Shown here: positions 1-46,049 of the stretch, in pieces
Layout: each line of letters starts with the position of its first letter
How positions within the stretch are numbered: position 1 is the first letter of the stretch
IMG/VR virus record: IMGVR_UViG_3300025131_000080
Location: 1-46,049 of that record
Strand: one strand, 5' to 3'
Origin: a virus
DNA length: 46,049 nt
The notes under the pieces: model-generated
The model's input: the letters and a program-made list of their open reading frames with translations, nothing else
Told to the model about the DNA's origin: nothing
Database searches by the model: none
Program-made: the position numbers and the translations under genes

Positions 1-65
1 CGACTTTTGATTGCCTTGACTAAATTCATAATAATTTTTCTGTCTTTAATTTGTTTGGTAGACAT
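1..65 (-). CDS. Start of an unidentified gene, cut by the window edge
   Basis: An ATG at 65-63 opens a reading frame that runs off the window after 21 codons (begins MSTKQIKDRK, basic). The start is well supported by a strong Shine-Dalgarno AAGGAGGG at about 78-71. It lies just below the tandem terminator hairpins that follow the gp32-type gene, so it probably begins a new transcription unit or is reached by read-through. Too little protein is present to assign a function. Confidence 0.6.
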   Translation of the reverse strand, partial: MSTKQIKDRKIIMNLVKAIKS

Positions 66-80
66 ATAACCCTCCTTGTA

Positions 81-116
81 AAATTTTAAAAGTGGCAGAC
101 TTTTACCCGTCCGCCA
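81..116 (-). terminator. Second intrinsic terminator-like hairpin below the gp32 gene
   Basis: On the minus strand, stem TGGCGGAC (116-109) pairs with GTCTGCCA (100-93) over 8 bp with one G-U pair and an 8-nt loop. A T/A-rich tract (CTTTTAAAATTT) follows. The stem nearly duplicates the hairpin at 177-154. It lies about 16 nt above the start of the next gene, so it could also act as a 5' leader structure. Confidence 0.5.
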
Positions 117-122
117 GAAGGC

Positions 123-142
123 AGTTGGCACTTACGCCAACT
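123..142. repeat. Perfect 7-bp inverted repeat between two terminators
   Basis: AGTTGGC (123-129) and GCCAACT (136-142) form a perfect 7-bp stem with a 6-nt loop. It sits between the two TGGCAGAC-type hairpins and makes a three-hairpin array. No T-run follows it directly on the minus strand, so I do not call it a terminator by itself. Confidence 0.5.
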
Positions 143-144
143 AA

Positions 145-177
145 TTAAAAAGGTGGCAGACATTCCCCGGTCTGCCA
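145..177 (-). terminator. Intrinsic terminator of the gp32-type gene
   Basis: On the minus strand a perfect 8-bp stem, TGGCAGAC (177-170) with GTCTGCCA (161-154), has an 8-nt loop and is followed by CCTTTTTAAT. It begins 12 nt after the gp32 stop codon. This is a textbook Rho-independent terminator, and with the promoter at 1011-983 it makes gp32 a self-contained unit. Confidence 0.8.
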
Positions 178-188
178 GCGGGGCGAGC

Positions 189-956
189 CTAGCCTGCTAC
201 CAGTTCATTGAACGCACGGTCTACATCAGTTGTTTGCGTGCTCTTGTACTTGGCAGTCTCGTGAGAACGGCTCTCGGCAGATCCGTCGCCGGCCAGTTGC
301 TCATCGAGAATAGCGCCTACCTGTTCCGCACTAAGACGCTCAAAGAGAGAGTCAAAGTCCGGAATACCATCAAGGAGGGCGGGGATGGCTTCAGTATCCT
401 CAAGTAGCGTTGAGGTGTTACGGCGCATTTTCAGGCTCGTCTGGGGGTATGCACCGGGTTTGGTGGGCTTGGTGTACGTGAGAGTAATATCAGTACCCTC
501 GTTCGTATCCGTAACATCACCGTACTCCGGGTCTAAAATGTAGCCGAGGAGGAGTTCGTATGCGGTCTTACCGTAGCCGTATACCTTAATTCCCTCATCC
601 TCTCGACCACGAACAACTACGGGGCTGAAATAGCGGGTGCGCACAAAGAGTGACTTTGCAAGCTTCTTGCTCTCCTCGTCGTTGTTCTCCGTTCCTTCGC
701 GCCAAAGCGAAGAAGCGAATTCGCAAATCGGACATTGCTCTCCAAAGTTACGTTTGGGACAAGGGACTCCGCCCCTATGATCTCCAACGTTATAGTGGAA
801 AAACATTTCCTTGAGTGGATCTCCATCTCGTGTTGGGACAATACGAATATCCGTATCGCCTTCGTCTGGTTTAAACCAAACCGAGTTGGAATCACCCTTG
901 TTTTCACCGCGCAAAGTTGCGAGCTTGCGGCGCATAAGCTCCATATCAATTGACAT
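189..956 (-). CDS. 32: gp32-type single-stranded DNA-binding protein
   Basis: 255 residues, ATG at 956 with AGGAG about 10 nt upstream. It probably coats single-stranded DNA in replication, recombination and repair, as T4 gp32 does. The diagnostic feature is a zinc-binding cluster: H60, C66, C75 and C78 (VPCPKRNFGEQCPIC), the HX5CX8CX2C order of the gp32 core. An N-terminal basic stretch (MELMRRKLATLRGENK) matches the cooperativity region of gp32. The C-terminus (TTDVDRAFNELVAG) resembles the partner-binding tail but is less acidic than in T4. The protein is slightly shorter than T4 gp32 (301). It has its own sigma-70-type promoter and terminator, so early and strong expression is likely. It follows the polymerase and tubulin-like genes. 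Confidence 0.85.
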   Translation of the reverse strand: MSIDMELMRRKLATLRGENKGDSNSVWFKPDEGDTDIRIVPTRDGDPLKEMFFHYNVGDHRGGVPCPKRNFGEQCPICEFASSLWREGTENNDEESKKLAKSLFVRTRYFSPVVVRGREDEGIKVYGYGKTAYELLLGYILDPEYGDVTDTNEGTDITLTYTKPTKPGAYPQTSLKMRRNTSTLLEDTEAIPALLDGIPDFDSLFERLSAEQVGAILDEQLAGDGSAESRSHETAKYKSTQTTDVDRAFNELVAG

Positions 957-982
957 TATTCAATTTCTCCTTTTGTGAATAA

Positions 983-1011
983 AGTATAACACACTCAACT
1001 TTAAGAGTCAA
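983..1011 (-). promoter_or_regulatory. Sigma-70-type promoter for the gp32 gene
   Basis: On the minus strand, TTGACT (1011-1006) and TATACT (988-983) are separated by exactly 17 nt. Each hexamer has one mismatch from the bacterial housekeeping consensus. The -35 overlaps the last codons of the upstream tubulin-like candidate (stop at 1003-1001). The expected start falls near 976, leaving a short leader with AGGAG before the gp32 ATG. This is the best host-type promoter in the window. Confidence 0.75.
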
Positions 1012-1852
1012 GTGTTTTTTGTTCTTGTACTACGTTTGTGTGGGCAACGCAGAACCCAAAATCTTCATGTTCGGTTTCATAGATGGCATAAGATAGCTTT
1101 CTAAATGCATTAGTCGGTCTGTCTTTAAGCATATCCACCAGTTTTTTGTGCAAGCCGCCTTCGCTTGCTAATCTTTCTTCGTTTATACATATATAATAAC
1201 ACAGTTCGCGGGGGCTGTCAAGGTTAAAAAGCCATTTTTCTTCAAGATTTTCCATATTGAGTATGGCGACTGCGCGAATGCGGTTTAATGCTGCTGGGGG
1301 GGAGGTTTGGCCAATCTCTGGCTCCGAGTATTCGAAGTAGTTTAAATAATGTACAGTAGAAAAAATAGATTCGTTCAGCAAACTATAATAAGTTTTAATG
1401 GGCACTTCTCCCAATGCTTGTTCTAGATGCAGATTAGAAATTAAAGTAATACTCTTAAACATTCCCGAGCGTGCATACTCCTGGAGGACACCGAAAGTAA
1501 TCTTTTCCAAACTCTTAGAAATTCCAGTTAAAAGTGCAGTGTCGGGTTGAATATAAAATAAATCTATCTCTTTGTCGCGAATCTGTTGTAAGATTCCGAG
1601 AACATAATTCGAACTCATCGAAGACCCCATAACAAATACTTGCGCGCGTTCCCGGACGTCTTCAAAAAAATTCTTTAAGTCAGGAATGTGGGCTTCATAT
1701 TCGTCCGGCGTCTTGAAAGATTCTAAATTAAATTCGCGTGAAGTGTTGGTCTCCACTTTGTTGTTTAAACGGTATACATCGTAATTACCAATGCTAACAA
1801 AATTGCTTGCTATAGCAGATGCGCCGTTACCGATGCCGATGATCGAAATCAT
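1001..1852 (-). CDS. Possible degenerate tubulin/FtsZ-fold protein
   Basis: 283 residues, ATG overlapping the polymerase stop by 4 nt (ATGA). Not a confident family member. The N-terminus (MISIIGIGNGASAIASNF) has the glycine-rich strand-loop-helix of FtsZ/tubulin nucleotide folds. A hydrophobic strand then leads into MGSSMSS (75-81), where an FtsZ would have GGGTGTG. A long helix follows, then strand/helix segments that parallel those of the window's clear FtsZ-like protein (41533-42660), and a C-terminal pattern (YAIYETEHEDFGFCVAHTN) like the last FtsZ strands. The GTP-binding loop and catalytic aspartates are not conserved, so it may be a non-catalytic partner or an unrelated Rossmann-like protein. 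Coupling to the polymerase suggests a link to replication or genome handling. Confidence 0.45.
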   Translation of the reverse strand: MISIIGIGNGASAIASNFVSIGNYDVYRLNNKVETNTSREFNLESFKTPDEYEAHIPDLKNFFEDVRERAQVFVMGSSMSSNYVLGILQQIRDKEIDLFYIQPDTALLTGISKSLEKITFGVLQEYARSGMFKSITLISNLHLEQALGEVPIKTYYSLLNESIFSTVHYLNYFEYSEPEIGQTSPPAALNRIRAVAILNMENLEEKWLFNLDSPRELCYYICINEERLASEGGLHKKLVDMLKDRPTNAFRKLSYAIYETEHEDFGFCVAHTNVVQEQKTLDS

Positions 1853-3033
1853 AACTTTAGCTCCTTAAGATCATAATAGTTTTCGCCGCATGAAAGATTC
1901 ACAAGAAACCTAGCCAGTTTATTGTTGGCAAATATTTCTTTGATCTCTGGCACCAAATGGCGATCCTCGTCGGCCAAATCTACCACCACTTCATCATGGA
2001 CAATGTGAGAGATAAATGACTTCTTGTCAGTCAAAAACTTATCCAGAACAATGGCTCGTTCTAGAACCAAATCAGATGTTGTACTTTGAATCAAGTAGTT
2101 AAGTGCTTTTCTTGCGTCAACTGGGATCTTGCGATTGAACATAGTGCTAATATACCCCTCTTCGTACCATTTGTCAAGAACTTTTTCACGATGGTAGATA
2201 TTAAATTCATCATTGGACGCTTCCGGGTTATACAACCACGCAAAGAATTTAATTTTAGCATCTTCGCGATCTATCTCGCCTTGAATTAGGTTCTTAATGT
2301 GCCACTGATGTACATCTTCGGCAGGCTGTGGCTCACCAGCGAGCCCAATGAAGGTGCGGACCTCTGCCGCATTATAATCGAGGGAGAGGAACCACTCGTT
2401 ATGAGGCTTTAGAAGCTTGCGAAATTCTTTCTGGACCGTCAGCATGGGAAAGCTTTCTGCATGCGTTGTGAGGCGTCCTGTGACTGTTCCAAAGGCATTG
2501 TAGTCTACATACTGGGGTCCGCGCAACAACGCGGTGACCCGAGCCGAGTTTCGGGAAGAGAAATGCAGACTCTTACATCCTTGATTGTTCAAGTTAAGTT
2601 CCTGGTATCGAATCTTATGTAAAAGCTTTTGCATATCGTGAAGGTGGTCATAGCATTCGGGCTTCTCATATCTCTCGAACACATATTCAGTAATCTTATT
2701 CTTCACCTCGCAAAATTCTTTAAGAAAATCTTCTGGGACCAAATCAAATATGCAGTGGTCTCGCATATCAATTTTGGCCAATTGAAATGATTTTATATAA
2801 GCCCGCAAGCGCTTTTGTGTTTTTAAAAGGTGAGGCTGAACTTCCGGCGGGCACACTTCATTCAAGCTGCGGCCCTCAACCAAGAGCCATGCATACTCCA
2901 CGTCACTGCTATGGAGAGAGCCTGTGTATTTCCAGGTCCGGGTAAGCAATGTGGGAAAATCCTCGTAGTGGAGTGCGCCATTCGCATATACTCCGATGCA
3001 TTGCGCTTTATCGTCTATAGCTTGAAAATACAA
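1849..3033 (-). CDS. Family A DNA polymerase, polymerase domain only
   Basis: 394 residues. I start it at TTG 3033, with AGAGGA (3043-3038) placed 5 nt upstream; a TTG further up (3141) has no Shine-Dalgarno and overlaps the previous gene by 107 nt. It shows all three family A motifs: motif A LDYNAAEVR (D219), motif B R256, K260, F264 and Y268 with exactly the +4/+8/+12 spacing of E. coli Pol I, and motif C VHDEVV (D347, E348). FGTVTGRLTT and LNYLIQSTTSDL match the conserved TGR and 'QGTAAD' regions. No 3'-5' exonuclease DEDD motif is present, and the length leaves room only for a short N-terminal region plus palm, fingers and thumb. Proofreading must come from a separate protein or be absent. 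It begins two bases after the preceding virion-region gene ends. Confidence 0.85.
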   Translation of the reverse strand: MYFQAIDDKAQCIGVYANGALHYEDFPTLLTRTWKYTGSLHSSDVEYAWLLVEGRSLNEVCPPEVQPHLLKTQKRLRAYIKSFQLAKIDMRDHCIFDLVPEDFLKEFCEVKNKITEYVFERYEKPECYDHLHDMQKLLHKIRYQELNLNNQGCKSLHFSSRNSARVTALLRGPQYVDYNAFGTVTGRLTTHAESFPMLTVQKEFRKLLKPHNEWFLSLDYNAAEVRTFIGLAGEPQPAEDVHQWHIKNLIQGEIDREDAKIKFFAWLYNPEASNDEFNIYHREKVLDKWYEEGYISTMFNRKIPVDARKALNYLIQSTTSDLVLERAIVLDKFLTDKKSFISHIVHDEVVVDLADEDRHLVPEIKEIFANNKLARFLVNLSCGENYYDLKELKL

Positions 3034-3034
3034 T

Positions 3035-4366
3035 TTATCCTCTGTTGGCCGATGTCCCTTCCCGGATGCGTAATAGCTCCCGTTCGATCTCGCGTGCCGA
3101 TTCTTCTGTTTCTCGTTGATCCAAGTTTCTTGCTGCTGCAATAGCTTGCTCTGCTCTTATAAGATAACCTGTTGAGCCGCGATAGTCAAATGGTTTATTC
3201 AAAATTGTTTCAAAATAAAGGACTGCGCGGTATCTATCCCCCTTATTGAAGACCTGCATGCACTCTCTCGCAATCTTACGTTGTTCCGATTCGGTGAACT
3301 CTGTCTCTTCTTCTGCGAACCGCATCTCAAAGTATTTTCCCATGAAATAGCCAGCGGAATATATATCATTGAGGCTGTCCACAGTATAGGAGGCGCTCTC
3401 TTCCATAATGGTTACAATAGAATTGTCGCCTCTCACTTCAGGACGAGCGCTTTTTTGTTTGCGGACCTTATTATAGAGGTTTAAAAGCTGGCGTAGATAA
3501 AGCCTAAAAACATATACATGAGGTGCACTAGCGAACTTGGTAGACAAAACGTCTAAAGCTCCAGAGGATCCATATCTCATAGCTGCCTGCCTCATTGCAC
3601 GGGAATTCAAGTCAGCCATCACACGCCAGGGAATGTTAGCATCCACTACAAAACCATAGTTATTGCATTGGTTTAGCCAGAGTTCCCAGTTTAAGCTACT
3701 AAAGAATTTCTTTACTTTTTCTTCATCGTCGTTGGGTCCGATATCTGCAATTTCCAAAACGAGCCCACTGTTGGTGGGGGTATAATAACGACTCTTGACA
3801 TACCCCGGCAATGTAAACGGAAATTCTAGTGCCGTATTTTTAATCATGTCCATTAACACGCTCATGAAATCATCAAAATTCAAAATAGAAATTTGTTGGC
3901 CATAAATCTTATCCCTAATAGCGCTAGCTAAATTCTGAGAGTAAGCTTTATAATGAGCCTCCGGTGATTGGTAGGCGCGGAATATTTTTAATTCGGCTAA
4001 GTGCTTGTCCTTAGTATCTAAGCGACCGACCATCCCCAACTTTTGAAACTGGCGCGCCATATCTTCAAACTGATCTACCACAAAATCTACTGCTTGAATG
4101 CTGCGCTTGGGATCTGCAGTGTTTCCATTCTTAAAATTCTTCATCATATCGGCGCGCGGGATCACCGGAATAGAAAAAGCGTTTACCTTACCAAATAATA
4201 CTAACTCTCCACGTTGATAGTCTAAAAGATTCGTTGCGCCGGCCTGCACATCTGGATAAGGACTAAAATTCTGCAGATTGAAAATTGCAGTTTTATAATT
4301 AAGGCGCTTATAATATAGCGCTTTAAGACTCGCTCCTCGATTTTTCCCTACGTAATTTTTCCCCAT
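3035..4366 (-). CDS. Unidentified protein downstream of the baseplate genes
   Basis: 443 residues, ATG at 4366 with GGAG upstream (GGAGAAAACAAATG). I do not recognise the family. It is a soluble, mixed alpha/beta-looking protein with no membrane segment or signal peptide, aromatic-rich in its first 70 residues and strongly charged and helical in its last 60 (RETEESAREIEREL). It lies directly below the 1,378-residue baseplate-type protein and directly above the polymerase, so it could be the last tail gene or the first of the replication group. Virion protein is slightly favoured because it continues the baseplate operon with an 18-nt gap. Confidence 0.6.
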   Translation of the reverse strand: MGKNYVGKNRGASLKALYYKRLNYKTAIFNLQNFSPYPDVQAGATNLLDYQRGELVLFGKVNAFSIPVIPRADMMKNFKNGNTADPKRSIQAVDFVVDQFEDMARQFQKLGMVGRLDTKDKHLAELKIFRAYQSPEAHYKAYSQNLASAIRDKIYGQQISILNFDDFMSVLMDMIKNTALEFPFTLPGYVKSRYYTPTNSGLVLEIADIGPNDDEEKVKKFFSSLNWELWLNQCNNYGFVVDANIPWRVMADLNSRAMRQAAMRYGSSGALDVLSTKFASAPHVYVFRLYLRQLLNLYNKVRKQKSARPEVRGDNSIVTIMEESASYTVDSLNDIYSAGYFMGKYFEMRFAEEETEFTESEQRKIARECMQVFNKGDRYRAVLYFETILNKPFDYRGSTGYLIRAEQAIAAARNLDQRETEESAREIERELLRIREGTSANRG

Positions 4367-4384
4367 TTGTTTTCTCCGTTTTCC

Positions 4385-7300
4385 TTATGGTTTGGTCGTG
4401 GCACTATTTTGGCGCGCCGTGATATTGCCCTCGCATTTGCCTTGGACACCACCGGGTGTTGCGCCGGCGTTGGCATTTGATGCGGCTGCGCGGCTTTCTG
4501 CTGCGCCTTCTACAGAGTTGACCCACTTAGCATGGAGGCGGGAGGTTGCCTGACCAGGGGCAAACGAATGTTCTGATTTGATAATCATCATATAACCACC
4601 AATTCCATATTGTGTCAAGTTCAGCGGATGACCGGGAGTCAAATTGGTACTCGGGGCTAACCCTCTAGGATCCACGAAAATATAAGTGCCCGGAAAAGTT
4701 TTAACGTTGGCATACATTTCAATATCTACATCGTACAAGACCCGTAATTGCTGCAGTCCTTCATATCCCTCTTGCTCGAAGCGTACTTCTGCCAAGCCGG
4801 GCGAATCAGTCTTGTTAAACTTAATATTTTTAATTAATCCTCGATTACGTCCTGCTAAATAGTGATAAATGCCTGCACGCTCATCTTGTTCTTTGTCACC
4901 ATTCATCTTATCTAATGGTGCCACCCGCCCCGCAAAATAAATAAAATAATTCATTTCGTCTGCGACTGTGCCGGCGGCGATGGGGGTATCGGGGACTCCC
5001 GAAATATTAAAGACCGGGCGGGGTAGCTCCGATAACATTGCGCGGGGAACATTGGTGGGTTCTAGAACACTAGTGATCTCGTCATTGGGTCCAGGAAGAG
5101 GATACGATGTGATGACCGTCTGATTCATTCTAATTTTACCTCCCGGTTTGATGTCCCAGTTAAAGCACGATCCATCATTAAGAAAATCTCCAATCAATTT
5201 GTTAAAGAGATCGTTTAAAAAACGTGTTAAAGTATAAATCGTTTCCGCTGTGTTAGAGAGCTTCTCGGTAATCCATTCGAGGAGATACTTCATAGAAATA
5301 GGAAGGTCTCCAAATGTACAATGGAGAGTACTTGCACCGTTCTTGGCTTGGTTTACTACTTCTAAGGGACCAAGCACAATGCGTAGCTTAGTATAGGCTT
5401 TTTGAAGTCGGATCATCTTTTGTTTTTCGAGCGCGATGCTACATTGATCTTTCTGGTCTTCCCCGATCTCGGCTGTTTTCAGTTCGTCTTCCATATCAGC
5501 AGGAAGTTCTTTCAATTCAGCCTCAATGTTCGCCATGATACAGTCTATCAAATCGCTCACATATACAAACGGCAAGTTTTCATTTTTGGGATTCGTTGCC
5601 GACAAGCCAGCCTTAAACAAGTGCGTCTCTTCAGCCTCGTCTGCTCCGGAGAATCCGTCGTATTGCTCAATTGCTTCACGCATTTGCCTTTGAATTTCCG
5701 CCACAGCTCCGGCTCCTTGGAGGGGGACCAGTGGCGCAACATTAGCTGACCAATTATAATAGGGACCTAGTGAATTAAAAAAACCAATATTTTCCATCGG
5801 CAAGTTAAGATAATAAATTTTATTTTGTTTAGCCAAACTTCCCACTAGCGACTGGAGAATCTGGGGCTTTTCTGCGTTTGCTTTCTCAGCCAGATTTTCT
5901 TTTACCTTGTTTATTTCCTCTGTATCACACACTCTACTAAAATATTTAAGCTGCAAGTTGCGTACTAGTTGTTTAGCGGTAGGGTTGTTTTTGCCCGGGC
6001 TAGCAAAAATATTAAAGGCGGGTTGATCATAAAAGTCTTCCACATACGCCAAATATTTAATAACCATGGTGGTACGACCCATCTCATCAAACTCAAAATG
6101 ATGGATGGTGGGGGTTAAATTAAGGGTAATTGTAGAATTCCAAATGCCCTTATATAATAGTTCTTTCCCTGTGCCGGCACGGGTCGATAGGTTAGACATT
6201 TTAGTCCACGGTCCCTGTCCATTCGGGGTTGCCCACCCTACCACAGCTTTGAGTCTAAAAGTGAGTTTGTCTAAATTCTGTTGAGCTAGCACTGCGCCCG
6301 GGCTCAATGCGCCGGGTTTGGATGCGGCGGGTGATGCCGGCAGACAACTCGGGGGCTGTGCACCGGGGGCTGATGGTCCGCGCGATGGAGGCGGATTACG
6401 AGTCTTAAGTGCTAAATCAGCAAAACTAATAAGATTGCCCTTTTGATTCCGACGAGGCAACAGTAGTTCATCCATCGAGCTAGCAAAGACCTTTAAGGTA
6501 GCGCTAATACTTTTCTTTACCGCAAAAGGGTTGCTTCCTTCGAAGGCGAAATCAAAACTTTTTATACCGACGCCGGCCCCTCGGCGCTTACGATCTTGCA
6601 ACATAGATACAATTCCCGATGCGCTCGATTCAAATATAAATTCATCTTCCGAGGCTACCCCATCATCATTATAGCTCACCTTAAATAAACGAATCATAGG
6701 TTGTAAGTGATCGAGCACTTCGGTGTCCGTATTAAAAAATATGCGCCCACCCTCACTTTGTGCAAGCTTATTGAGAAACCCATAAGGATCGCCGTCCATC
6801 AGTAAGGTAGCGTTAGGAGAATTATTAACGTAGGGAAGAGCCTTCTTGGGTTCTCCTCCTGTGTATGAAGCAGGGGTGGCAATACCGCCTCGATAGTCAC
6901 GCTCTCTTTTGGTACGAGATAACTGCTCAACATAGCTTAATAAAAAACACTGCTCTTTAAAGATGTTGCGTTGCACAGCCGACCCAATTGCGTCAGAGGC
7001 AGACTGGGTGTTTAGTGCGTACAGTAAATCATTCATGAGTCCTGTATTGGTGATGCTGTCGGCGAAAGGACCGAGTATGAAGCCTGTGACTGCGGCAAGT
7101 TTGCCGGATGCATCCTTAAAAGCTTGTGTGATGTCTTCTCTCGCCGCCTCTAAAACCAGCAGATATTTCATCGCGGCAACACGAATACAACTCCAAGCAC
7201 TCGCAAACTTTACAATACCATTAATCAATAAGACTGCGGCCGGATCCATCGCTGCCATAGCTGCTCGATAGGCAGGAGCACGGGCGGCATCTAAACTGGT

Positions 7301-8521
7301 ACCCTTGATGGTGTCGCGGAAGCTTTTCCAGATTTGCTCAAAGGTGCCATGATGTTGAATGCTGTGAGGCGCTTTAATCCAGCCGCCGCGCCCAGCGCGG
7401 GCGTCATCCGCATTTAAATTGCCCACTCCCTTCGTAAATTCATACCCACTCACATGACCAGTAAATCCTAGAGACAACAATTGCGCATCTGACAACTTTT
7501 CAAGATACTCACCTTGTGTTCCGTTGTCAAAATTGGTCGCATCAATTAGTGCCTCTTCGATAACCCGAGGATCTACGTCTCCCCTGTTCCACTCATTATC
7601 GTCTATATTCGCATCAGCAAAGCTATAGTCATTAGCGGCAAATGACCATTTTACCGCTTGGTGCCATGAGCCCTGAGCACCGTCTAGCTTTTGTAGCGCC
7701 TCCGTAGTGTAAGGGACGCCCTTTCGATTGCCGTACTGTTGCGCATATGCGTGTATATAAGGAAATTTGTTGATTGCTAAATTAACAAAGTGGTCGACGT
7801 ATTTGCTGCCGGCAGAACTGGTTCCAGGGTTTACAAACAGTTCCTTCTTTTCGTCGGACCCCAGATAAAACTTACCTACGCGATGCGGCTGGTGCTGCAT
7901 TGTCTTCGCATAATCAATGCTATTTCCCCCATCGCCAGCATCTGTAAACACATAATGGTGGAATTCCATCCTTTTGTAAAGGGGACCGGACTTCAGCCAG
8001 TCGCCCGCAATCACCCCTTCTCCTTTTTTGCCCTTTGCTGCGGCAACCAAATCAGCTTCCGCAACTCCATATTTAAGAGAATAAGCTTTATTCTCTTCCC
8101 AGTTATTGGTGTCCGTCTGGAGCGGGAGCCCAAAATTAGCTGCAATGGTGTGCATATTGCGTGCCAAATATAATAGGCTGCTATTCTGGTCGCTCGCGTT
8201 AGCGCTTTTGATGTCCTTCAAGAGTTCTTGCGGGTGCTGAGACATGCGAAAAGTAAAGTCGGTGTCAGTATCCTGGTACCTCGCAGTGGATGGCATAAAA
8301 GAAAGATCTAAGAAAGCGCGGAAACCGATATCAAATCCAATCCATCCTTCGTGAATCATTTTTTCTGCGGCGCGTAAGGTCCACGCGCAAGTTTTCAGTT
8401 CTTCATACAAAACAGCCATAGCTTCATTCTTCGAAGCCTGCGCATCCAGCACCGTATCCTGCTGCGCAGTATCTGTTATTCCTTGTGCAATCAAGGAGTC
8501 TCGGGTAATCTGATTGCTCAT
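4385..8521 (-). CDS. Very large baseplate-type structural protein
   Basis: 1,378 residues, the largest gene here; its ATG overlaps the stop of the LysM gene by one base (TAATG). No single family is recognised. A proline/serine/alanine-rich linker at about residues 690-735 (RNPPPSRGPSAPG) splits it into two parts. The last 150 residues contain a GIGGYMMIIKSEHSF...A.WV pattern like the C-terminal beta segment of tail-hub or late-control proteins, and the final 40 residues are low complexity. Position after tape measure, tube-cap-like and LysM wedge genes argues for a baseplate hub or wedge role. T4 uses several separate proteins (gp5, gp27, gp6, gp25) for these jobs and I cannot place any of them here, so this could be a multidomain replacement. 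Confidence 0.65.
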   Translation of the reverse strand: MSNQITRDSLIAQGITDTAQQDTVLDAQASKNEAMAVLYEELKTCAWTLRAAEKMIHEGWIGFDIGFRAFLDLSFMPSTARYQDTDTDFTFRMSQHPQELLKDIKSANASDQNSSLLYLARNMHTIAANFGLPLQTDTNNWEENKAYSLKYGVAEADLVAAAKGKKGEGVIAGDWLKSGPLYKRMEFHHYVFTDAGDGGNSIDYAKTMQHQPHRVGKFYLGSDEKKELFVNPGTSSAGSKYVDHFVNLAINKFPYIHAYAQQYGNRKGVPYTTEALQKLDGAQGSWHQAVKWSFAANDYSFADANIDDNEWNRGDVDPRVIEEALIDATNFDNGTQGEYLEKLSDAQLLSLGFTGHVSGYEFTKGVGNLNADDARAGRGGWIKAPHSIQHHGTFEQIWKSFRDTIKGTSLDAARAPAYRAAMAAMDPAAVLLINGIVKFASAWSCIRVAAMKYLLVLEAAREDITQAFKDASGKLAAVTGFILGPFADSITNTGLMNDLLYALNTQSASDAIGSAVQRNIFKEQCFLLSYVEQLSRTKRERDYRGGIATPASYTGGEPKKALPYVNNSPNATLLMDGDPYGFLNKLAQSEGGRIFFNTDTEVLDHLQPMIRLFKVSYNDDGVASEDEFIFESSASGIVSMLQDRKRRGAGVGIKSFDFAFEGSNPFAVKKSISATLKVFASSMDELLLPRRNQKGNLISFADLALKTRNPPPSRGPSAPGAQPPSCLPASPAASKPGALSPGAVLAQQNLDKLTFRLKAVVGWATPNGQGPWTKMSNLSTRAGTGKELLYKGIWNSTITLNLTPTIHHFEFDEMGRTTMVIKYLAYVEDFYDQPAFNIFASPGKNNPTAKQLVRNLQLKYFSRVCDTEEINKVKENLAEKANAEKPQILQSLVGSLAKQNKIYYLNLPMENIGFFNSLGPYYNWSANVAPLVPLQGAGAVAEIQRQMREAIEQYDGFSGADEAEETHLFKAGLSATNPKNENLPFVYVSDLIDCIMANIEAELKELPADMEDELKTAEIGEDQKDQCSIALEKQKMIRLQKAYTKLRIVLGPLEVVNQAKNGASTLHCTFGDLPISMKYLLEWITEKLSNTAETIYTLTRFLNDLFNKLIGDFLNDGSCFNWDIKPGGKIRMNQTVITSYPLPGPNDEITSVLEPTNVPRAMLSELPRPVFNISGVPDTPIAAGTVADEMNYFIYFAGRVAPLDKMNGDKEQDERAGIYHYLAGRNRGLIKNIKFNKTDSPGLAEVRFEQEGYEGLQQLRVLYDVDIEMYANVKTFPGTYIFVDPRGLAPSTNLTPGHPLNLTQYGIGGYMMIIKSEHSFAPGQATSRLHAKWVNSVEGAAESRAAASNANAGATPGGVQGKCEGNITARQNSATTKP

Positions 8522-8853
8522 TAATATACCCTCAGAACTTTAAGCGCCTCTTCTAGATTCAGAGGAATAGCAATCACATCTCCAGCACGGATATCTGCTT
8601 CAGTCATATAGCCGTTATACAATGCAATCACCCACCAGAACGTAGGGCTTTGATAATATTGTTCGGCCAGTTGATAAAAACGATCCCCATACTTCCATAA
8701 GTAATTGGTGGTCCTCAAAGAAGCACGGTCTGCGACAGTGGGGTTGTAGATATAGGGGGTCTCATATTGGCGGATGTTTTTAACTCCGCGCTTCTCGCAC
8801 AAGAGTTCGCTGTTGTTATTAATGATTTTGTATTTTGAATATCGTGATGCCAT
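8521..8853 (-). CDS. 53: LysM-domain baseplate wedge protein (gp53-like)
   Basis: 110 residues, ATG at 8853, ending in a TAATG overlap with the next gene. The C-terminal half is LysM-like: GDRFYQLAEQYYQSPTFWWV, then an aromatic helix, GYMTEADIRAGDVIAIP, the signature shared by T4 gp53 and other short tail LysM proteins. Such proteins join the wedge to the hub and can bind peptidoglycan. It is shorter than T4 gp53 (196), so gp53 is given as the closest analogue. Neighbours on both sides are tail or baseplate proteins. Confidence 0.75.
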   Translation of the reverse strand: MASRYSKYKIINNNSELLCEKRGVKNIRQYETPYIYNPTVADRASLRTTNYLWKYGDRFYQLAEQYYQSPTFWWVIALYNGYMTEADIRAGDVIAIPLNLEEALKVLRVY

Positions 8854-8856
8854 AAG

Positions 8857-10035
8857 TTATCTACTCATGCCCATGCTCGCTAGCGTCTGGTCGAATGCGG
8901 CGTTGGCTTGCGCAAGATCAGCGAGATAAGCTGCTTTATCGGTGTATTCTACTACCCCTTGGTCTGTGCTGAGGTACCCACTCCCGGCTACGTTATCCCA
9001 GTGTCCCTGCAGTGCAGTGATTCCGGAGTACTTGTTTGTTGTAGCGCCTGGTACCGCTTCCGTCACCTGTGCTGCAGCATTATCTGCTGCTTGATCGGGG
9101 GTGTCCCGCGGCTCTTCGCTTGGGGGCTCCAGTGCATCGGGCGTTCCCGCCGGGGTTCCCTGCTGTTGTGCGGCTTGAGCAGCAGTGTGTGCGGGCACAA
9201 CAGGAGAGGGGGGTAAGCCGGGTGCGCTAGCTTGAAAATCGAGACCATACGGAAACGCATTATTGGAGAAGTTGCCTTGGTCGTCCCATCCCAAATGATG
9301 CTCATGGATGACTCCAAAATCAAAATTGATATTGATGAGTTTAGGGAGAATGCCTCCATCGTCTACAGTTCCTTCAGAGGGATTCGTTTCGATCACTCCC
9401 TTGTCCCCTTCGAGGTTATGATTAATCGTAAGACTTTTTAATACCCCTAACAACCCGTCTGTCGCTTTGCCTCCTCCCACGGATCTAAATTTTATTCCTT
9501 GGTCTTCTGCACTGTATTTTTTGCCCGGCTGTTCTTGGAGGATCCAGGAACCGGCGCTTCCCGTATCAGGCACATAGTGAGTGAGCTTGGGGGCCCATTG
9601 TTTCTGGCTCTTTGCCAAGTTCATTACATTTAAACGCAGCAATGGAGATTGTGCGATAGTGGTGGCAGAGCCGGCTTGAGTATAATTGGGATACAAAAAC
9701 TGTGTGAGGGCTTGGACCTTGGCTAGATTCTCGAAAGCCTCGCTTTTAGATGCGGCTGGAATCGCTAGCCCTACTGTAAGATTACGAGTGGTATTCTTAA
9801 ATTGGTAAATGGGATCCATGCGCCCATAGACTGTCTCTTCAGACCAGTCAGGAGAAAAGGTTTCATTATAGGCTTCGATGAAAGCTTTGAAGTAAATGGT
9901 ACGACCGCTGGGCACGTGTTGGATCATTATGCGGAAGCCTTGATTTGCTAAGAGATCGGAGCCGTCCGAAAAGTTAGTATCCCCAGACAGTTTATTAACA
10001 TTAAAGAAGGAAGAATTGATTTTGCGTTCTGCCAT
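8857..10035 (-). CDS. Baseplate tube-initiator-like structural protein
   Basis: 392 residues, ATG at 10035, 15 nt below the tape-measure stop. The first 200 residues carry VYGRMDPIYQFKNTTRNLTV, then LAIPAASKSEAFENLAKVQA, LYPNY and PLLRLNVMNLA. That order is typical of tube-fold proteins that start or cap the tail tube at the baseplate (roles of gp48/gp54 in T4). About 75 residues of proline/alanine/glutamine linker follow (PGLPPSPVVPAHTA), then a short C-terminal segment. Its place between tape measure and LysM wedge gene supports the role. The family assignment is by pattern and position only. Confidence 0.6.
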   Translation of the reverse strand: MAERKINSSFFNVNKLSGDTNFSDGSDLLANQGFRIMIQHVPSGRTIYFKAFIEAYNETFSPDWSEETVYGRMDPIYQFKNTTRNLTVGLAIPAASKSEAFENLAKVQALTQFLYPNYTQAGSATTIAQSPLLRLNVMNLAKSQKQWAPKLTHYVPDTGSAGSWILQEQPGKKYSAEDQGIKFRSVGGGKATDGLLGVLKSLTINHNLEGDKGVIETNPSEGTVDDGGILPKLININFDFGVIHEHHLGWDDQGNFSNNAFPYGLDFQASAPGLPPSPVVPAHTAAQAAQQQGTPAGTPDALEPPSEEPRDTPDQAADNAAAQVTEAVPGATTNKYSGITALQGHWDNVAGSGYLSTDQGVVEYTDKAAYLADLAQANAAFDQTLASMGMSR

Positions 10036-10050
10036 TTATATTATTATCCT

Positions 10051-12762
10051 TTACGAAGCCTCGGCAAACTTGCCGTCCACTATATTAAGTACTTTCTCTT
10101 CCAAAAGCTTACCATCTAATTCAAGCTTAACTGTTACTTGTTGGTTGGTGCGAGGGCTTGCTGCGACCGCTCCGCCACCACCACCACCGCTGCGGGCGCC
10201 GCCTGTAGCTTGTCCATAGGCTGCAGCACCGCCGGCGCGGGAAACGGCATTAGCCGATGCTTCGACGCGTTCTAAGATTGTCCTAAATGTTAGAGCTTTC
10301 TTTTTGGGAATATCGTCCATTGCCTTTGCCACTTGTCTGATGGCTTTGGCGGTTTCTAATAACTGTCCCGACTGAATACTCGCCAAGGATTCACTGAATA
10401 ATGCAATTGCTTCCAGATCATCGGTAGCAATAAACTTTAAGGCGAAAGCCACACCCAATAAGCCCACACCCAACGCGAGCATTCCAATTGCGGCGGGAAA
10501 CAAGAATATAGCAGCTAATGAAACGGTCGCGATAAAGAGAGAAAAGGCTTTGACCTTTTCAACGTCCATGCTTGTGAACATTACAGCGACTCCCTCGGCC
10601 ATCTTTCCAACGCCCACCGCCACTAATGCAATGGCGCCTCCAATCATAAGCACCGCGGCGCCTAACGCTAACAAGACAGCAACTCCAGGGGCGCCGGCAG
10701 CTAGTCCAATCAACGCGGGAATAAGAAAATAGAGCCCTGCGGTGAGGACACCGATGGCTACGGCAATGGCTAGAATTTCGCCGGCGGAAAACCCTGCAAA
10801 CGCCTTAACAAACTCAGCCATGCCCAGCGCTGCGACTGCAATGCCGGCGCCAATCAATAATACGGCCACTCCGAGTGCTAACATTTGGGGGGCTGTCTTT
10901 GCTGCGGTTTTACCAGCTAGCTGGTCGGTGACAATTGATTTCTTTTTTACTGCGTCGTTTTGTATCTCTTTTTCAGTTTCAAGCGTGGTTTCCGCAATAG
11001 CTTTTTTCGTCCATAAAGACTTAAGGGCTGCCCATTTTTGCTCGGCGCGCCAGAGAACCTGCACTCCAGCCAAGACTGCTTTGAATGCGGTCCAAGTTGC
11101 ATTGAATGCCACCTGGGCTTTTTGGAGTAGCATCGTGGCCGTCATCCAGCCTTTGTAGACTATGATGGCTCCCCCCACCCACTTCACCACAAGTCCAATC
11201 TCATCTACATGTTTTGCCATCCAGTTTCCGAAAGTTTGGAAAGTAGCTAATAGAGGTTGCAACACGGGAATCAATGATTGTAGCACCATCTTAAGGCTGT
11301 CCTGAACACTAGCCATCTCTGCTGCTCGTTCGGCCGCTTCTGCATAGTCAGCGCTAGTCTGTTGAGTCTCTGCTCCTAGCGCCTCCATGTTGCCCGACAT
11401 CATCTGGGCAAGATCGCCCACCGAATCTAAGCCGAGACTGTCGGCATAAAACTTTCGCTGATAGTAGGACATGTCATCGAATGACAGTCCGGCCTCGTCA
11501 AGGGCGCCACGAAGCATTTCAAATCTTTCTACCGGATCCGTAGCCATCATCAGATCCATCGCATTGACGAAGTTCCCACCTAGTGCAGCATTAAGCTTTC
11601 CTGCTTGAGTAGCTGCGCCTTCAAAAGTATCAAACTTATCAGTAACCGCTAAGAGTTTTTGCATTTCTAGACCAGTAATCTTAGAAACTCTCGCCAAGTC
11701 TTTAAAGGCTTTTGTTCCATCCGCTCCAAGCTTGGATAAGCTTGGCCCAATTTGTCCATACTGCGCGATTAATTGGCCCGGGGCTACCCCGATATTCTCA
11801 GCTAATGAGCTTAACTCGCGCAGGGTGCCGGCGGCTTGGGTACCAGTCTGCCCCATCATCTTAGTGGCTACTTGCATGCCTTTAGCAGAGTCAGTTGCGT
11901 TAACCCCTAACTGAGTTAAGATCGCGGAAGTTTGTCCGATTTCTTTGCGGGCTTCTTGACTGATCATTGTAAAATCAGTATAGGCACCATAGAGAGCGCC
12001 CCAAGCTTCTTGGTTCTGTTGCAGTGAAACTGTACTATTGCGCGTAGCCTCATACGAATTTGTCATTTCGCGGGCCATGGCAGCAGATGCTCCTGTGGTT
12101 CTGCGGAATGCGCTTTCTGCTGCATCTAGTTGGAGCGCAAGGTTAATAACCGAATTTACAAACGCTGCTATTCCTGCACTACCCAACTTACTGACAAATC
12201 CGATAAGGCCGGCCTCCGCGCTCATCATGGACTTGGCAAAATCCATTATATTCTTATAATTAAAGAGTTGGTTTTGACCATAGACGGCCATCATCTTGCC
12301 CAACTGTGAGCCTAAATCTTTAGCGGCATCAACGGACTCTCTTACACTCACGGTATATTTTAGTTGATTCTCTCGGCGCTCTTCTTCAACAGCTGCCTCT
12401 TTCTCTAAAATGCGGAGCTTATTAAGATATTGTTGAACAGTCATCTCCGTTGTTCGATGTTCATGGAGGAGAAGCTTCTTTCTGTCTTCATAATACTCTA
12501 AAATTTGATTATGTAAATCAACTTGTGCTTCAATACTGTGGGAACGTTCGCGCTCAACCTCAATAATCCGCTCATTCATTGCTATATCTTCTTGGAGGGC
12601 GGCGAGGCGGCGGTCACTCAGTTCCCCTTGGCGGCGTCTGCTTTCCTCGATGGCGCGGTTGTGGGCCAGCATCTTCTCCAAGACTTGCTCCGCGGCGTCG
12701 TCCGTGGCTGCAGCCTCTCGTTGGAGTCGGAGTTCTTCTTCTGTCCATTTCATACCAGCCAT
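10051..12762 (-). CDS. Tail tape measure protein
   Basis: 903 residues, ATG at 12762. The N-terminal part (about residues 5-150) is strongly charged coiled coil, the middle is Ala/Gln/Met-rich helix typical of phage tape measures, and about residues 520-790 hold a cluster of long hydrophobic segments (for example MLALGVAVLLIGAGIAVA). A glycine-rich spacer (GGARSGGGGGG) precedes the last 40 residues. It is the functional counterpart of T4 gp29, setting tail length and entering the cell envelope on injection. At about 0.15 nm per residue it would predict a tail of up to roughly 135 nm. A terminator precedes it and a TACTATTTA-like element lies upstream, so it is probably transcribed separately. 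Confidence 0.85.
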   Translation of the reverse strand: MAGMKWTEEELRLQREAAATDDAAEQVLEKMLAHNRAIEESRRRQGELSDRRLAALQEDIAMNERIIEVERERSHSIEAQVDLHNQILEYYEDRKKLLLHEHRTTEMTVQQYLNKLRILEKEAAVEEERRENQLKYTVSVRESVDAAKDLGSQLGKMMAVYGQNQLFNYKNIMDFAKSMMSAEAGLIGFVSKLGSAGIAAFVNSVINLALQLDAAESAFRRTTGASAAMAREMTNSYEATRNSTVSLQQNQEAWGALYGAYTDFTMISQEARKEIGQTSAILTQLGVNATDSAKGMQVATKMMGQTGTQAAGTLRELSSLAENIGVAPGQLIAQYGQIGPSLSKLGADGTKAFKDLARVSKITGLEMQKLLAVTDKFDTFEGAATQAGKLNAALGGNFVNAMDLMMATDPVERFEMLRGALDEAGLSFDDMSYYQRKFYADSLGLDSVGDLAQMMSGNMEALGAETQQTSADYAEAAERAAEMASVQDSLKMVLQSLIPVLQPLLATFQTFGNWMAKHVDEIGLVVKWVGGAIIVYKGWMTATMLLQKAQVAFNATWTAFKAVLAGVQVLWRAEQKWAALKSLWTKKAIAETTLETEKEIQNDAVKKKSIVTDQLAGKTAAKTAPQMLALGVAVLLIGAGIAVAALGMAEFVKAFAGFSAGEILAIAVAIGVLTAGLYFLIPALIGLAAGAPGVAVLLALGAAVLMIGGAIALVAVGVGKMAEGVAVMFTSMDVEKVKAFSLFIATVSLAAIFLFPAAIGMLALGVGLLGVAFALKFIATDDLEAIALFSESLASIQSGQLLETAKAIRQVAKAMDDIPKKKALTFRTILERVEASANAVSRAGGAAAYGQATGGARSGGGGGGAVAASPRTNQQVTVKLELDGKLLEEKVLNIVDGKFAEAS

Positions 12763-12800
12763 TTAATAAAACATCCTTGAAATAATTGGGGTGCGTGTTA

Positions 12801-12811
12801 TTATAAATAGT
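12801..12811 (-). promoter_or_regulatory. ACTATTTA element upstream of the tape measure gene
   Basis: ACTATTTATAA on the minus strand, about 39 nt upstream of the tape-measure ATG and just below a terminator. It is one member of a recurrent intergenic element ahead of virion genes, and a candidate phage late promoter. See the finding on this motif. Confidence 0.4.
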
Positions 12812-12817
12812 TTTCCA

Positions 12818-12852
12818 TAAAAAAAGACAGGGCTTATTACTTGCCCTGTCTT
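12818..12852 (-). terminator. Intrinsic terminator before the tape measure gene
   Basis: On the minus strand a perfect 10-bp stem (AAGACAGGGC at 12852-12843, GCCCTGTCTT at 12833-12824) with a 9-nt loop runs into seven T residues. It lies 14 nt after the stop of the 77-residue gene. It separates the sheath-tube-baseplate block from the tape measure block. Confidence 0.85.
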
Positions 12853-12866
12853 CATCTTTGCTTTAT

Positions 12867-13100
12867 TTATCTTGGCCGCGTGGGCGGTGCTGGTTGATTA
12901 GCCGATGTTAGTGTCTGAGTAGAGGAGTTTCGTCCTCCACCTTGGGATGCCTTATCAATAGCCTCCTTCTCGGCTTCCAACTGCTTCACCAGTCTTTCCA
13001 CAAACCACTTGCGGAGCCCTACCGGCAAATTATAAGCTTCAACAAACGACCACCCACCAGAATATTTTAAGAAGAAGAACTGCTCATACACGTTCTCCAT
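12867..13100 (-). CDS. Small tail or baseplate assembly protein before the tape measure
   Basis: 77 residues, ATG at 13100, 4 nt after the preceding stop. The folded part is residues 1-50 (YEQFFFLKYSGGWSFVEAYN, then LPVGLRKWFVERLVKQLEAE), followed by a disordered Ser/Gln/Pro tail. The pattern of a short helical protein containing 'LP..LR.WF..R' just upstream of the tape measure recurs in contractile-tail phages, where such proteins act as tape-measure chaperones or hub assembly factors (T4 gp51 has a comparable position and size). The assignment rests on position and pattern. Confidence 0.55.
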   Translation of the reverse strand: MENVYEQFFFLKYSGGWSFVEAYNLPVGLRKWFVERLVKQLEAEKEAIDKASQGGGRNSSTQTLTSANQPAPPTRPR

Positions 13101-13104
13101 ATAA

Positions 13105-13977
13105 TCACTGGTCAGGCCAAAAAAAGTCCGCGGTTAGCGGAACCTCCATGTCTTGATCGTGCCCACATTCCTCACACACAAACATTTGTGTCAAGTCAAT
13201 ATTGGGTGCCACGAGCTTATAAGCCTGTCGAATTCGACGCGAATCTCGCGATGGCATATTAGCAATTACTGCTTTTAAAGTTGTATCAACAGTGCTTCCA
13301 TTTACAGCCACAATAAGATTACTCAATTGAGTGGTAACTGCCCGTTCGGTTAACCCATTCCGAGCTTTTTTGTTAGACCCCACCAACTTCTTTTCATCAT
13401 ATCCAGTCAACAGGCGCAGAGTAACGGTAGCCTCCAGTGAGCGCAAAGTGACATCATAAGTGCCATCGCCGTTAAAAACAAGCCCCAGATCGGATTGCTC
13501 CTGAGCATCGATATCATCGCCAGTATATACATTCGCCTCATTCAAATCAAAAGAATAATCTTGGGACGTGGTGCATGCAGGACACGTAATCTGAGTCGTG
13601 TAGATGTTGCCATAACCCGACGTCCGGACTGCAATGATAATGGCATTGCGATCTCCTACCAATAATGAATCGGGATCAATGTTCCGATTTACTATAATGT
13701 TCTTCAGCAAGCGTTCAATTGCAATGCCTTTCTTTAATAATGTTCTCGACGTAAGAAGGTCTTCTTCCTTCGCCGTCATGTGTCGAATCTCAATGCTCTC
13801 TTCATTGTGGAGCGGATGGTCCTCATCATAAAACTTTCCCTGCGAGGGAAGCTCTACAAACTCAGTCGGCACAACAAAGGAAAAATCCGTGTTATCTTGT
13901 TGCATCACTTGAGGAGGAGGACCACTAGATTCTGGCGTGGTGTCGCCCATGCCTAAGCGGTCTTTATTTCGTGACAA
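13105..13977 (-). CDS. 26: gp26-type baseplate hub protein with zinc-ribbon cysteines
   Basis: 290 residues. It starts at TTG 13977 with AGAGGTG a few bases upstream and an in-frame stop just before; the next ATG (13950) has no Shine-Dalgarno. The core (FVELPSQGKFY, the MTAKEEDLLTSRTLLKKG region, and IDPDSLLVGDRNAIIIAVR) matches the T4-type baseplate hub family of gp26. Two Cys pairs, CPAC (132-135) and CEEC (268-271), flank a beta-rich insert and should bind zinc. T4 gp26 is shorter (about 208). It follows sheath and tube genes, as expected for a baseplate component. Confidence 0.7.
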   Translation of the reverse strand: MSRNKDRLGMGDTTPESSGPPPQVMQQDNTDFSFVVPTEFVELPSQGKFYDEDHPLHNEESIEIRHMTAKEEDLLTSRTLLKKGIAIERLLKNIIVNRNIDPDSLLVGDRNAIIIAVRTSGYGNIYTTQITCPACTTSQDYSFDLNEANVYTGDDIDAQEQSDLGLVFNGDGTYDVTLRSLEATVTLRLLTGYDEKKLVGSNKKARNGLTERAVTTQLSNLIVAVNGSTVDTTLKAVIANMPSRDSRRIRQAYKLVAPNIDLTQMFVCEECGHDQDMEVPLTADFFWPDQ

Positions 13978-14003
13978 TATTCACCTCTTTTTTTAAGTCT
14001 TGT

Positions 14004-14609
14004 CTAAAGTATTGCTGCTTCGTCCGGTGCAGGAGCATTGGCCTCGGCGCCCCCACCGCTAGCTTTGTCGAAAACGGAACCATGCGGGCCATCGAGAGTT
14101 GCCCAGTCGTATTTCAGCGTCATGCTTACCTCGGTAAGATCATCACCGCCATATTCCAGGTCTCCGAATTTCAAATCCGTAATCCAAGCATTCTGAAGAG
14201 TCCAGCTTTCGATGCTCTCTCCGGCGCCGTTGAGCGCTGTAACGGTTACCTGTCCGAGAGCAGTTGCCGCCCTTGCTTTCGTCATGGTCGACAGGTCACT
14301 CGTAGTATCAGGGGGACTATAGCCAGCCTGTTGGACGAGAGTCGTCAAACTATGAGCAACATCAGGATCTTGGGGATCTACCATGGTAATGGCAACGTCG
14401 TTCCATGAGACAGCACCAGGATAATAAAACGTATGGTTCAAATACTTGTGTTCCGCTGCAGCAATCGTGAAAGAGGGCTTGGCCGCGGTCTTTGCAAACC
14501 AGAGATTGGTGTCATCTGGAAAACCACTAATGCGAACTATAAACCTAAATTTTCTTTTAGGATCCTTAAGCGTGGTATCGCTCGAAAAATTATCAGTCCA
14601 AAATGCCAT
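14004..14609 (-). CDS. 19: Tail tube protein (gp19-like)
   Basis: 201 residues, ATG at 14609. The sequence opens with MAFWTDNFSSDTTLKDPKRK and FRFIVRISGFPDDTNLWFAK, the start typical of T4-type tube subunits. It continues with PSFTIAAAEHKYLNHTFYYP and a C-terminal LKYDWATLD beta segment shared by gp19 proteins. It polymerises as the inner tail tube through which DNA passes. It is directly below the sheath gene, the T4 order (18 then 19). A TACTATTTA element sits about 32 nt above the start, which would allow tube expression beyond that of the sheath. Confidence 0.9.
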   Translation of the reverse strand: MAFWTDNFSSDTTLKDPKRKFRFIVRISGFPDDTNLWFAKTAAKPSFTIAAAEHKYLNHTFYYPGAVSWNDVAITMVDPQDPDVAHSLTTLVQQAGYSPPDTTSDLSTMTKARAATALGQVTVTALNGAGESIESWTLQNAWITDLKFGDLEYGGDDLTEVSMTLKYDWATLDGPHGSVFDKASGGGAEANAPAPDEAAIL

Positions 14610-14640
14610 TGTTTAGTTACTCCTATGTAAGCGTTTCAAA

Positions 14641-14651
14641 ATTAAATAGTA
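14641..14651 (-). promoter_or_regulatory. TACTATTTA element upstream of the tail tube gene
   Basis: TACTATTTAAT on the minus strand, about 32 nt above the tail tube ATG, in the only spacer between sheath and tube. It shares eight core bases with the elements above sheath, neck, scaffold and fibre genes. Candidate late promoter. Confidence 0.45.
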
Positions 14652-14676
14652 AGGAGAGAAAAAATCTCCATATCTT

Positions 14677-17604
14677 TTAATCATCAAATGACGCTCCTGT
14701 CGATGCAATCACAAAGTCGATTGCAATGTATTCAATTGCCCGGGCGGGCTTCACCATAATCTTAGCATATAAGATATTTTGGTCAATCAAGTCGGGGGTC
14801 GTCGTAGACGAATCCAGAATCAATCGATATTCCGTAATTCCGTAACGAGTAAGCACGCTATCCAAGAAGGGAGAAATTAAGCCCCTAAAGCGAGCCCATG
14901 TAGACTCCACATTTTGCTCAAACAAAATCTGTGTCGACAGAATCGAAATCTGCTTCTTCAGATAAATCACCAGCCTACGGACGTTAATCCTATCCAGGGC
15001 AGACTGACGCTCTTGCAAGGTCTTCTGTCCGAATACCACAATCCCACTAGACGGGAAGGAGGCAATAGGATTAATGCGAGCTTCGTAAAGAGTGTCTCGT
15101 TCCCTAGAGGTTAATCTTTCGGAAACAGCCGTGACAGGAATGCCTGCGGCTCCATCACTCAATCCGCCGCGATTGAAACCGGCGGGAGCAAACCAAAGAT
15201 CCGACTTAGCCTGCGAGGAAGCCAAAACTCCCATCATGGCCACGGAGGGCGGTACCCATACTAAGACGCCACTTTGTGAATCCCGAGTCTGAACCCAAGG
15301 ATAGAAGGTTGCGCCGTAGCTCGAATCCACTCGGCGTGCGCGAAGAGTATTCGCGGCTTGAATTGGAGTAGTTCCAATACGTGCCTTCTTGGTGGTCTTG
15401 CGTGCCTCGTGAGGCGGAATATAAATACTCGGCAGGTCAATGAGTGCCATAGCATCTGCACGCTCTTCACAGACGTTAATCATGTGCTGCGTGAGTGCAT
15501 CTTGCGTAAGTCCGGGGACTGCTAACAAGTTCATGTTCAACATTTCCGGATCTGCCACTGTATCGATGGCGCGCTTGTAAGTATAGTATTCCATACTGTT
15601 CTGGTTGGTGGCATTTCCTGTGCCGGATCCACCTGCGCCAGGAATACCGGCGTTATAAAGAGGATCGGGGCGCAGGATATTAAAGCCATCGGATGCTCCC
15701 CAGAAGGGGGCAGTAAAGCGATTATAGTCTGCATTAAGCAAATCAGCAATCGAACCAGAAGTAATGGATACTCCGGAGGCGCGTGAGCCAGAAGCATAAT
15801 AATAGCCTCCCGTAGAACCGGAGGTAATATCATCTAAGGAGAAAACATAAGCACCTTTTTGGGTGGCTGTTGCACTCGGTGACGGGGCTCCCGTTACTGG
15901 ATCACTTACCGAAGATTGCCAAAGCTTTCTTAAGCTATCAGCCACACTAGGATCTGAGTGGGTGCTGGTGCGGTCCCGAGTTGTTTGCATTCCAAAGTAT
16001 GCATCAGTAGGAACCGCTAAGCCACCATCAGAAGCGGAGAGGCGCAGGCGGGGCGTTGGCCAGGAGAGGGAGCCAGTTAATGACCCACTCGTAGTGTTGC
16101 CCATAAAGGGGGCGAGCGCACCACTTATCAATCCCGTGGGGGCATAGATCATTTGACCTGCAGAGGCTGTGGTTGTCGATGCCAAAGCTCTAAATCGAGG
16201 TGGACCATAATAACCAAAGGGCAAGAGAGCAGAATCGGTTGCTCCGCCTTCCACATCGGGAGCCATTTCAACGTACATATACTTGGACCTATTAGGATAT
16301 TCTCCATAAGTCTTCAAGCGGCGCGAAGTGGAATCCCATTGAGTATGCTTGTCTCCAATCACTCTAGCGATGAAAGAGGGGGAAGCGGGATCTAATGAAC
16401 AGTTATCAAACCGTTCCATAACCTGCACATTACTGTCTGTATCGTGGAGGTTGCGAACAAGAACGCTAAAGGTTCCATAATCATCGGTTGTCGTAGTTGA
16501 CTGCCGAATATTTTGAATAGAGATCTTGCAATTCTTCTGTAGCCATTCGCCATGGCCGCGGCCCACTAATCTAAAGAGCCTCTGGAGACTATGCGGATCA
16601 TAGCTGCCGGGGGCACCTAAATCTTGTCCCACAAACCAGCCGGCTTTCGCTTCAGTTGAAGCACCTTGCAAGTTTTGAGGCCCAGTCGTGCTGGTTCCTG
16701 CCAAAGCGATGGGGAGCAGTACTCCATGCAACGCTGTTGACGTCAAATTACTACCCGTCGCAAACCAAGCCGCTCCGTTAGCGCTCGTGCATCCAGCCCG
16801 AAGCGCTTGTCCAAAGCTTTCTCCGAGCCAATAATTTTTGCGTGCCGACGCAGGATAAAATCTACCGGCTACAGATGCGAGTTGCGGATTTGTGTTAAAT
16901 CGATTACGAACAAACAAATCTGAAGAATCATCAAAATTAAATTTAATTGTTTCGCTGCCCGTGGCTGCTGTTGAGCCGGCATTACGTATTTCTATCTGAA
17001 ATGTATAATCACTTGTGTTGTTGCCCATGACTACTCCGACACCACCGGAGGTGAACGAGTCACCATGCACCACTCCGCCCGTCAATGTAAGAGAGGCGCT
17101 AGCATTCACATACCAAACTGCAGCTAATACCCCTTGTTTGGCCAAGTCGCCGCCCAGAAAAGTTCTGTGGGAGGACGAGGGCCAGACCCACAACCCATAA
17201 GCACCGCCGTTATCAGCTACGCTGCTAGCAGGGCTGCTCAGCGTTTTCCAGCCGGCTTTACCGGCGCCTGACGCGTTGGAGTCTTCTTGCCCCAAGAGGC
17301 GAATATAAGTTAAAGGCGCTACGTTAGAGCGCAAAAACGCTTTGGCTGCGTAGGTGCCATACATCGGAGACTGTAAGTTCCCGTCGCGAGAGATGTCGCC
17401 ACCTCCATTACCGGGGACGGTATCTCCGAAGATCTGAACAAATTCGGAATAAGACTGTACCTTCACCGGAGTCATCGCCAAGCCGCGGCGGGCTCGACCA
17501 ATTACTACAGGGCCGATTGCATCGGCGCTTTTGGGAATGAAAGAATTATCAATTTCGTTGATAAATACTCCCGGAGATACAAATTTAAAATTCTTGACTG
17601 ACAT
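14677..17604 (-). CDS. 18: Tail sheath protein (gp18-like)
   Basis: 975 residues, ATG at 17604 with AAAAGGA upstream. The N-terminus (SPGVFINEIDNS, then GPVVIGRARRGLAMTPVKVQ and FVQIFGD) and the C-terminus (ILFEQNVESTWARFRGLISP and VKPARAIEYIAIDFVI) are the conserved sheath domains that form the inter-subunit mesh. It contracts to drive the tube into the cell. It is much longer than T4 gp18 (659). The extra length is in the middle (about residues 100-640), rich in Ser, Gly and Thr, and likely forms surface-exposed domains. Confidence 0.92.
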   Translation of the reverse strand: MSVKNFKFVSPGVFINEIDNSFIPKSADAIGPVVIGRARRGLAMTPVKVQSYSEFVQIFGDTVPGNGGGDISRDGNLQSPMYGTYAAKAFLRSNVAPLTYIRLLGQEDSNASGAGKAGWKTLSSPASSVADNGGAYGLWVWPSSSHRTFLGGDLAKQGVLAAVWYVNASASLTLTGGVVHGDSFTSGGVGVVMGNNTSDYTFQIEIRNAGSTAATGSETIKFNFDDSSDLFVRNRFNTNPQLASVAGRFYPASARKNYWLGESFGQALRAGCTSANGAAWFATGSNLTSTALHGVLLPIALAGTSTTGPQNLQGASTEAKAGWFVGQDLGAPGSYDPHSLQRLFRLVGRGHGEWLQKNCKISIQNIRQSTTTTDDYGTFSVLVRNLHDTDSNVQVMERFDNCSLDPASPSFIARVIGDKHTQWDSTSRRLKTYGEYPNRSKYMYVEMAPDVEGGATDSALLPFGYYGPPRFRALASTTTASAGQMIYAPTGLISGALAPFMGNTTSGSLTGSLSWPTPRLRLSASDGGLAVPTDAYFGMQTTRDRTSTHSDPSVADSLRKLWQSSVSDPVTGAPSPSATATQKGAYVFSLDDITSGSTGGYYYASGSRASGVSITSGSIADLLNADYNRFTAPFWGASDGFNILRPDPLYNAGIPGAGGSGTGNATNQNSMEYYTYKRAIDTVADPEMLNMNLLAVPGLTQDALTQHMINVCEERADAMALIDLPSIYIPPHEARKTTKKARIGTTPIQAANTLRARRVDSSYGATFYPWVQTRDSQSGVLVWVPPSVAMMGVLASSQAKSDLWFAPAGFNRGGLSDGAAGIPVTAVSERLTSRERDTLYEARINPIASFPSSGIVVFGQKTLQERQSALDRINVRRLVIYLKKQISILSTQILFEQNVESTWARFRGLISPFLDSVLTRYGITEYRLILDSSTTTPDLIDQNILYAKIMVKPARAIEYIAIDFVIASTGASFDD

Positions 17605-17655
17605 GCTTGTGATTCCTTTTAAAACAATTGCTAAAGTATGCTACTGCAATCATTA

Positions 17656-17666
17656 ATTAAATAGTA
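17656..17666 (-). promoter_or_regulatory. TACTATTTA element upstream of the sheath gene
   Basis: TACTATTTAAT on the minus strand about 52 nt above the sheath ATG, identical over 11 bases to the element above the tube gene. Below a probable terminator (17722-17682). Candidate late promoter. Confidence 0.45.
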
Positions 17667-17681
17667 TTTTTAATTCCAAAA

Positions 17682-17722
17682 AGCTCCTGAACTCCAAAGA
17701 AAAATGGGGCTTTACTTCAGGA
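17682..17722 (-). terminator. Probable terminator at the end of the gp15-like gene
   Basis: On the minus strand TCCTGAA, overlapping the stop codon of the gp15-like gene, pairs with TTCAGGA about 24 nt later, and GCTTTTTGG follows. The loop is large and the T-run short, so it is weaker than the other terminators here. Confidence 0.45.
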
Positions 17723-18646
17723 ACTGCCCTGGGGGCCCCCATCTGGAGGGGTGCTACCGTCCCAAATCTCTCCAAAGAAGTTGGGATTACCCGGAGCAGC
17801 AGTGCCTTCTCGGGGAAAAGTAATCTCTACAGCATTTTCTTCCATCGTTACAATGGGTCGATCATCGTCTTCCCCTTCCCCCATTAAATACCCTAGGACC
17901 CGAATGGTGATGTCGGTAGTAAACATCCTCATTTCTTCGCCCAGCGATGCTACAACATTATTGTGTGCAAAGCTTTGATCGATGAAAGCCTCATAAAGGT
18001 GCCCGTTGCGGCGCAACAAGAACGAATTAATCTGTCCGGTGCGCCCCATAAATGGAGTCATGAGAGTATTGATCTGTTGTTGGTATTCTGCACGCAGAGA
18101 AATTTTATATTCAGCATTTATATACACAGGGATGGGGACTGATAGAGTTTGGATAACTACTTTCTTGTTTACTCTCGGATAATAACGTTGTTTGGTGCCG
18201 CCGGTATTTGTGCGGGTGCCGGCCGCTCTAGCAAAGTTCCGGGTCTTATCTTGCACAATTCTCTTCGCAATAACATAGCGTCCACTCCGGCCGTTGTGTT
18301 TGTCGGAATATAAATTGGCTTGATACCCTCCCTTACGCGCGGGATCTTTGGTGATCCCCGTGCGTTCCACGCTGATCAATGGCAACTTCAATGCGCCGGC
18401 ATCATCGCGCAGATCTTTATTGTGCTTAATTTGATACGCACGTTCGGGCACCTGCCAGAGAACCGGCACTTCTGTATAGCCTTCGTTGGTGCGCACACTT
18501 AGTTTGAGATCTTCCTTGATCCACGAGACCAGAGAATAATCTATAGTTTCAATAGTAGATGCAAGCATCCCTATTTCTTCAAGAGTGAAGTCCGCCTTTC
18601 CACCGCTTCCGGTAGGAATCATGGCAAAATCAAAGTTATCAGGTAG
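17717..18646 (-). CDS. 15: Tail completion/sheath stabiliser (gp15-like)
   Basis: 309 residues. I start at ATG 18646 (MLPDNFDFAMIP), preceded by AAAGGGA at good spacing; a TTG at 18694 would add 16 residues but lacks a Shine-Dalgarno and overlaps the previous gene by 56 nt. Segments parallel T4 gp15: SWIKEDLKLSVRTNEGYTEV followed by an aromatic/Lys stretch, PIPVYINAEYKISLRAEYQQ then INTLMTPF, and TTDITIRVLGYLMGEG followed by an acidic, proline-rich tail. In T4, gp15 caps the tail tube and sheath and joins the tail to the neck. Placement between gp14-like and gp18 genes follows the T4 order. Confidence 0.7.
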   Translation of the reverse strand, partial: LPDNFDFAMIPTGSGGKADFTLEEIGMLASTIETIDYSLVSWIKEDLKLSVRTNEGYTEVPVLWQVPERAYQIKHNKDLRDDAGALKLPLISVERTGITKDPARKGGYQANLYSDKHNGRSGRYVIAKRIVQDKTRNFARAAGTRTNTGGTKQRYYPRVNKKVVIQTLSVPIPVYINAEYKISLRAEYQQQINTLMTPFMGRTGQINSFLLRRNGHLYEAFIDQSFAHNNVVASLGEEMRMFTTDITIRVLGYLMGEGEDDDRPIVTMEENAVEITFPREGTAAPGNPNFFGEIWDGSTPPDGGPQGSS

Positions 18647-19130
18647 CATCGAATAGTCCCTTTCTGGCGCGCTTGCAGGTAGCTGCAATTTCAAAACTGT
18701 GATCTACTTGTCCAAATAGCTTTGTTGGCTCGGACAGCTTAACAATTTCATAATAATAATCGCCATACAACACAAAATCACCCTCACGCACATACAGGTC
18801 TTGATCTTCGGTTAAGCGCCGGCGATGAAAATGAATTGAGATTTCCCATGACTTGTCAAGACCGAAGCCATCCATATATTGAGTGGAATAGTCCGTAAAC
18901 TCTACCAGAGCATATACTCGAATGGGGGGCAAATAAGTTTTGTCGATGGCTTCTCCATACATTTCATGGAAATCGGTGGTGGCCAAGTCTACAGGATAGT
19001 AAAGAATCTGCTGCCCAATGACTTTTTCAATTAGTTCATCATTAACTTGCTTTACAAGGTTCCGTTCCTTCTTTCCTAAGAAAAGCGGAGGAGGTGGATT
19101 CTTTGGTCTTTCCCATTCATTGTCTGCCAT
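18639..19130 (-). CDS. 14: Neck protein (gp14-like)
   Basis: 163 residues, ATG at 19130, 6 nt below the gp13-like stop. The N-terminal PPPPLFLGKKERNLVKQVND followed by IEKVIGQQILYYPVD resembles the start of neck or head-completion proteins of T4-type phages, where this helix is followed by 'V.YYP' and a beta-rich body (here FTDYSTQYMDGFGLDKSWEI and YVREGDFVLYGDYYYEIVKL). It is shorter than T4 gp14 (256). Order gp13, this gene, gp15, gp18 supports the call. It probably forms the head-tail collar with the gp13-like protein. Confidence 0.65.
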   Translation of the reverse strand: MADNEWERPKNPPPPLFLGKKERNLVKQVNDELIEKVIGQQILYYPVDLATTDFHEMYGEAIDKTYLPPIRVYALVEFTDYSTQYMDGFGLDKSWEISIHFHRRRLTEDQDLYVREGDFVLYGDYYYEIVKLSEPTKLFGQVDHSFEIAATCKRARKGLFDAT

Positions 19131-19136
19131 CGTTTA

Positions 19137-20405
19137 TTATCCTACAAAAATTGGAAGTGGAGAAACTTTCAATATATTAGATGCTGCATCAGTAAGTTCT
19201 TGATCTGTCTTAGCTAATTCATCATAAGTGATAGTATCTAAGATTTCCATGAGCTTGTCCTTGAGCCCCGCCTGTTCTTCTTTCGCTTGAGATAATAATT
19301 CGGAGTGATTCAAGGTTACACTTTCGCCCGGGATGGGCATCGTGGTAAACTTGCCCCTAATTTGTCCTAACATTTCTTTGCATAATGCTAAGCTATATTT
19401 TCTAATCCACTGCTTACCAATAGCATTAATGTTGACATACGGAATATTATCAAATGGCATTGTGTTCAAGTTGTTAACGCCCTGGACTCCCATGTTAGTA
19501 GTTCCCTGTTCCCATGGGGTGATATCTACCATAAACTTCACCCATACCCGATCAGCGTATCCATCAGACCAGGAGTCAGGGGTGGGAAACAGTCTTAATT
19601 TATCATTAATGATCTCATAACCATAATTCGAAGTTCGTGTTACAATCGAATCTTCGTACATCATAGCTTGTAATTTATTCTGCCATGTCGGGATGACTTC
19701 AAAAGTGGAGTCATCTGAATACTGTCCATATGTCGACATGTTACCCACCACTCCGAAGCCGCCATAGTACCCATAGAAGCGCCACATTGCCCGTGGAGAC
19801 TTGTAAAAAACTTGTTGGATAATAATGCGCTTATTATCAACTTTGCCGGCATAGTCGACCGTTTTGCCCGCATCATCTACCCCCGAATCAGAGGCACTTT
19901 GAATGATGGATTGCAGATCATAATCCTGTTGCTTGGTGACGGGCTGAAACGAGGCCGAATATTGGGCGACGGTTCCGCCAAAGCCTGCGGCGGCTGCAGC
20001 ACCATCGCCTACACGGCGCGCGTACCCAATTGTAAAGCGGGGGTATGCTAAATTGGTACCAGAAGGTCCCGTCTTCATGCTACCCAGGTGATCAAACGTT
20101 CCCGTCTGGTTGCCCAAGAAAGTAGAAAGACTATTTTTGGACTGATGAACGTTAATGATATAGGAATATTCTAACACAGCTTCTTCATATGCCGCATATA
20201 CGTTTGATGGAGTTAGCTCAATGTCGACGACATCGCCGCCGAGCTTCTTATAGGTATAAGCTACCTGGAGCGATGCGCCGCTCAGAAAATCGGCGGAGCC
20301 CGTGTATATCCCAAACGGACAGCCGGCGGCCACTTGTGAAACACTTCCAGTAGAAGTTAAAACAATAGCGCTTGTTTCAGATATTGGATTTAGATTAGTT
20401 GGCAT
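19137..20405 (-). CDS. 13: Neck protein (gp13-like)
   Basis: 422 residues, ATG at 20405 with GGGGAG upstream. The C-terminal third is diagnostic: WIRKYSLALCKEMLGQIRGK, then IPGESVTLNHSELLSQAKEE and a final PIFVG, closely matching the helix, 'PGG...G..L...A..E', 'ILVG' ending of T4 gp13. ELTPSNVYAAYEEAVLEYSY near residue 65 matches its N-terminal helix. T4 gp13 is 309 residues; the extra length is near the N-terminus and in Gly/Ala-rich loops (GDGAAAAAGFGG). It closes the filled head and provides the tail docking surface. It opens the neck-tail block below a TACTATTTA element. Confidence 0.8.
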   Translation of the reverse strand: MPTNLNPISETSAIVLTSTGSVSQVAAGCPFGIYTGSADFLSGASLQVAYTYKKLGGDVVDIELTPSNVYAAYEEAVLEYSYIINVHQSKNSLSTFLGNQTGTFDHLGSMKTGPSGTNLAYPRFTIGYARRVGDGAAAAAGFGGTVAQYSASFQPVTKQQDYDLQSIIQSASDSGVDDAGKTVDYAGKVDNKRIIIQQVFYKSPRAMWRFYGYYGGFGVVGNMSTYGQYSDDSTFEVIPTWQNKLQAMMYEDSIVTRTSNYGYEIINDKLRLFPTPDSWSDGYADRVWVKFMVDITPWEQGTTNMGVQGVNNLNTMPFDNIPYVNINAIGKQWIRKYSLALCKEMLGQIRGKFTTMPIPGESVTLNHSELLSQAKEEQAGLKDKLMEILDTITYDELAKTDQELTDAASNILKVSPLPIFVG

Positions 20406-20424
20406 TAATGAAATCTCCCCTCAA

Positions 20425-20435
20425 CCTAAATAGTA
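20425..20435 (-). promoter_or_regulatory. TACTATTTA element upstream of the gp13-like gene
   Basis: TACTATTTAGG on the minus strand about 20 nt above the gp13-like ATG. The spacing is short, so a transcript start would lie very near the Shine-Dalgarno. Candidate late promoter. Confidence 0.4.
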
Positions 20436-20499
20436 ATCTCATTCACAATATGCCGGCGATAACCCGGGTTCTTTAGAAAGGTTAATAGTTATATATCAA

Positions 20500-20778
20500 T
20501 TATTTGGTTTTTTTGGTTGTGGTCTTCGAAGACTTTCGTGTTCTACTAGTTGTTTTCTTAGCAGTTTTAGTCTTAGAGATGACCGCCTTCTTTAGTGTGG
20601 GGGGCACGATTGTTTCTTCAGCTACAACTGTTTCCACTTCAGTCGGCGCCACCGTTTCAATTGGTGTTGCGGCTGTTGTTTCAATCGGTGGGACAGAGAT
20701 ATTCTCGTGCGCTACTAAATAACTACGCTTTGCTCCAAACTTTTGTGGACATCTTAATGCTCGTCTTTTCTTTCCCAT
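20500..20778 (-). CDS. Small basic protein with Thr/Lys-rich tail
   Basis: 92 residues, ATG at 20778 with AGGAG 8 nt upstream. The short N-terminus MGKKRRALRCPQKFGAKR is very basic. A Val/Pro/Thr/Glu-rich middle follows, and the last 30 residues are Lys/Thr/Ser only (KTAKKTTSRTRKSSKTTTKK). The tail resembles histone H1-type or nucleoid-binding tails. Position between capsid and neck genes suggests a virion or packaged DNA-associated protein. The function is not known. Confidence 0.7.
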   Translation of the reverse strand: MGKKRRALRCPQKFGAKRSYLVAHENISVPPIETTAATPIETVAPTEVETVVAEETIVPPTLKKAVISKTKTAKKTTSRTRKSSKTTTKKTK

Positions 20779-20821
20779 GGGGAACTCCTGTGTAATATAG
20801 TAATTAGTTGTTCTTCTTCAA

Positions 20822-20860
20822 AAAGAAAAATCCCCCCAACCCAAAAGGGAAGGGGGGGAG
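20822..20860 (-). terminator. Strong intrinsic terminator below the capsid block
   Basis: On the minus strand TCCCCCC pairs with GGGGGGA, with an inner CCC/GGG stem closed by a TTTT loop, and TTTTTCTTTTT follows. This very stable hairpin lies 24 nt below the stop of the 166-residue gene and ends the gp23 transcription unit. Confidence 0.85.
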
Positions 20861-20884
20861 AAATATTGAAATATATTTTAATTA

Positions 20885-21385
20885 TCAGCCAGTAACAGTA
20901 GGTACCTGATCTGCAGCGGCAGATGCCACCCACTGAGAATCGCTTCCATCATCTTGTACACATGTCATGTATACTCTGGCACCTATTCCAGTGCTGTTGA
21001 CTAGCGTTATAGTCTTGCCCGCTACATCAGTTTGCGGATATGGATTGTTGCCATAGTGAGATATCTCGCATTGAAAGTCGTTGGTTCCGGATCCATTCAA
21101 GTTAAATGCCACCGTTGTACCCGCGCCGACTGCGGTAGTCACAAGAAATGAATAGTGCAGTCCCACATTTTGTGAGTTCGGGCTCGGTAGATTAACTACA
21201 ATATCCCCCGTACCATCAATGTTAAAATGTGTTCCTCCTTGTCCCGCGGTCAACGTAGTTGTTACTGCTCCCCCGGTATTTAATGTGCTATTATCCACCT
21301 TTTTGCGTGGTGCAGAAAGTTGATTTGCTGTGTTCTCGTTAATCAGGCTACGAATTCGTGCCCAACCTACTCTTTTAGTTCCCAT
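20885..21385 (-). CDS. Small virion protein with fibre-type C-terminal domain
   Basis: 166 residues, ATG at 21385. The N-terminus MGTKRVGWARIRSLINENTA is basic and helical. The rest is a beta domain: GGTHFNIDGTGDIVVNLPSP followed by alternating strands and a final SQWVASAA. The 'VNLP...G..Y.....W.V' layout is shared with the fibre-like proteins at 24692-28710. Location immediately below the major capsid gene and above a strong terminator suggests a capsid decoration protein expressed with gp23. That role is inferred from position. Confidence 0.65.
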   Translation of the reverse strand: MGTKRVGWARIRSLINENTANQLSAPRKKVDNSTLNTGGAVTTTLTAGQGGTHFNIDGTGDIVVNLPSPNSQNVGLHYSFLVTTAVGAGTTVAFNLNGSGTNDFQCEISHYGNNPYPQTDVAGKTITLVNSTGIGARVYMTCVQDDGSDSQWVASAAADQVPTVTG

Positions 21386-21464
21386 AATATATTTCTCCTT
21401 CTATGAATATTAATTAGGTCAATTAACGAAAGGATTTCTCCCTCCTGCCGTAAGTAGTTTCCCC

Positions 21465-21498
21465 CATAAAGAAAGCCCCCGTCTTTCGACGAGGGCTT
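21465..21498 (-). terminator. Intrinsic terminator after the major capsid gene
   Basis: On the minus strand an 11-bp stem with one T-G pair (AAGCCCTCGTC with GACGGGGGCTT) is closed by a GAAA tetraloop and followed by TTCTTTAT. It starts 23 nt after the gp23 stop. The GAAA tetraloop makes it especially stable; it may also protect the capsid mRNA 3' end. Confidence 0.8.
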
Positions 21499-21521
21499 AA
21501 CTTTTATTTTGCTTCTAGGGT

Positions 21522-23360
21522 TTAGCTAGTAGCACCTGCCTCACCTAAGAGACCACGCACGATAACAAGACCGTACATATCGGGACGCACCATCTTCTTG
21601 GCGTACCGAGTCATCACGCCCTTGCGGGGCACGAAGTCTTCAGGGCCAAAGATAGTTGGTGTAGTCTGCAGCGGCACATAAGGTGCGTACACATATCCAC
21701 TTTCAAGGAAAGAGGAGCCGCGACGTCCAACGAGGATCACGTTTCGCAGGAAGTATGGGTCAACAATGACGTCAAACTTCTTGGAAAGAGATCCAGTCTT
21801 GACAGCACCCACGGAACCAGTTTCATCATCTGCCGTAACAGAGGCACGGAAACCAGCCGTGAATTCAAGAATGTTGGCAACTTCAGGTCCGCAGACGATG
21901 AAGTTAGCACCACCACGCAATGTCTTGCGATGGATCTGTGCAGAGACATCATTGATAGTTTCAATGAGAGTCTCATACCACTCACTTACCGTACCGGTGA
22001 AGTCGGGAGCAGCGGAAGCCGCGCCAACTTCAGTGCCGTTCACCCGGTTCACGAAGAGACCCGGAGCACGAGCCCAGTAGTAAGTCGAGGCAGTTGCACC
22101 GTTGACCAGATCCGCGAGAATCTCACGGTCAATCTCAAGAGCAACTTGCTCGGAGAGAATGCTAGTCAACTCGACCTCAGCATCAAGGTTGTGGTATGCG
22201 TTAAGATCTTGTCCTAACTCAGGGGTCCACTTAGCCTTCAGCTTCTTGGTCTGCGCGGTGACAGCCACAGAATCGACTTTGATGTCGATTTCGGGAATCT
22301 CAGTATTCCCTTCCAGTCCCCAAGTCGCCTGACCGATAACGGAACCAACGGCTCCGCCAGCAGCGATGTCATCGTAGGTGGGTACCTGCGTAACAGCAGC
22401 GGCACCGGCGACGGTAACCGTAGCGGAAGCAGACAGTGCAATAAACACATGACGCACAGCCTTGGCGTTCGCGGTCAGCGCCGAAGCGGTCGTTCCATCA
22501 GGGAGGGAAGCTCCCGCATCAACGATAGTCGTACACCGACGAACCTGTTGCCAGCCGGCGACCTGCAGAAGAACTGCAGCAGCCGCACCACTAATCTCGA
22601 ATGCGCCGAGGTTATTGAAGTCTGCCTGCGCAGTCACATAATCGGAATACGCAAGATCCACAACAATTGCCTTATAACCCACGTTGCTTGAGGCGAGGGA
22701 ACCTACGTTGCCAGACAAAGCTAAGAGATCGGGATCCCATTGAATAAGCTTCTTCTGATCAGCAGATGCGCTATTAATCGCAAACTGTGATACCACTGCT
22801 TGATTGGCAGCATTTGCAGCATGATTGGCAGAACCAGTCGGTGAGGCATATGCATAACCGCGAGCAGCAACTGTCCGTGGACCCGAGAAGCCATCGCCAC
22901 TCGAACTCACAAGGTTCAGTCCGCCCGTCAACTCAGCACCAACCCGGTCACCACCGTAGATCGACTTATTGGCAAGGTTGCCAAGTCGATCTGCCATGGT
23001 GCTGCTCGCGCCGAGGTTCGGCGAGAACACGAAGTCCAGGAAGAAGATGAGACCCGAGGGGAGACTCATCGGCTGTACACTAACGAGATCGTTAGCAATC
23101 AACCCTGCAAAAACACGTCGGACGATGGGGAATGCGACGGCAGCAAAGCCTTCGACATCACCAGCGGCCATGGACGAGTTCTCACGCAGGAGTTCCTTAG
23201 CTTGGTTCTCAAGTAACCGAGCCATAGACTCCCTTTTACGCGAATTATCCAGACCCTCTAAGAGTCCGGTTCGTTCCCATTTTTCTAACAATGCATGCCC
23301 TTCAGCACGCATATCACGATTGATAACACCTTCGGTCAATCGTTCAATAATACCAGCCAT
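21522..23360 (-). CDS. 23: Major capsid protein (gp23-like)
   Basis: 612 residues, ATG at 23360 with AGGAGG upstream. T4-type capsid features: an N-terminal helical region to about residue 85 that the prohead protease would remove, SVQPMSLPSGLIFFLDFVFS (the conserved 'QPM..P.G..F'), WTPELGQDLNAYHNLDAEVE with LTSILSEQVALEIDREI, and the C-terminal DPYFLRNVILVGRRGSS and YVPLQTTPTI. It is the HK97-fold shell subunit. It is longer than T4 gp23 (521), with extra Ala/Gly/Ser-rich sequence between about 180 and 340. It follows scaffold gp22 as in T4. Codon choice looks more regular and GC-rich than in neighbouring genes, as expected for the most abundant protein. Confidence 0.93.
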   Translation of the reverse strand: MAGIIERLTEGVINRDMRAEGHALLEKWERTGLLEGLDNSRKRESMARLLENQAKELLRENSSMAAGDVEGFAAVAFPIVRRVFAGLIANDLVSVQPMSLPSGLIFFLDFVFSPNLGASSTMADRLGNLANKSIYGGDRVGAELTGGLNLVSSSGDGFSGPRTVAARGYAYASPTGSANHAANAANQAVVSQFAINSASADQKKLIQWDPDLLALSGNVGSLASSNVGYKAIVVDLAYSDYVTAQADFNNLGAFEISGAAAAVLLQVAGWQQVRRCTTIVDAGASLPDGTTASALTANAKAVRHVFIALSASATVTVAGAAAVTQVPTYDDIAAGGAVGSVIGQATWGLEGNTEIPEIDIKVDSVAVTAQTKKLKAKWTPELGQDLNAYHNLDAEVELTSILSEQVALEIDREILADLVNGATASTYYWARAPGLFVNRVNGTEVGAASAAPDFTGTVSEWYETLIETINDVSAQIHRKTLRGGANFIVCGPEVANILEFTAGFRASVTADDETGSVGAVKTGSLSKKFDVIVDPYFLRNVILVGRRGSSFLESGYVYAPYVPLQTTPTIFGPEDFVPRKGVMTRYAKKMVRPDMYGLVIVRGLLGEAGATS

Positions 23361-23399
23361 TTTAAAATACCTCCTATAATATATGTATTTGTATTAATC

Positions 23400-24602
23400 T
23401 TACGTAATACCTGCTAGTTTTTTCATCCTCTCCGCAATTGGATCGGATGGTGTGCTTTCCCTACGGGAAGCACGCATAATAGAAGTACTACGATTACGAC
23501 GACCAATTGCTTCGTTCAGCGATTGTGGTCCACCATTTGGGGTGGACTCCACTGTACTTTCAAGCGTTTGATGGATAGTCTTAGCTTCTACTACTGAACC
23601 AGCTTTCGAAATAGCGTCGGCAATTTTGGTCTTCTGCCGCTCATTTAGGGAGGTATTTCTCAAAACACGGTTCGTGTAAAGCAAGCGAGCGTTGGAAAGG
23701 TTTACATCATGCATACCCTCCTTAAGCCCATGAAATGCTTGCTTGTATTGTTCAAGTGACTCTTTGAGTTGCTTATTTTCGAAAACCAACTCTTCTTGAG
23801 CCTTTCTTAAGGTCTCTAATTCATCTTGCATATCCGTACTACGTCGGTGTGCAAGTGCTCTTTGTAATTCATATTTAACATCTTCGGATGAACGGCCGGC
23901 CCAACCCTTTAAGGTAGCGCCCATGTCGACGGTCAGTGTTTCAACGATGTCGTCAATTAATTCATCAGAAACGTCGAGGTCTTCACCCAATCCAGTTTCT
24001 TGTCCGGCGAAGGATCCAGGATCTTTCGGCTCTTCTTCATCACCTTCTTCATCTTCCATAGCAGCGCTATCGGCGGACTCTGCCGCTGCAGAACCTGCGA
24101 GAGCTTGTCCGCTATCGGTTCCAGCCGCTTCAGCAATAAAAGCAATTAACTCTTCTTCGCTGATGTCTATCTCTGTGGAGCCTTGCATCTCTTCTACTGC
24201 TTCTTGTAAGGCGTCTAAGTCGATATCTACTTCGACTTCTTCGCCTGTGTGCGGAAGCCTGTTCAGGTTTTCGCCTTCGTTCTCCGAGAGATTATCAGTA
24301 GCAGCAAGAGGAATATCTTGTGCGACTTCTTCGGGTGGCGCGCCGGTGTCGGCAGGGTCGCCGGGTGGCAACGCCATTTCTCCTCCAAGGTCTGCACCCA
24401 TATCCATTTCACCACCACCGGCCGCAGGATCGGCGGCGAGAGGATCGGCGGCTAGCGGGTCCTCTTCTTGTTCTAAAAGCTGATTGAGGGTATTACGAAC
24501 TTCCTCTGAATACTTATCGATAACTGTGGTTTCTGCGCTCTTAAGGGCGGCCTCGCGGAGAGCTTTTGCATCTACAATAGCATCTCTTAGTAAATTAGAC
24601 AT
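23400..24602 (-). CDS. 22: Prohead core scaffold protein (gp22-like)
   Basis: 400 residues, ATG at 24602 with AAGGAG upstream. A highly acidic, low-complexity first half (DPLAADPLAADPAAGGGEMD, EEEGDEEEPKD-type runs) is followed by a coiled coil at about 245-310 (LETLRKAQEELVFENKQLKE) and a basic C-terminus ending AERMKKLAGIT. Length, acidity, helix content and position between the protease region and gp23 match T4 gp22, the scaffold that shapes the prohead and is then degraded by gp21. The terminal KLAGI motif recurs in the 493-residue gene at 29829-31310. A TACTATTTA element lies about 31 nt upstream. Confidence 0.8.
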   Translation of the reverse strand: MSNLLRDAIVDAKALREAALKSAETTVIDKYSEEVRNTLNQLLEQEEDPLAADPLAADPAAGGGEMDMGADLGGEMALPPGDPADTGAPPEEVAQDIPLAATDNLSENEGENLNRLPHTGEEVEVDIDLDALQEAVEEMQGSTEIDISEEELIAFIAEAAGTDSGQALAGSAAAESADSAAMEDEEGDEEEPKDPGSFAGQETGLGEDLDVSDELIDDIVETLTVDMGATLKGWAGRSSEDVKYELQRALAHRRSTDMQDELETLRKAQEELVFENKQLKESLEQYKQAFHGLKEGMHDVNLSNARLLYTNRVLRNTSLNERQKTKIADAISKAGSVVEAKTIHQTLESTVESTPNGGPQSLNEAIGRRNRSTSIMRASRRESTPSDPIAERMKKLAGIT

Positions 24603-24632
24603 TAATATGCTCCTTAAATGACATTAATTCAA

Positions 24633-24643
24633 AATAAATAGTA
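24633..24643 (-). promoter_or_regulatory. TACTATTTA element upstream of the scaffold gene
   Basis: TACTATTTATT on the minus strand about 31 nt above the gp22-like ATG, in an 89-nt spacer with no other clear signal. It would drive scaffold and capsid. Candidate late promoter. Confidence 0.45.
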
Positions 24644-24691
24644 TCACCAAGCACGAAAATCCCCATTAATGAGTTATTCTACTCACATCGC

Positions 24692-25987
24692 CTATGGAAG
24701 AGGCATAGTGGTCCCAATAATCTGCCATGCATAAACTCCGGTAGATATTTCTAAGGCTTGAATTCGCATCCCTTCGCCCTCCCCTATTGACACAGAAGAA
24801 GTATACTCAATCTTCTCGCTGCCATTAGGATCTATCTCTGTTTCGCGATGTTTGCTTATATTCTTAATATAATATACAGTACCATCTACAGTGGCTGCGG
24901 CCGGTAATGATGCCGTCAGATTATTAGCGTTGCCGCTCATATAAATAACATTGTCCGATACGAGTAAAGTGTAATTTGCTGTCTTTACTGCATAAGGTAA
25001 CTTCACCCCATGAGTGACTACTAAATTGGAACAAGTCAGAGAGGTACCGGCGGCGCCAGAGGAGCCTGTTTTAAAAGAGAAGGCACCGTCTGAGGCAAAG
25101 GCGCCGTCAGTGCTAAGCATAAATTGGATCTCTCCTTCGCCTCCCGATCCTGTGGAGCCGCCGGCGGCGATGTTTGTCAAGTTCGCGCCATCGCCATAAA
25201 AAGCAGATGCTGAAATATTAACAGAAGCCGTCAGTCCTCCCGCTAGAGTGAGAGTGGTCCCGTCAAACGTTAAATTACCACCGCCGGCAAAACCAGTTCC
25301 CGATTTCGTTTGAACATCATTGTCCGATCCACCGGGATCCCATTTCGTAATATTATCGGTCATATATGTCTTAAGAACCGTCAACGTTGTATTCTTTAAT
25401 ACATTGGAAGAATCTGAATCTGAAATTAAGAAAGTATCATTATTGGACACAGCACCTTTGGCTGTAGCATCGTAGGGATCTACTCGAAGCTTAGAGGATG
25501 TCATCCCCAACCCTCCGTTAGTCGCCATATCCACTGTCACACCATCGGCCGTGCTGATTCCTTCGCCCCCACTAACAACCAATTGGTTACTGTTAGTAGT
25601 AAGTCCGACTCCATAATATATATTGGATGACGAGAGTTGTCCGTCCACATTCGCACCCCCTATCGGAAGCGCAGTTAATCCCCGGGCTGACCCCGAGAAA
25701 TATGAAGCCGTGAGTGATGTGCTGGAGAAGGTTAATGTTGCATCACACGTAGCAGTTCCATCCCCATCTGAAACTATAAGGCGGTCGGCGCTATCGCCAG
25801 CAATTGCAGTAAGGGCCGGGGGAACGATGTCGCCCGCCTCACTTCGAAATGCACTAGCAGACAGAGTACTGGTGAAGGACTTGCTTCCTCCAATAGCTTG
25901 AGTGCTATAATTATCGACCATGCTGGCGATGGCGCCGCGAACTGAATTGGAAAAATTAACAGTTCCCGTCAATGTATTATAAGCCAT
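24692..25987 (-). CDS. Fibre/decoration-type virion protein, longest paralogue
   Basis: 431 residues, ATG at 25987. Starts MAYNTLTGTVNFSNSVRGAI; beta-rich, Ser/Thr/Gly-rich, no charged core. It contains the repeat TFDGTTLTLAGGLTASVNIS then ASAFYGDGANLTNI, also found twice in the 27246-28016 protein. The C-terminal domain (ASLPAAATVDGTVYYIKNIS ... YAWQIIG) is the shared end domain of this cluster. Such 'SASAFYGDGANLT' modules are typical of phage fibre or head-decoration proteins. Position between protease and scaffold genes favours a head-associated fibre over a tail fibre, but this is inference. Confidence 0.6.
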   Translation of the reverse strand: MAYNTLTGTVNFSNSVRGAIASMVDNYSTQAIGGSKSFTSTLSASAFRSEAGDIVPPALTAIAGDSADRLIVSDGDGTATCDATLTFSSTSLTASYFSGSARGLTALPIGGANVDGQLSSSNIYYGVGLTTNSNQLVVSGGEGISTADGVTVDMATNGGLGMTSSKLRVDPYDATAKGAVSNNDTFLISDSDSSNVLKNTTLTVLKTYMTDNITKWDPGGSDNDVQTKSGTGFAGGGNLTFDGTTLTLAGGLTASVNISASAFYGDGANLTNIAAGGSTGSGGEGEIQFMLSTDGAFASDGAFSFKTGSSGAAGTSLTCSNLVVTHGVKLPYAVKTANYTLLVSDNVIYMSGNANNLTASLPAAATVDGTVYYIKNISKHRETEIDPNGSEKIEYTSSVSIGEGEGMRIQALEISTGVYAWQIIGTTMPLP

Positions 25988-26001
25988 TTTTTACCTCTTC
26001 T

Positions 26002-26012
26002 CCTATAAATAG
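26002..26012 (-). promoter_or_regulatory. CTATTTATAG element upstream of a fibre-type gene
   Basis: TCTATTTATAG on the minus strand, immediately overlapping the Shine-Dalgarno region (TATAGGAGAAG) of the 431-residue gene. It is the weakest member of the TACTATTTA set because it is so close to the ATG (15 nt). Confidence 0.25.
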
Positions 26013-26041
26013 ATTATTATTTTGTTTTGGCTCTCAAACAT

Positions 26042-26080
26042 TAAAAAAGAGGACACCCCTCCATATAGGAGGCATTCAAT
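26042..26080 (-). terminator. Possible terminator after the 334-residue fibre-type gene
   Basis: On the minus strand CCTCC-TATAT-GGAGG forms a 5-bp stem with a 5-nt loop, and CTCTTTTTT follows about 7 nt later. The stem is short and the T-run offset, so confidence is low. Confidence 0.4.
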
Positions 26081-26120
26081 ATATTAAAGAAAGAATTTCT
26101 TTAGAAAAGCAAGCTTTAGA

Positions 26121-27125
26121 CTAGAAGATCTTCCACTGAGTAGCATCAACTCTCATCAACGAAACAGAGCCGTTCTCCGACCAAATATCAATACTTACTC
26201 CATCGGCCAAATCATCGATTTTGTCGGCAGCATTGGGAGTGACTTCCAGCGCGTAGCCACCAAGATTAATAGGAGCTTTAACGCGAACAATCTCACCATC
26301 AGACAAGCCGCTCAAGGCAGGCAAAGTCCACGCACGATTTGCAGAAAAGGAACTAGTTCCATAGTTCATTCCGACGCCGAGCGCCGAAGCGTTGTCACCA
26401 ATCGCACCATTAACTGTGACAGCAACGGCGGCAGCTTCAAGCTGATTTGAAACCACACTAAGTCCCGAACCAGCGATATCAGTCAAGAAGCTACCAATGG
26501 CGACAGCTTTCACAAATCCATCTGTGGCGTCGGCGAAGTAAAGTCCGTCCGCTGCGACGTCTAGGGCTGTGTCCCCACTGACTCCCAGAGTAATCTCCGT
26601 GCCAGCCTTAAAGGTAACACCGTTATTAAACGATCCCGAACCATCCACAATCAAAGTGGAAGAACCACTGATGGTGGTAAAAGAACCAGCGGCGGGTGTG
26701 GTTCCACCAATAACTGCATCCACCGTACCGGCATTAATGTCAGCCGTGGTTGCTACTAAAGAAGTAATCGTGCCGACACTCGTCAGAGACGAGGCGAGAA
26801 CACCTGCACCAAGAGTAGTTGCGTTAAGAACGCTGGCGTTGTTGATGAGGTAAGCATCCCCAGTCACGAGGTCGAGACCGTCGCCATCGAAGTGTGCCGT
26901 CTTGGCACCAGCAGCAGCCACACAAAGCGCGGAGCCGTCCCAGTAAAGTGCACCATCGCTACCAGCACCACCGGCGCCGAATCCCATAGTACCCGAAGCC
27001 TCGGTGGGATTGTTGGCGTCACTGTTGATCGCCATCATTTTGTCAGTTTCAACATTAGAGTAGTTGAAGTCCATACCGCCCGAAAGCTGTACCTCCATAC
27101 TACCCGATTGAAATAAATAAGCCAT
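26121..27125 (-). CDS. Fibre/decoration-type virion protein
   Basis: 334 residues, ATG at 27125 with GGAGGG upstream. Starts MAYLFQSGSMEVQLSGGMDF. The body is Gly/Ala/Ser/Thr-rich beta sequence (GTITSLVATTADINAGTVDA, then VIGGTTPAAGSFTTISGSST), the 'GTVDGVIGGTTPAAG' style common in phage fibres and in metagenomic virion proteins. The end domain (WTLPALSGLSDGEIVRVKAP ... SLMRVDATQWKIF) matches the layout of its neighbours. Codon choice is GC-richer than in adjacent fibre genes, similar to gp23, hinting at high expression. Confidence 0.6.
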   Translation of the reverse strand: MAYLFQSGSMEVQLSGGMDFNYSNVETDKMMAINSDANNPTEASGTMGFGAGGAGSDGALYWDGSALCVAAAGAKTAHFDGDGLDLVTGDAYLINNASVLNATTLGAGVLASSLTSVGTITSLVATTADINAGTVDAVIGGTTPAAGSFTTISGSSTLIVDGSGSFNNGVTFKAGTEITLGVSGDTALDVAADGLYFADATDGFVKAVAIGSFLTDIAGSGLSVVSNQLEAAAVAVTVNGAIGDNASALGVGMNYGTSSFSANRAWTLPALSGLSDGEIVRVKAPINLGGYALEVTPNAADKIDDLADGVSIDIWSENGSVSLMRVDATQWKIF

Positions 27126-27245
27126 TTTTAAAAACCCTCCATATTATAGTTTTTTTAGGCAACGTGACAAGCTAGACCAAGCACCTCAAACACCACATTT
27201 GCATGTGGGCTCACTATTAATTAGTAACAAACACCCAATAAAATC

Positions 27246-28016
27246 TTAGTAAACGAAGTATTTGTCAGCCCCATTGCAATAAAGGGAGATAGCTGAGTAA
27301 GGGGATAGCAAAATTATAGAATTTTGACCGTCGATTGTTTGCGTTCCGCTAGCAGAAATGGTAATATTATTGGTATTGGCGTTTCCTGTCTCGTCTTTAA
27401 TAACATATGTTTGACCTGTAGCGAGGGTTGCTGCATTGGGCAAATGTACTGTAATGGCCGTACTGCTGGAATCTACTCCTAGATAATAATCCGCCTGCGA
27501 AGCCGTCATATGGGTCGTAACGGCGGTACGGTTTAATGACATCCCTCCGCCCAGAACCATTCCTATTCCATAGAAGGCTGACGCAGAGATATTAACGCTT
27601 GACGAAAGCGTACCCGAAACTACAAGTTGATGGGCTGGCGCTGTAGTACCACCAATGTTAAGACTACTTGTTACCGATGCATTAGAACCATCGATAACAG
27701 TAAAGATGCCAGGACCACCGATGCCATCTAAATTTGAACCATCGCCATAGAAGGCTGACGCGGAGACATTAACGCTAGCGGTGAGAGTGCCTGCCAGCGT
27801 AAGAGTGGTACCATCAAAGGTTAAGTTTGGTTCTCCGACCAAACTATTAGCGGTACCGCCTACTGTAAGTAAGTTGTCGGTTGTCGGATTAGAAGTAATC
27901 CGAGGGATATTTAATAGGCTTTGCCCATCCCCAATAAAGATGCTACCGGAGATTTGCCCTTCGGAAAGCAATTCGCCGGGGAGATATACGGTTCCCGATA
28001 ATACATTGAACGCCAT
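27246..28016 (-). CDS. Fibre/decoration-type virion protein with internal repeat
   Basis: 256 residues, ATG at 28016. Starts MAFNVLSGTVYLPGELLSEG. Two copies of the SVN(I/V)SASAFYG module occur; at DNA level 27568-27599 and 27745-27776 match over 32 bp with two differences, showing a recent internal duplication. The C-terminal domain (VHLPNAATLATGQTYVIKDE, then TIDGQNSIILLSPYSAISLY) is nearly colinear with the end of the 28036-28710 protein. Predicted to be a trimeric beta fibre or decoration protein by composition and pattern; not experimentally anchored. Confidence 0.6.
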   Translation of the reverse strand: MAFNVLSGTVYLPGELLSEGQISGSIFIGDGQSLLNIPRITSNPTTDNLLTVGGTANSLVGEPNLTFDGTTLTLAGTLTASVNVSASAFYGDGSNLDGIGGPGIFTVIDGSNASVTSSLNIGGTTAPAHQLVVSGTLSSSVNISASAFYGIGMVLGGGMSLNRTAVTTHMTASQADYYLGVDSSSTAITVHLPNAATLATGQTYVIKDETGNANTNNITISASGTQTIDGQNSIILLSPYSAISLYCNGADKYFVY

Positions 28017-28035
28017 TTATTAGGAACTCCCCTCA

Positions 28036-28710
28036 TTAGAATACAAACCAATTTGCACCATTAGAATATAAACTGATAGCTGGATAGCTACCAGATAATT
28101 GATAAGTTGCGGCGCCGTCGATAGTCTCGCTACCCGAAGCGCGCACGGTGATGGTGCCGGCGCGGCCGCTAACCTCATCTTTAATGACATAGACGGATCC
28201 AGACAAAGCATCACCTGCCGCACTGTGGAGGCGGAAATTTACATCTCCAGCAACTGCAACACCATAAAGATAGGTTGCTACTGAACTGGTGCTATTGTTA
28301 GCACCAATGCGCTTATAGCCGCCACGAAAACCATCAACGCGCACTACTTGGGTAGAAATATTTACTTCAAGTGAGGCGGAGGTAGAGGCTGACTGTGCCA
28401 CATAAAAACTACCTGTTCTAACATGTACATCATCATTAGTATTACCGAAATATGTCGAGCCGCTTGCATCGATCTCGGTTACATTTTCAATATGATAATG
28501 ACTAGCGCTGATGGTCCCGCTTACTACGAGGGTGCCCGTGAGGTGCACCTTGTTAGACGCCGATAAAAACGTAAAGTTGTTGGATCCAGAGGTTAATCTT
28601 GAGCCCGCGGCGCCAGAAATAAACTGGATCGATCCTATTGATCCGGTTCCGCCACCGCCTACGGAGCCCGAATCTGCGCAATTTATATATGCCCATCCAA
28701 AAGTGGCCAT
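28036..28710 (-). CDS. Fibre/decoration-type virion protein
   Basis: 224 residues, ATG at 28710. Glycine/serine-rich start (SVGGGGTGSIGSIQFISGAA), beta-repeat middle (LTGTLVVSGTISASHYHIEN), and the shared C-terminal domain (SVYVIKDEVSGRAGTITVRA, SGSETIDGAATYQLSGSYPA, then ISLYSNGANWFVF). The start overlaps nothing and lies one base below the previous stop, so it is in operon with it. Part of the same paralogous cluster; likely virion surface. Confidence 0.6.
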   Translation of the reverse strand: MATFGWAYINCADSGSVGGGGTGSIGSIQFISGAAGSRLTSGSNNFTFLSASNKVHLTGTLVVSGTISASHYHIENVTEIDASGSTYFGNTNDDVHVRTGSFYVAQSASTSASLEVNISTQVVRVDGFRGGYKRIGANNSTSSVATYLYGVAVAGDVNFRLHSAAGDALSGSVYVIKDEVSGRAGTITVRASGSETIDGAATYQLSGSYPAISLYSNGANWFVF

Positions 28711-28711
28711 T

Positions 28712-29134
28712 CTAGCCTACTCCTGCCGACCCACTCCACGATGGCCCAGTATAGCCGGAACCCGACGCTTGGAATCGGACGCTGGGAGGTTCTATATTGG
28801 TCAGCCCTGCTACTACATCGGCTAGCGAATTAGCATTAGCGGGGCTATAGAGCCATAACTCCGAAACCTTTACTTCTAAAACAGCCGACGTAGATGACGC
28901 CGGTACCGTAAAATAGTTACTTCCGGAAACTCCAAGTTCAGAAAATCCGACTCGGAGAGCAGTGGAATCTAAATTAATTACTTGCACCCAACGTGTAACC
29001 GCTGGAAACTTCACTACTTCTGCATCGGTAGTATCAATGCTACCCGATGCAAAGGGTCTTCCGCTCACTTGATATGAGCCCACATTGTTAAGTCCGGGTG
29101 CTAGTTCCCAATATCTTGGTGTTGGTCCTGGCAT
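28712..29134 (-). CDS. Small beta-rich structural protein
   Basis: 140 residues, ATG at 29134 with AGGAG upstream. MPGPTPRYWELAPGLNNVGS then YQVSGRPFASGS and VVKFPAVTRWVQVINLDSTA suggest a compact beta-sandwich. Gly/Ser/Pro-rich C-terminus. It lacks the shared end domain of the next four fibre-type genes but is first in their transcription unit, below a TACTATTTA-like element. A base or adaptor for the fibre proteins, or a decoration protein, is possible; I do not recognise a named family. Confidence 0.6.
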   Translation of the reverse strand: MPGPTPRYWELAPGLNNVGSYQVSGRPFASGSIDTTDAEVVKFPAVTRWVQVINLDSTALRVGFSELGVSGSNYFTVPASSTSAVLEVKVSELWLYSPANANSLADVVAGLTNIEPPSVRFQASGSGYTGPSWSGSAGVG

Positions 29135-29162
29135 TATAAATCTCCTAAAATTTTAATCTTCA

Positions 29163-29173
29163 TTATAAATAGT
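29163..29173 (-). promoter_or_regulatory. ACTATTTA element upstream of the fibre cluster
   Basis: ACTATTTATAA on the minus strand about 29 nt above the ATG at 29134 and just below the bS21 stop. It is identical over 11 bases to the element above the tape measure gene (12801-12811). Candidate late promoter for the fibre genes. Confidence 0.45.
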
Positions 29174-29175
29174 CT

Positions 29176-29418
29176 CTAAATTTTTCTATTGCGCCTTTCT
29201 TGCGCTCTCTTGCGTTTTTGTTCTTCTCGGGCCCGGCGCCTTGCTGCACGAATACGTTTTTCTCTTTTAGCAACCGAAGGCTTTTTATAATAACGCTTGT
29301 CTCTCACTGTCTCCAAGACACCCTCTTTTTTAACCCTTTTCGTAAATCTGCGGATCATGCGATCTACCATGCCGCGGCATTCCTTTGCTGTAACTTTAAC
29401 GTGTGCTCCCTTTGCCAT
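29176..29418 (-). CDS. rpsU: Ribosomal protein bS21 homologue
   Basis: 80 residues. I start at ATG 29418 with AGGAG 5 nt upstream (AGGAGTAGATATG); a TTG at 29445 would add nine residues without a Shine-Dalgarno. The sequence aligns through its length with bacterial bS21: MVDRMIRRFTKRVKKEGVLE matches 'ALRRFKRSCEKAGVLAEVR' of E. coli, YYKKPSVAKREKR matches 'FYEKPTTERKR', and a long basic C-terminal helix follows. bS21 sits on the 30S platform beside the anti-Shine-Dalgarno and affects initiation. Phage-encoded bS21 is documented in several phages. It probably swaps into host ribosomes late in infection to favour phage messages. It lies between prohead and fibre genes, so it would be expressed late. 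Confidence 0.9.
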   Translation of the reverse strand: MAKGAHVKVTAKECRGMVDRMIRRFTKRVKKEGVLETVRDKRYYKKPSVAKREKRIRAARRRAREEQKRKRAQERRNRKI

Positions 29419-29426
29419 ATCTACTC

Positions 29427-29825
29427 CTACTTTAGTGCTCGCCAAATGGCTGACGAATTCCCAACCAGGGAACTAATGTCTACTCCCGCATCCCGAGGAT
29501 TGCCTAAATCGGCATCTCCTTTGGCTCGTTTAGTATTGGCTAGCGGCTCGGTGCCTTCGAATAGGTTTACCCCATTATAGGCTTCCTCTCCAATTGTTTT
29601 CATTAAATTCTGTTTGTATTCGTTCATCTGCCGATTCGATTGTTGCATCTGCTCTTTGCTTGGTCCGGTTGGGTGGGGGCGCTGGGTCTCTACAATCGTA
29701 TTACCTTGGAGTCCCTTGGCCACTTCTGCTACTACATTAGACAAAAGACCTTCTTCGAGAAGGACTTCGTGAATGCACTCTTTTACGAGGGGCTTAATAA
29801 CCTTCTTCAGTTCTGCTTTTTTCAT
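29427..29825 (-). CDS. Small protein with MK..LKK.I..EE N-terminal motif
   Basis: 132 residues, ATG at 29825 with AAAGGA upstream. The N-terminal helix MKKAELKKVIKPLVKECIHE followed by VLLEEG is a relative of the MKIT..LK.II.EE motif found in three other small proteins here. The rest is polar and probably disordered or helical, ending NSSAIWRALK. No known family. Location between two prohead-type genes and the shared N-terminus suggest a prohead interior component. Confidence 0.6.
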   Translation of the reverse strand: MKKAELKKVIKPLVKECIHEVLLEEGLLSNVVAEVAKGLQGNTIVETQRPHPTGPSKEQMQQSNRQMNEYKQNLMKTIGEEAYNGVNLFEGTEPLANTKRAKGDADLGNPRDAGVDISSLVGNSSAIWRALK

Positions 29826-29828
29826 GTT

Positions 29829-31310
29829 CTATCCTTTGATAATTCCTGCGAGCTTCTGCCAGTTTTCTAACAACGCTTGATCTTTGGTGTCCAGACTCTC
29901 GGCTTGTGCGGCTGCCGCATTGCGTCCCCACTGAGCCGAAGGAATGTGAGGAGCTTGCTCTTCTTCTTCGTCGGGGGCTTGTGATCCCAGTTGTTTGGGC
30001 GTACACTTATCGGCAGGATCAGTTAGCTTCTTTATCGGCGCCGCGAATACTCGGTTGCTCATGGGCTTACAAGTATCTTGGTTCACCTGGGCCACCTGCG
30101 CATATTGGGGAGATTTTTGCAGGGGGTCTGTGACCGTTACGACTGCCTTGGTACCCTTCCCTGAAGTATATTCATAGGTGTCGCCTTTCTTAACTGCGGT
30201 GCGGGGCTGCTGCTGGTCTTTACCAGTAATAGAACGGCCCGCTTGATTGAAATCTGCTACCTTTAAGCCGGCAGTTTTTAACATAGCGACCACAACATGC
30301 TTTATAAATGTCTCATCAATGCCGCTGTTCTTGAGCATTTTGGCGGCGGCTGCAAGATCCATGTTCTCTTGCATCTCTTCGGGAAATTGAATCTCGGGAT
30401 TCTTGTTAACCCGCGCCAGAGCTTGCAAGACGAGTTTGACTTTTTTCTCATCATACTTCTGACCCATGGCCTTCTTGAGGTGTGCCTGTACCTTCGGAGC
30501 CTGCACATATCCCGGCTTGTCGTCTCCTACTACCATTGCTGGCTGGCGTTCTTCTCCGCCTTCACCACCGGGGGGGATAGGCGCGGCTGGAGAGGGCTCT
30601 TCTGCGGGAGCTTCGGGTTGTTCTTCCGGTTCTTCTTCTGGCTGCTCTTCTGGTTGTTCTTCTGCCGGTGCTTCCTCTTCTTCCTCGGGTTGTTCTTCGG
30701 CGGCTGGTTGCTCTTGAGCATTAGCTGCGGCAAATTCTTTTACATCAGCAAAGCCGGCAGCCATGAAGACATCCAGAAGATCTTGCTTGTACTTCTCGGA
30801 CTGCAGTGCAGCCGTTACAATCTTATAAAGATTAGGATACTTCTCTAGATTTTCGAGCTTTCCAAGTTTGGGGGCACGACCTTCTTCATGCTCCATACTC
30901 CCGAGCCTTTTCTTTTTGCTCGAAAAGGGATTCCAGGCTTCAGATAAATCTAGCTCCTTGCCTTGGTCCATAATTTTAATCTTCTGATCTCGCAAGAACT
31001 GTTGGTATTCCCTCATTATGGCGGCGTCATCTAAATTAAGCTGAAGTGCGCGGTTGAGACCGTTAAGACTCGTTAGTGTTTCCTGCGCTTGAGTAGGGTG
31101 GATGGGCGTCCCCCAGTCAAGTTCTTCTTGTTCCCCCTCAGCGTCGGGGCACGGGCACTCCTGGGTACCGCCATCAGGCAGGCACTTCGGCCTCTCTTTA
31201 AATCGTCCTTTTTCAGCGGCTGCACTCATCGCTTCATTCAAATACTCTCGCCATGCATCAGTGTGTTGCTGGTTTTCCTTAAAGCTGCTCCATTGTTTTT
31301 GTTTACTCAT
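29829..31310 (-). CDS. Acidic prohead-interior candidate with KLAGI C-terminus
   Basis: 493 residues, ATG at 31310, overlapping the protease stop by 8 nt. The middle (about residues 195-250) is a Glu/Pro/Ala/Gln low-complexity run (EEEEAPAEEQPEEQPEEEPE). Helical segments flank it. The C-terminus, ALLENWQKLAGIIKG, shares KLAGI with the end of the scaffold protein. A coupled position after gp21 and before scaffold suggests an internal head or core protein that the protease would process. Its function is unknown; the region that resembles a folded domain (about 268-400) is not one I recognise. Confidence 0.6.
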   Translation of the reverse strand: MSKQKQWSSFKENQQHTDAWREYLNEAMSAAAEKGRFKERPKCLPDGGTQECPCPDAEGEQEELDWGTPIHPTQAQETLTSLNGLNRALQLNLDDAAIMREYQQFLRDQKIKIMDQGKELDLSEAWNPFSSKKKRLGSMEHEEGRAPKLGKLENLEKYPNLYKIVTAALQSEKYKQDLLDVFMAAGFADVKEFAAANAQEQPAAEEQPEEEEEAPAEEQPEEQPEEEPEEQPEAPAEEPSPAAPIPPGGEGGEERQPAMVVGDDKPGYVQAPKVQAHLKKAMGQKYDEKKVKLVLQALARVNKNPEIQFPEEMQENMDLAAAAKMLKNSGIDETFIKHVVVAMLKTAGLKVADFNQAGRSITGKDQQQPRTAVKKGDTYEYTSGKGTKAVVTVTDPLQKSPQYAQVAQVNQDTCKPMSNRVFAAPIKKLTDPADKCTPKQLGSQAPDEEEEQAPHIPSAQWGRNAAAAQAESLDTKDQALLENWQKLAGIIKG

Positions 31311-31911
31311 TATCTAATACCTCGTTAAGCAATCGGTTAATCCGATCTGCTTTGGTGAACACGTTAGGAGCGCTCAAATCCTTTGCTTCTTTCATCATAT
31401 ACGCGCCGGGTGTTGAAGGTTCGGATACAAAGTCAAAGCAGATAAGTTGGAAATCATCTTCCACGATAGTTTGTCCTTGAGCTTCACTGACGGATCCCAT
31501 TCCGCGTGAAGAGATGCCAAGCTGGGCACCACTATTAACTAGTCCTTTGAGGATGTTGCCGGAGGGAGTGTCGAGAACTTTCACTTTCCCCATTACATTT
31601 TTATCGTCCATCCACACATCGGTAACCATGTGAGAAGCATTCTTCAGATTAATAACTGAATCGTCAGGGTGATCTAATTCTCCCAGTGCGCGCCGTTCTT
31701 TTACGAGCTTCTTATAATTCTGAACTTCGCGCGTTAAAACCTTAAAGGGATAGATACGTCCATTTCCATTTTGTACGTCAGCTTCCTGTAGTTTGCCGGA
31801 CAGCATCATACCGCCATTAGAAACGAATCGCTTCTCTTCTTCGGTTAACAAATCTTGACACACGCCGCCTTCGCAAAGCGCGTAATATTCTCGTAATAAA
31901 ACTTTAGCCAT
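31303..31911 (-). CDS. 21: Prohead core protease (gp21-like)
   Basis: 202 residues, ATG at 31911. A herpesvirus-type serine protease fold of phage proheads: GELDHPDD carries the catalytic His (H81) and GISSRGMGS the catalytic Ser (S134/S135). NGNGRIYP is the conserved substrate-side loop of gp21 family members, and the ending FVSEPSTPGAYM matches the family's last strand. It cleaves scaffold, capsid N-terminus and internal proteins before packaging. The length is close to T4 gp21 (212). It sits between portal-linked genes and the scaffold, the T4 arrangement. Confidence 0.92.
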   Translation of the reverse strand: MAKVLLREYYALCEGGVCQDLLTEEEKRFVSNGGMMLSGKLQEADVQNGNGRIYPFKVLTREVQNYKKLVKERRALGELDHPDDSVINLKNASHMVTDVWMDDKNVMGKVKVLDTPSGNILKGLVNSGAQLGISSRGMGSVSEAQGQTIVEDDFQLICFDFVSEPSTPGAYMMKEAKDLSAPNVFTKADRINRLLNEVLDNE

Positions 31912-31959
31912 AGTTAAGATCCTTTACAACAACGTCTTACAGGCTGCAGCATCCATTTG

Positions 31960-32265
31960 CTAATCCACGTATTTGTGTTCATGTTTAATTCCTTCGTCTC
32001 CAATCAACATATTAAGAACATATGATGTTCCTGATGAAATACAACCTAAAATAAAATAATTTATAGGAGTTACATCAAAATTAAATAGTTCTGTGTAGGG
32101 AGAAAGCAGCATTAAAATCCACCCCACATGAAACCCAATGCACATTGGACATGAAAAAAGGCTTCCGAGCCAGCCACGAGTAGGGCGAACGGCATCGAAG
32201 ACCTTTCCGTATACTAAAAGCTGGGTGAGTCCGTAAGCTGCTAAAATAAAATATATTAAATCCAT
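31960..32265 (-). CDS. Small membrane protein with CPMC motif (DUF1360-like)
   Basis: 101 residues, ATG at 32265. Three hydrophobic segments (YFILAAYGLTQLLVYG, CIGFHVGWILMLLS, YFILGCISSGTSYVLNML) and a Cys-x-x-Cys in LGSLFSCPMCIGFHVGW. The pattern of an N-terminal helix, a 'R....G....CP.C.GFHVG' turn and a C-terminal helix resembles the small bacterial and phage membrane proteins of DUF1360, of unknown function. It is out of place among capsid genes and likely sits in the host inner membrane, though a link to the prohead-membrane initiation site is possible. Confidence 0.6.
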   Translation of the reverse strand: MDLIYFILAAYGLTQLLVYGKVFDAVRPTRGWLGSLFSCPMCIGFHVGWILMLLSPYTELFNFDVTPINYFILGCISSGTSYVLNMLIGDEGIKHEHKYVD

Positions 32266-32275
32266 TTCTTCCTTA

Positions 32276-32815
32276 TTAAATCGTGTACAAGTAACTCAAC
32301 GAATAGGGATCTCGAATGTATCCCGGACGGATCGATCCTTGTTCAACTCGTTGTGGCACTTCTCCCAATTCGGTTGAATCAGCATTGTCCGGATGTATTA
32401 GTTCGTCATCAGTCATAGAGACAATAGCCTCTGTTGACTCAAAATAGGGGCGCTCTTCATCAATAAAATTAGAAATATTAATGAGGGCTAACTTTGGAGT
32501 ACTTAAGTCAGGAGAAGAGGCTTCTTCCATCAACCCCTCAAAGGAGCCGAAAAACGAGCCGGCTTGAACAGAGTCCGCGATGATGAGTCCTTTTTTGCGC
32601 AAGTGTGCAAACAGTCTATTCTGTGCGCCGTATACTAAATCATTCATAGTCTCCTTGGGGAAGGCAGTAATCTTATTAGTTTTGGTGGACAAGACAATAT
32701 CAATATCACCATGATCAAAAATCATGAGATCTCCGTTCAGGCTTTTACGGATATCCATCTCTAGACGGACTACCGCACTGTCGGGCGCGGGGCCGATTCT
32801 AACTACTACTGCCAT
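32276..32815 (-). CDS. Unidentified protein between portal and protease genes
   Basis: 179 residues, ATG at 32815, overlapping the preceding gene by 17 nt. An N-terminal beta-rich half (MAVVVRIGPAPDSAVVRLEM ... GDIDIVLSTKTNKITAFPKE) with a helix at 62-85, then a polar, acidic second half ending GYIRDPYSLSYLYTI. No membrane segment or recognised domain. Its coupling to the portal group suggests a head assembly or packaging-related role. Confidence 0.65.
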   Translation of the reverse strand: MAVVVRIGPAPDSAVVRLEMDIRKSLNGDLMIFDHGDIDIVLSTKTNKITAFPKETMNDLVYGAQNRLFAHLRKKGLIIADSVQAGSFFGSFEGLMEEASSPDLSTPKLALINISNFIDEERPYFESTEAIVSMTDDELIHPDNADSTELGEVPQRVEQGSIRPGYIRDPYSLSYLYTI

Positions 32816-33632
32816 CTGAGCCGATCTCCTTCACTAAACTTTGAGTTTTCATTATCATTAAAAGTAAATCATCATCAATAACGCACTCAGAAAAGCCATC
32901 CAAACGTTCGATGATTTGTTCTGTTTTAGATAACATCTCGCTATCTGCACTAATCTCGACATTTTGAGTGGCTACGTGGAGGTGTTCCTTTAAGCGAACA
33001 ATCTCCTCATTCAAAAAAACCTTAAGTTCTAAAGCATTATCTGTAAACGATGAGATATAATATACTAATAGTTCTTTTTGCTCTTCCAATAATTCTTTTT
33101 CATATTTAGTATTAAACTTTTCAGTAAACGTCTTAACAACGATGGTGTCAACTTCCCCTAGAGAAGTGGAGTCCGGGGTACTGCTTGTCATGTTCTGGAT
33201 AATTTCGCCTTCTAATAATACTTGATCTTTAGGAGAAGTTTTGTCAGAAAAAATACGTGCAATGGAAGCCAAGGATTTATAATTGGGAACAAAATTATTA
33301 AAGACAGCAGGTTCAAGTTCCTTGTTTACATCACTAATGAGAATACTTTGTTCCTTAAACAGTCCGTTGGGATCAATCAGGCGATGGGCTAGTTTAGCCT
33401 CTCGTAAGATCTTTTCAGATGTCTTTTGATCGAGGTTTTGGTTTTCATATAAAGCGCGGTGGCACTCCAAATCTCTACGTAATAATGAATCTTCGTGGAA
33501 ATGTTTTTTAAGGAGGGCGATTGCGGTGGATCGTCGATGAAGATCTTTTTTCAAAATAGCAACGGTGGCCTCTCTTAAAAGGGCTTCGTATACAAAGGCG
33601 CTATTCCTCTTTTTATTATGTCTACTCTTCAT
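32799..33632 (-). CDS. Conserved helical protein next to the portal gene
   Basis: 277 residues, ATG at 33632, overlapping the portal stop by 11 nt. It begins MKSRHNKKRNSAFVYEALLR followed by EATVAILKKD; I associate this 'RHNKKRN.AF.YE.L.RE' start with genes beside the portal in T4-like phages of aquatic origin, with no known function. Almost entirely alpha-helical and charged. In T4 the equivalent place holds small prohead core genes (67, 68), so a head-core role is possible but unproven. Confidence 0.65.
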   Translation of the reverse strand: MKSRHNKKRNSAFVYEALLREATVAILKKDLHRRSTAIALLKKHFHEDSLLRRDLECHRALYENQNLDQKTSEKILREAKLAHRLIDPNGLFKEQSILISDVNKELEPAVFNNFVPNYKSLASIARIFSDKTSPKDQVLLEGEIIQNMTSSTPDSTSLGEVDTIVVKTFTEKFNTKYEKELLEEQKELLVYYISSFTDNALELKVFLNEEIVRLKEHLHVATQNVEISADSEMLSKTEQIIERLDGFSECVIDDDLLLMIMKTQSLVKEIGSDGSSS

Positions 33633-35625
33633 CGTGTGGCTCCGTAAGTTTGTTACTACTATTTTCTAATCCGGTAATAAGATCTCGGAGAGATTCGCTT
33701 ATCTGGAAGAGTTGAGTTTCTTCCAAGCGCTCCCCTGCTTTATAAGTAGGTTCCTCTCTCTCATAAATACCTGTTGCTGCTCCACCGATTTTGGCTGCGG
33801 ATTGTAAATCGTCGAGCCCGGGCACTACATTGCGGCGCGCTGAGCTACCTTTTTCACGGTTATATTTAGCGGCGTTAGAACGCTGGCGGGCGCCGGCGCG
33901 CCGGCGGTCGACCTTCTTAGGGTAATATACTTTTCCTTTCGACCCAGGGGTGAGTCGCGGCTCATTACGAGAGCCCGGGGGGACAGCGAGCAGTGTGGAA
34001 TCATCGGCGGCGCCTTCATCGCCGGCGGGCGGTTCGGTGCCGGCATCTCCGGCGGGCATTTCGGCGCCGCCAAGTTCTCCGCCTAGGTCACCACCAAGGT
34101 CTCCACCTAAATCTCCACCTAAGTCTCCTCCTAAGTCTCCTCCGCCCATTCCTGCTCCTTCTGCGGCTGCGGCCTCAGCCACCTGTTGAAGAGCGGCATC
34201 GTGTTTGCGGTCGTAATACATTTCGCGCTGGTTGCGGGTAAATTCTTCATGAGACATGCCAAATACATTTTCGGTAACCCAGCGGCGAGAGAAGTAACCT
34301 TCTGTGGCTGAGCCGGCAATGTCGAACTTTTGCTTCCAAAATTCAAGCTCTTGTAGTTCAGCAATCTTAGAAGGATTATTAAGAGATAAAGTAAAGCTTA
34401 ATAAGTCGTCTCCGCGGAAGCCTAATGTATAGAGGTGAATAATACTAATCTTTGTAAGCTCTGCGATGAGGACTCTCTGCAATCTCTGAATGGTCCGAGC
34501 GAATCGGATATCCTTTTGTGCAAGAGTGGTCTTGTCTTCTTCGCCACCTTCGCCCATTGTAAGGTAGGACTGCGGGATCTTAAGGGCAGAGAAAAGCTTG
34601 TCGCGTAAATACTTGATATCATCAATCTGCGAAATGTTTGATGCGCCGGCTAGCGATTGGATATCTGTAGCGGATCCTGGTCGAATAGGAATAAAGTAGT
34701 CTTCTTCAATGGACATGGGATTATAGCGCAAGTCAACGCGGCCGGTTGCAGGATCAATAACTTGATGGCGCTTCAGTTGCGTCACCACCTTTTCCATATA
34801 TTGTTCGACTTCATTCGGAGGCACGGCTCCTACATCAATCTTAAACACGCGGCGTTCCGAAGACCTCACAATCCGGTATGCCATCATAGCATCCTCCATC
34901 AACACCAACTGGCGCCAGATGCGGCGAGATGCTTCCAAAATGGAAGTTCCATAGGGAGCATACTTATCGTTTCCTAGGACTCGGAAATGAGCAACCTGCC
35001 AATTTTCAAATGTCATGCCGGCGGAGTTCCACTGGTATTGAATATAATTGGGATTGGTGGAGTCTTGTCCTTCTAAGCGCTCAATTTCCTGTGACGGAAT
35101 AGCAATGACGGATTGAACTCCGTATTTATCATCGATATCCAAGTAAAGAAAGAAGTCCCCATATTTACACATGGTGCGCGCCCAGCCAAAAAGGTTATAC
35201 TTGAGATTCAAAATACTATCAAAGAGAACATTAAGGACTGCCGCGATTTCTTCGTTCGGGCACTTAACATTTAACATCGGACGCAACTCCGAATAGGTCG
35301 TCATCTCATCTGCATAAATATCTAAGGTGGATGCAATCTCCGGCATGTATTCCATTTGATCAAAATCAACATACCGCTCGGAGCGACGTTGATTAGCAAT
35401 GGCATTGACGCCAATATTATCTAAAGGGCTGTATAGCGTCTTTTTAAACTGCTGACCTGATGCTGATTTAAATCGAGATGAAAACCTATCAAGGTGTTGA
35501 CGCCGGATGCGGCGTCCGGATTGGGAACGATAGCTAACAATCGGACCTGAAAAAAGCCTAGTTAAGGCTTTAAATAATCCTGATTGACTATTGGCTGGGT
35601 TGTTTTTCGGGGGAGTGCGTGCCAT
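33622..35625 (-). CDS. 20: Portal protein (gp20-like)
   Basis: 667 residues, ATG at 35625. The T4 portal core is clear: RYVDFDQMEYMPEIASTLDI with YADEMTT, the wing/stem region (DIKYLRDKLFSALKIPQSYL then TMGEGGEEDKTTLAQKDIRF), and RTIQRLQRVLIAELTKISII. It forms the 12-subunit vertex that nucleates the prohead and channels DNA. It is longer than T4 gp20 (524), owing to a C-terminal extension from about residue 480 with six GGDL/GGEL repeats, an acidic Gly/Pro/Ala stretch and a basic segment (KKVDRRRAGARQRSNAAKYN). The end overlaps the next gene. Confidence 0.92.
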   Translation of the reverse strand: MARTPPKNNPANSQSGLFKALTRLFSGPIVSYRSQSGRRIRRQHLDRFSSRFKSASGQQFKKTLYSPLDNIGVNAIANQRRSERYVDFDQMEYMPEIASTLDIYADEMTTYSELRPMLNVKCPNEEIAAVLNVLFDSILNLKYNLFGWARTMCKYGDFFLYLDIDDKYGVQSVIAIPSQEIERLEGQDSTNPNYIQYQWNSAGMTFENWQVAHFRVLGNDKYAPYGTSILEASRRIWRQLVLMEDAMMAYRIVRSSERRVFKIDVGAVPPNEVEQYMEKVVTQLKRHQVIDPATGRVDLRYNPMSIEEDYFIPIRPGSATDIQSLAGASNISQIDDIKYLRDKLFSALKIPQSYLTMGEGGEEDKTTLAQKDIRFARTIQRLQRVLIAELTKISIIHLYTLGFRGDDLLSFTLSLNNPSKIAELQELEFWKQKFDIAGSATEGYFSRRWVTENVFGMSHEEFTRNQREMYYDRKHDAALQQVAEAAAAEGAGMGGGDLGGDLGGDLGGDLGGDLGGELGGAEMPAGDAGTEPPAGDEGAADDSTLLAVPPGSRNEPRLTPGSKGKVYYPKKVDRRRAGARQRSNAAKYNREKGSSARRNVVPGLDDLQSAAKIGGAATGIYEREEPTYKAGERLEETQLFQISESLRDLITGLENSSNKLTEPHDEE
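34078..34150 (-). repeat. Tandem 12-bp repeat encoding GGDL in the portal gene
   Basis: Six degenerate 12-bp units encode GGDLGGDLGGDLGGDLGGDL plus GGEL in the portal's C-terminal extension. Units differ mainly at third codon positions, so the protein repeat is under selection or is ageing after slippage. Copy number may vary between related phages. Confidence 0.8.
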
Positions 35626-35633
35626 TTAATTTC

Positions 35634-37220
35634 TCACTTAATAATCCATTTATATTGCTCATAGATGTGTTGTGCATCTGTTAACTGTTTGTCAAAAGCA
35701 TTATCTTTTTTGTAACCATGTTGTCCGGGGATACGGGTATTCATAGTAGTGCGGCTCGTAACAATAGCGTCCACAAACGCACGTTGGTAATTTAAATCAC
35801 GAGCACTGGCTTGAATTGCAGTGTCTCTTACCCAGCATGTAATAGCCAGGGCCATGATTAAATCATCGTTATACCCCTTCATTGCTTGGGGTTTGCCATT
35901 TTTCCAAATAAAAGTTTTCATTTCATTAACCGTGCGCGACGAATACACCTTAATTAGTTTATTTCTTATAAACTCTTCTAATTTTGCAACTATTAGTGGG
36001 CGTGTCTTCATAGTAGTAGAGAAGCCAGGAATAGCTGACGATATACCTTCCGCTTGATATTGCTCAATATATTCGTGTGTCGACTTTATAGAATAATATA
36101 TATTAGGATAACCGTATTCAACGAGTTTGTCAAGTACAGTATAGCCAATATTATTATTTTCTACTACTATCATCGCATTTCCGAACTCGCCACCTACCTG
36201 ATTAAGCATGTTCGCGAACAAGTCTGGTGTAACCTTTCCTTGATATTCGCCAATGATTTCAAGAGTTTCTAGTTTTAAAACATGAAACGTAGAAAAATCG
36301 GCTCCATCGCCGCGGGCCACATCCACCACAATTATATAATTACACGTAGGATCAAATTCTTCCCAAATCCAGAAGTTGCGATCAAAACCGGTTCGATGTT
36401 TAGGCTCCTTCACATTAGATAATAACCATTCCATACATTCTGGATCAATAACTGTTTCGCCGGATGTGTTAAAATTACACTGTAACTCTTGCGCGATCTG
36501 GCGCTTGGACATATTTTTGGTCTCTTTCTCATACCATGTCTCGTCTCGATCTGGGTGGACCTCCCATGGTAATATGGTAAGATTAAAGTTGTTGGCGCCG
36601 GCTTCAGCATCAACACAAGTTTTATGGAACCAATTTCCTACACCGTTGGGGGTTGATAGTGCAATACAACGCCCACCCGTAGATAGCGTGGGATATAGAC
36701 CAGTCCACAATTCGCCTAAGCCTTCAATGTGGGCGGCCTCATCTAATACTAAAAGGGACAATGCCTCCGAACGACCGGCATCGCCTGACGTAGAAGCCGC
36801 TTTAATAGACGAACCATTAGATAGTTCAAAAGAAGTGCGGTTGTCCACACTAATGGTGGCAATCTTTAGCCATTCGGGTACGTTGCGCATAATGCCTTTA
36901 ACCTTCTTTACAAGGTTGCCTGCCGTCGCAAACTTTGTTGCCATTACAAGAATGGCTTTATCCCGATGGAATAACATCATCCATACAATATAGCCGGCTG
37001 TGATAGTGGAGATACCAAGCTGTCGGGCTTTCAGGATAACGTTAAAACGATAATCGTTAAAATCATTAAGGAGTTCATCTTGAAAATCATAAGTATCGAA
37101 TAAAATCAGCCCGTGCATCGGATGGGATATACGGGCATAAGTCTTCAGAAAATAGGAAGGATCTTTACCGCACTTTAAAATCTCGTTGACTCGCTTCTTT
37201 TTGTCTAGTTGAAAACTCAT
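35634..37220 (-). CDS. 17: Large terminase subunit (gp17-like)
   Basis: 528 residues, ATG at 37220 in an ATGA overlap with the preceding small gene. ATPase domain: Walker A VILKARQLGIST (about 61-72) with the T4-type 'SRQLGKT' form, Walker B SLLVLDE (155-161, E161 catalytic), and the coupling motif ALSTPNG. RNase H-type nuclease domain: D300 in YIIVVDVARGDGAD, a Glu in MIVVENNNIGYTVLD, and Asp in NDDLIMALAI. It powers DNA translocation into the prohead and cuts the concatemer. Shorter than T4 gp17 (610), mainly at the termini. No gp16-like small terminase is recognisable beside it. Confidence 0.94.
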   Translation of the reverse strand: MSFQLDKKKRVNEILKCGKDPSYFLKTYARISHPMHGLILFDTYDFQDELLNDFNDYRFNVILKARQLGISTITAGYIVWMMLFHRDKAILVMATKFATAGNLVKKVKGIMRNVPEWLKIATISVDNRTSFELSNGSSIKAASTSGDAGRSEALSLLVLDEAAHIEGLGELWTGLYPTLSTGGRCIALSTPNGVGNWFHKTCVDAEAGANNFNLTILPWEVHPDRDETWYEKETKNMSKRQIAQELQCNFNTSGETVIDPECMEWLLSNVKEPKHRTGFDRNFWIWEEFDPTCNYIIVVDVARGDGADFSTFHVLKLETLEIIGEYQGKVTPDLFANMLNQVGGEFGNAMIVVENNNIGYTVLDKLVEYGYPNIYYSIKSTHEYIEQYQAEGISSAIPGFSTTMKTRPLIVAKLEEFIRNKLIKVYSSRTVNEMKTFIWKNGKPQAMKGYNDDLIMALAITCWVRDTAIQASARDLNYQRAFVDAIVTSRTTMNTRIPGQHGYKKDNAFDKQLTDAQHIYEQYKWIIK

Positions 37221-37378
37221 TCATCATCTACGATTTCTATTTCTTCTTCAAGTTCTAAAGGGCGCGCAGGTGTGTTGTCTTCTTCTGCTTCCTCACAATC
37301 GGAGCCAGTCTCGACGAGAGTTGCTCGCGCGACTTCTTCCATAATAATCTCTTTGAGTCGTGCAATAGAAATTTTCAT
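37217..37378 (-). CDS. 53-residue protein with MKIS..LK.II.EE motif, abutting terminase
   Basis: ATG at 37378 overlaps the preceding stop by 4 nt and the TGA at 37219-37217 overlaps the terminase ATG by 4 nt, so translational coupling on both sides supports a real gene. The protein is an amphipathic N-terminal helix, MKISIARLKEIIMEEVARAT, followed by a strongly acidic tail ending LELEEEIEIVDDE. The helix matches the N-terminal motif of the genes at 40846, 40291 and 29825. T4 has its small terminase gp16 here, but this is far too short to be one. It could be a prohead-targeted peptide or a terminase regulator. Confidence 0.75.
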   Translation of the reverse strand: MKISIARLKEIIMEEVARATLVETGSDCEEAEEDNTPARPLELEEEIEIVDDE

Positions 37379-37914
37379 GATTCTTTCTTCCTTGTATCAT
37401 TCTTCGGGCGGGTTCCCCAGCCCCCTTGGTTTAAAAACTTTTCCCAACTGCGCTCGACCGGAGCCTCGGAACCAGTTTCTAGATTCATTTGTTCACTCAG
37501 TCCACCAATTTTATAGTGCTTTTTGGCAGTCACCCAGGTGCGAACTCGCGAAGAGTTTTCGACTCGAATATCGACTTCTCCCTCTTCCGTCAAAGTAACA
37601 GAATCCCCGGTAATCTTTTTGTATTCTTTCTTGATCCATCCTGAAATGTCGGTGATACGCTGATCGATTTCTTCCTCGAAACCGCTAGCGATGACTTCTT
37701 TCAATTGAATCTCGGACTGGTAGCTCAAACACATCATGTCGCCATAAAACTTCACATTGAAGCCATCCATGACTCGTTGATCAACAAGAGCATCACCCTC
37801 TTCTCGGCGAAGGATTCCAGGCTTGTCGGGTTCATAATCCTCTCCCAGTGCGCCGTCATATGAGTTTGCGGCTGCTTGTGCTAATCCTTGTATGATTTCA
37901 TAAATTGTTGCCAT
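37375..37914 (-). CDS. Unidentified protein upstream of terminase
   Basis: 179 residues, ATG at 37914 sharing one base with the preceding stop (TAATG). It begins MATIYEIIQGLAQAAANSYD and has a folded alpha/beta centre (GFNVKFYGDMMCLSYQSEIQ, then helices) with a beta segment SRVRTWVTAKKHYKI. The C-terminus is polar. It fits a conserved class of unknown proteins found above the terminase in T4-like aquatic phages. By position it is a candidate for a divergent small terminase, but no DNA-binding motif is visible. Confidence 0.65.
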   Translation of the reverse strand: MATIYEIIQGLAQAAANSYDGALGEDYEPDKPGILRREEGDALVDQRVMDGFNVKFYGDMMCLSYQSEIQLKEVIASGFEEEIDQRITDISGWIKKEYKKITGDSVTLTEEGEVDIRVENSSRVRTWVTAKKHYKIGGLSEQMNLETGSEAPVERSWEKFLNQGGWGTRPKNDTRKKES

Positions 37915-38300
37915 TATTTATTTCCTTTTGGTCTCCAACCTTTTTCCCATCTTTCCTCTCTGTCTTCCACATATTGAACGTAACAGTTGTAGCAACATTC
38001 ATATTTTAGAAAGCAAACGTCATCTGCTGTTTTTTTCAGGGAAGAAGAGCACACCATACAACGTTGTAAAGAATCTCTATTAAATAGTTTCTTTGACACC
38101 TTTATACCATTTACATCTATTTTCTCTTCCCACTTCTTGTTCACGTTACTCTTCTTATAAAGCTCACGCATTTGATCGAGGTATTCTTTTTCTTTGATCT
38201 CGTCCCAATTTGCACGAGGGTTTTGAATAGTCTCCTTTCCGTATTTTTTGGCAATCGCTTGTTCAATTGCAGCAATTTTATCAAAATCTTTCTTACTCAT
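37914..38300 (-). CDS. Zinc-ribbon protein of unknown function
   Basis: 128 residues, ATG at 38300, overlapping the preceding gene by 8 nt. A helical N-terminal half rich in Lys/Glu is followed by two Cys pairs: RCMVCSSS and YECCYNCYVQYVEDREERW, a CxxC...CxxC zinc ribbon. It ends KGWRPKGNK. No enzymatic motif. Likely a small metal-binding protein for protein or nucleic-acid contacts; it may work with the terminase or with late transcription, but nothing in the sequence decides this. Confidence 0.7.
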   Translation of the reverse strand: MSKKDFDKIAAIEQAIAKKYGKETIQNPRANWDEIKEKEYLDQMRELYKKSNVNKKWEEKIDVNGIKVSKKLFNRDSLQRCMVCSSSLKKTADDVCFLKYECCYNCYVQYVEDREERWEKGWRPKGNK

Positions 38301-38712
38301 TAAACAACCTATAGGACGCGTAGGTGGTTAAAATTCCTACACCAACTCCGCCGGCGGCCCACAGCCAATTATTGCGTGGAGACTGCTTTAATAACGATCT
38401 TTGCAAATGATCAATCTCTGCGTCCTTCTGAAAAATAAGAAGACTTGTTTCTTCGTGCAGGGCACTATATTGAATCTCCCAATTGCGAAGCTCTAACTCA
38501 TAGCTTGCAGCTTCCACAGAAAGCTCGTATTCAATTCGTGCTTGGCATGCAAGGTTAGCCGTTGAGTTGCGCGCTAAGATTTCAGACAATGCCGGCACAT
38601 CAAACAGCACACCTTCAAAAGGTGCGCACTGCTGTTGTCCAAGAAAAGTAAACTGACCTGTGTCAGCGGCTTGTGCTGGTCCGGCTAACATTAATAATAA
38701 ACTAAGGAACAT
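38293..38712 (-). CDS. Exported, membrane-anchored coiled-coil protein
   Basis: 139 residues. I start at ATG 38712; a TTG two codons upstream is possible. MFLSLLLMLAGPAQA is a signal peptide with an AQA-A cleavage site. Mature protein: two Cys (about 27 and 53), a long helix (LSVEAASYELELRNWEIQYS ...), then a C-terminal membrane segment (WLWAAGGVGVGILTTYASY). Signal peptide plus periplasmic coiled coil plus membrane anchor, next to an Rz-like gene, suggests a role in envelope disruption at lysis. Not a standard outer-membrane lipoprotein spanin, because no lipobox is seen. Confidence 0.6.
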   Translation of the reverse strand: MFLSLLLMLAGPAQAADTGQFTFLGQQQCAPFEGVLFDVPALSEILARNSTANLACQARIEYELSVEAASYELELRNWEIQYSALHEETSLLIFQKDAEIDHLQRSLLKQSPRNNWLWAAGGVGVGILTTYASYRLFNE

Positions 38713-39088
38713 AATCAAATCCGTACATAGATATTATTGTCTCAGCTAGCTCTTCTGGGTTTTCGGAGAATTGTCTTCCGAATTCTTCTCTCCGGCTGTC
38801 GATTAAATCTAACAGTTTGTCTTGACTTTCTTGGTAATCCCGCTCTACTTGATCTAGTGTGTCTTTATAGCTCTGGAGGGATTCTTCCATATCGTCCAAT
38901 TGCTTTTGGTGGATCGCTTGCAACCCAGCAAGCTGCGCTTGCAATGACTGTTCTGAAGCTTCGTATGCAGACTGCATCTGCTTATAATCAAAACGCATTT
39001 TTCCCATCACCACAAGCGAAAGAAGGGCGATTAAAACACCCTTCCAGTTCTTCAGCAAAAATTGTATTACTAACTGCTGGGGCGTCAC
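38702..39088 (-). CDS. Rz-like inner-membrane spanin candidate
   Basis: 128 residues, starting at GTG 39088 in a GTGA overlap with the preceding stop. One N-terminal membrane segment (GVLIALLSLVVMGKM) is followed by about 90 residues of periplasmic coiled coil (YEASEQSLQAQLAGLQAIHQ ... YQESQDKLLDLI). This N-in/C-out topology with a long helix is that of i-spanins (lambda Rz). It overlaps the next gene by 11 nt, and that gene also encodes an exported coiled-coil protein, consistent with a paired system. No endolysin is visible nearby, so the lysis role is an inference from topology. Confidence 0.55.
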   Translation of the reverse strand: MTPQQLVIQFLLKNWKGVLIALLSLVVMGKMRFDYKQMQSAYEASEQSLQAQLAGLQAIHQKQLDDMEESLQSYKDTLDQVERDYQESQDKLLDLIDSRREEFGRQFSENPEELAETIISMYGFDYVP

Positions 39089-39279
39089 TTAAGTCCCTTT
39101 AATCTCTCGACGATATCGACGGCGCCTTGGGTTCCAATAAAGACAGTACTAATAATAACCCAATCACCACTGGTTAGATATCCGGCAAATGCTAATGACG
39201 AGGCAGTTAGCCACACCAAAAGCTTACGTGAAGTCAGCTTAAGCAACCACGTATCTAAAAATCCTTTGTGCTCGGCCAT
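39085..39279 (-). CDS. Small two-helix membrane protein, holin-like
   Basis: 64 residues, ATG sharing one base with the preceding stop (TAATG). A basic stretch (KLTSRKLLVW) leads into two hydrophobic helices (LLVWLTASSLAFAGYL and WVIISTVFIGTQGAVDI), ending in a charged tail (VERLKGLK). Size, two-helix topology and charged C-terminus resemble class II holins. It is directly above the Rz-like gene. A role in phage lysis is plausible but not proven by sequence. Confidence 0.55.
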   Translation of the reverse strand: MAEHKGFLDTWLLKLTSRKLLVWLTASSLAFAGYLTSGDWVIISTVFIGTQGAVDIVERLKGLK

Positions 39280-39470
39280 TAGCTACTCCACAACCACCAG
39301 CCCAATGCAAGCCCATCGAGCCACACCAAACCTACGAGCACCCACCAGCTTGCGCGTGCTGCGCCTTCTCTGATTTCGCTCCATACGGACCATCCTACAT
39401 CGAGAACTAGTCCCCACACATTTGCTGCACCGGTGGTGGCGCAGTCCCATACCTTTCTTAATAAACTCAT
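39279..39470 (-). CDS. Small membrane protein
   Basis: 63 residues. ATG at 39470 in an ATGA overlap with the preceding stop; longer in-frame starts upstream would lie inside that gene. One strong C-terminal hydrophobic, Trp-rich segment (WWVLVGLVWLDGLALGWWLW) and a weaker amphipathic segment (AANVWGLVLDVGWSVW). Could be a holin or antiholin-type partner of the following gene; no family recognised. Confidence 0.55.
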   Translation of the reverse strand: MSLLRKVWDCATTGAANVWGLVLDVGWSVWSEIREGAARASWWVLVGLVWLDGLALGWWLWSS

Positions 39471-40291
39471 TTTTTCTTTCCTTTCTTTTTTGGTTCTTCC
39501 ATGGGGGCGGAGCACAGATGCTCTGCTTCACCTTGTGATAAGCTTTCTGGTCTGTCCCCATCGGGTGCGTCTTTCATTGCGCACATAAAATCTCTTTGCT
39601 TCTTTGAATAAACTTCATCTAAATACCCTTCAAGCTCTTCTTTGACATATTGAGCTAATTGAGGTTCGCCTTCCAATTCCGATCCTTGCATTCTTTTAAG
39701 TTCGTTGGCTAATTGTTCTGCCTCTTCCAAATCAAACCCATACCTGTCAATTAGCTGAATCAATATGGATTCGACTTCGTAGGGCATGCCTTGTGTAAAG
39801 TGACGTACTGCGCTTATTTGTCCTTGATCGGCTTCACGTAAATTGTGGTATCCCATGTGGGCTTTTAAGTCTTCTTTGATTGCTTTTTTTAATATATTCT
39901 GGAGCCATGAGGGCTTTCCGACCGGGACTTCCATGGATTGTGTAGGGGCAGACGCGTTTGCGCGGACCAATTCCCACGCCAAGACATCAATTGCTTGTTG
40001 CCCCACGTCTACATTAAAACTAGCCAAAATGTGGATAGCTTGACGGCGGTACTCTTTAGGGGGTCGCTTGGGCGGCGGGGTCATCTCATCCTTGGCTCGT
40101 TGCCAATCGCCGACGCCGCCACCTAAAATCGCATCTGCGCGCAGGGCTTCTGGATCTTCTTCTTCGGGTGGGGCTAAATCTTCAGGAGTCTGATCCCTAA
40201 GAGCCTTGTGAGGATTGAGTTCCGCTAGGGGTCCTCCGACCTCTTCTAAAATCAGCTTCAACAATTCTGCTTTTGTAATCTTTATTGACAT
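39467..40291 (-). CDS. Unidentified protein with KITK..LL..I.EE N-terminal motif
   Basis: 274 residues, ATG at 40291, overlapping the preceding gene by 10 nt. The first 17 residues, MSIKITKAELLKLILEE, carry the motif shared with genes at 40846 and 37378. A polar proline-rich region (DLAPPEEEDPEA, PPPKRPPKEY) is followed by mostly helical sequence with ALDVLAWE- and FDLEEAEQL-type helices. The end contains YSKKQRDFMCAMKDAPDGDR and EAEHLCSAP, two Cys in a compact segment, then a Lys-rich tail. Function unknown; the N-terminal tag suggests packaging into the prohead. Confidence 0.6.
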   Translation of the reverse strand: MSIKITKAELLKLILEEVGGPLAELNPHKALRDQTPEDLAPPEEEDPEALRADAILGGGVGDWQRAKDEMTPPPKRPPKEYRRQAIHILASFNVDVGQQAIDVLAWELVRANASAPTQSMEVPVGKPSWLQNILKKAIKEDLKAHMGYHNLREADQGQISAVRHFTQGMPYEVESILIQLIDRYGFDLEEAEQLANELKRMQGSELEGEPQLAQYVKEELEGYLDEVYSKKQRDFMCAMKDAPDGDRPESLSQGEAEHLCSAPMEEPKKKGKKK

Positions 40292-40479
40292 TCTGGTTCA
40301 AACCTTACTGGTGGGGTGGGTTGTGCAGGAATGTGAATTCCTTCGTTGACAACACTCTCAATTTCATTTAATCTCTCTTGGGCTCGGTGGTGGACACAGC
40401 ATGTATATCCTAAAGCAAATAATGCCAGTCCTACAGCCAGCACATCTACGCTCCACAATCTTAAGAGCCTTTCCTTCAT
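40282..40479 (-). CDS. Small single-pass membrane protein
   Basis: 65 residues, ATG at 40479 in an ATGA overlap with the previous stop. A basic start (MKERLLRLW) and one hydrophobic segment (VDVLAVGLALFALGYTCCV) are followed by a soluble tail with a Pro-rich end (IPAQPTPPVRFEPECQ). N-in/C-out topology is likely from the positive N-terminus. Part of the small membrane-protein cassette; function not known. Confidence 0.55.
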   Translation of the reverse strand: MKERLLRLWSVDVLAVGLALFALGYTCCVHHRAQERLNEIESVVNEGIHIPAQPTPPVRFEPECQ

Positions 40480-40610
40480 TGCAATCCGGCCCAAGTTAAT
40501 ACTATAACTAGTCCGATGATTGTTCCAAACGCTACAGTAGAGCCGAGAATATCGCTCCACTTGATGCCGCGCCAGTCAAGCCAGTGATTGAGTCTATTCC
40601 AAAGCTTCAT
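40476..40610 (-). CDS. 44-residue membrane protein
   Basis: ATG at 40610 overlaps the preceding stop by one base (TGATG), and its stop overlaps the next start by 4 nt. Basic/aromatic N-terminus (MKLWNRLNHWLDWRGIKW) and one C-terminal membrane helix (STVAFGTIIGLVIVLTWAGL). Supported by coupling on both sides and by topology. Function unknown. Confidence 0.5.
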   Translation of the reverse strand: MKLWNRLNHWLDWRGIKWSDILGSTVAFGTIIGLVIVLTWAGLQ

Positions 40611-40846
40611 CAATAGTCCCCACTTATAAGATCTTGTGCAACCTCGGCAGCCGGAGTTCCCTGGTACCATAAATCATACAGATTAACGTCAGAAGCCAAT
40701 TCCTCTGCGGACACATATTCGTCAGACAAGCTTTCAATATGTCCGTCTACTTCCATCACCCATTGTGCAAACTCACGGAGTCCACGATTCATATTCGTAA
40801 TCTCCTCTTTGATGATCTGCTTGAGTTGGGATTTAGTGATTTTCAT
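40610..40846 (-). CDS. Small protein with MKITKSQLKQIIKEE motif
   Basis: 78 residues, ATG at 40846 with GGAGGAG upstream. The first 16 residues (MKITKSQLKQIIKEEI) are the clearest example of an N-terminal helix shared by several proteins here. The remainder is acidic and helical, ending AAEVAQDLISGDY. No known domain. The same N-terminal helix on otherwise unrelated proteins suggests a localisation or assembly tag. Confidence 0.65.
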   Translation of the reverse strand: MKITKSQLKQIIKEEITNMNRGLREFAQWVMEVDGHIESLSDEYVSAEELASDVNLYDLWYQGTPAAEVAQDLISGDY

Positions 40847-41008
40847 TTATACTCCTCCCCACAGGTGCCAGCCAGCGGCAAGTCCGATAGCCATGCACGT
40901 TACTTTCGTAACTGCTAGCAGGACATATTCTTCTAATGCGCCGTTGAGCAAGACAAGCTGTTTGGTTCGTGCCCATGTATCTCGCGCTAAATCTCGTGGT
41001 GTGCTCAT
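40847..41008 (-). CDS. 53-residue membrane protein
   Basis: ATG at 41008 overlaps the preceding stop by 4 nt; the longer reading frame above it lies inside the upstream gene. A charged N-terminal helix (MSTPRDLARDTWARTKQ) is followed by one hydrophobic segment (YVLLAVTKVTCMAIGLAAGW). The stop is immediately followed by the next ATG. Likely inner membrane; function unknown. Confidence 0.55.
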   Translation of the reverse strand: MSTPRDLARDTWARTKQLVLLNGALEEYVLLAVTKVTCMAIGLAAGWHLWGGV

Positions 41009-41529
41009 TTGGAACCCTTGTACGTCCCAGGGTTGTTGGCCGGACGGTGGCGGCGGTACGGCGCCCGTTCCACGTCGTCCGGGGAGTCTCCCTTTCTCCA
41101 TTCCGCGGCGTCCTTCTTCGTGGCCGCTGTGGTCCACTTCTCGGAATCAGGGGCGTCCCCTTCCTTCCCAAAGAACTTCATTAGTTTGTAGGCAAGTTGT
41201 TCCATCGTCATGCCGGCTTTGTTAACAAACTTTATCAAGGGCTCGTTCTTGGGGTCGTTCACCCAGACTTCTGCTTCTTCCTCTGTCTTTGGGATCCCAA
41301 ATTTCGTGGCAATCTTCTCTAACATCCCCAACATCCACTTGTCTACTGCTGTGGCGTCGTCGTGTGGGGCGAATTCGGAGCGCTTGCCGCGTTGCAGATG
41401 GTCGTCCCTTCTCTTGGGAGACCAGTCAAAGGTTTCGTACTCTTTGAGAAGACTCTCTACAAATTCGTATTCTTCTGTCTTCTCTTCCATAAAATATCGA
41501 GGGTCGATAAACTTCTTGTTCTTTCTCAT
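41005..41529 (-). CDS. Unidentified charged protein below the tubulin-like gene
   Basis: 174 residues, ATG at 41529 with AAAGGA upstream, 3 nt below the tubulin-like stop. Lys/Glu/Asp-rich. A helical centre (AVDKWMLGMLEKIATKFGIP, then VKNKAGMTMEQLA-type sequence at about 110-125) is followed by a disordered basic C-terminus (PYRRHRPANNPGTYKGSK). No recognisable domain. Close coupling makes it a candidate partner or regulator of the tubulin-like protein, by position only. Confidence 0.6.
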   Translation of the reverse strand: MRKNKKFIDPRYFMEEKTEEYEFVESLLKEYETFDWSPKRRDDHLQRGKRSEFAPHDDATAVDKWMLGMLEKIATKFGIPKTEEEAEVWVNDPKNEPLIKFVNKAGMTMEQLAYKLMKFFGKEGDAPDSEKWTTAATKKDAAEWRKGDSPDDVERAPYRRHRPANNPGTYKGSK

Positions 41530-41532
41530 TTG

Positions 41533-42660
41533 TTATTTTCCTTTGGGTAGCCCATTCATACATAGTATGGCAACGAGCCCAGGTACGTTATCATTAATAT
41601 AAACGCCTGAAAAAAGTGTGTCCGTTCTGCCGCCAACATATCCAATCGCAGCATCCATGTGCTTGCTAATCTCTGGATCGTTTGCCATCTCAGACGACGC
41701 AATCAATAATAGGGCGCCTGTCTTGGGCTTTCCTTTGGGGGCTGGGCATGGTGAGCGCTTCATGCAATTCTGGAGAATCATTGCTCCAAGATTGGGGGTG
41801 GCGGGATCTTTCACCATGGTCGAACCAATAAACATTCTTTGTGGAGTTCTCAGACATCTTTCCAGATCTTTCGTGTCAAACGATTGAATCGGAGACTTCT
41901 CGGTGGAGAGCTTTAATACTTGTGTCCACAGCTTTGCGAACGCAGTATTAGCGGAAGGGAACAGACTAAGCATGCCAACCTTGCCGCGTAACAACTTAAC
42001 TTGACGTTCGTTGTCTAAAACGATATGGGTATGCTTAGAAACATCGTTAAGTAAAGCCAAGGCATTCTTGCTGATGGTGGGGTTTAGGCTTTCTTGCGCT
42101 GTGGGCCATGACGTAATATACACTACCTCGCCTTCGGCTTGCACAGATTTGAGATAGCGCTCAAACACACTGTGTAGGGAAGCGACGGCAGAACCAGTTC
42201 CACCGCCGCCTCCGGCGCAAACGAACAGCCAGTCGACTTTGCCTAATTTTGTGCGGAGGGCATCTTCTACGACTGTACTGTTTGCATCAAACACTGCTTT
42301 TCCTAAATTCACATCTTTTCCAATGCCATCGGCATCGGGAATCAAAACCACATGCTTATCATCCACATCGCTAGGAACATCTTTAGCAGTGGTATTGACA
42401 AGCAAAGTCCTATTGTAGCCAAGATCGAGAAAGGCTTTGGCCATCTTGCCTCCACCTCCACCTACGCCAACAATGGCACAGTTCAGCGATGCGGGAATCG
42501 TGTTCTCCGGAAGCAAGTTCTCGTGAGTTACTTCTTCATCGTCTCCATAATGATCGACAAAATCAAAATCATTAGTGGTGGTGGGTGTGGGGGTGTCGAG
42601 AGCAGGCGGGTTAACCTCGCTAGCTGTCTCGGCAAAATCAAAATCATCAGGGTTGTTCAT
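41533..42660 (-). CDS. Phage FtsZ/tubulin-like GTPase
   Basis: 375 residues, ATG at 42660. The whole tubulin/FtsZ fold can be traced: CAIVGVGGGGGKMAKAFLDL (61-80, first nucleotide loop), LVNTTAKD, the signature GGGGGTGS (150-157) in LFVCAGGGGGTGSAVASLHS, FDTKDLERCL (261-270) at the T7 catalytic loop with both acidic positions kept, RMFIGS, and the C-terminal TLFSGVYINDNVPGLVAILC strands. It should bind GTP and polymerise. Phage tubulins (PhuZ, TubZ) centre genomes or segregate plasmid-like phages. The N-terminal 55 residues are acidic with a duplicated DFDF motif, whereas FtsZ carries its peptide tail at the C-terminus. It lies 12 nt below a ParB-fold gene. Confidence 0.88.
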   Translation of the reverse strand: MNNPDDFDFAETASEVNPPALDTPTPTTTNDFDFVDHYGDDEEVTHENLLPENTIPASLNCAIVGVGGGGGKMAKAFLDLGYNRTLLVNTTAKDVPSDVDDKHVVLIPDADGIGKDVNLGKAVFDANSTVVEDALRTKLGKVDWLFVCAGGGGGTGSAVASLHSVFERYLKSVQAEGEVVYITSWPTAQESLNPTISKNALALLNDVSKHTHIVLDNERQVKLLRGKVGMLSLFPSANTAFAKLWTQVLKLSTEKSPIQSFDTKDLERCLRTPQRMFIGSTMVKDPATPNLGAMILQNCMKRSPCPAPKGKPKTGALLLIASSEMANDPEISKHMDAAIGYVGGRTDTLFSGVYINDNVPGLVAILCMNGLPKGK

Positions 42661-42672
42661 ATAAATCTCCGT

Positions 42673-43581
42673 TTATTTATTTTTCGTTTTGTTTCCAAGC
42701 GCATTACCAATAGCAGTTAAATACTGTAGTGTTTCATCTGTTCCTAGAGTATCTAAATCAACGCGAGCAACAGTTCCAATATCAGCAGACGGATCATTAA
42801 GCATTGTAGCAGCCCAACGATGATGTCCATCTAAAATATGACCCTTTAGGGACGCATAAGCATCTAAGTTTCCACCTGAAATTCCCTGAACTGCCATGCC
42901 CAATCCTTTGGGTAAAAGAATATTAGTCTGCGTAGGTATGCCTTTGGCTGCCGGAAATCCGCCACCAAGTTCAATCTTGATAAAGTCGTCGTTTTCGTCT
43001 CCGTCATTTGCGGCTAAACCACCAGTCATAAACTTGTTGGCATTCGGATCCTTACCAACCATGTCAATGGCGTTTGGAGCAGGAGCATCCGTCTTCTCCA
43101 TCATGTCAACATTGAATTTACCGCCGGGTGTTAAAGCATCTTCAACATCTTTAGGATCACCAGTGGCGTCTGGAGGTCCAGGTAAAAACGGCATTTTAGA
43201 TTTTGGCAAACCTTCTTCTGGAATCTTAGCACCAATCGCGGCTGCGCGCTCAGCAAATTTTTCAATTCCACCAATACTTTCAACCCACTGTTTTAAAGCT
43301 TCCACGGTTTTAGTAGTATACCATTTTCCAAGTTGAGCAGCTTGAAGTTGTTTAAAAAGATCCCCACCTTGTAAAAGCTCGTTCATTACTTTGGCAGCTA
43401 GTTCTGGCTTGCCGGCAAAAACTTTAAAGCTGGTCTGATCTGTTAGTTGCAAACCAGAACCTTCTGGGGCTTCGGGCTGTTGTTCGGCAGGTGCCGCTCC
43501 AGGCTGTTGTTCGGCAGGTGCCTGTTGTGGGATTGGCTGTTCGTTTAAAAACTTCTTCCAATTTTCCATCAAGAGTTGCAT
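42673..43581 (-). CDS. ParB/sulfiredoxin-fold protein
   Basis: 302 residues. ATG at 43581 shares one base with the upstream stop (TAATG); an upstream start at 43641 would lie inside that gene. N-terminus MQLLMENWKKFLNEQPIPQQ, then a Pro/Gln/Ala repeat (PAEQQPGAAPAEQQP). The C-terminal domain contains KGHILDGHHRWAATMLND (about 246-263), the 'G...DGHHR..A' signature of ParB-like nuclease folds, followed by VARVDLDTLG. These folds bind nucleotide or DNA in partition, or act as nucleases. A central helical region (about 45-130) is unassigned. Adjacent to the tubulin-like gene, which raises a partition-type role, but the N-terminal tag looks like those of virion-interior proteins. Confidence 0.65.
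   Translation of the reverse strand: MQLLMENWKKFLNEQPIPQQAPAEQQPGAAPAEQQPEAPEGSGLQLTDQTSFKVFAGKPELAAKVMNELLQGGDLFKQLQAAQLGKWYTTKTVEALKQWVESIGGIEKFAERAAAIGAKIPEEGLPKSKMPFLPGPPDATGDPKDVEDALTPGGKFNVDMMEKTDAPAPNAIDMVGKDPNANKFMTGGLAANDGDENDDFIKIELGGGFPAAKGIPTQTNILLPKGLGMAVQGISGGNLDAYASLKGHILDGHHRWAATMLNDPSADIGTVARVDLDTLGTDETLQYLTAIGNALGNKTKNK
43475..43522. repeat. 21-bp direct repeat in the ParB-fold gene
   Basis: An exact 21-bp unit occurs at 43475-43495 and 43502-43522, 27 bp apart, encoding the repeated PAEQQP of the N-terminal linker. Exact identity suggests a recent duplication. Confidence 0.85.
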
Positions 43582-46049
43582 TATTGATTTACCTTCGCGT
43601 AGCCTTTTTTCTTTTCTATTACAATCTGCATATCGACGCAATCTTTGAGAGAGTCTAAATGCGAGATCAAGAGAACGTTCTTAAAATATACCTTAATTAG
43701 TTCCAAGATCCGAATAAAACCCTCCATATTTTCCTCGTCCAATGCCGTGCCCGGCTCATCGAGGATGAACAAGTCTGACTTTGGAAGCGACGAAACACTC
43801 AAAAGCGCCAACCGGATGGCCATAGCTCCCATTGTCTTTTCGGCTCCTGACGCCATCTCAATAGGTCTTTCATCGTGTTTAGGGTGCTTAATAAAGATGT
43901 CAAGCTTGTTTCCGCTTGTCTCAAAAAACACTTCGAACTCAACAATGTTGGCGAGAACTTTTGCAATCTCTTGATTAATCACTGGAATCTTTTTCTTGAT
44001 AATGTCATAGGCGATTCCGTTCGGATGCATGCATTGCATAAGTAAATCGTATGCTGCATAACTATTCTGAAGGTCTTGGTATTCTTTGCTTTGAGATTTG
44101 AGCGATTCGATTTTCTCTTCATAAGAGCCTACCTGTCGTACAATCTCTAGTGTCTCATTATCGCAAGTTTCAATCATTTCCTTTTTGCTATCAATTTTCG
44201 TTTGATAACCTTGTCGCTTTTTGATGACCTTTTCAAGTCCGTCAATAACCTTCTTGTTTTGGTTGTATTCGGCGACCTTCGTGCCAAGTTCCGACAACTC
44301 TTGGTCAACTGTCGTCTTTGTGTTCTTGTTTCGTTCGCACTCTAATTGCAGCGCAGCAACCTCCGCTTTTAGTTCTACAATCAATTCTTGTGTTAAACGA
44401 TATTCTTCCAGCTTTTCAGTGGTGTCATCGGGAGACAACGTTTCGAGACGCATAGCGGCTGCATGGAGGTCGGCTTCGATTCCGGGCTTATTAGCTACAT
44501 CGATATAGGCGTCCTTGATGAACCGACATGAAGGATAAGAATCGCCACAAGGGATGCCCTTAAGAAGCTTTTCCTTTTTGCCGATCTTTTCAAGTTCTTC
44601 TCGAAGGTTCATGATACTGTGGTCCAGAATCTCGATTTCCGCTTTGTCGGCTGTGAGGGCGGCATGATCGATAAGTTCGAGCAAGCTTTCGGATATCACC
44701 ACTTTCTGTTGTTTAACATCGACTGTCGCTATTTGAGTTATTATCTTTTCGTCCAAGAGCCGTGACAACACTTGCTTATCTTTTTGCTCTGTCACAACTT
44801 TAGTGATGTCAATGAGCTTGCCCGGAATAGAACTGATCTTCTCGTCTAAACGTCTCGCACCTTCATTCAAAAGCTTAAGCTCTTTGCGATAATCCTCACA
44901 CGTTGTGCGATTAGTTTCCGCTTGTGTTGTGAGTTCTTGAAGGCTTGTGTCTAACGCCTGTAGTTCTGTGTTGTAATCTCGATCCTCATACTTGCGCAGG
45001 AGAGCTTTGGCTTCAACAGAATCATCTTTGGCCATCTTAAACTTTTGGTCAAATAACTCCAAATCGAGGAACTTGGCGATGATTTCCTTTCGACGGGTCG
45101 AGCCTTCATCAATGAAGCCCAATGCGCCGTGCTGGCTTGCCAGTGAAGACACCAAAAAATCATCCATGGAGCCGAAGTGCTTTCGAATATTTGCGTCGGT
45201 CTGATTGCGCGTGGTGCCATTTAGAGATGTGGTTTCATCTGTGACGGGATCATAGACTTCAAAGTTCAAATCTGTTTTGGCTTCTAGGGTCTCAACACCT
45301 TTCAAACGCTTCGTGTATTTTTCAGACGTGCGCTTAATGTTGTAGACTTTGTGTCCGATCTCGATCTCCAAAACCCCTTCGCAAGATTCTTGATGTTGAT
45401 TAATAAGGTTAAGGTTTTTGCGCTCATTCTTTGAGGTGGTGTTGAACAGCGTATACAGGGCTGCATCGATGATGCTAGACTTGCCGCTAAAGTTCTTCCC
45501 AAAAACGCCAATGATGCCGTTAAGGTTTTCAAAGTCGATTGAGTTGCCTTCGCCATAATTAAACAGATTGTCCCACTTAAACGACTTGAGCTTCCAGTTT
45601 ACGTTTCTAGAGATCTCTTCGCGTTCTTCGATTATCTTGTTGTATTTGCTATTAAGTTCAAATACGCGTTCTAAGGTTGTGGCGTCGGTCTGGTAGTCTG
45701 AAAGGAATTCATCGATCAATTCTTCCTGTACCTTAATGTCTCGCAGGTTTTCAGTCTTAATGCCGTCAGTTAGATCTTCTACATTACCGCGCTCGCCGGC
45801 GGCTCTGTTAAGAAATGATATGCTCTCCGGTTTAAAGCGGTGCTTCGCAATGTCCATGGCTCGGCGCATCGTGTTAAGCGGAAGGTTATTGTTGCTAACC
45901 AATCGCAGACGTGCGCCTTGAGGCACTTGGAGTTTGCGAGGCATGCGCCCCTTAGCCGTGAGCGGGATTGTAAAGAACGGTTTAGGATTTTTAAAGACAT
46001 GGGGCTCAATCTCCCATTCATCTTTAGAATCAATCTCCCAAATTAAAAG
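43581..46049 (-). CDS. 46: Mre11-Rad50-type nuclease/ATPase fusion (gp47-gp46), 5' end cut off
   Basis: Open across 822 codons with no stop between the window edge and the first internal ATG (45944), so the gene starts outside. The first about 150 residues look like the end of an Mre11/gp47 nuclease: LLIWEIDSKDEWEIEPHVF, then PFFTIPL, GARLRLVSNNN and a helix with VQEELIDEFLSDYQTD. A Rad50/SbcC/gp46 ATPase follows: LKSFKWDNLFNYGEGNSIDF, Walker A VFGKNFSGKSSIID (about 183-196 of the visible protein), long coiled coils around a Cys pair (PCGDSYPSC, a zinc-hook variant), signature MASGAEKTMGAMAIRLALLS, and Walker B LFILDEPGTALDEE. It processes DNA ends for recombination-dependent replication. In T4 these are two genes. 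Confidence 0.8.
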   Translation of the reverse strand, partial: LLIWEIDSKDEWEIEPHVFKNPKPFFTIPLTAKGRMPRKLQVPQGARLRLVSNNNLPLNTMRRAMDIAKHRFKPESISFLNRAAGERGNVEDLTDGIKTENLRDIKVQEELIDEFLSDYQTDATTLERVFELNSKYNKIIEEREEISRNVNWKLKSFKWDNLFNYGEGNSIDFENLNGIIGVFGKNFSGKSSIIDAALYTLFNTTSKNERKNLNLINQHQESCEGVLEIEIGHKVYNIKRTSEKYTKRLKGVETLEAKTDLNFEVYDPVTDETTSLNGTTRNQTDANIRKHFGSMDDFLVSSLASQHGALGFIDEGSTRRKEIIAKFLDLELFDQKFKMAKDDSVEAKALLRKYEDRDYNTELQALDTSLQELTTQAETNRTTCEDYRKELKLLNEGARRLDEKISSIPGKLIDITKVVTEQKDKQVLSRLLDEKIITQIATVDVKQQKVVISESLLELIDHAALTADKAEIEILDHSIMNLREELEKIGKKEKLLKGIPCGDSYPSCRFIKDAYIDVANKPGIEADLHAAAMRLETLSPDDTTEKLEEYRLTQELIVELKAEVAALQLECERNKNTKTTVDQELSELGTKVAEYNQNKKVIDGLEKVIKKRQGYQTKIDSKKEMIETCDNETLEIVRQVGSYEEKIESLKSQSKEYQDLQNSYAAYDLLMQCMHPNGIAYDIIKKKIPVINQEIAKVLANIVEFEVFFETSGNKLDIFIKHPKHDERPIEMASGAEKTMGAMAIRLALLSVSSLPKSDLFILDEPGTALDEENMEGFIRILELIKVYFKNVLLISHLDSLKDCVDMQIVIEKKKGYAKVNQ

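Follow-up and report, generated by a model that had tools for sequence, protein, structure and literature searches.

The window analysed here is the virus record IMGVR_UViG_3300025131_000080 over its whole length of 46,049 bases, and the genes and motifs given below all lie on its minus strand. A gene at 41533-42660 (ATG start) encodes a 375 aa protein, P0001, that was assigned to the tubulin/FtsZ family of GTPases from profile, structure and tree evidence, and a Shine-Dalgarno-like GGAG can be read from the sequence at 42667-42670, 6 nt 5' of the start codon. Immediately upstream in the direction of transcription is a CDS (42673-43641) for a 322 aa protein with a ParB-like ILDGHHRW motif, and the gene run shared with the tubulin also includes an SbcC/gp46-like recombination ATPase (43581-45944; phrog_77, E 4.8e-56). 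The downstream CDS (41005-41529, 174 aa) starts 3 nt past the tubulin stop codon, and neither this protein nor the 322 aa protein had a library match. Genes for small membrane proteins come after it in transcription order, together with a spanin-like gene and the terminase. The first-pass annotation of this DNA had placed the gene just upstream of small membrane-protein and packaging genes. It had also taken the carrier to be a T4-like phage, and this is borne out by the major capsid protein gp23 (21522-23360; PF07068, E 5e-73) and a T4-type terminase large subunit (35634-37220; PF03237, E 1.9e-8), which give the window its T4-type character. The nearest cultured phages by capsid and terminase are Flavobacterium phage immuto (terminase 46% to its TerL) and Microcystis phage Mel-JY01, while Rhodothermus phage RM378 is an additional near relative by capsid only.

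P0001 carries a T1 nucleotide loop, GVGGGGGK (residues 65-72, 42445-42468), a T4 tubulin signature, GGGGGTGS (residues 150-157, 42190-42213), and a T7 catalytic loop, FDTKDL (residues 261-266, 41863-41880). All three had been read at first pass (as an intact first nucleotide loop, a GGGGGTGS signature and an acidic FDTKD loop), and each motif occurs in 92 of 92 distinct relatives. Within the T7 loop, D262 and D265 are invariant and align with both T7 aspartates of FtsZ (NLDFADVKTIM). Pfam Tubulin (PF00091) matched P0001 at 35.6 bits (cut-off 33; E 1.5e-8) and matched 37 of 37 aligned relatives, and hhalign against an alignment of 30 bacterial FtsZ sequences gave a probability of 96.6 and E 6e-10 over the full length, with T7 placed on T7. 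The best match in a PDB sequence search was CetZ (3zid). The AlphaFold model (pLDDT 86.7, pTM 0.83) has the two-domain tubulin fold, including the C-terminal strands that had been called from the sequence; residues 1-45 are disordered (pLDDT under 50), and the last strand stops at residue 371 of 375. VIA-align matched the model to B. cereus TubZ (4ei7, Z 32.2 over 312 residues, 2.4 A), H. volcanii CetZ2 (4b45, Z 31.8), the TubZ of phage c-st (4xcq, Z 28.7) and FtsZ (Z about 28). That P0001 is a full-length homologue within the tubulin/FtsZ superfamily is, on this evidence, close to certain. The outcome that would have counted against this, a lack of any tubulin/FtsZ match or a match to an unrelated Rossmann family, did not arise, as profile and structure searches both returned tubulins; a chance glycine-rich Rossmann enzyme is ruled out by the Pfam match, the AlphaFold model, the structural matches and hhalign. 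A host or prophage FtsZ is likewise ruled out, by the phage setting, the tree and the score against the FtsZ equivalog TIGR00065 (E 6e-9, 35.6 bits, well below the 295.2 cut-off).

Relatives of P0001 come mostly from marine viral contigs of up to 236 kb (others reach 203 and 206 kb). A scan with P0001 gave 79 viral loci, and at least 269 of 599 stretches were confirmed in a scan with the family alignment; the family members counted here are 92 distinct near-full-length sequences (a lower bound) that are 52-97% identical. The T1, T4, T6, T7 and C-terminal strand motifs are kept in all 92, T5 in 90 and a strict NTT in 81. Such conservation is what selection on nucleotide-driven polymerisation would give, and because of it P0001 is very likely, as judged from sequence, to be a polymerising GTPase. 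No family member was found by tblastn among 50,697 cultured-phage records, a search that a very diverged copy could escape, nor by family profile or Pfam tubulin in immuto, Mel-JY01, RM378 and the uncultured phage LR756508, where a diverged copy could also escape; the family profile was positive in 21 of 21 carrier records. Two immuto genes next to the terminase (192 and 193) were considered as tubulin candidates and rejected, being without tubulin motifs. Contigs with the gene occur inside four MAGs, three of them from Flavobacteriales and one from Halobacteriovorax, and the gene was present in 2 of 399 of a Flavobacteriales sample. The MAG contigs are probably co-binned phage contigs, and the host of the carrier phages leans weakly toward Bacteroidota.

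A phylogeny with FtsZ, as proposed at first pass, was inferred with IQ-TREE from 34 rows comprising the family, FtsZ, PhuZ, CetZ and TubZ-like sequences. The family forms one clade (100/99), apart from FtsZ (100/99), PhuZ (100/100) and CetZ (100/99), each of which is separate. It is only weakly joined with CetZ and TubZ (81/77), the latter represented by just two TubZ-like plasmid rows, both long-branched. The chimallin family phrog_4795 was detected in 0 of 16 carrier records (mostly fragments, several over 200 kb), while the phiKZ control was positive. The separate clade and the lack of chimallin in the carriers make the family a distinct lineage of phage tubulins, outside the nucleus-forming phages. 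With PhuZ of the Chimalliviridae (phiKZ gp39 and relatives) it has in common a phage-encoded tubulin-fold GTPase, the T4 signature and the T7 acidic loop, and perhaps a role in positioning DNA or capsids. It differs from PhuZ in having its tail at the N-terminus rather than the C-terminus and in lacking the C-terminal helix and acidic tail. A PhuZ-like spindle, positioning a replication compartment that would amount to an undetected phage nucleus, is the best-known role of phage tubulins, and 17 of 37 members have weak matches to the PhuZ family phrog_4733; however, the position outside the PhuZ clade, the chimallin result and the T4-type capsid and terminase leave it very little probability.

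TubZ (Bacillus plasmids, Clostridium phage c-st) includes the best structural match, and this, along with the weak grouping in the tree, would suit a DNA partition motor of the TubZ type, by which the phage genome would be maintained as a plasmid-like element in a carrier or pseudolysogenic infection. A partition motor of this kind appears unlikely, however: the region 40600-46049 has no iteron run like tubC, no recognisable TubR adjoins the tubulin gene (the neighbours being without library match), and the TubZ C-terminal helix and tail are missing from P0001. Identity to TubZ is about 16-20%. Archaeal CetZ is similarly close in structure and gave the best PDB sequence match, but the CetZ rows form a clade of their own. 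With bacterial FtsZ, P0001 shares fold and motifs (hhalign 96.6%), but identity is about 19%, the N of the NxD T7 motif is replaced by S, T, A or V in the family, and the FtsZ C-terminal peptide is absent. Common superfamily membership and the TIGR00065 match would still allow a decoy or poison that co-assembles with or caps host FtsZ, so that division is blocked, the cell elongates and more phage is made, and FtsZ-binding phage proteins such as T7 Gp0.4 are known (PMC13423816). We consider this improbable given the low identity and bit score, the retention in 92 of 92 members of all residues for a GTPase cycle and polymer of its own, and a location among head and lysis genes rather than in an early takeover setting. 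Two proteins of uncultured phages in BFVD (A0A6J5RW92 and A0A8S5UFG9, automatically named 'FtsZ') have the same fold as P0001 but are just 16-18% identical to it, and no literature study of them was found.

The C-terminal peptide of FtsZ is a partner-binding element. The P0001 chain ends 4 residues past its last strand, and so the protein is without the C-terminal contact parts of PhuZ and TubZ. Its disordered N-terminal tail (residues 1-45) is acidic and carries the motif DFDFVDHY (residues 31-38, 42547-42570), of the type D-F-D-F-x-x-x-Y (pattern [DE][FL][DG][FM][VIAL]-x(2,3)-[YF]), which recurs in 35 of the 36 family members. Its distance to the first glycine loop and the folded domain is nearly constant (30-32 residues), and only 0.04% of shuffled tails matched the pattern. 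A partial second copy, DFDF (residues 6-9, 42634-42645), lies within 27 nt that are 85% identical to the main copy. Because the C-terminal tail is missing, the N-terminal motif is put forward as the partner-binding element, and by analogy it probably recruits a partner.

Genes for the head, neck or packaging (one or more) were present in the fetched flanks of 50 of the 73 loci of 9 kb or more (a raw count). The slot occupied by the tubulin gene varies between lineages: in loci L021 and L048 it is between gp23 and the neck and sheath genes, in L016, L153 and L157 it is close to portal or core genes and the head maturation protease, and in the window, L003 and L171 it is ahead of the lysis genes and terminase. 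As a recognised head gene was missing from the fetched flanks of the other 23 loci, the head-gene neighbourhood is frequent but not universal. Relatives of the 322 aa upstream protein also occur close to the tubulin in two gene arrangements (window, L003 and L013; L153 and L157). Of the roles suggested at first pass, the frequent placement among head genes favours the moving of DNA or capsids. It would also fit a GTPase or scaffold that serves capsid assembly without forming filaments; such a protein, which might be part of the virion, would have kept the fold and lost dynamic polymerisation, and the missing C-terminal tail for lateral contacts points the same way. The T7 aspartates, however, act only where one subunit contacts the next. 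Their full conservation thus speaks for polymers, and a non-filamentous scaffold, while slightly better placed than the decoy or the partition motor, is still unlikely.

The reading we prefer is that of a GTP-driven phage filament that organises virion assembly, with the N-terminal tail recruiting a cargo or partner, and we give this proposal as a whole a probability of roughly 0.55. The protein would bind GTP and its subunits would join head to tail into dynamic filaments, each supplying the T7 aspartates that complete the GTPase site of the next. It would be made during infection, probably late, alongside the head, packaging and lysis genes. The filaments would hold procapsids or replicated DNA in place or transport them and in this way organise virion assembly in the cell, and the disordered tail with its D-F-D-F-x-x-x-Y motif would recruit the cargo or partner, as C-terminal tails do in FtsZ and PhuZ. 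Polymerisation, GTPase activity, late timing and cargo are inferred here. The role in assembly and transport, for which gene neighbourhood is the one line of evidence, is evenly balanced when taken by itself. PhuZ filaments of other phages transport capsids and centre DNA (PMC13282480, PMC4244570), and a T7-type D198A mutant of the PhuZ of phage RAY polymerises at all induction levels (PMC10299810). The carrier T4-type phages probably build a cytoskeletal filament, with no sign of a phage nucleus.

In the literature searched, phage tubulins are PhuZ of nucleus-forming phages and TubZ of c-st (PMC3678025, PMC13282480), and nearly all described cases come from nucleus-forming phages. When marine jumbo phages were surveyed in 2022, the phiKZ-like cluster was the only one in which tubulin was recorded (PMC9123017). 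The first-pass statement that T4-type phages are not classically known for tubulins is to be taken with caution: tubulin hits have been reported in 'a handful' of large phages outside the Chimalliviridae (PMC11835377), and the BFVD 'FtsZ' entries exist. The literature searched held no description or study of this T4-type family. That a large T4-type clade, mostly marine, has a strictly conserved tubulin of its own while chimallin was not found suggests that, within infected cells, phages use cytoskeletal organisation more widely than they use a nucleus; the role of a tubulin in a phage expected to assemble heads without a nucleus becomes testable, and work on the tubulin superfamily gains a deep branch that is new.

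A second protein with a predicted tubulin/FtsZ-like fold (283 aa) is encoded at 1001-1852, between the genes for DNA polymerase A and gp32, its start overlapping the polA stop by 4 nt. The adjacent polymerase (1849-3141) is a short family-A enzyme of 430 aa in which an exonuclease domain is not evident. Pfam, PHROG and PDB sequence searches with the 283 aa protein were without match. Its AlphaFold model is of moderate quality (pLDDT 60, pTM 0.65; about 90 over the first 70 residues), but in Foldseek against the PDB the best 42 matches were all FtsZ (E 1e-5 to 8e-4), and in VIA the 50 matches listed were all tubulin-superfamily chains (Z 11.7-13.2). An FtsZ-like fold is likely on these models, structure prediction being its whole basis because hhalign against tubulins gave nothing usable. 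The T4 loop reads GSSMSSN in place of GGGTGS and the acidic T7 residue is not retained throughout its family, so the protein would be a pseudo-GTPase. It is present in 13 of the 26 carrier records and in 9 of the 10 longer than 120 kb, and relatives were found at L081-L129 and L208-L215. In all inspected cases it lies between DNA polymerase and gp32-like genes (one with a small extra adjoining gene), while at the matching place in Mel-JY01 neither it nor the polymerase A gene is present. A deep tubulin branch (the L063 record of 235,681 bases, L061, L066 and L074) adjoins dehydrogenase, DHH phosphoesterase and lysis-like genes, and the second protein was not found in these four records. A two-protein system, in which P0001 is the active filament-forming GTPase and the G-box-less protein, produced from the replication operon, serves as a cap or anchor of the filament and tethers it to the genome under replication, is a speculative and rather doubtful extension; if true, a phage cytoskeleton would link replication and head assembly without a phage nucleus.

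Four proteins of the window, encoded at 42673-43641 (the 322 aa upstream neighbour), 40610-40846, 39467-40291 and 29427-29825, have similar short basic/hydrophobic starts (MKITKSQLKQIIKEE, MSIKITKAELLKLILEE, MKKAELKKVIKPL and MQLLMENWKKFLNEQ) that recall the capsid-targeting sequences of T4, and by analogy these products may be internal head proteins. Another four CDS within 24692-28710 (24692-25987, 26121-27125, 27246-28016 and 28036-28710) look alike by eye in composition and C-terminal end, two of them resembling each other very closely, and are possibly repeated fibre or head-decoration proteins. The portal-like protein (33622-35625) has a GGDLGGDLGGDLGGDLGG repeat close to its C-terminus.
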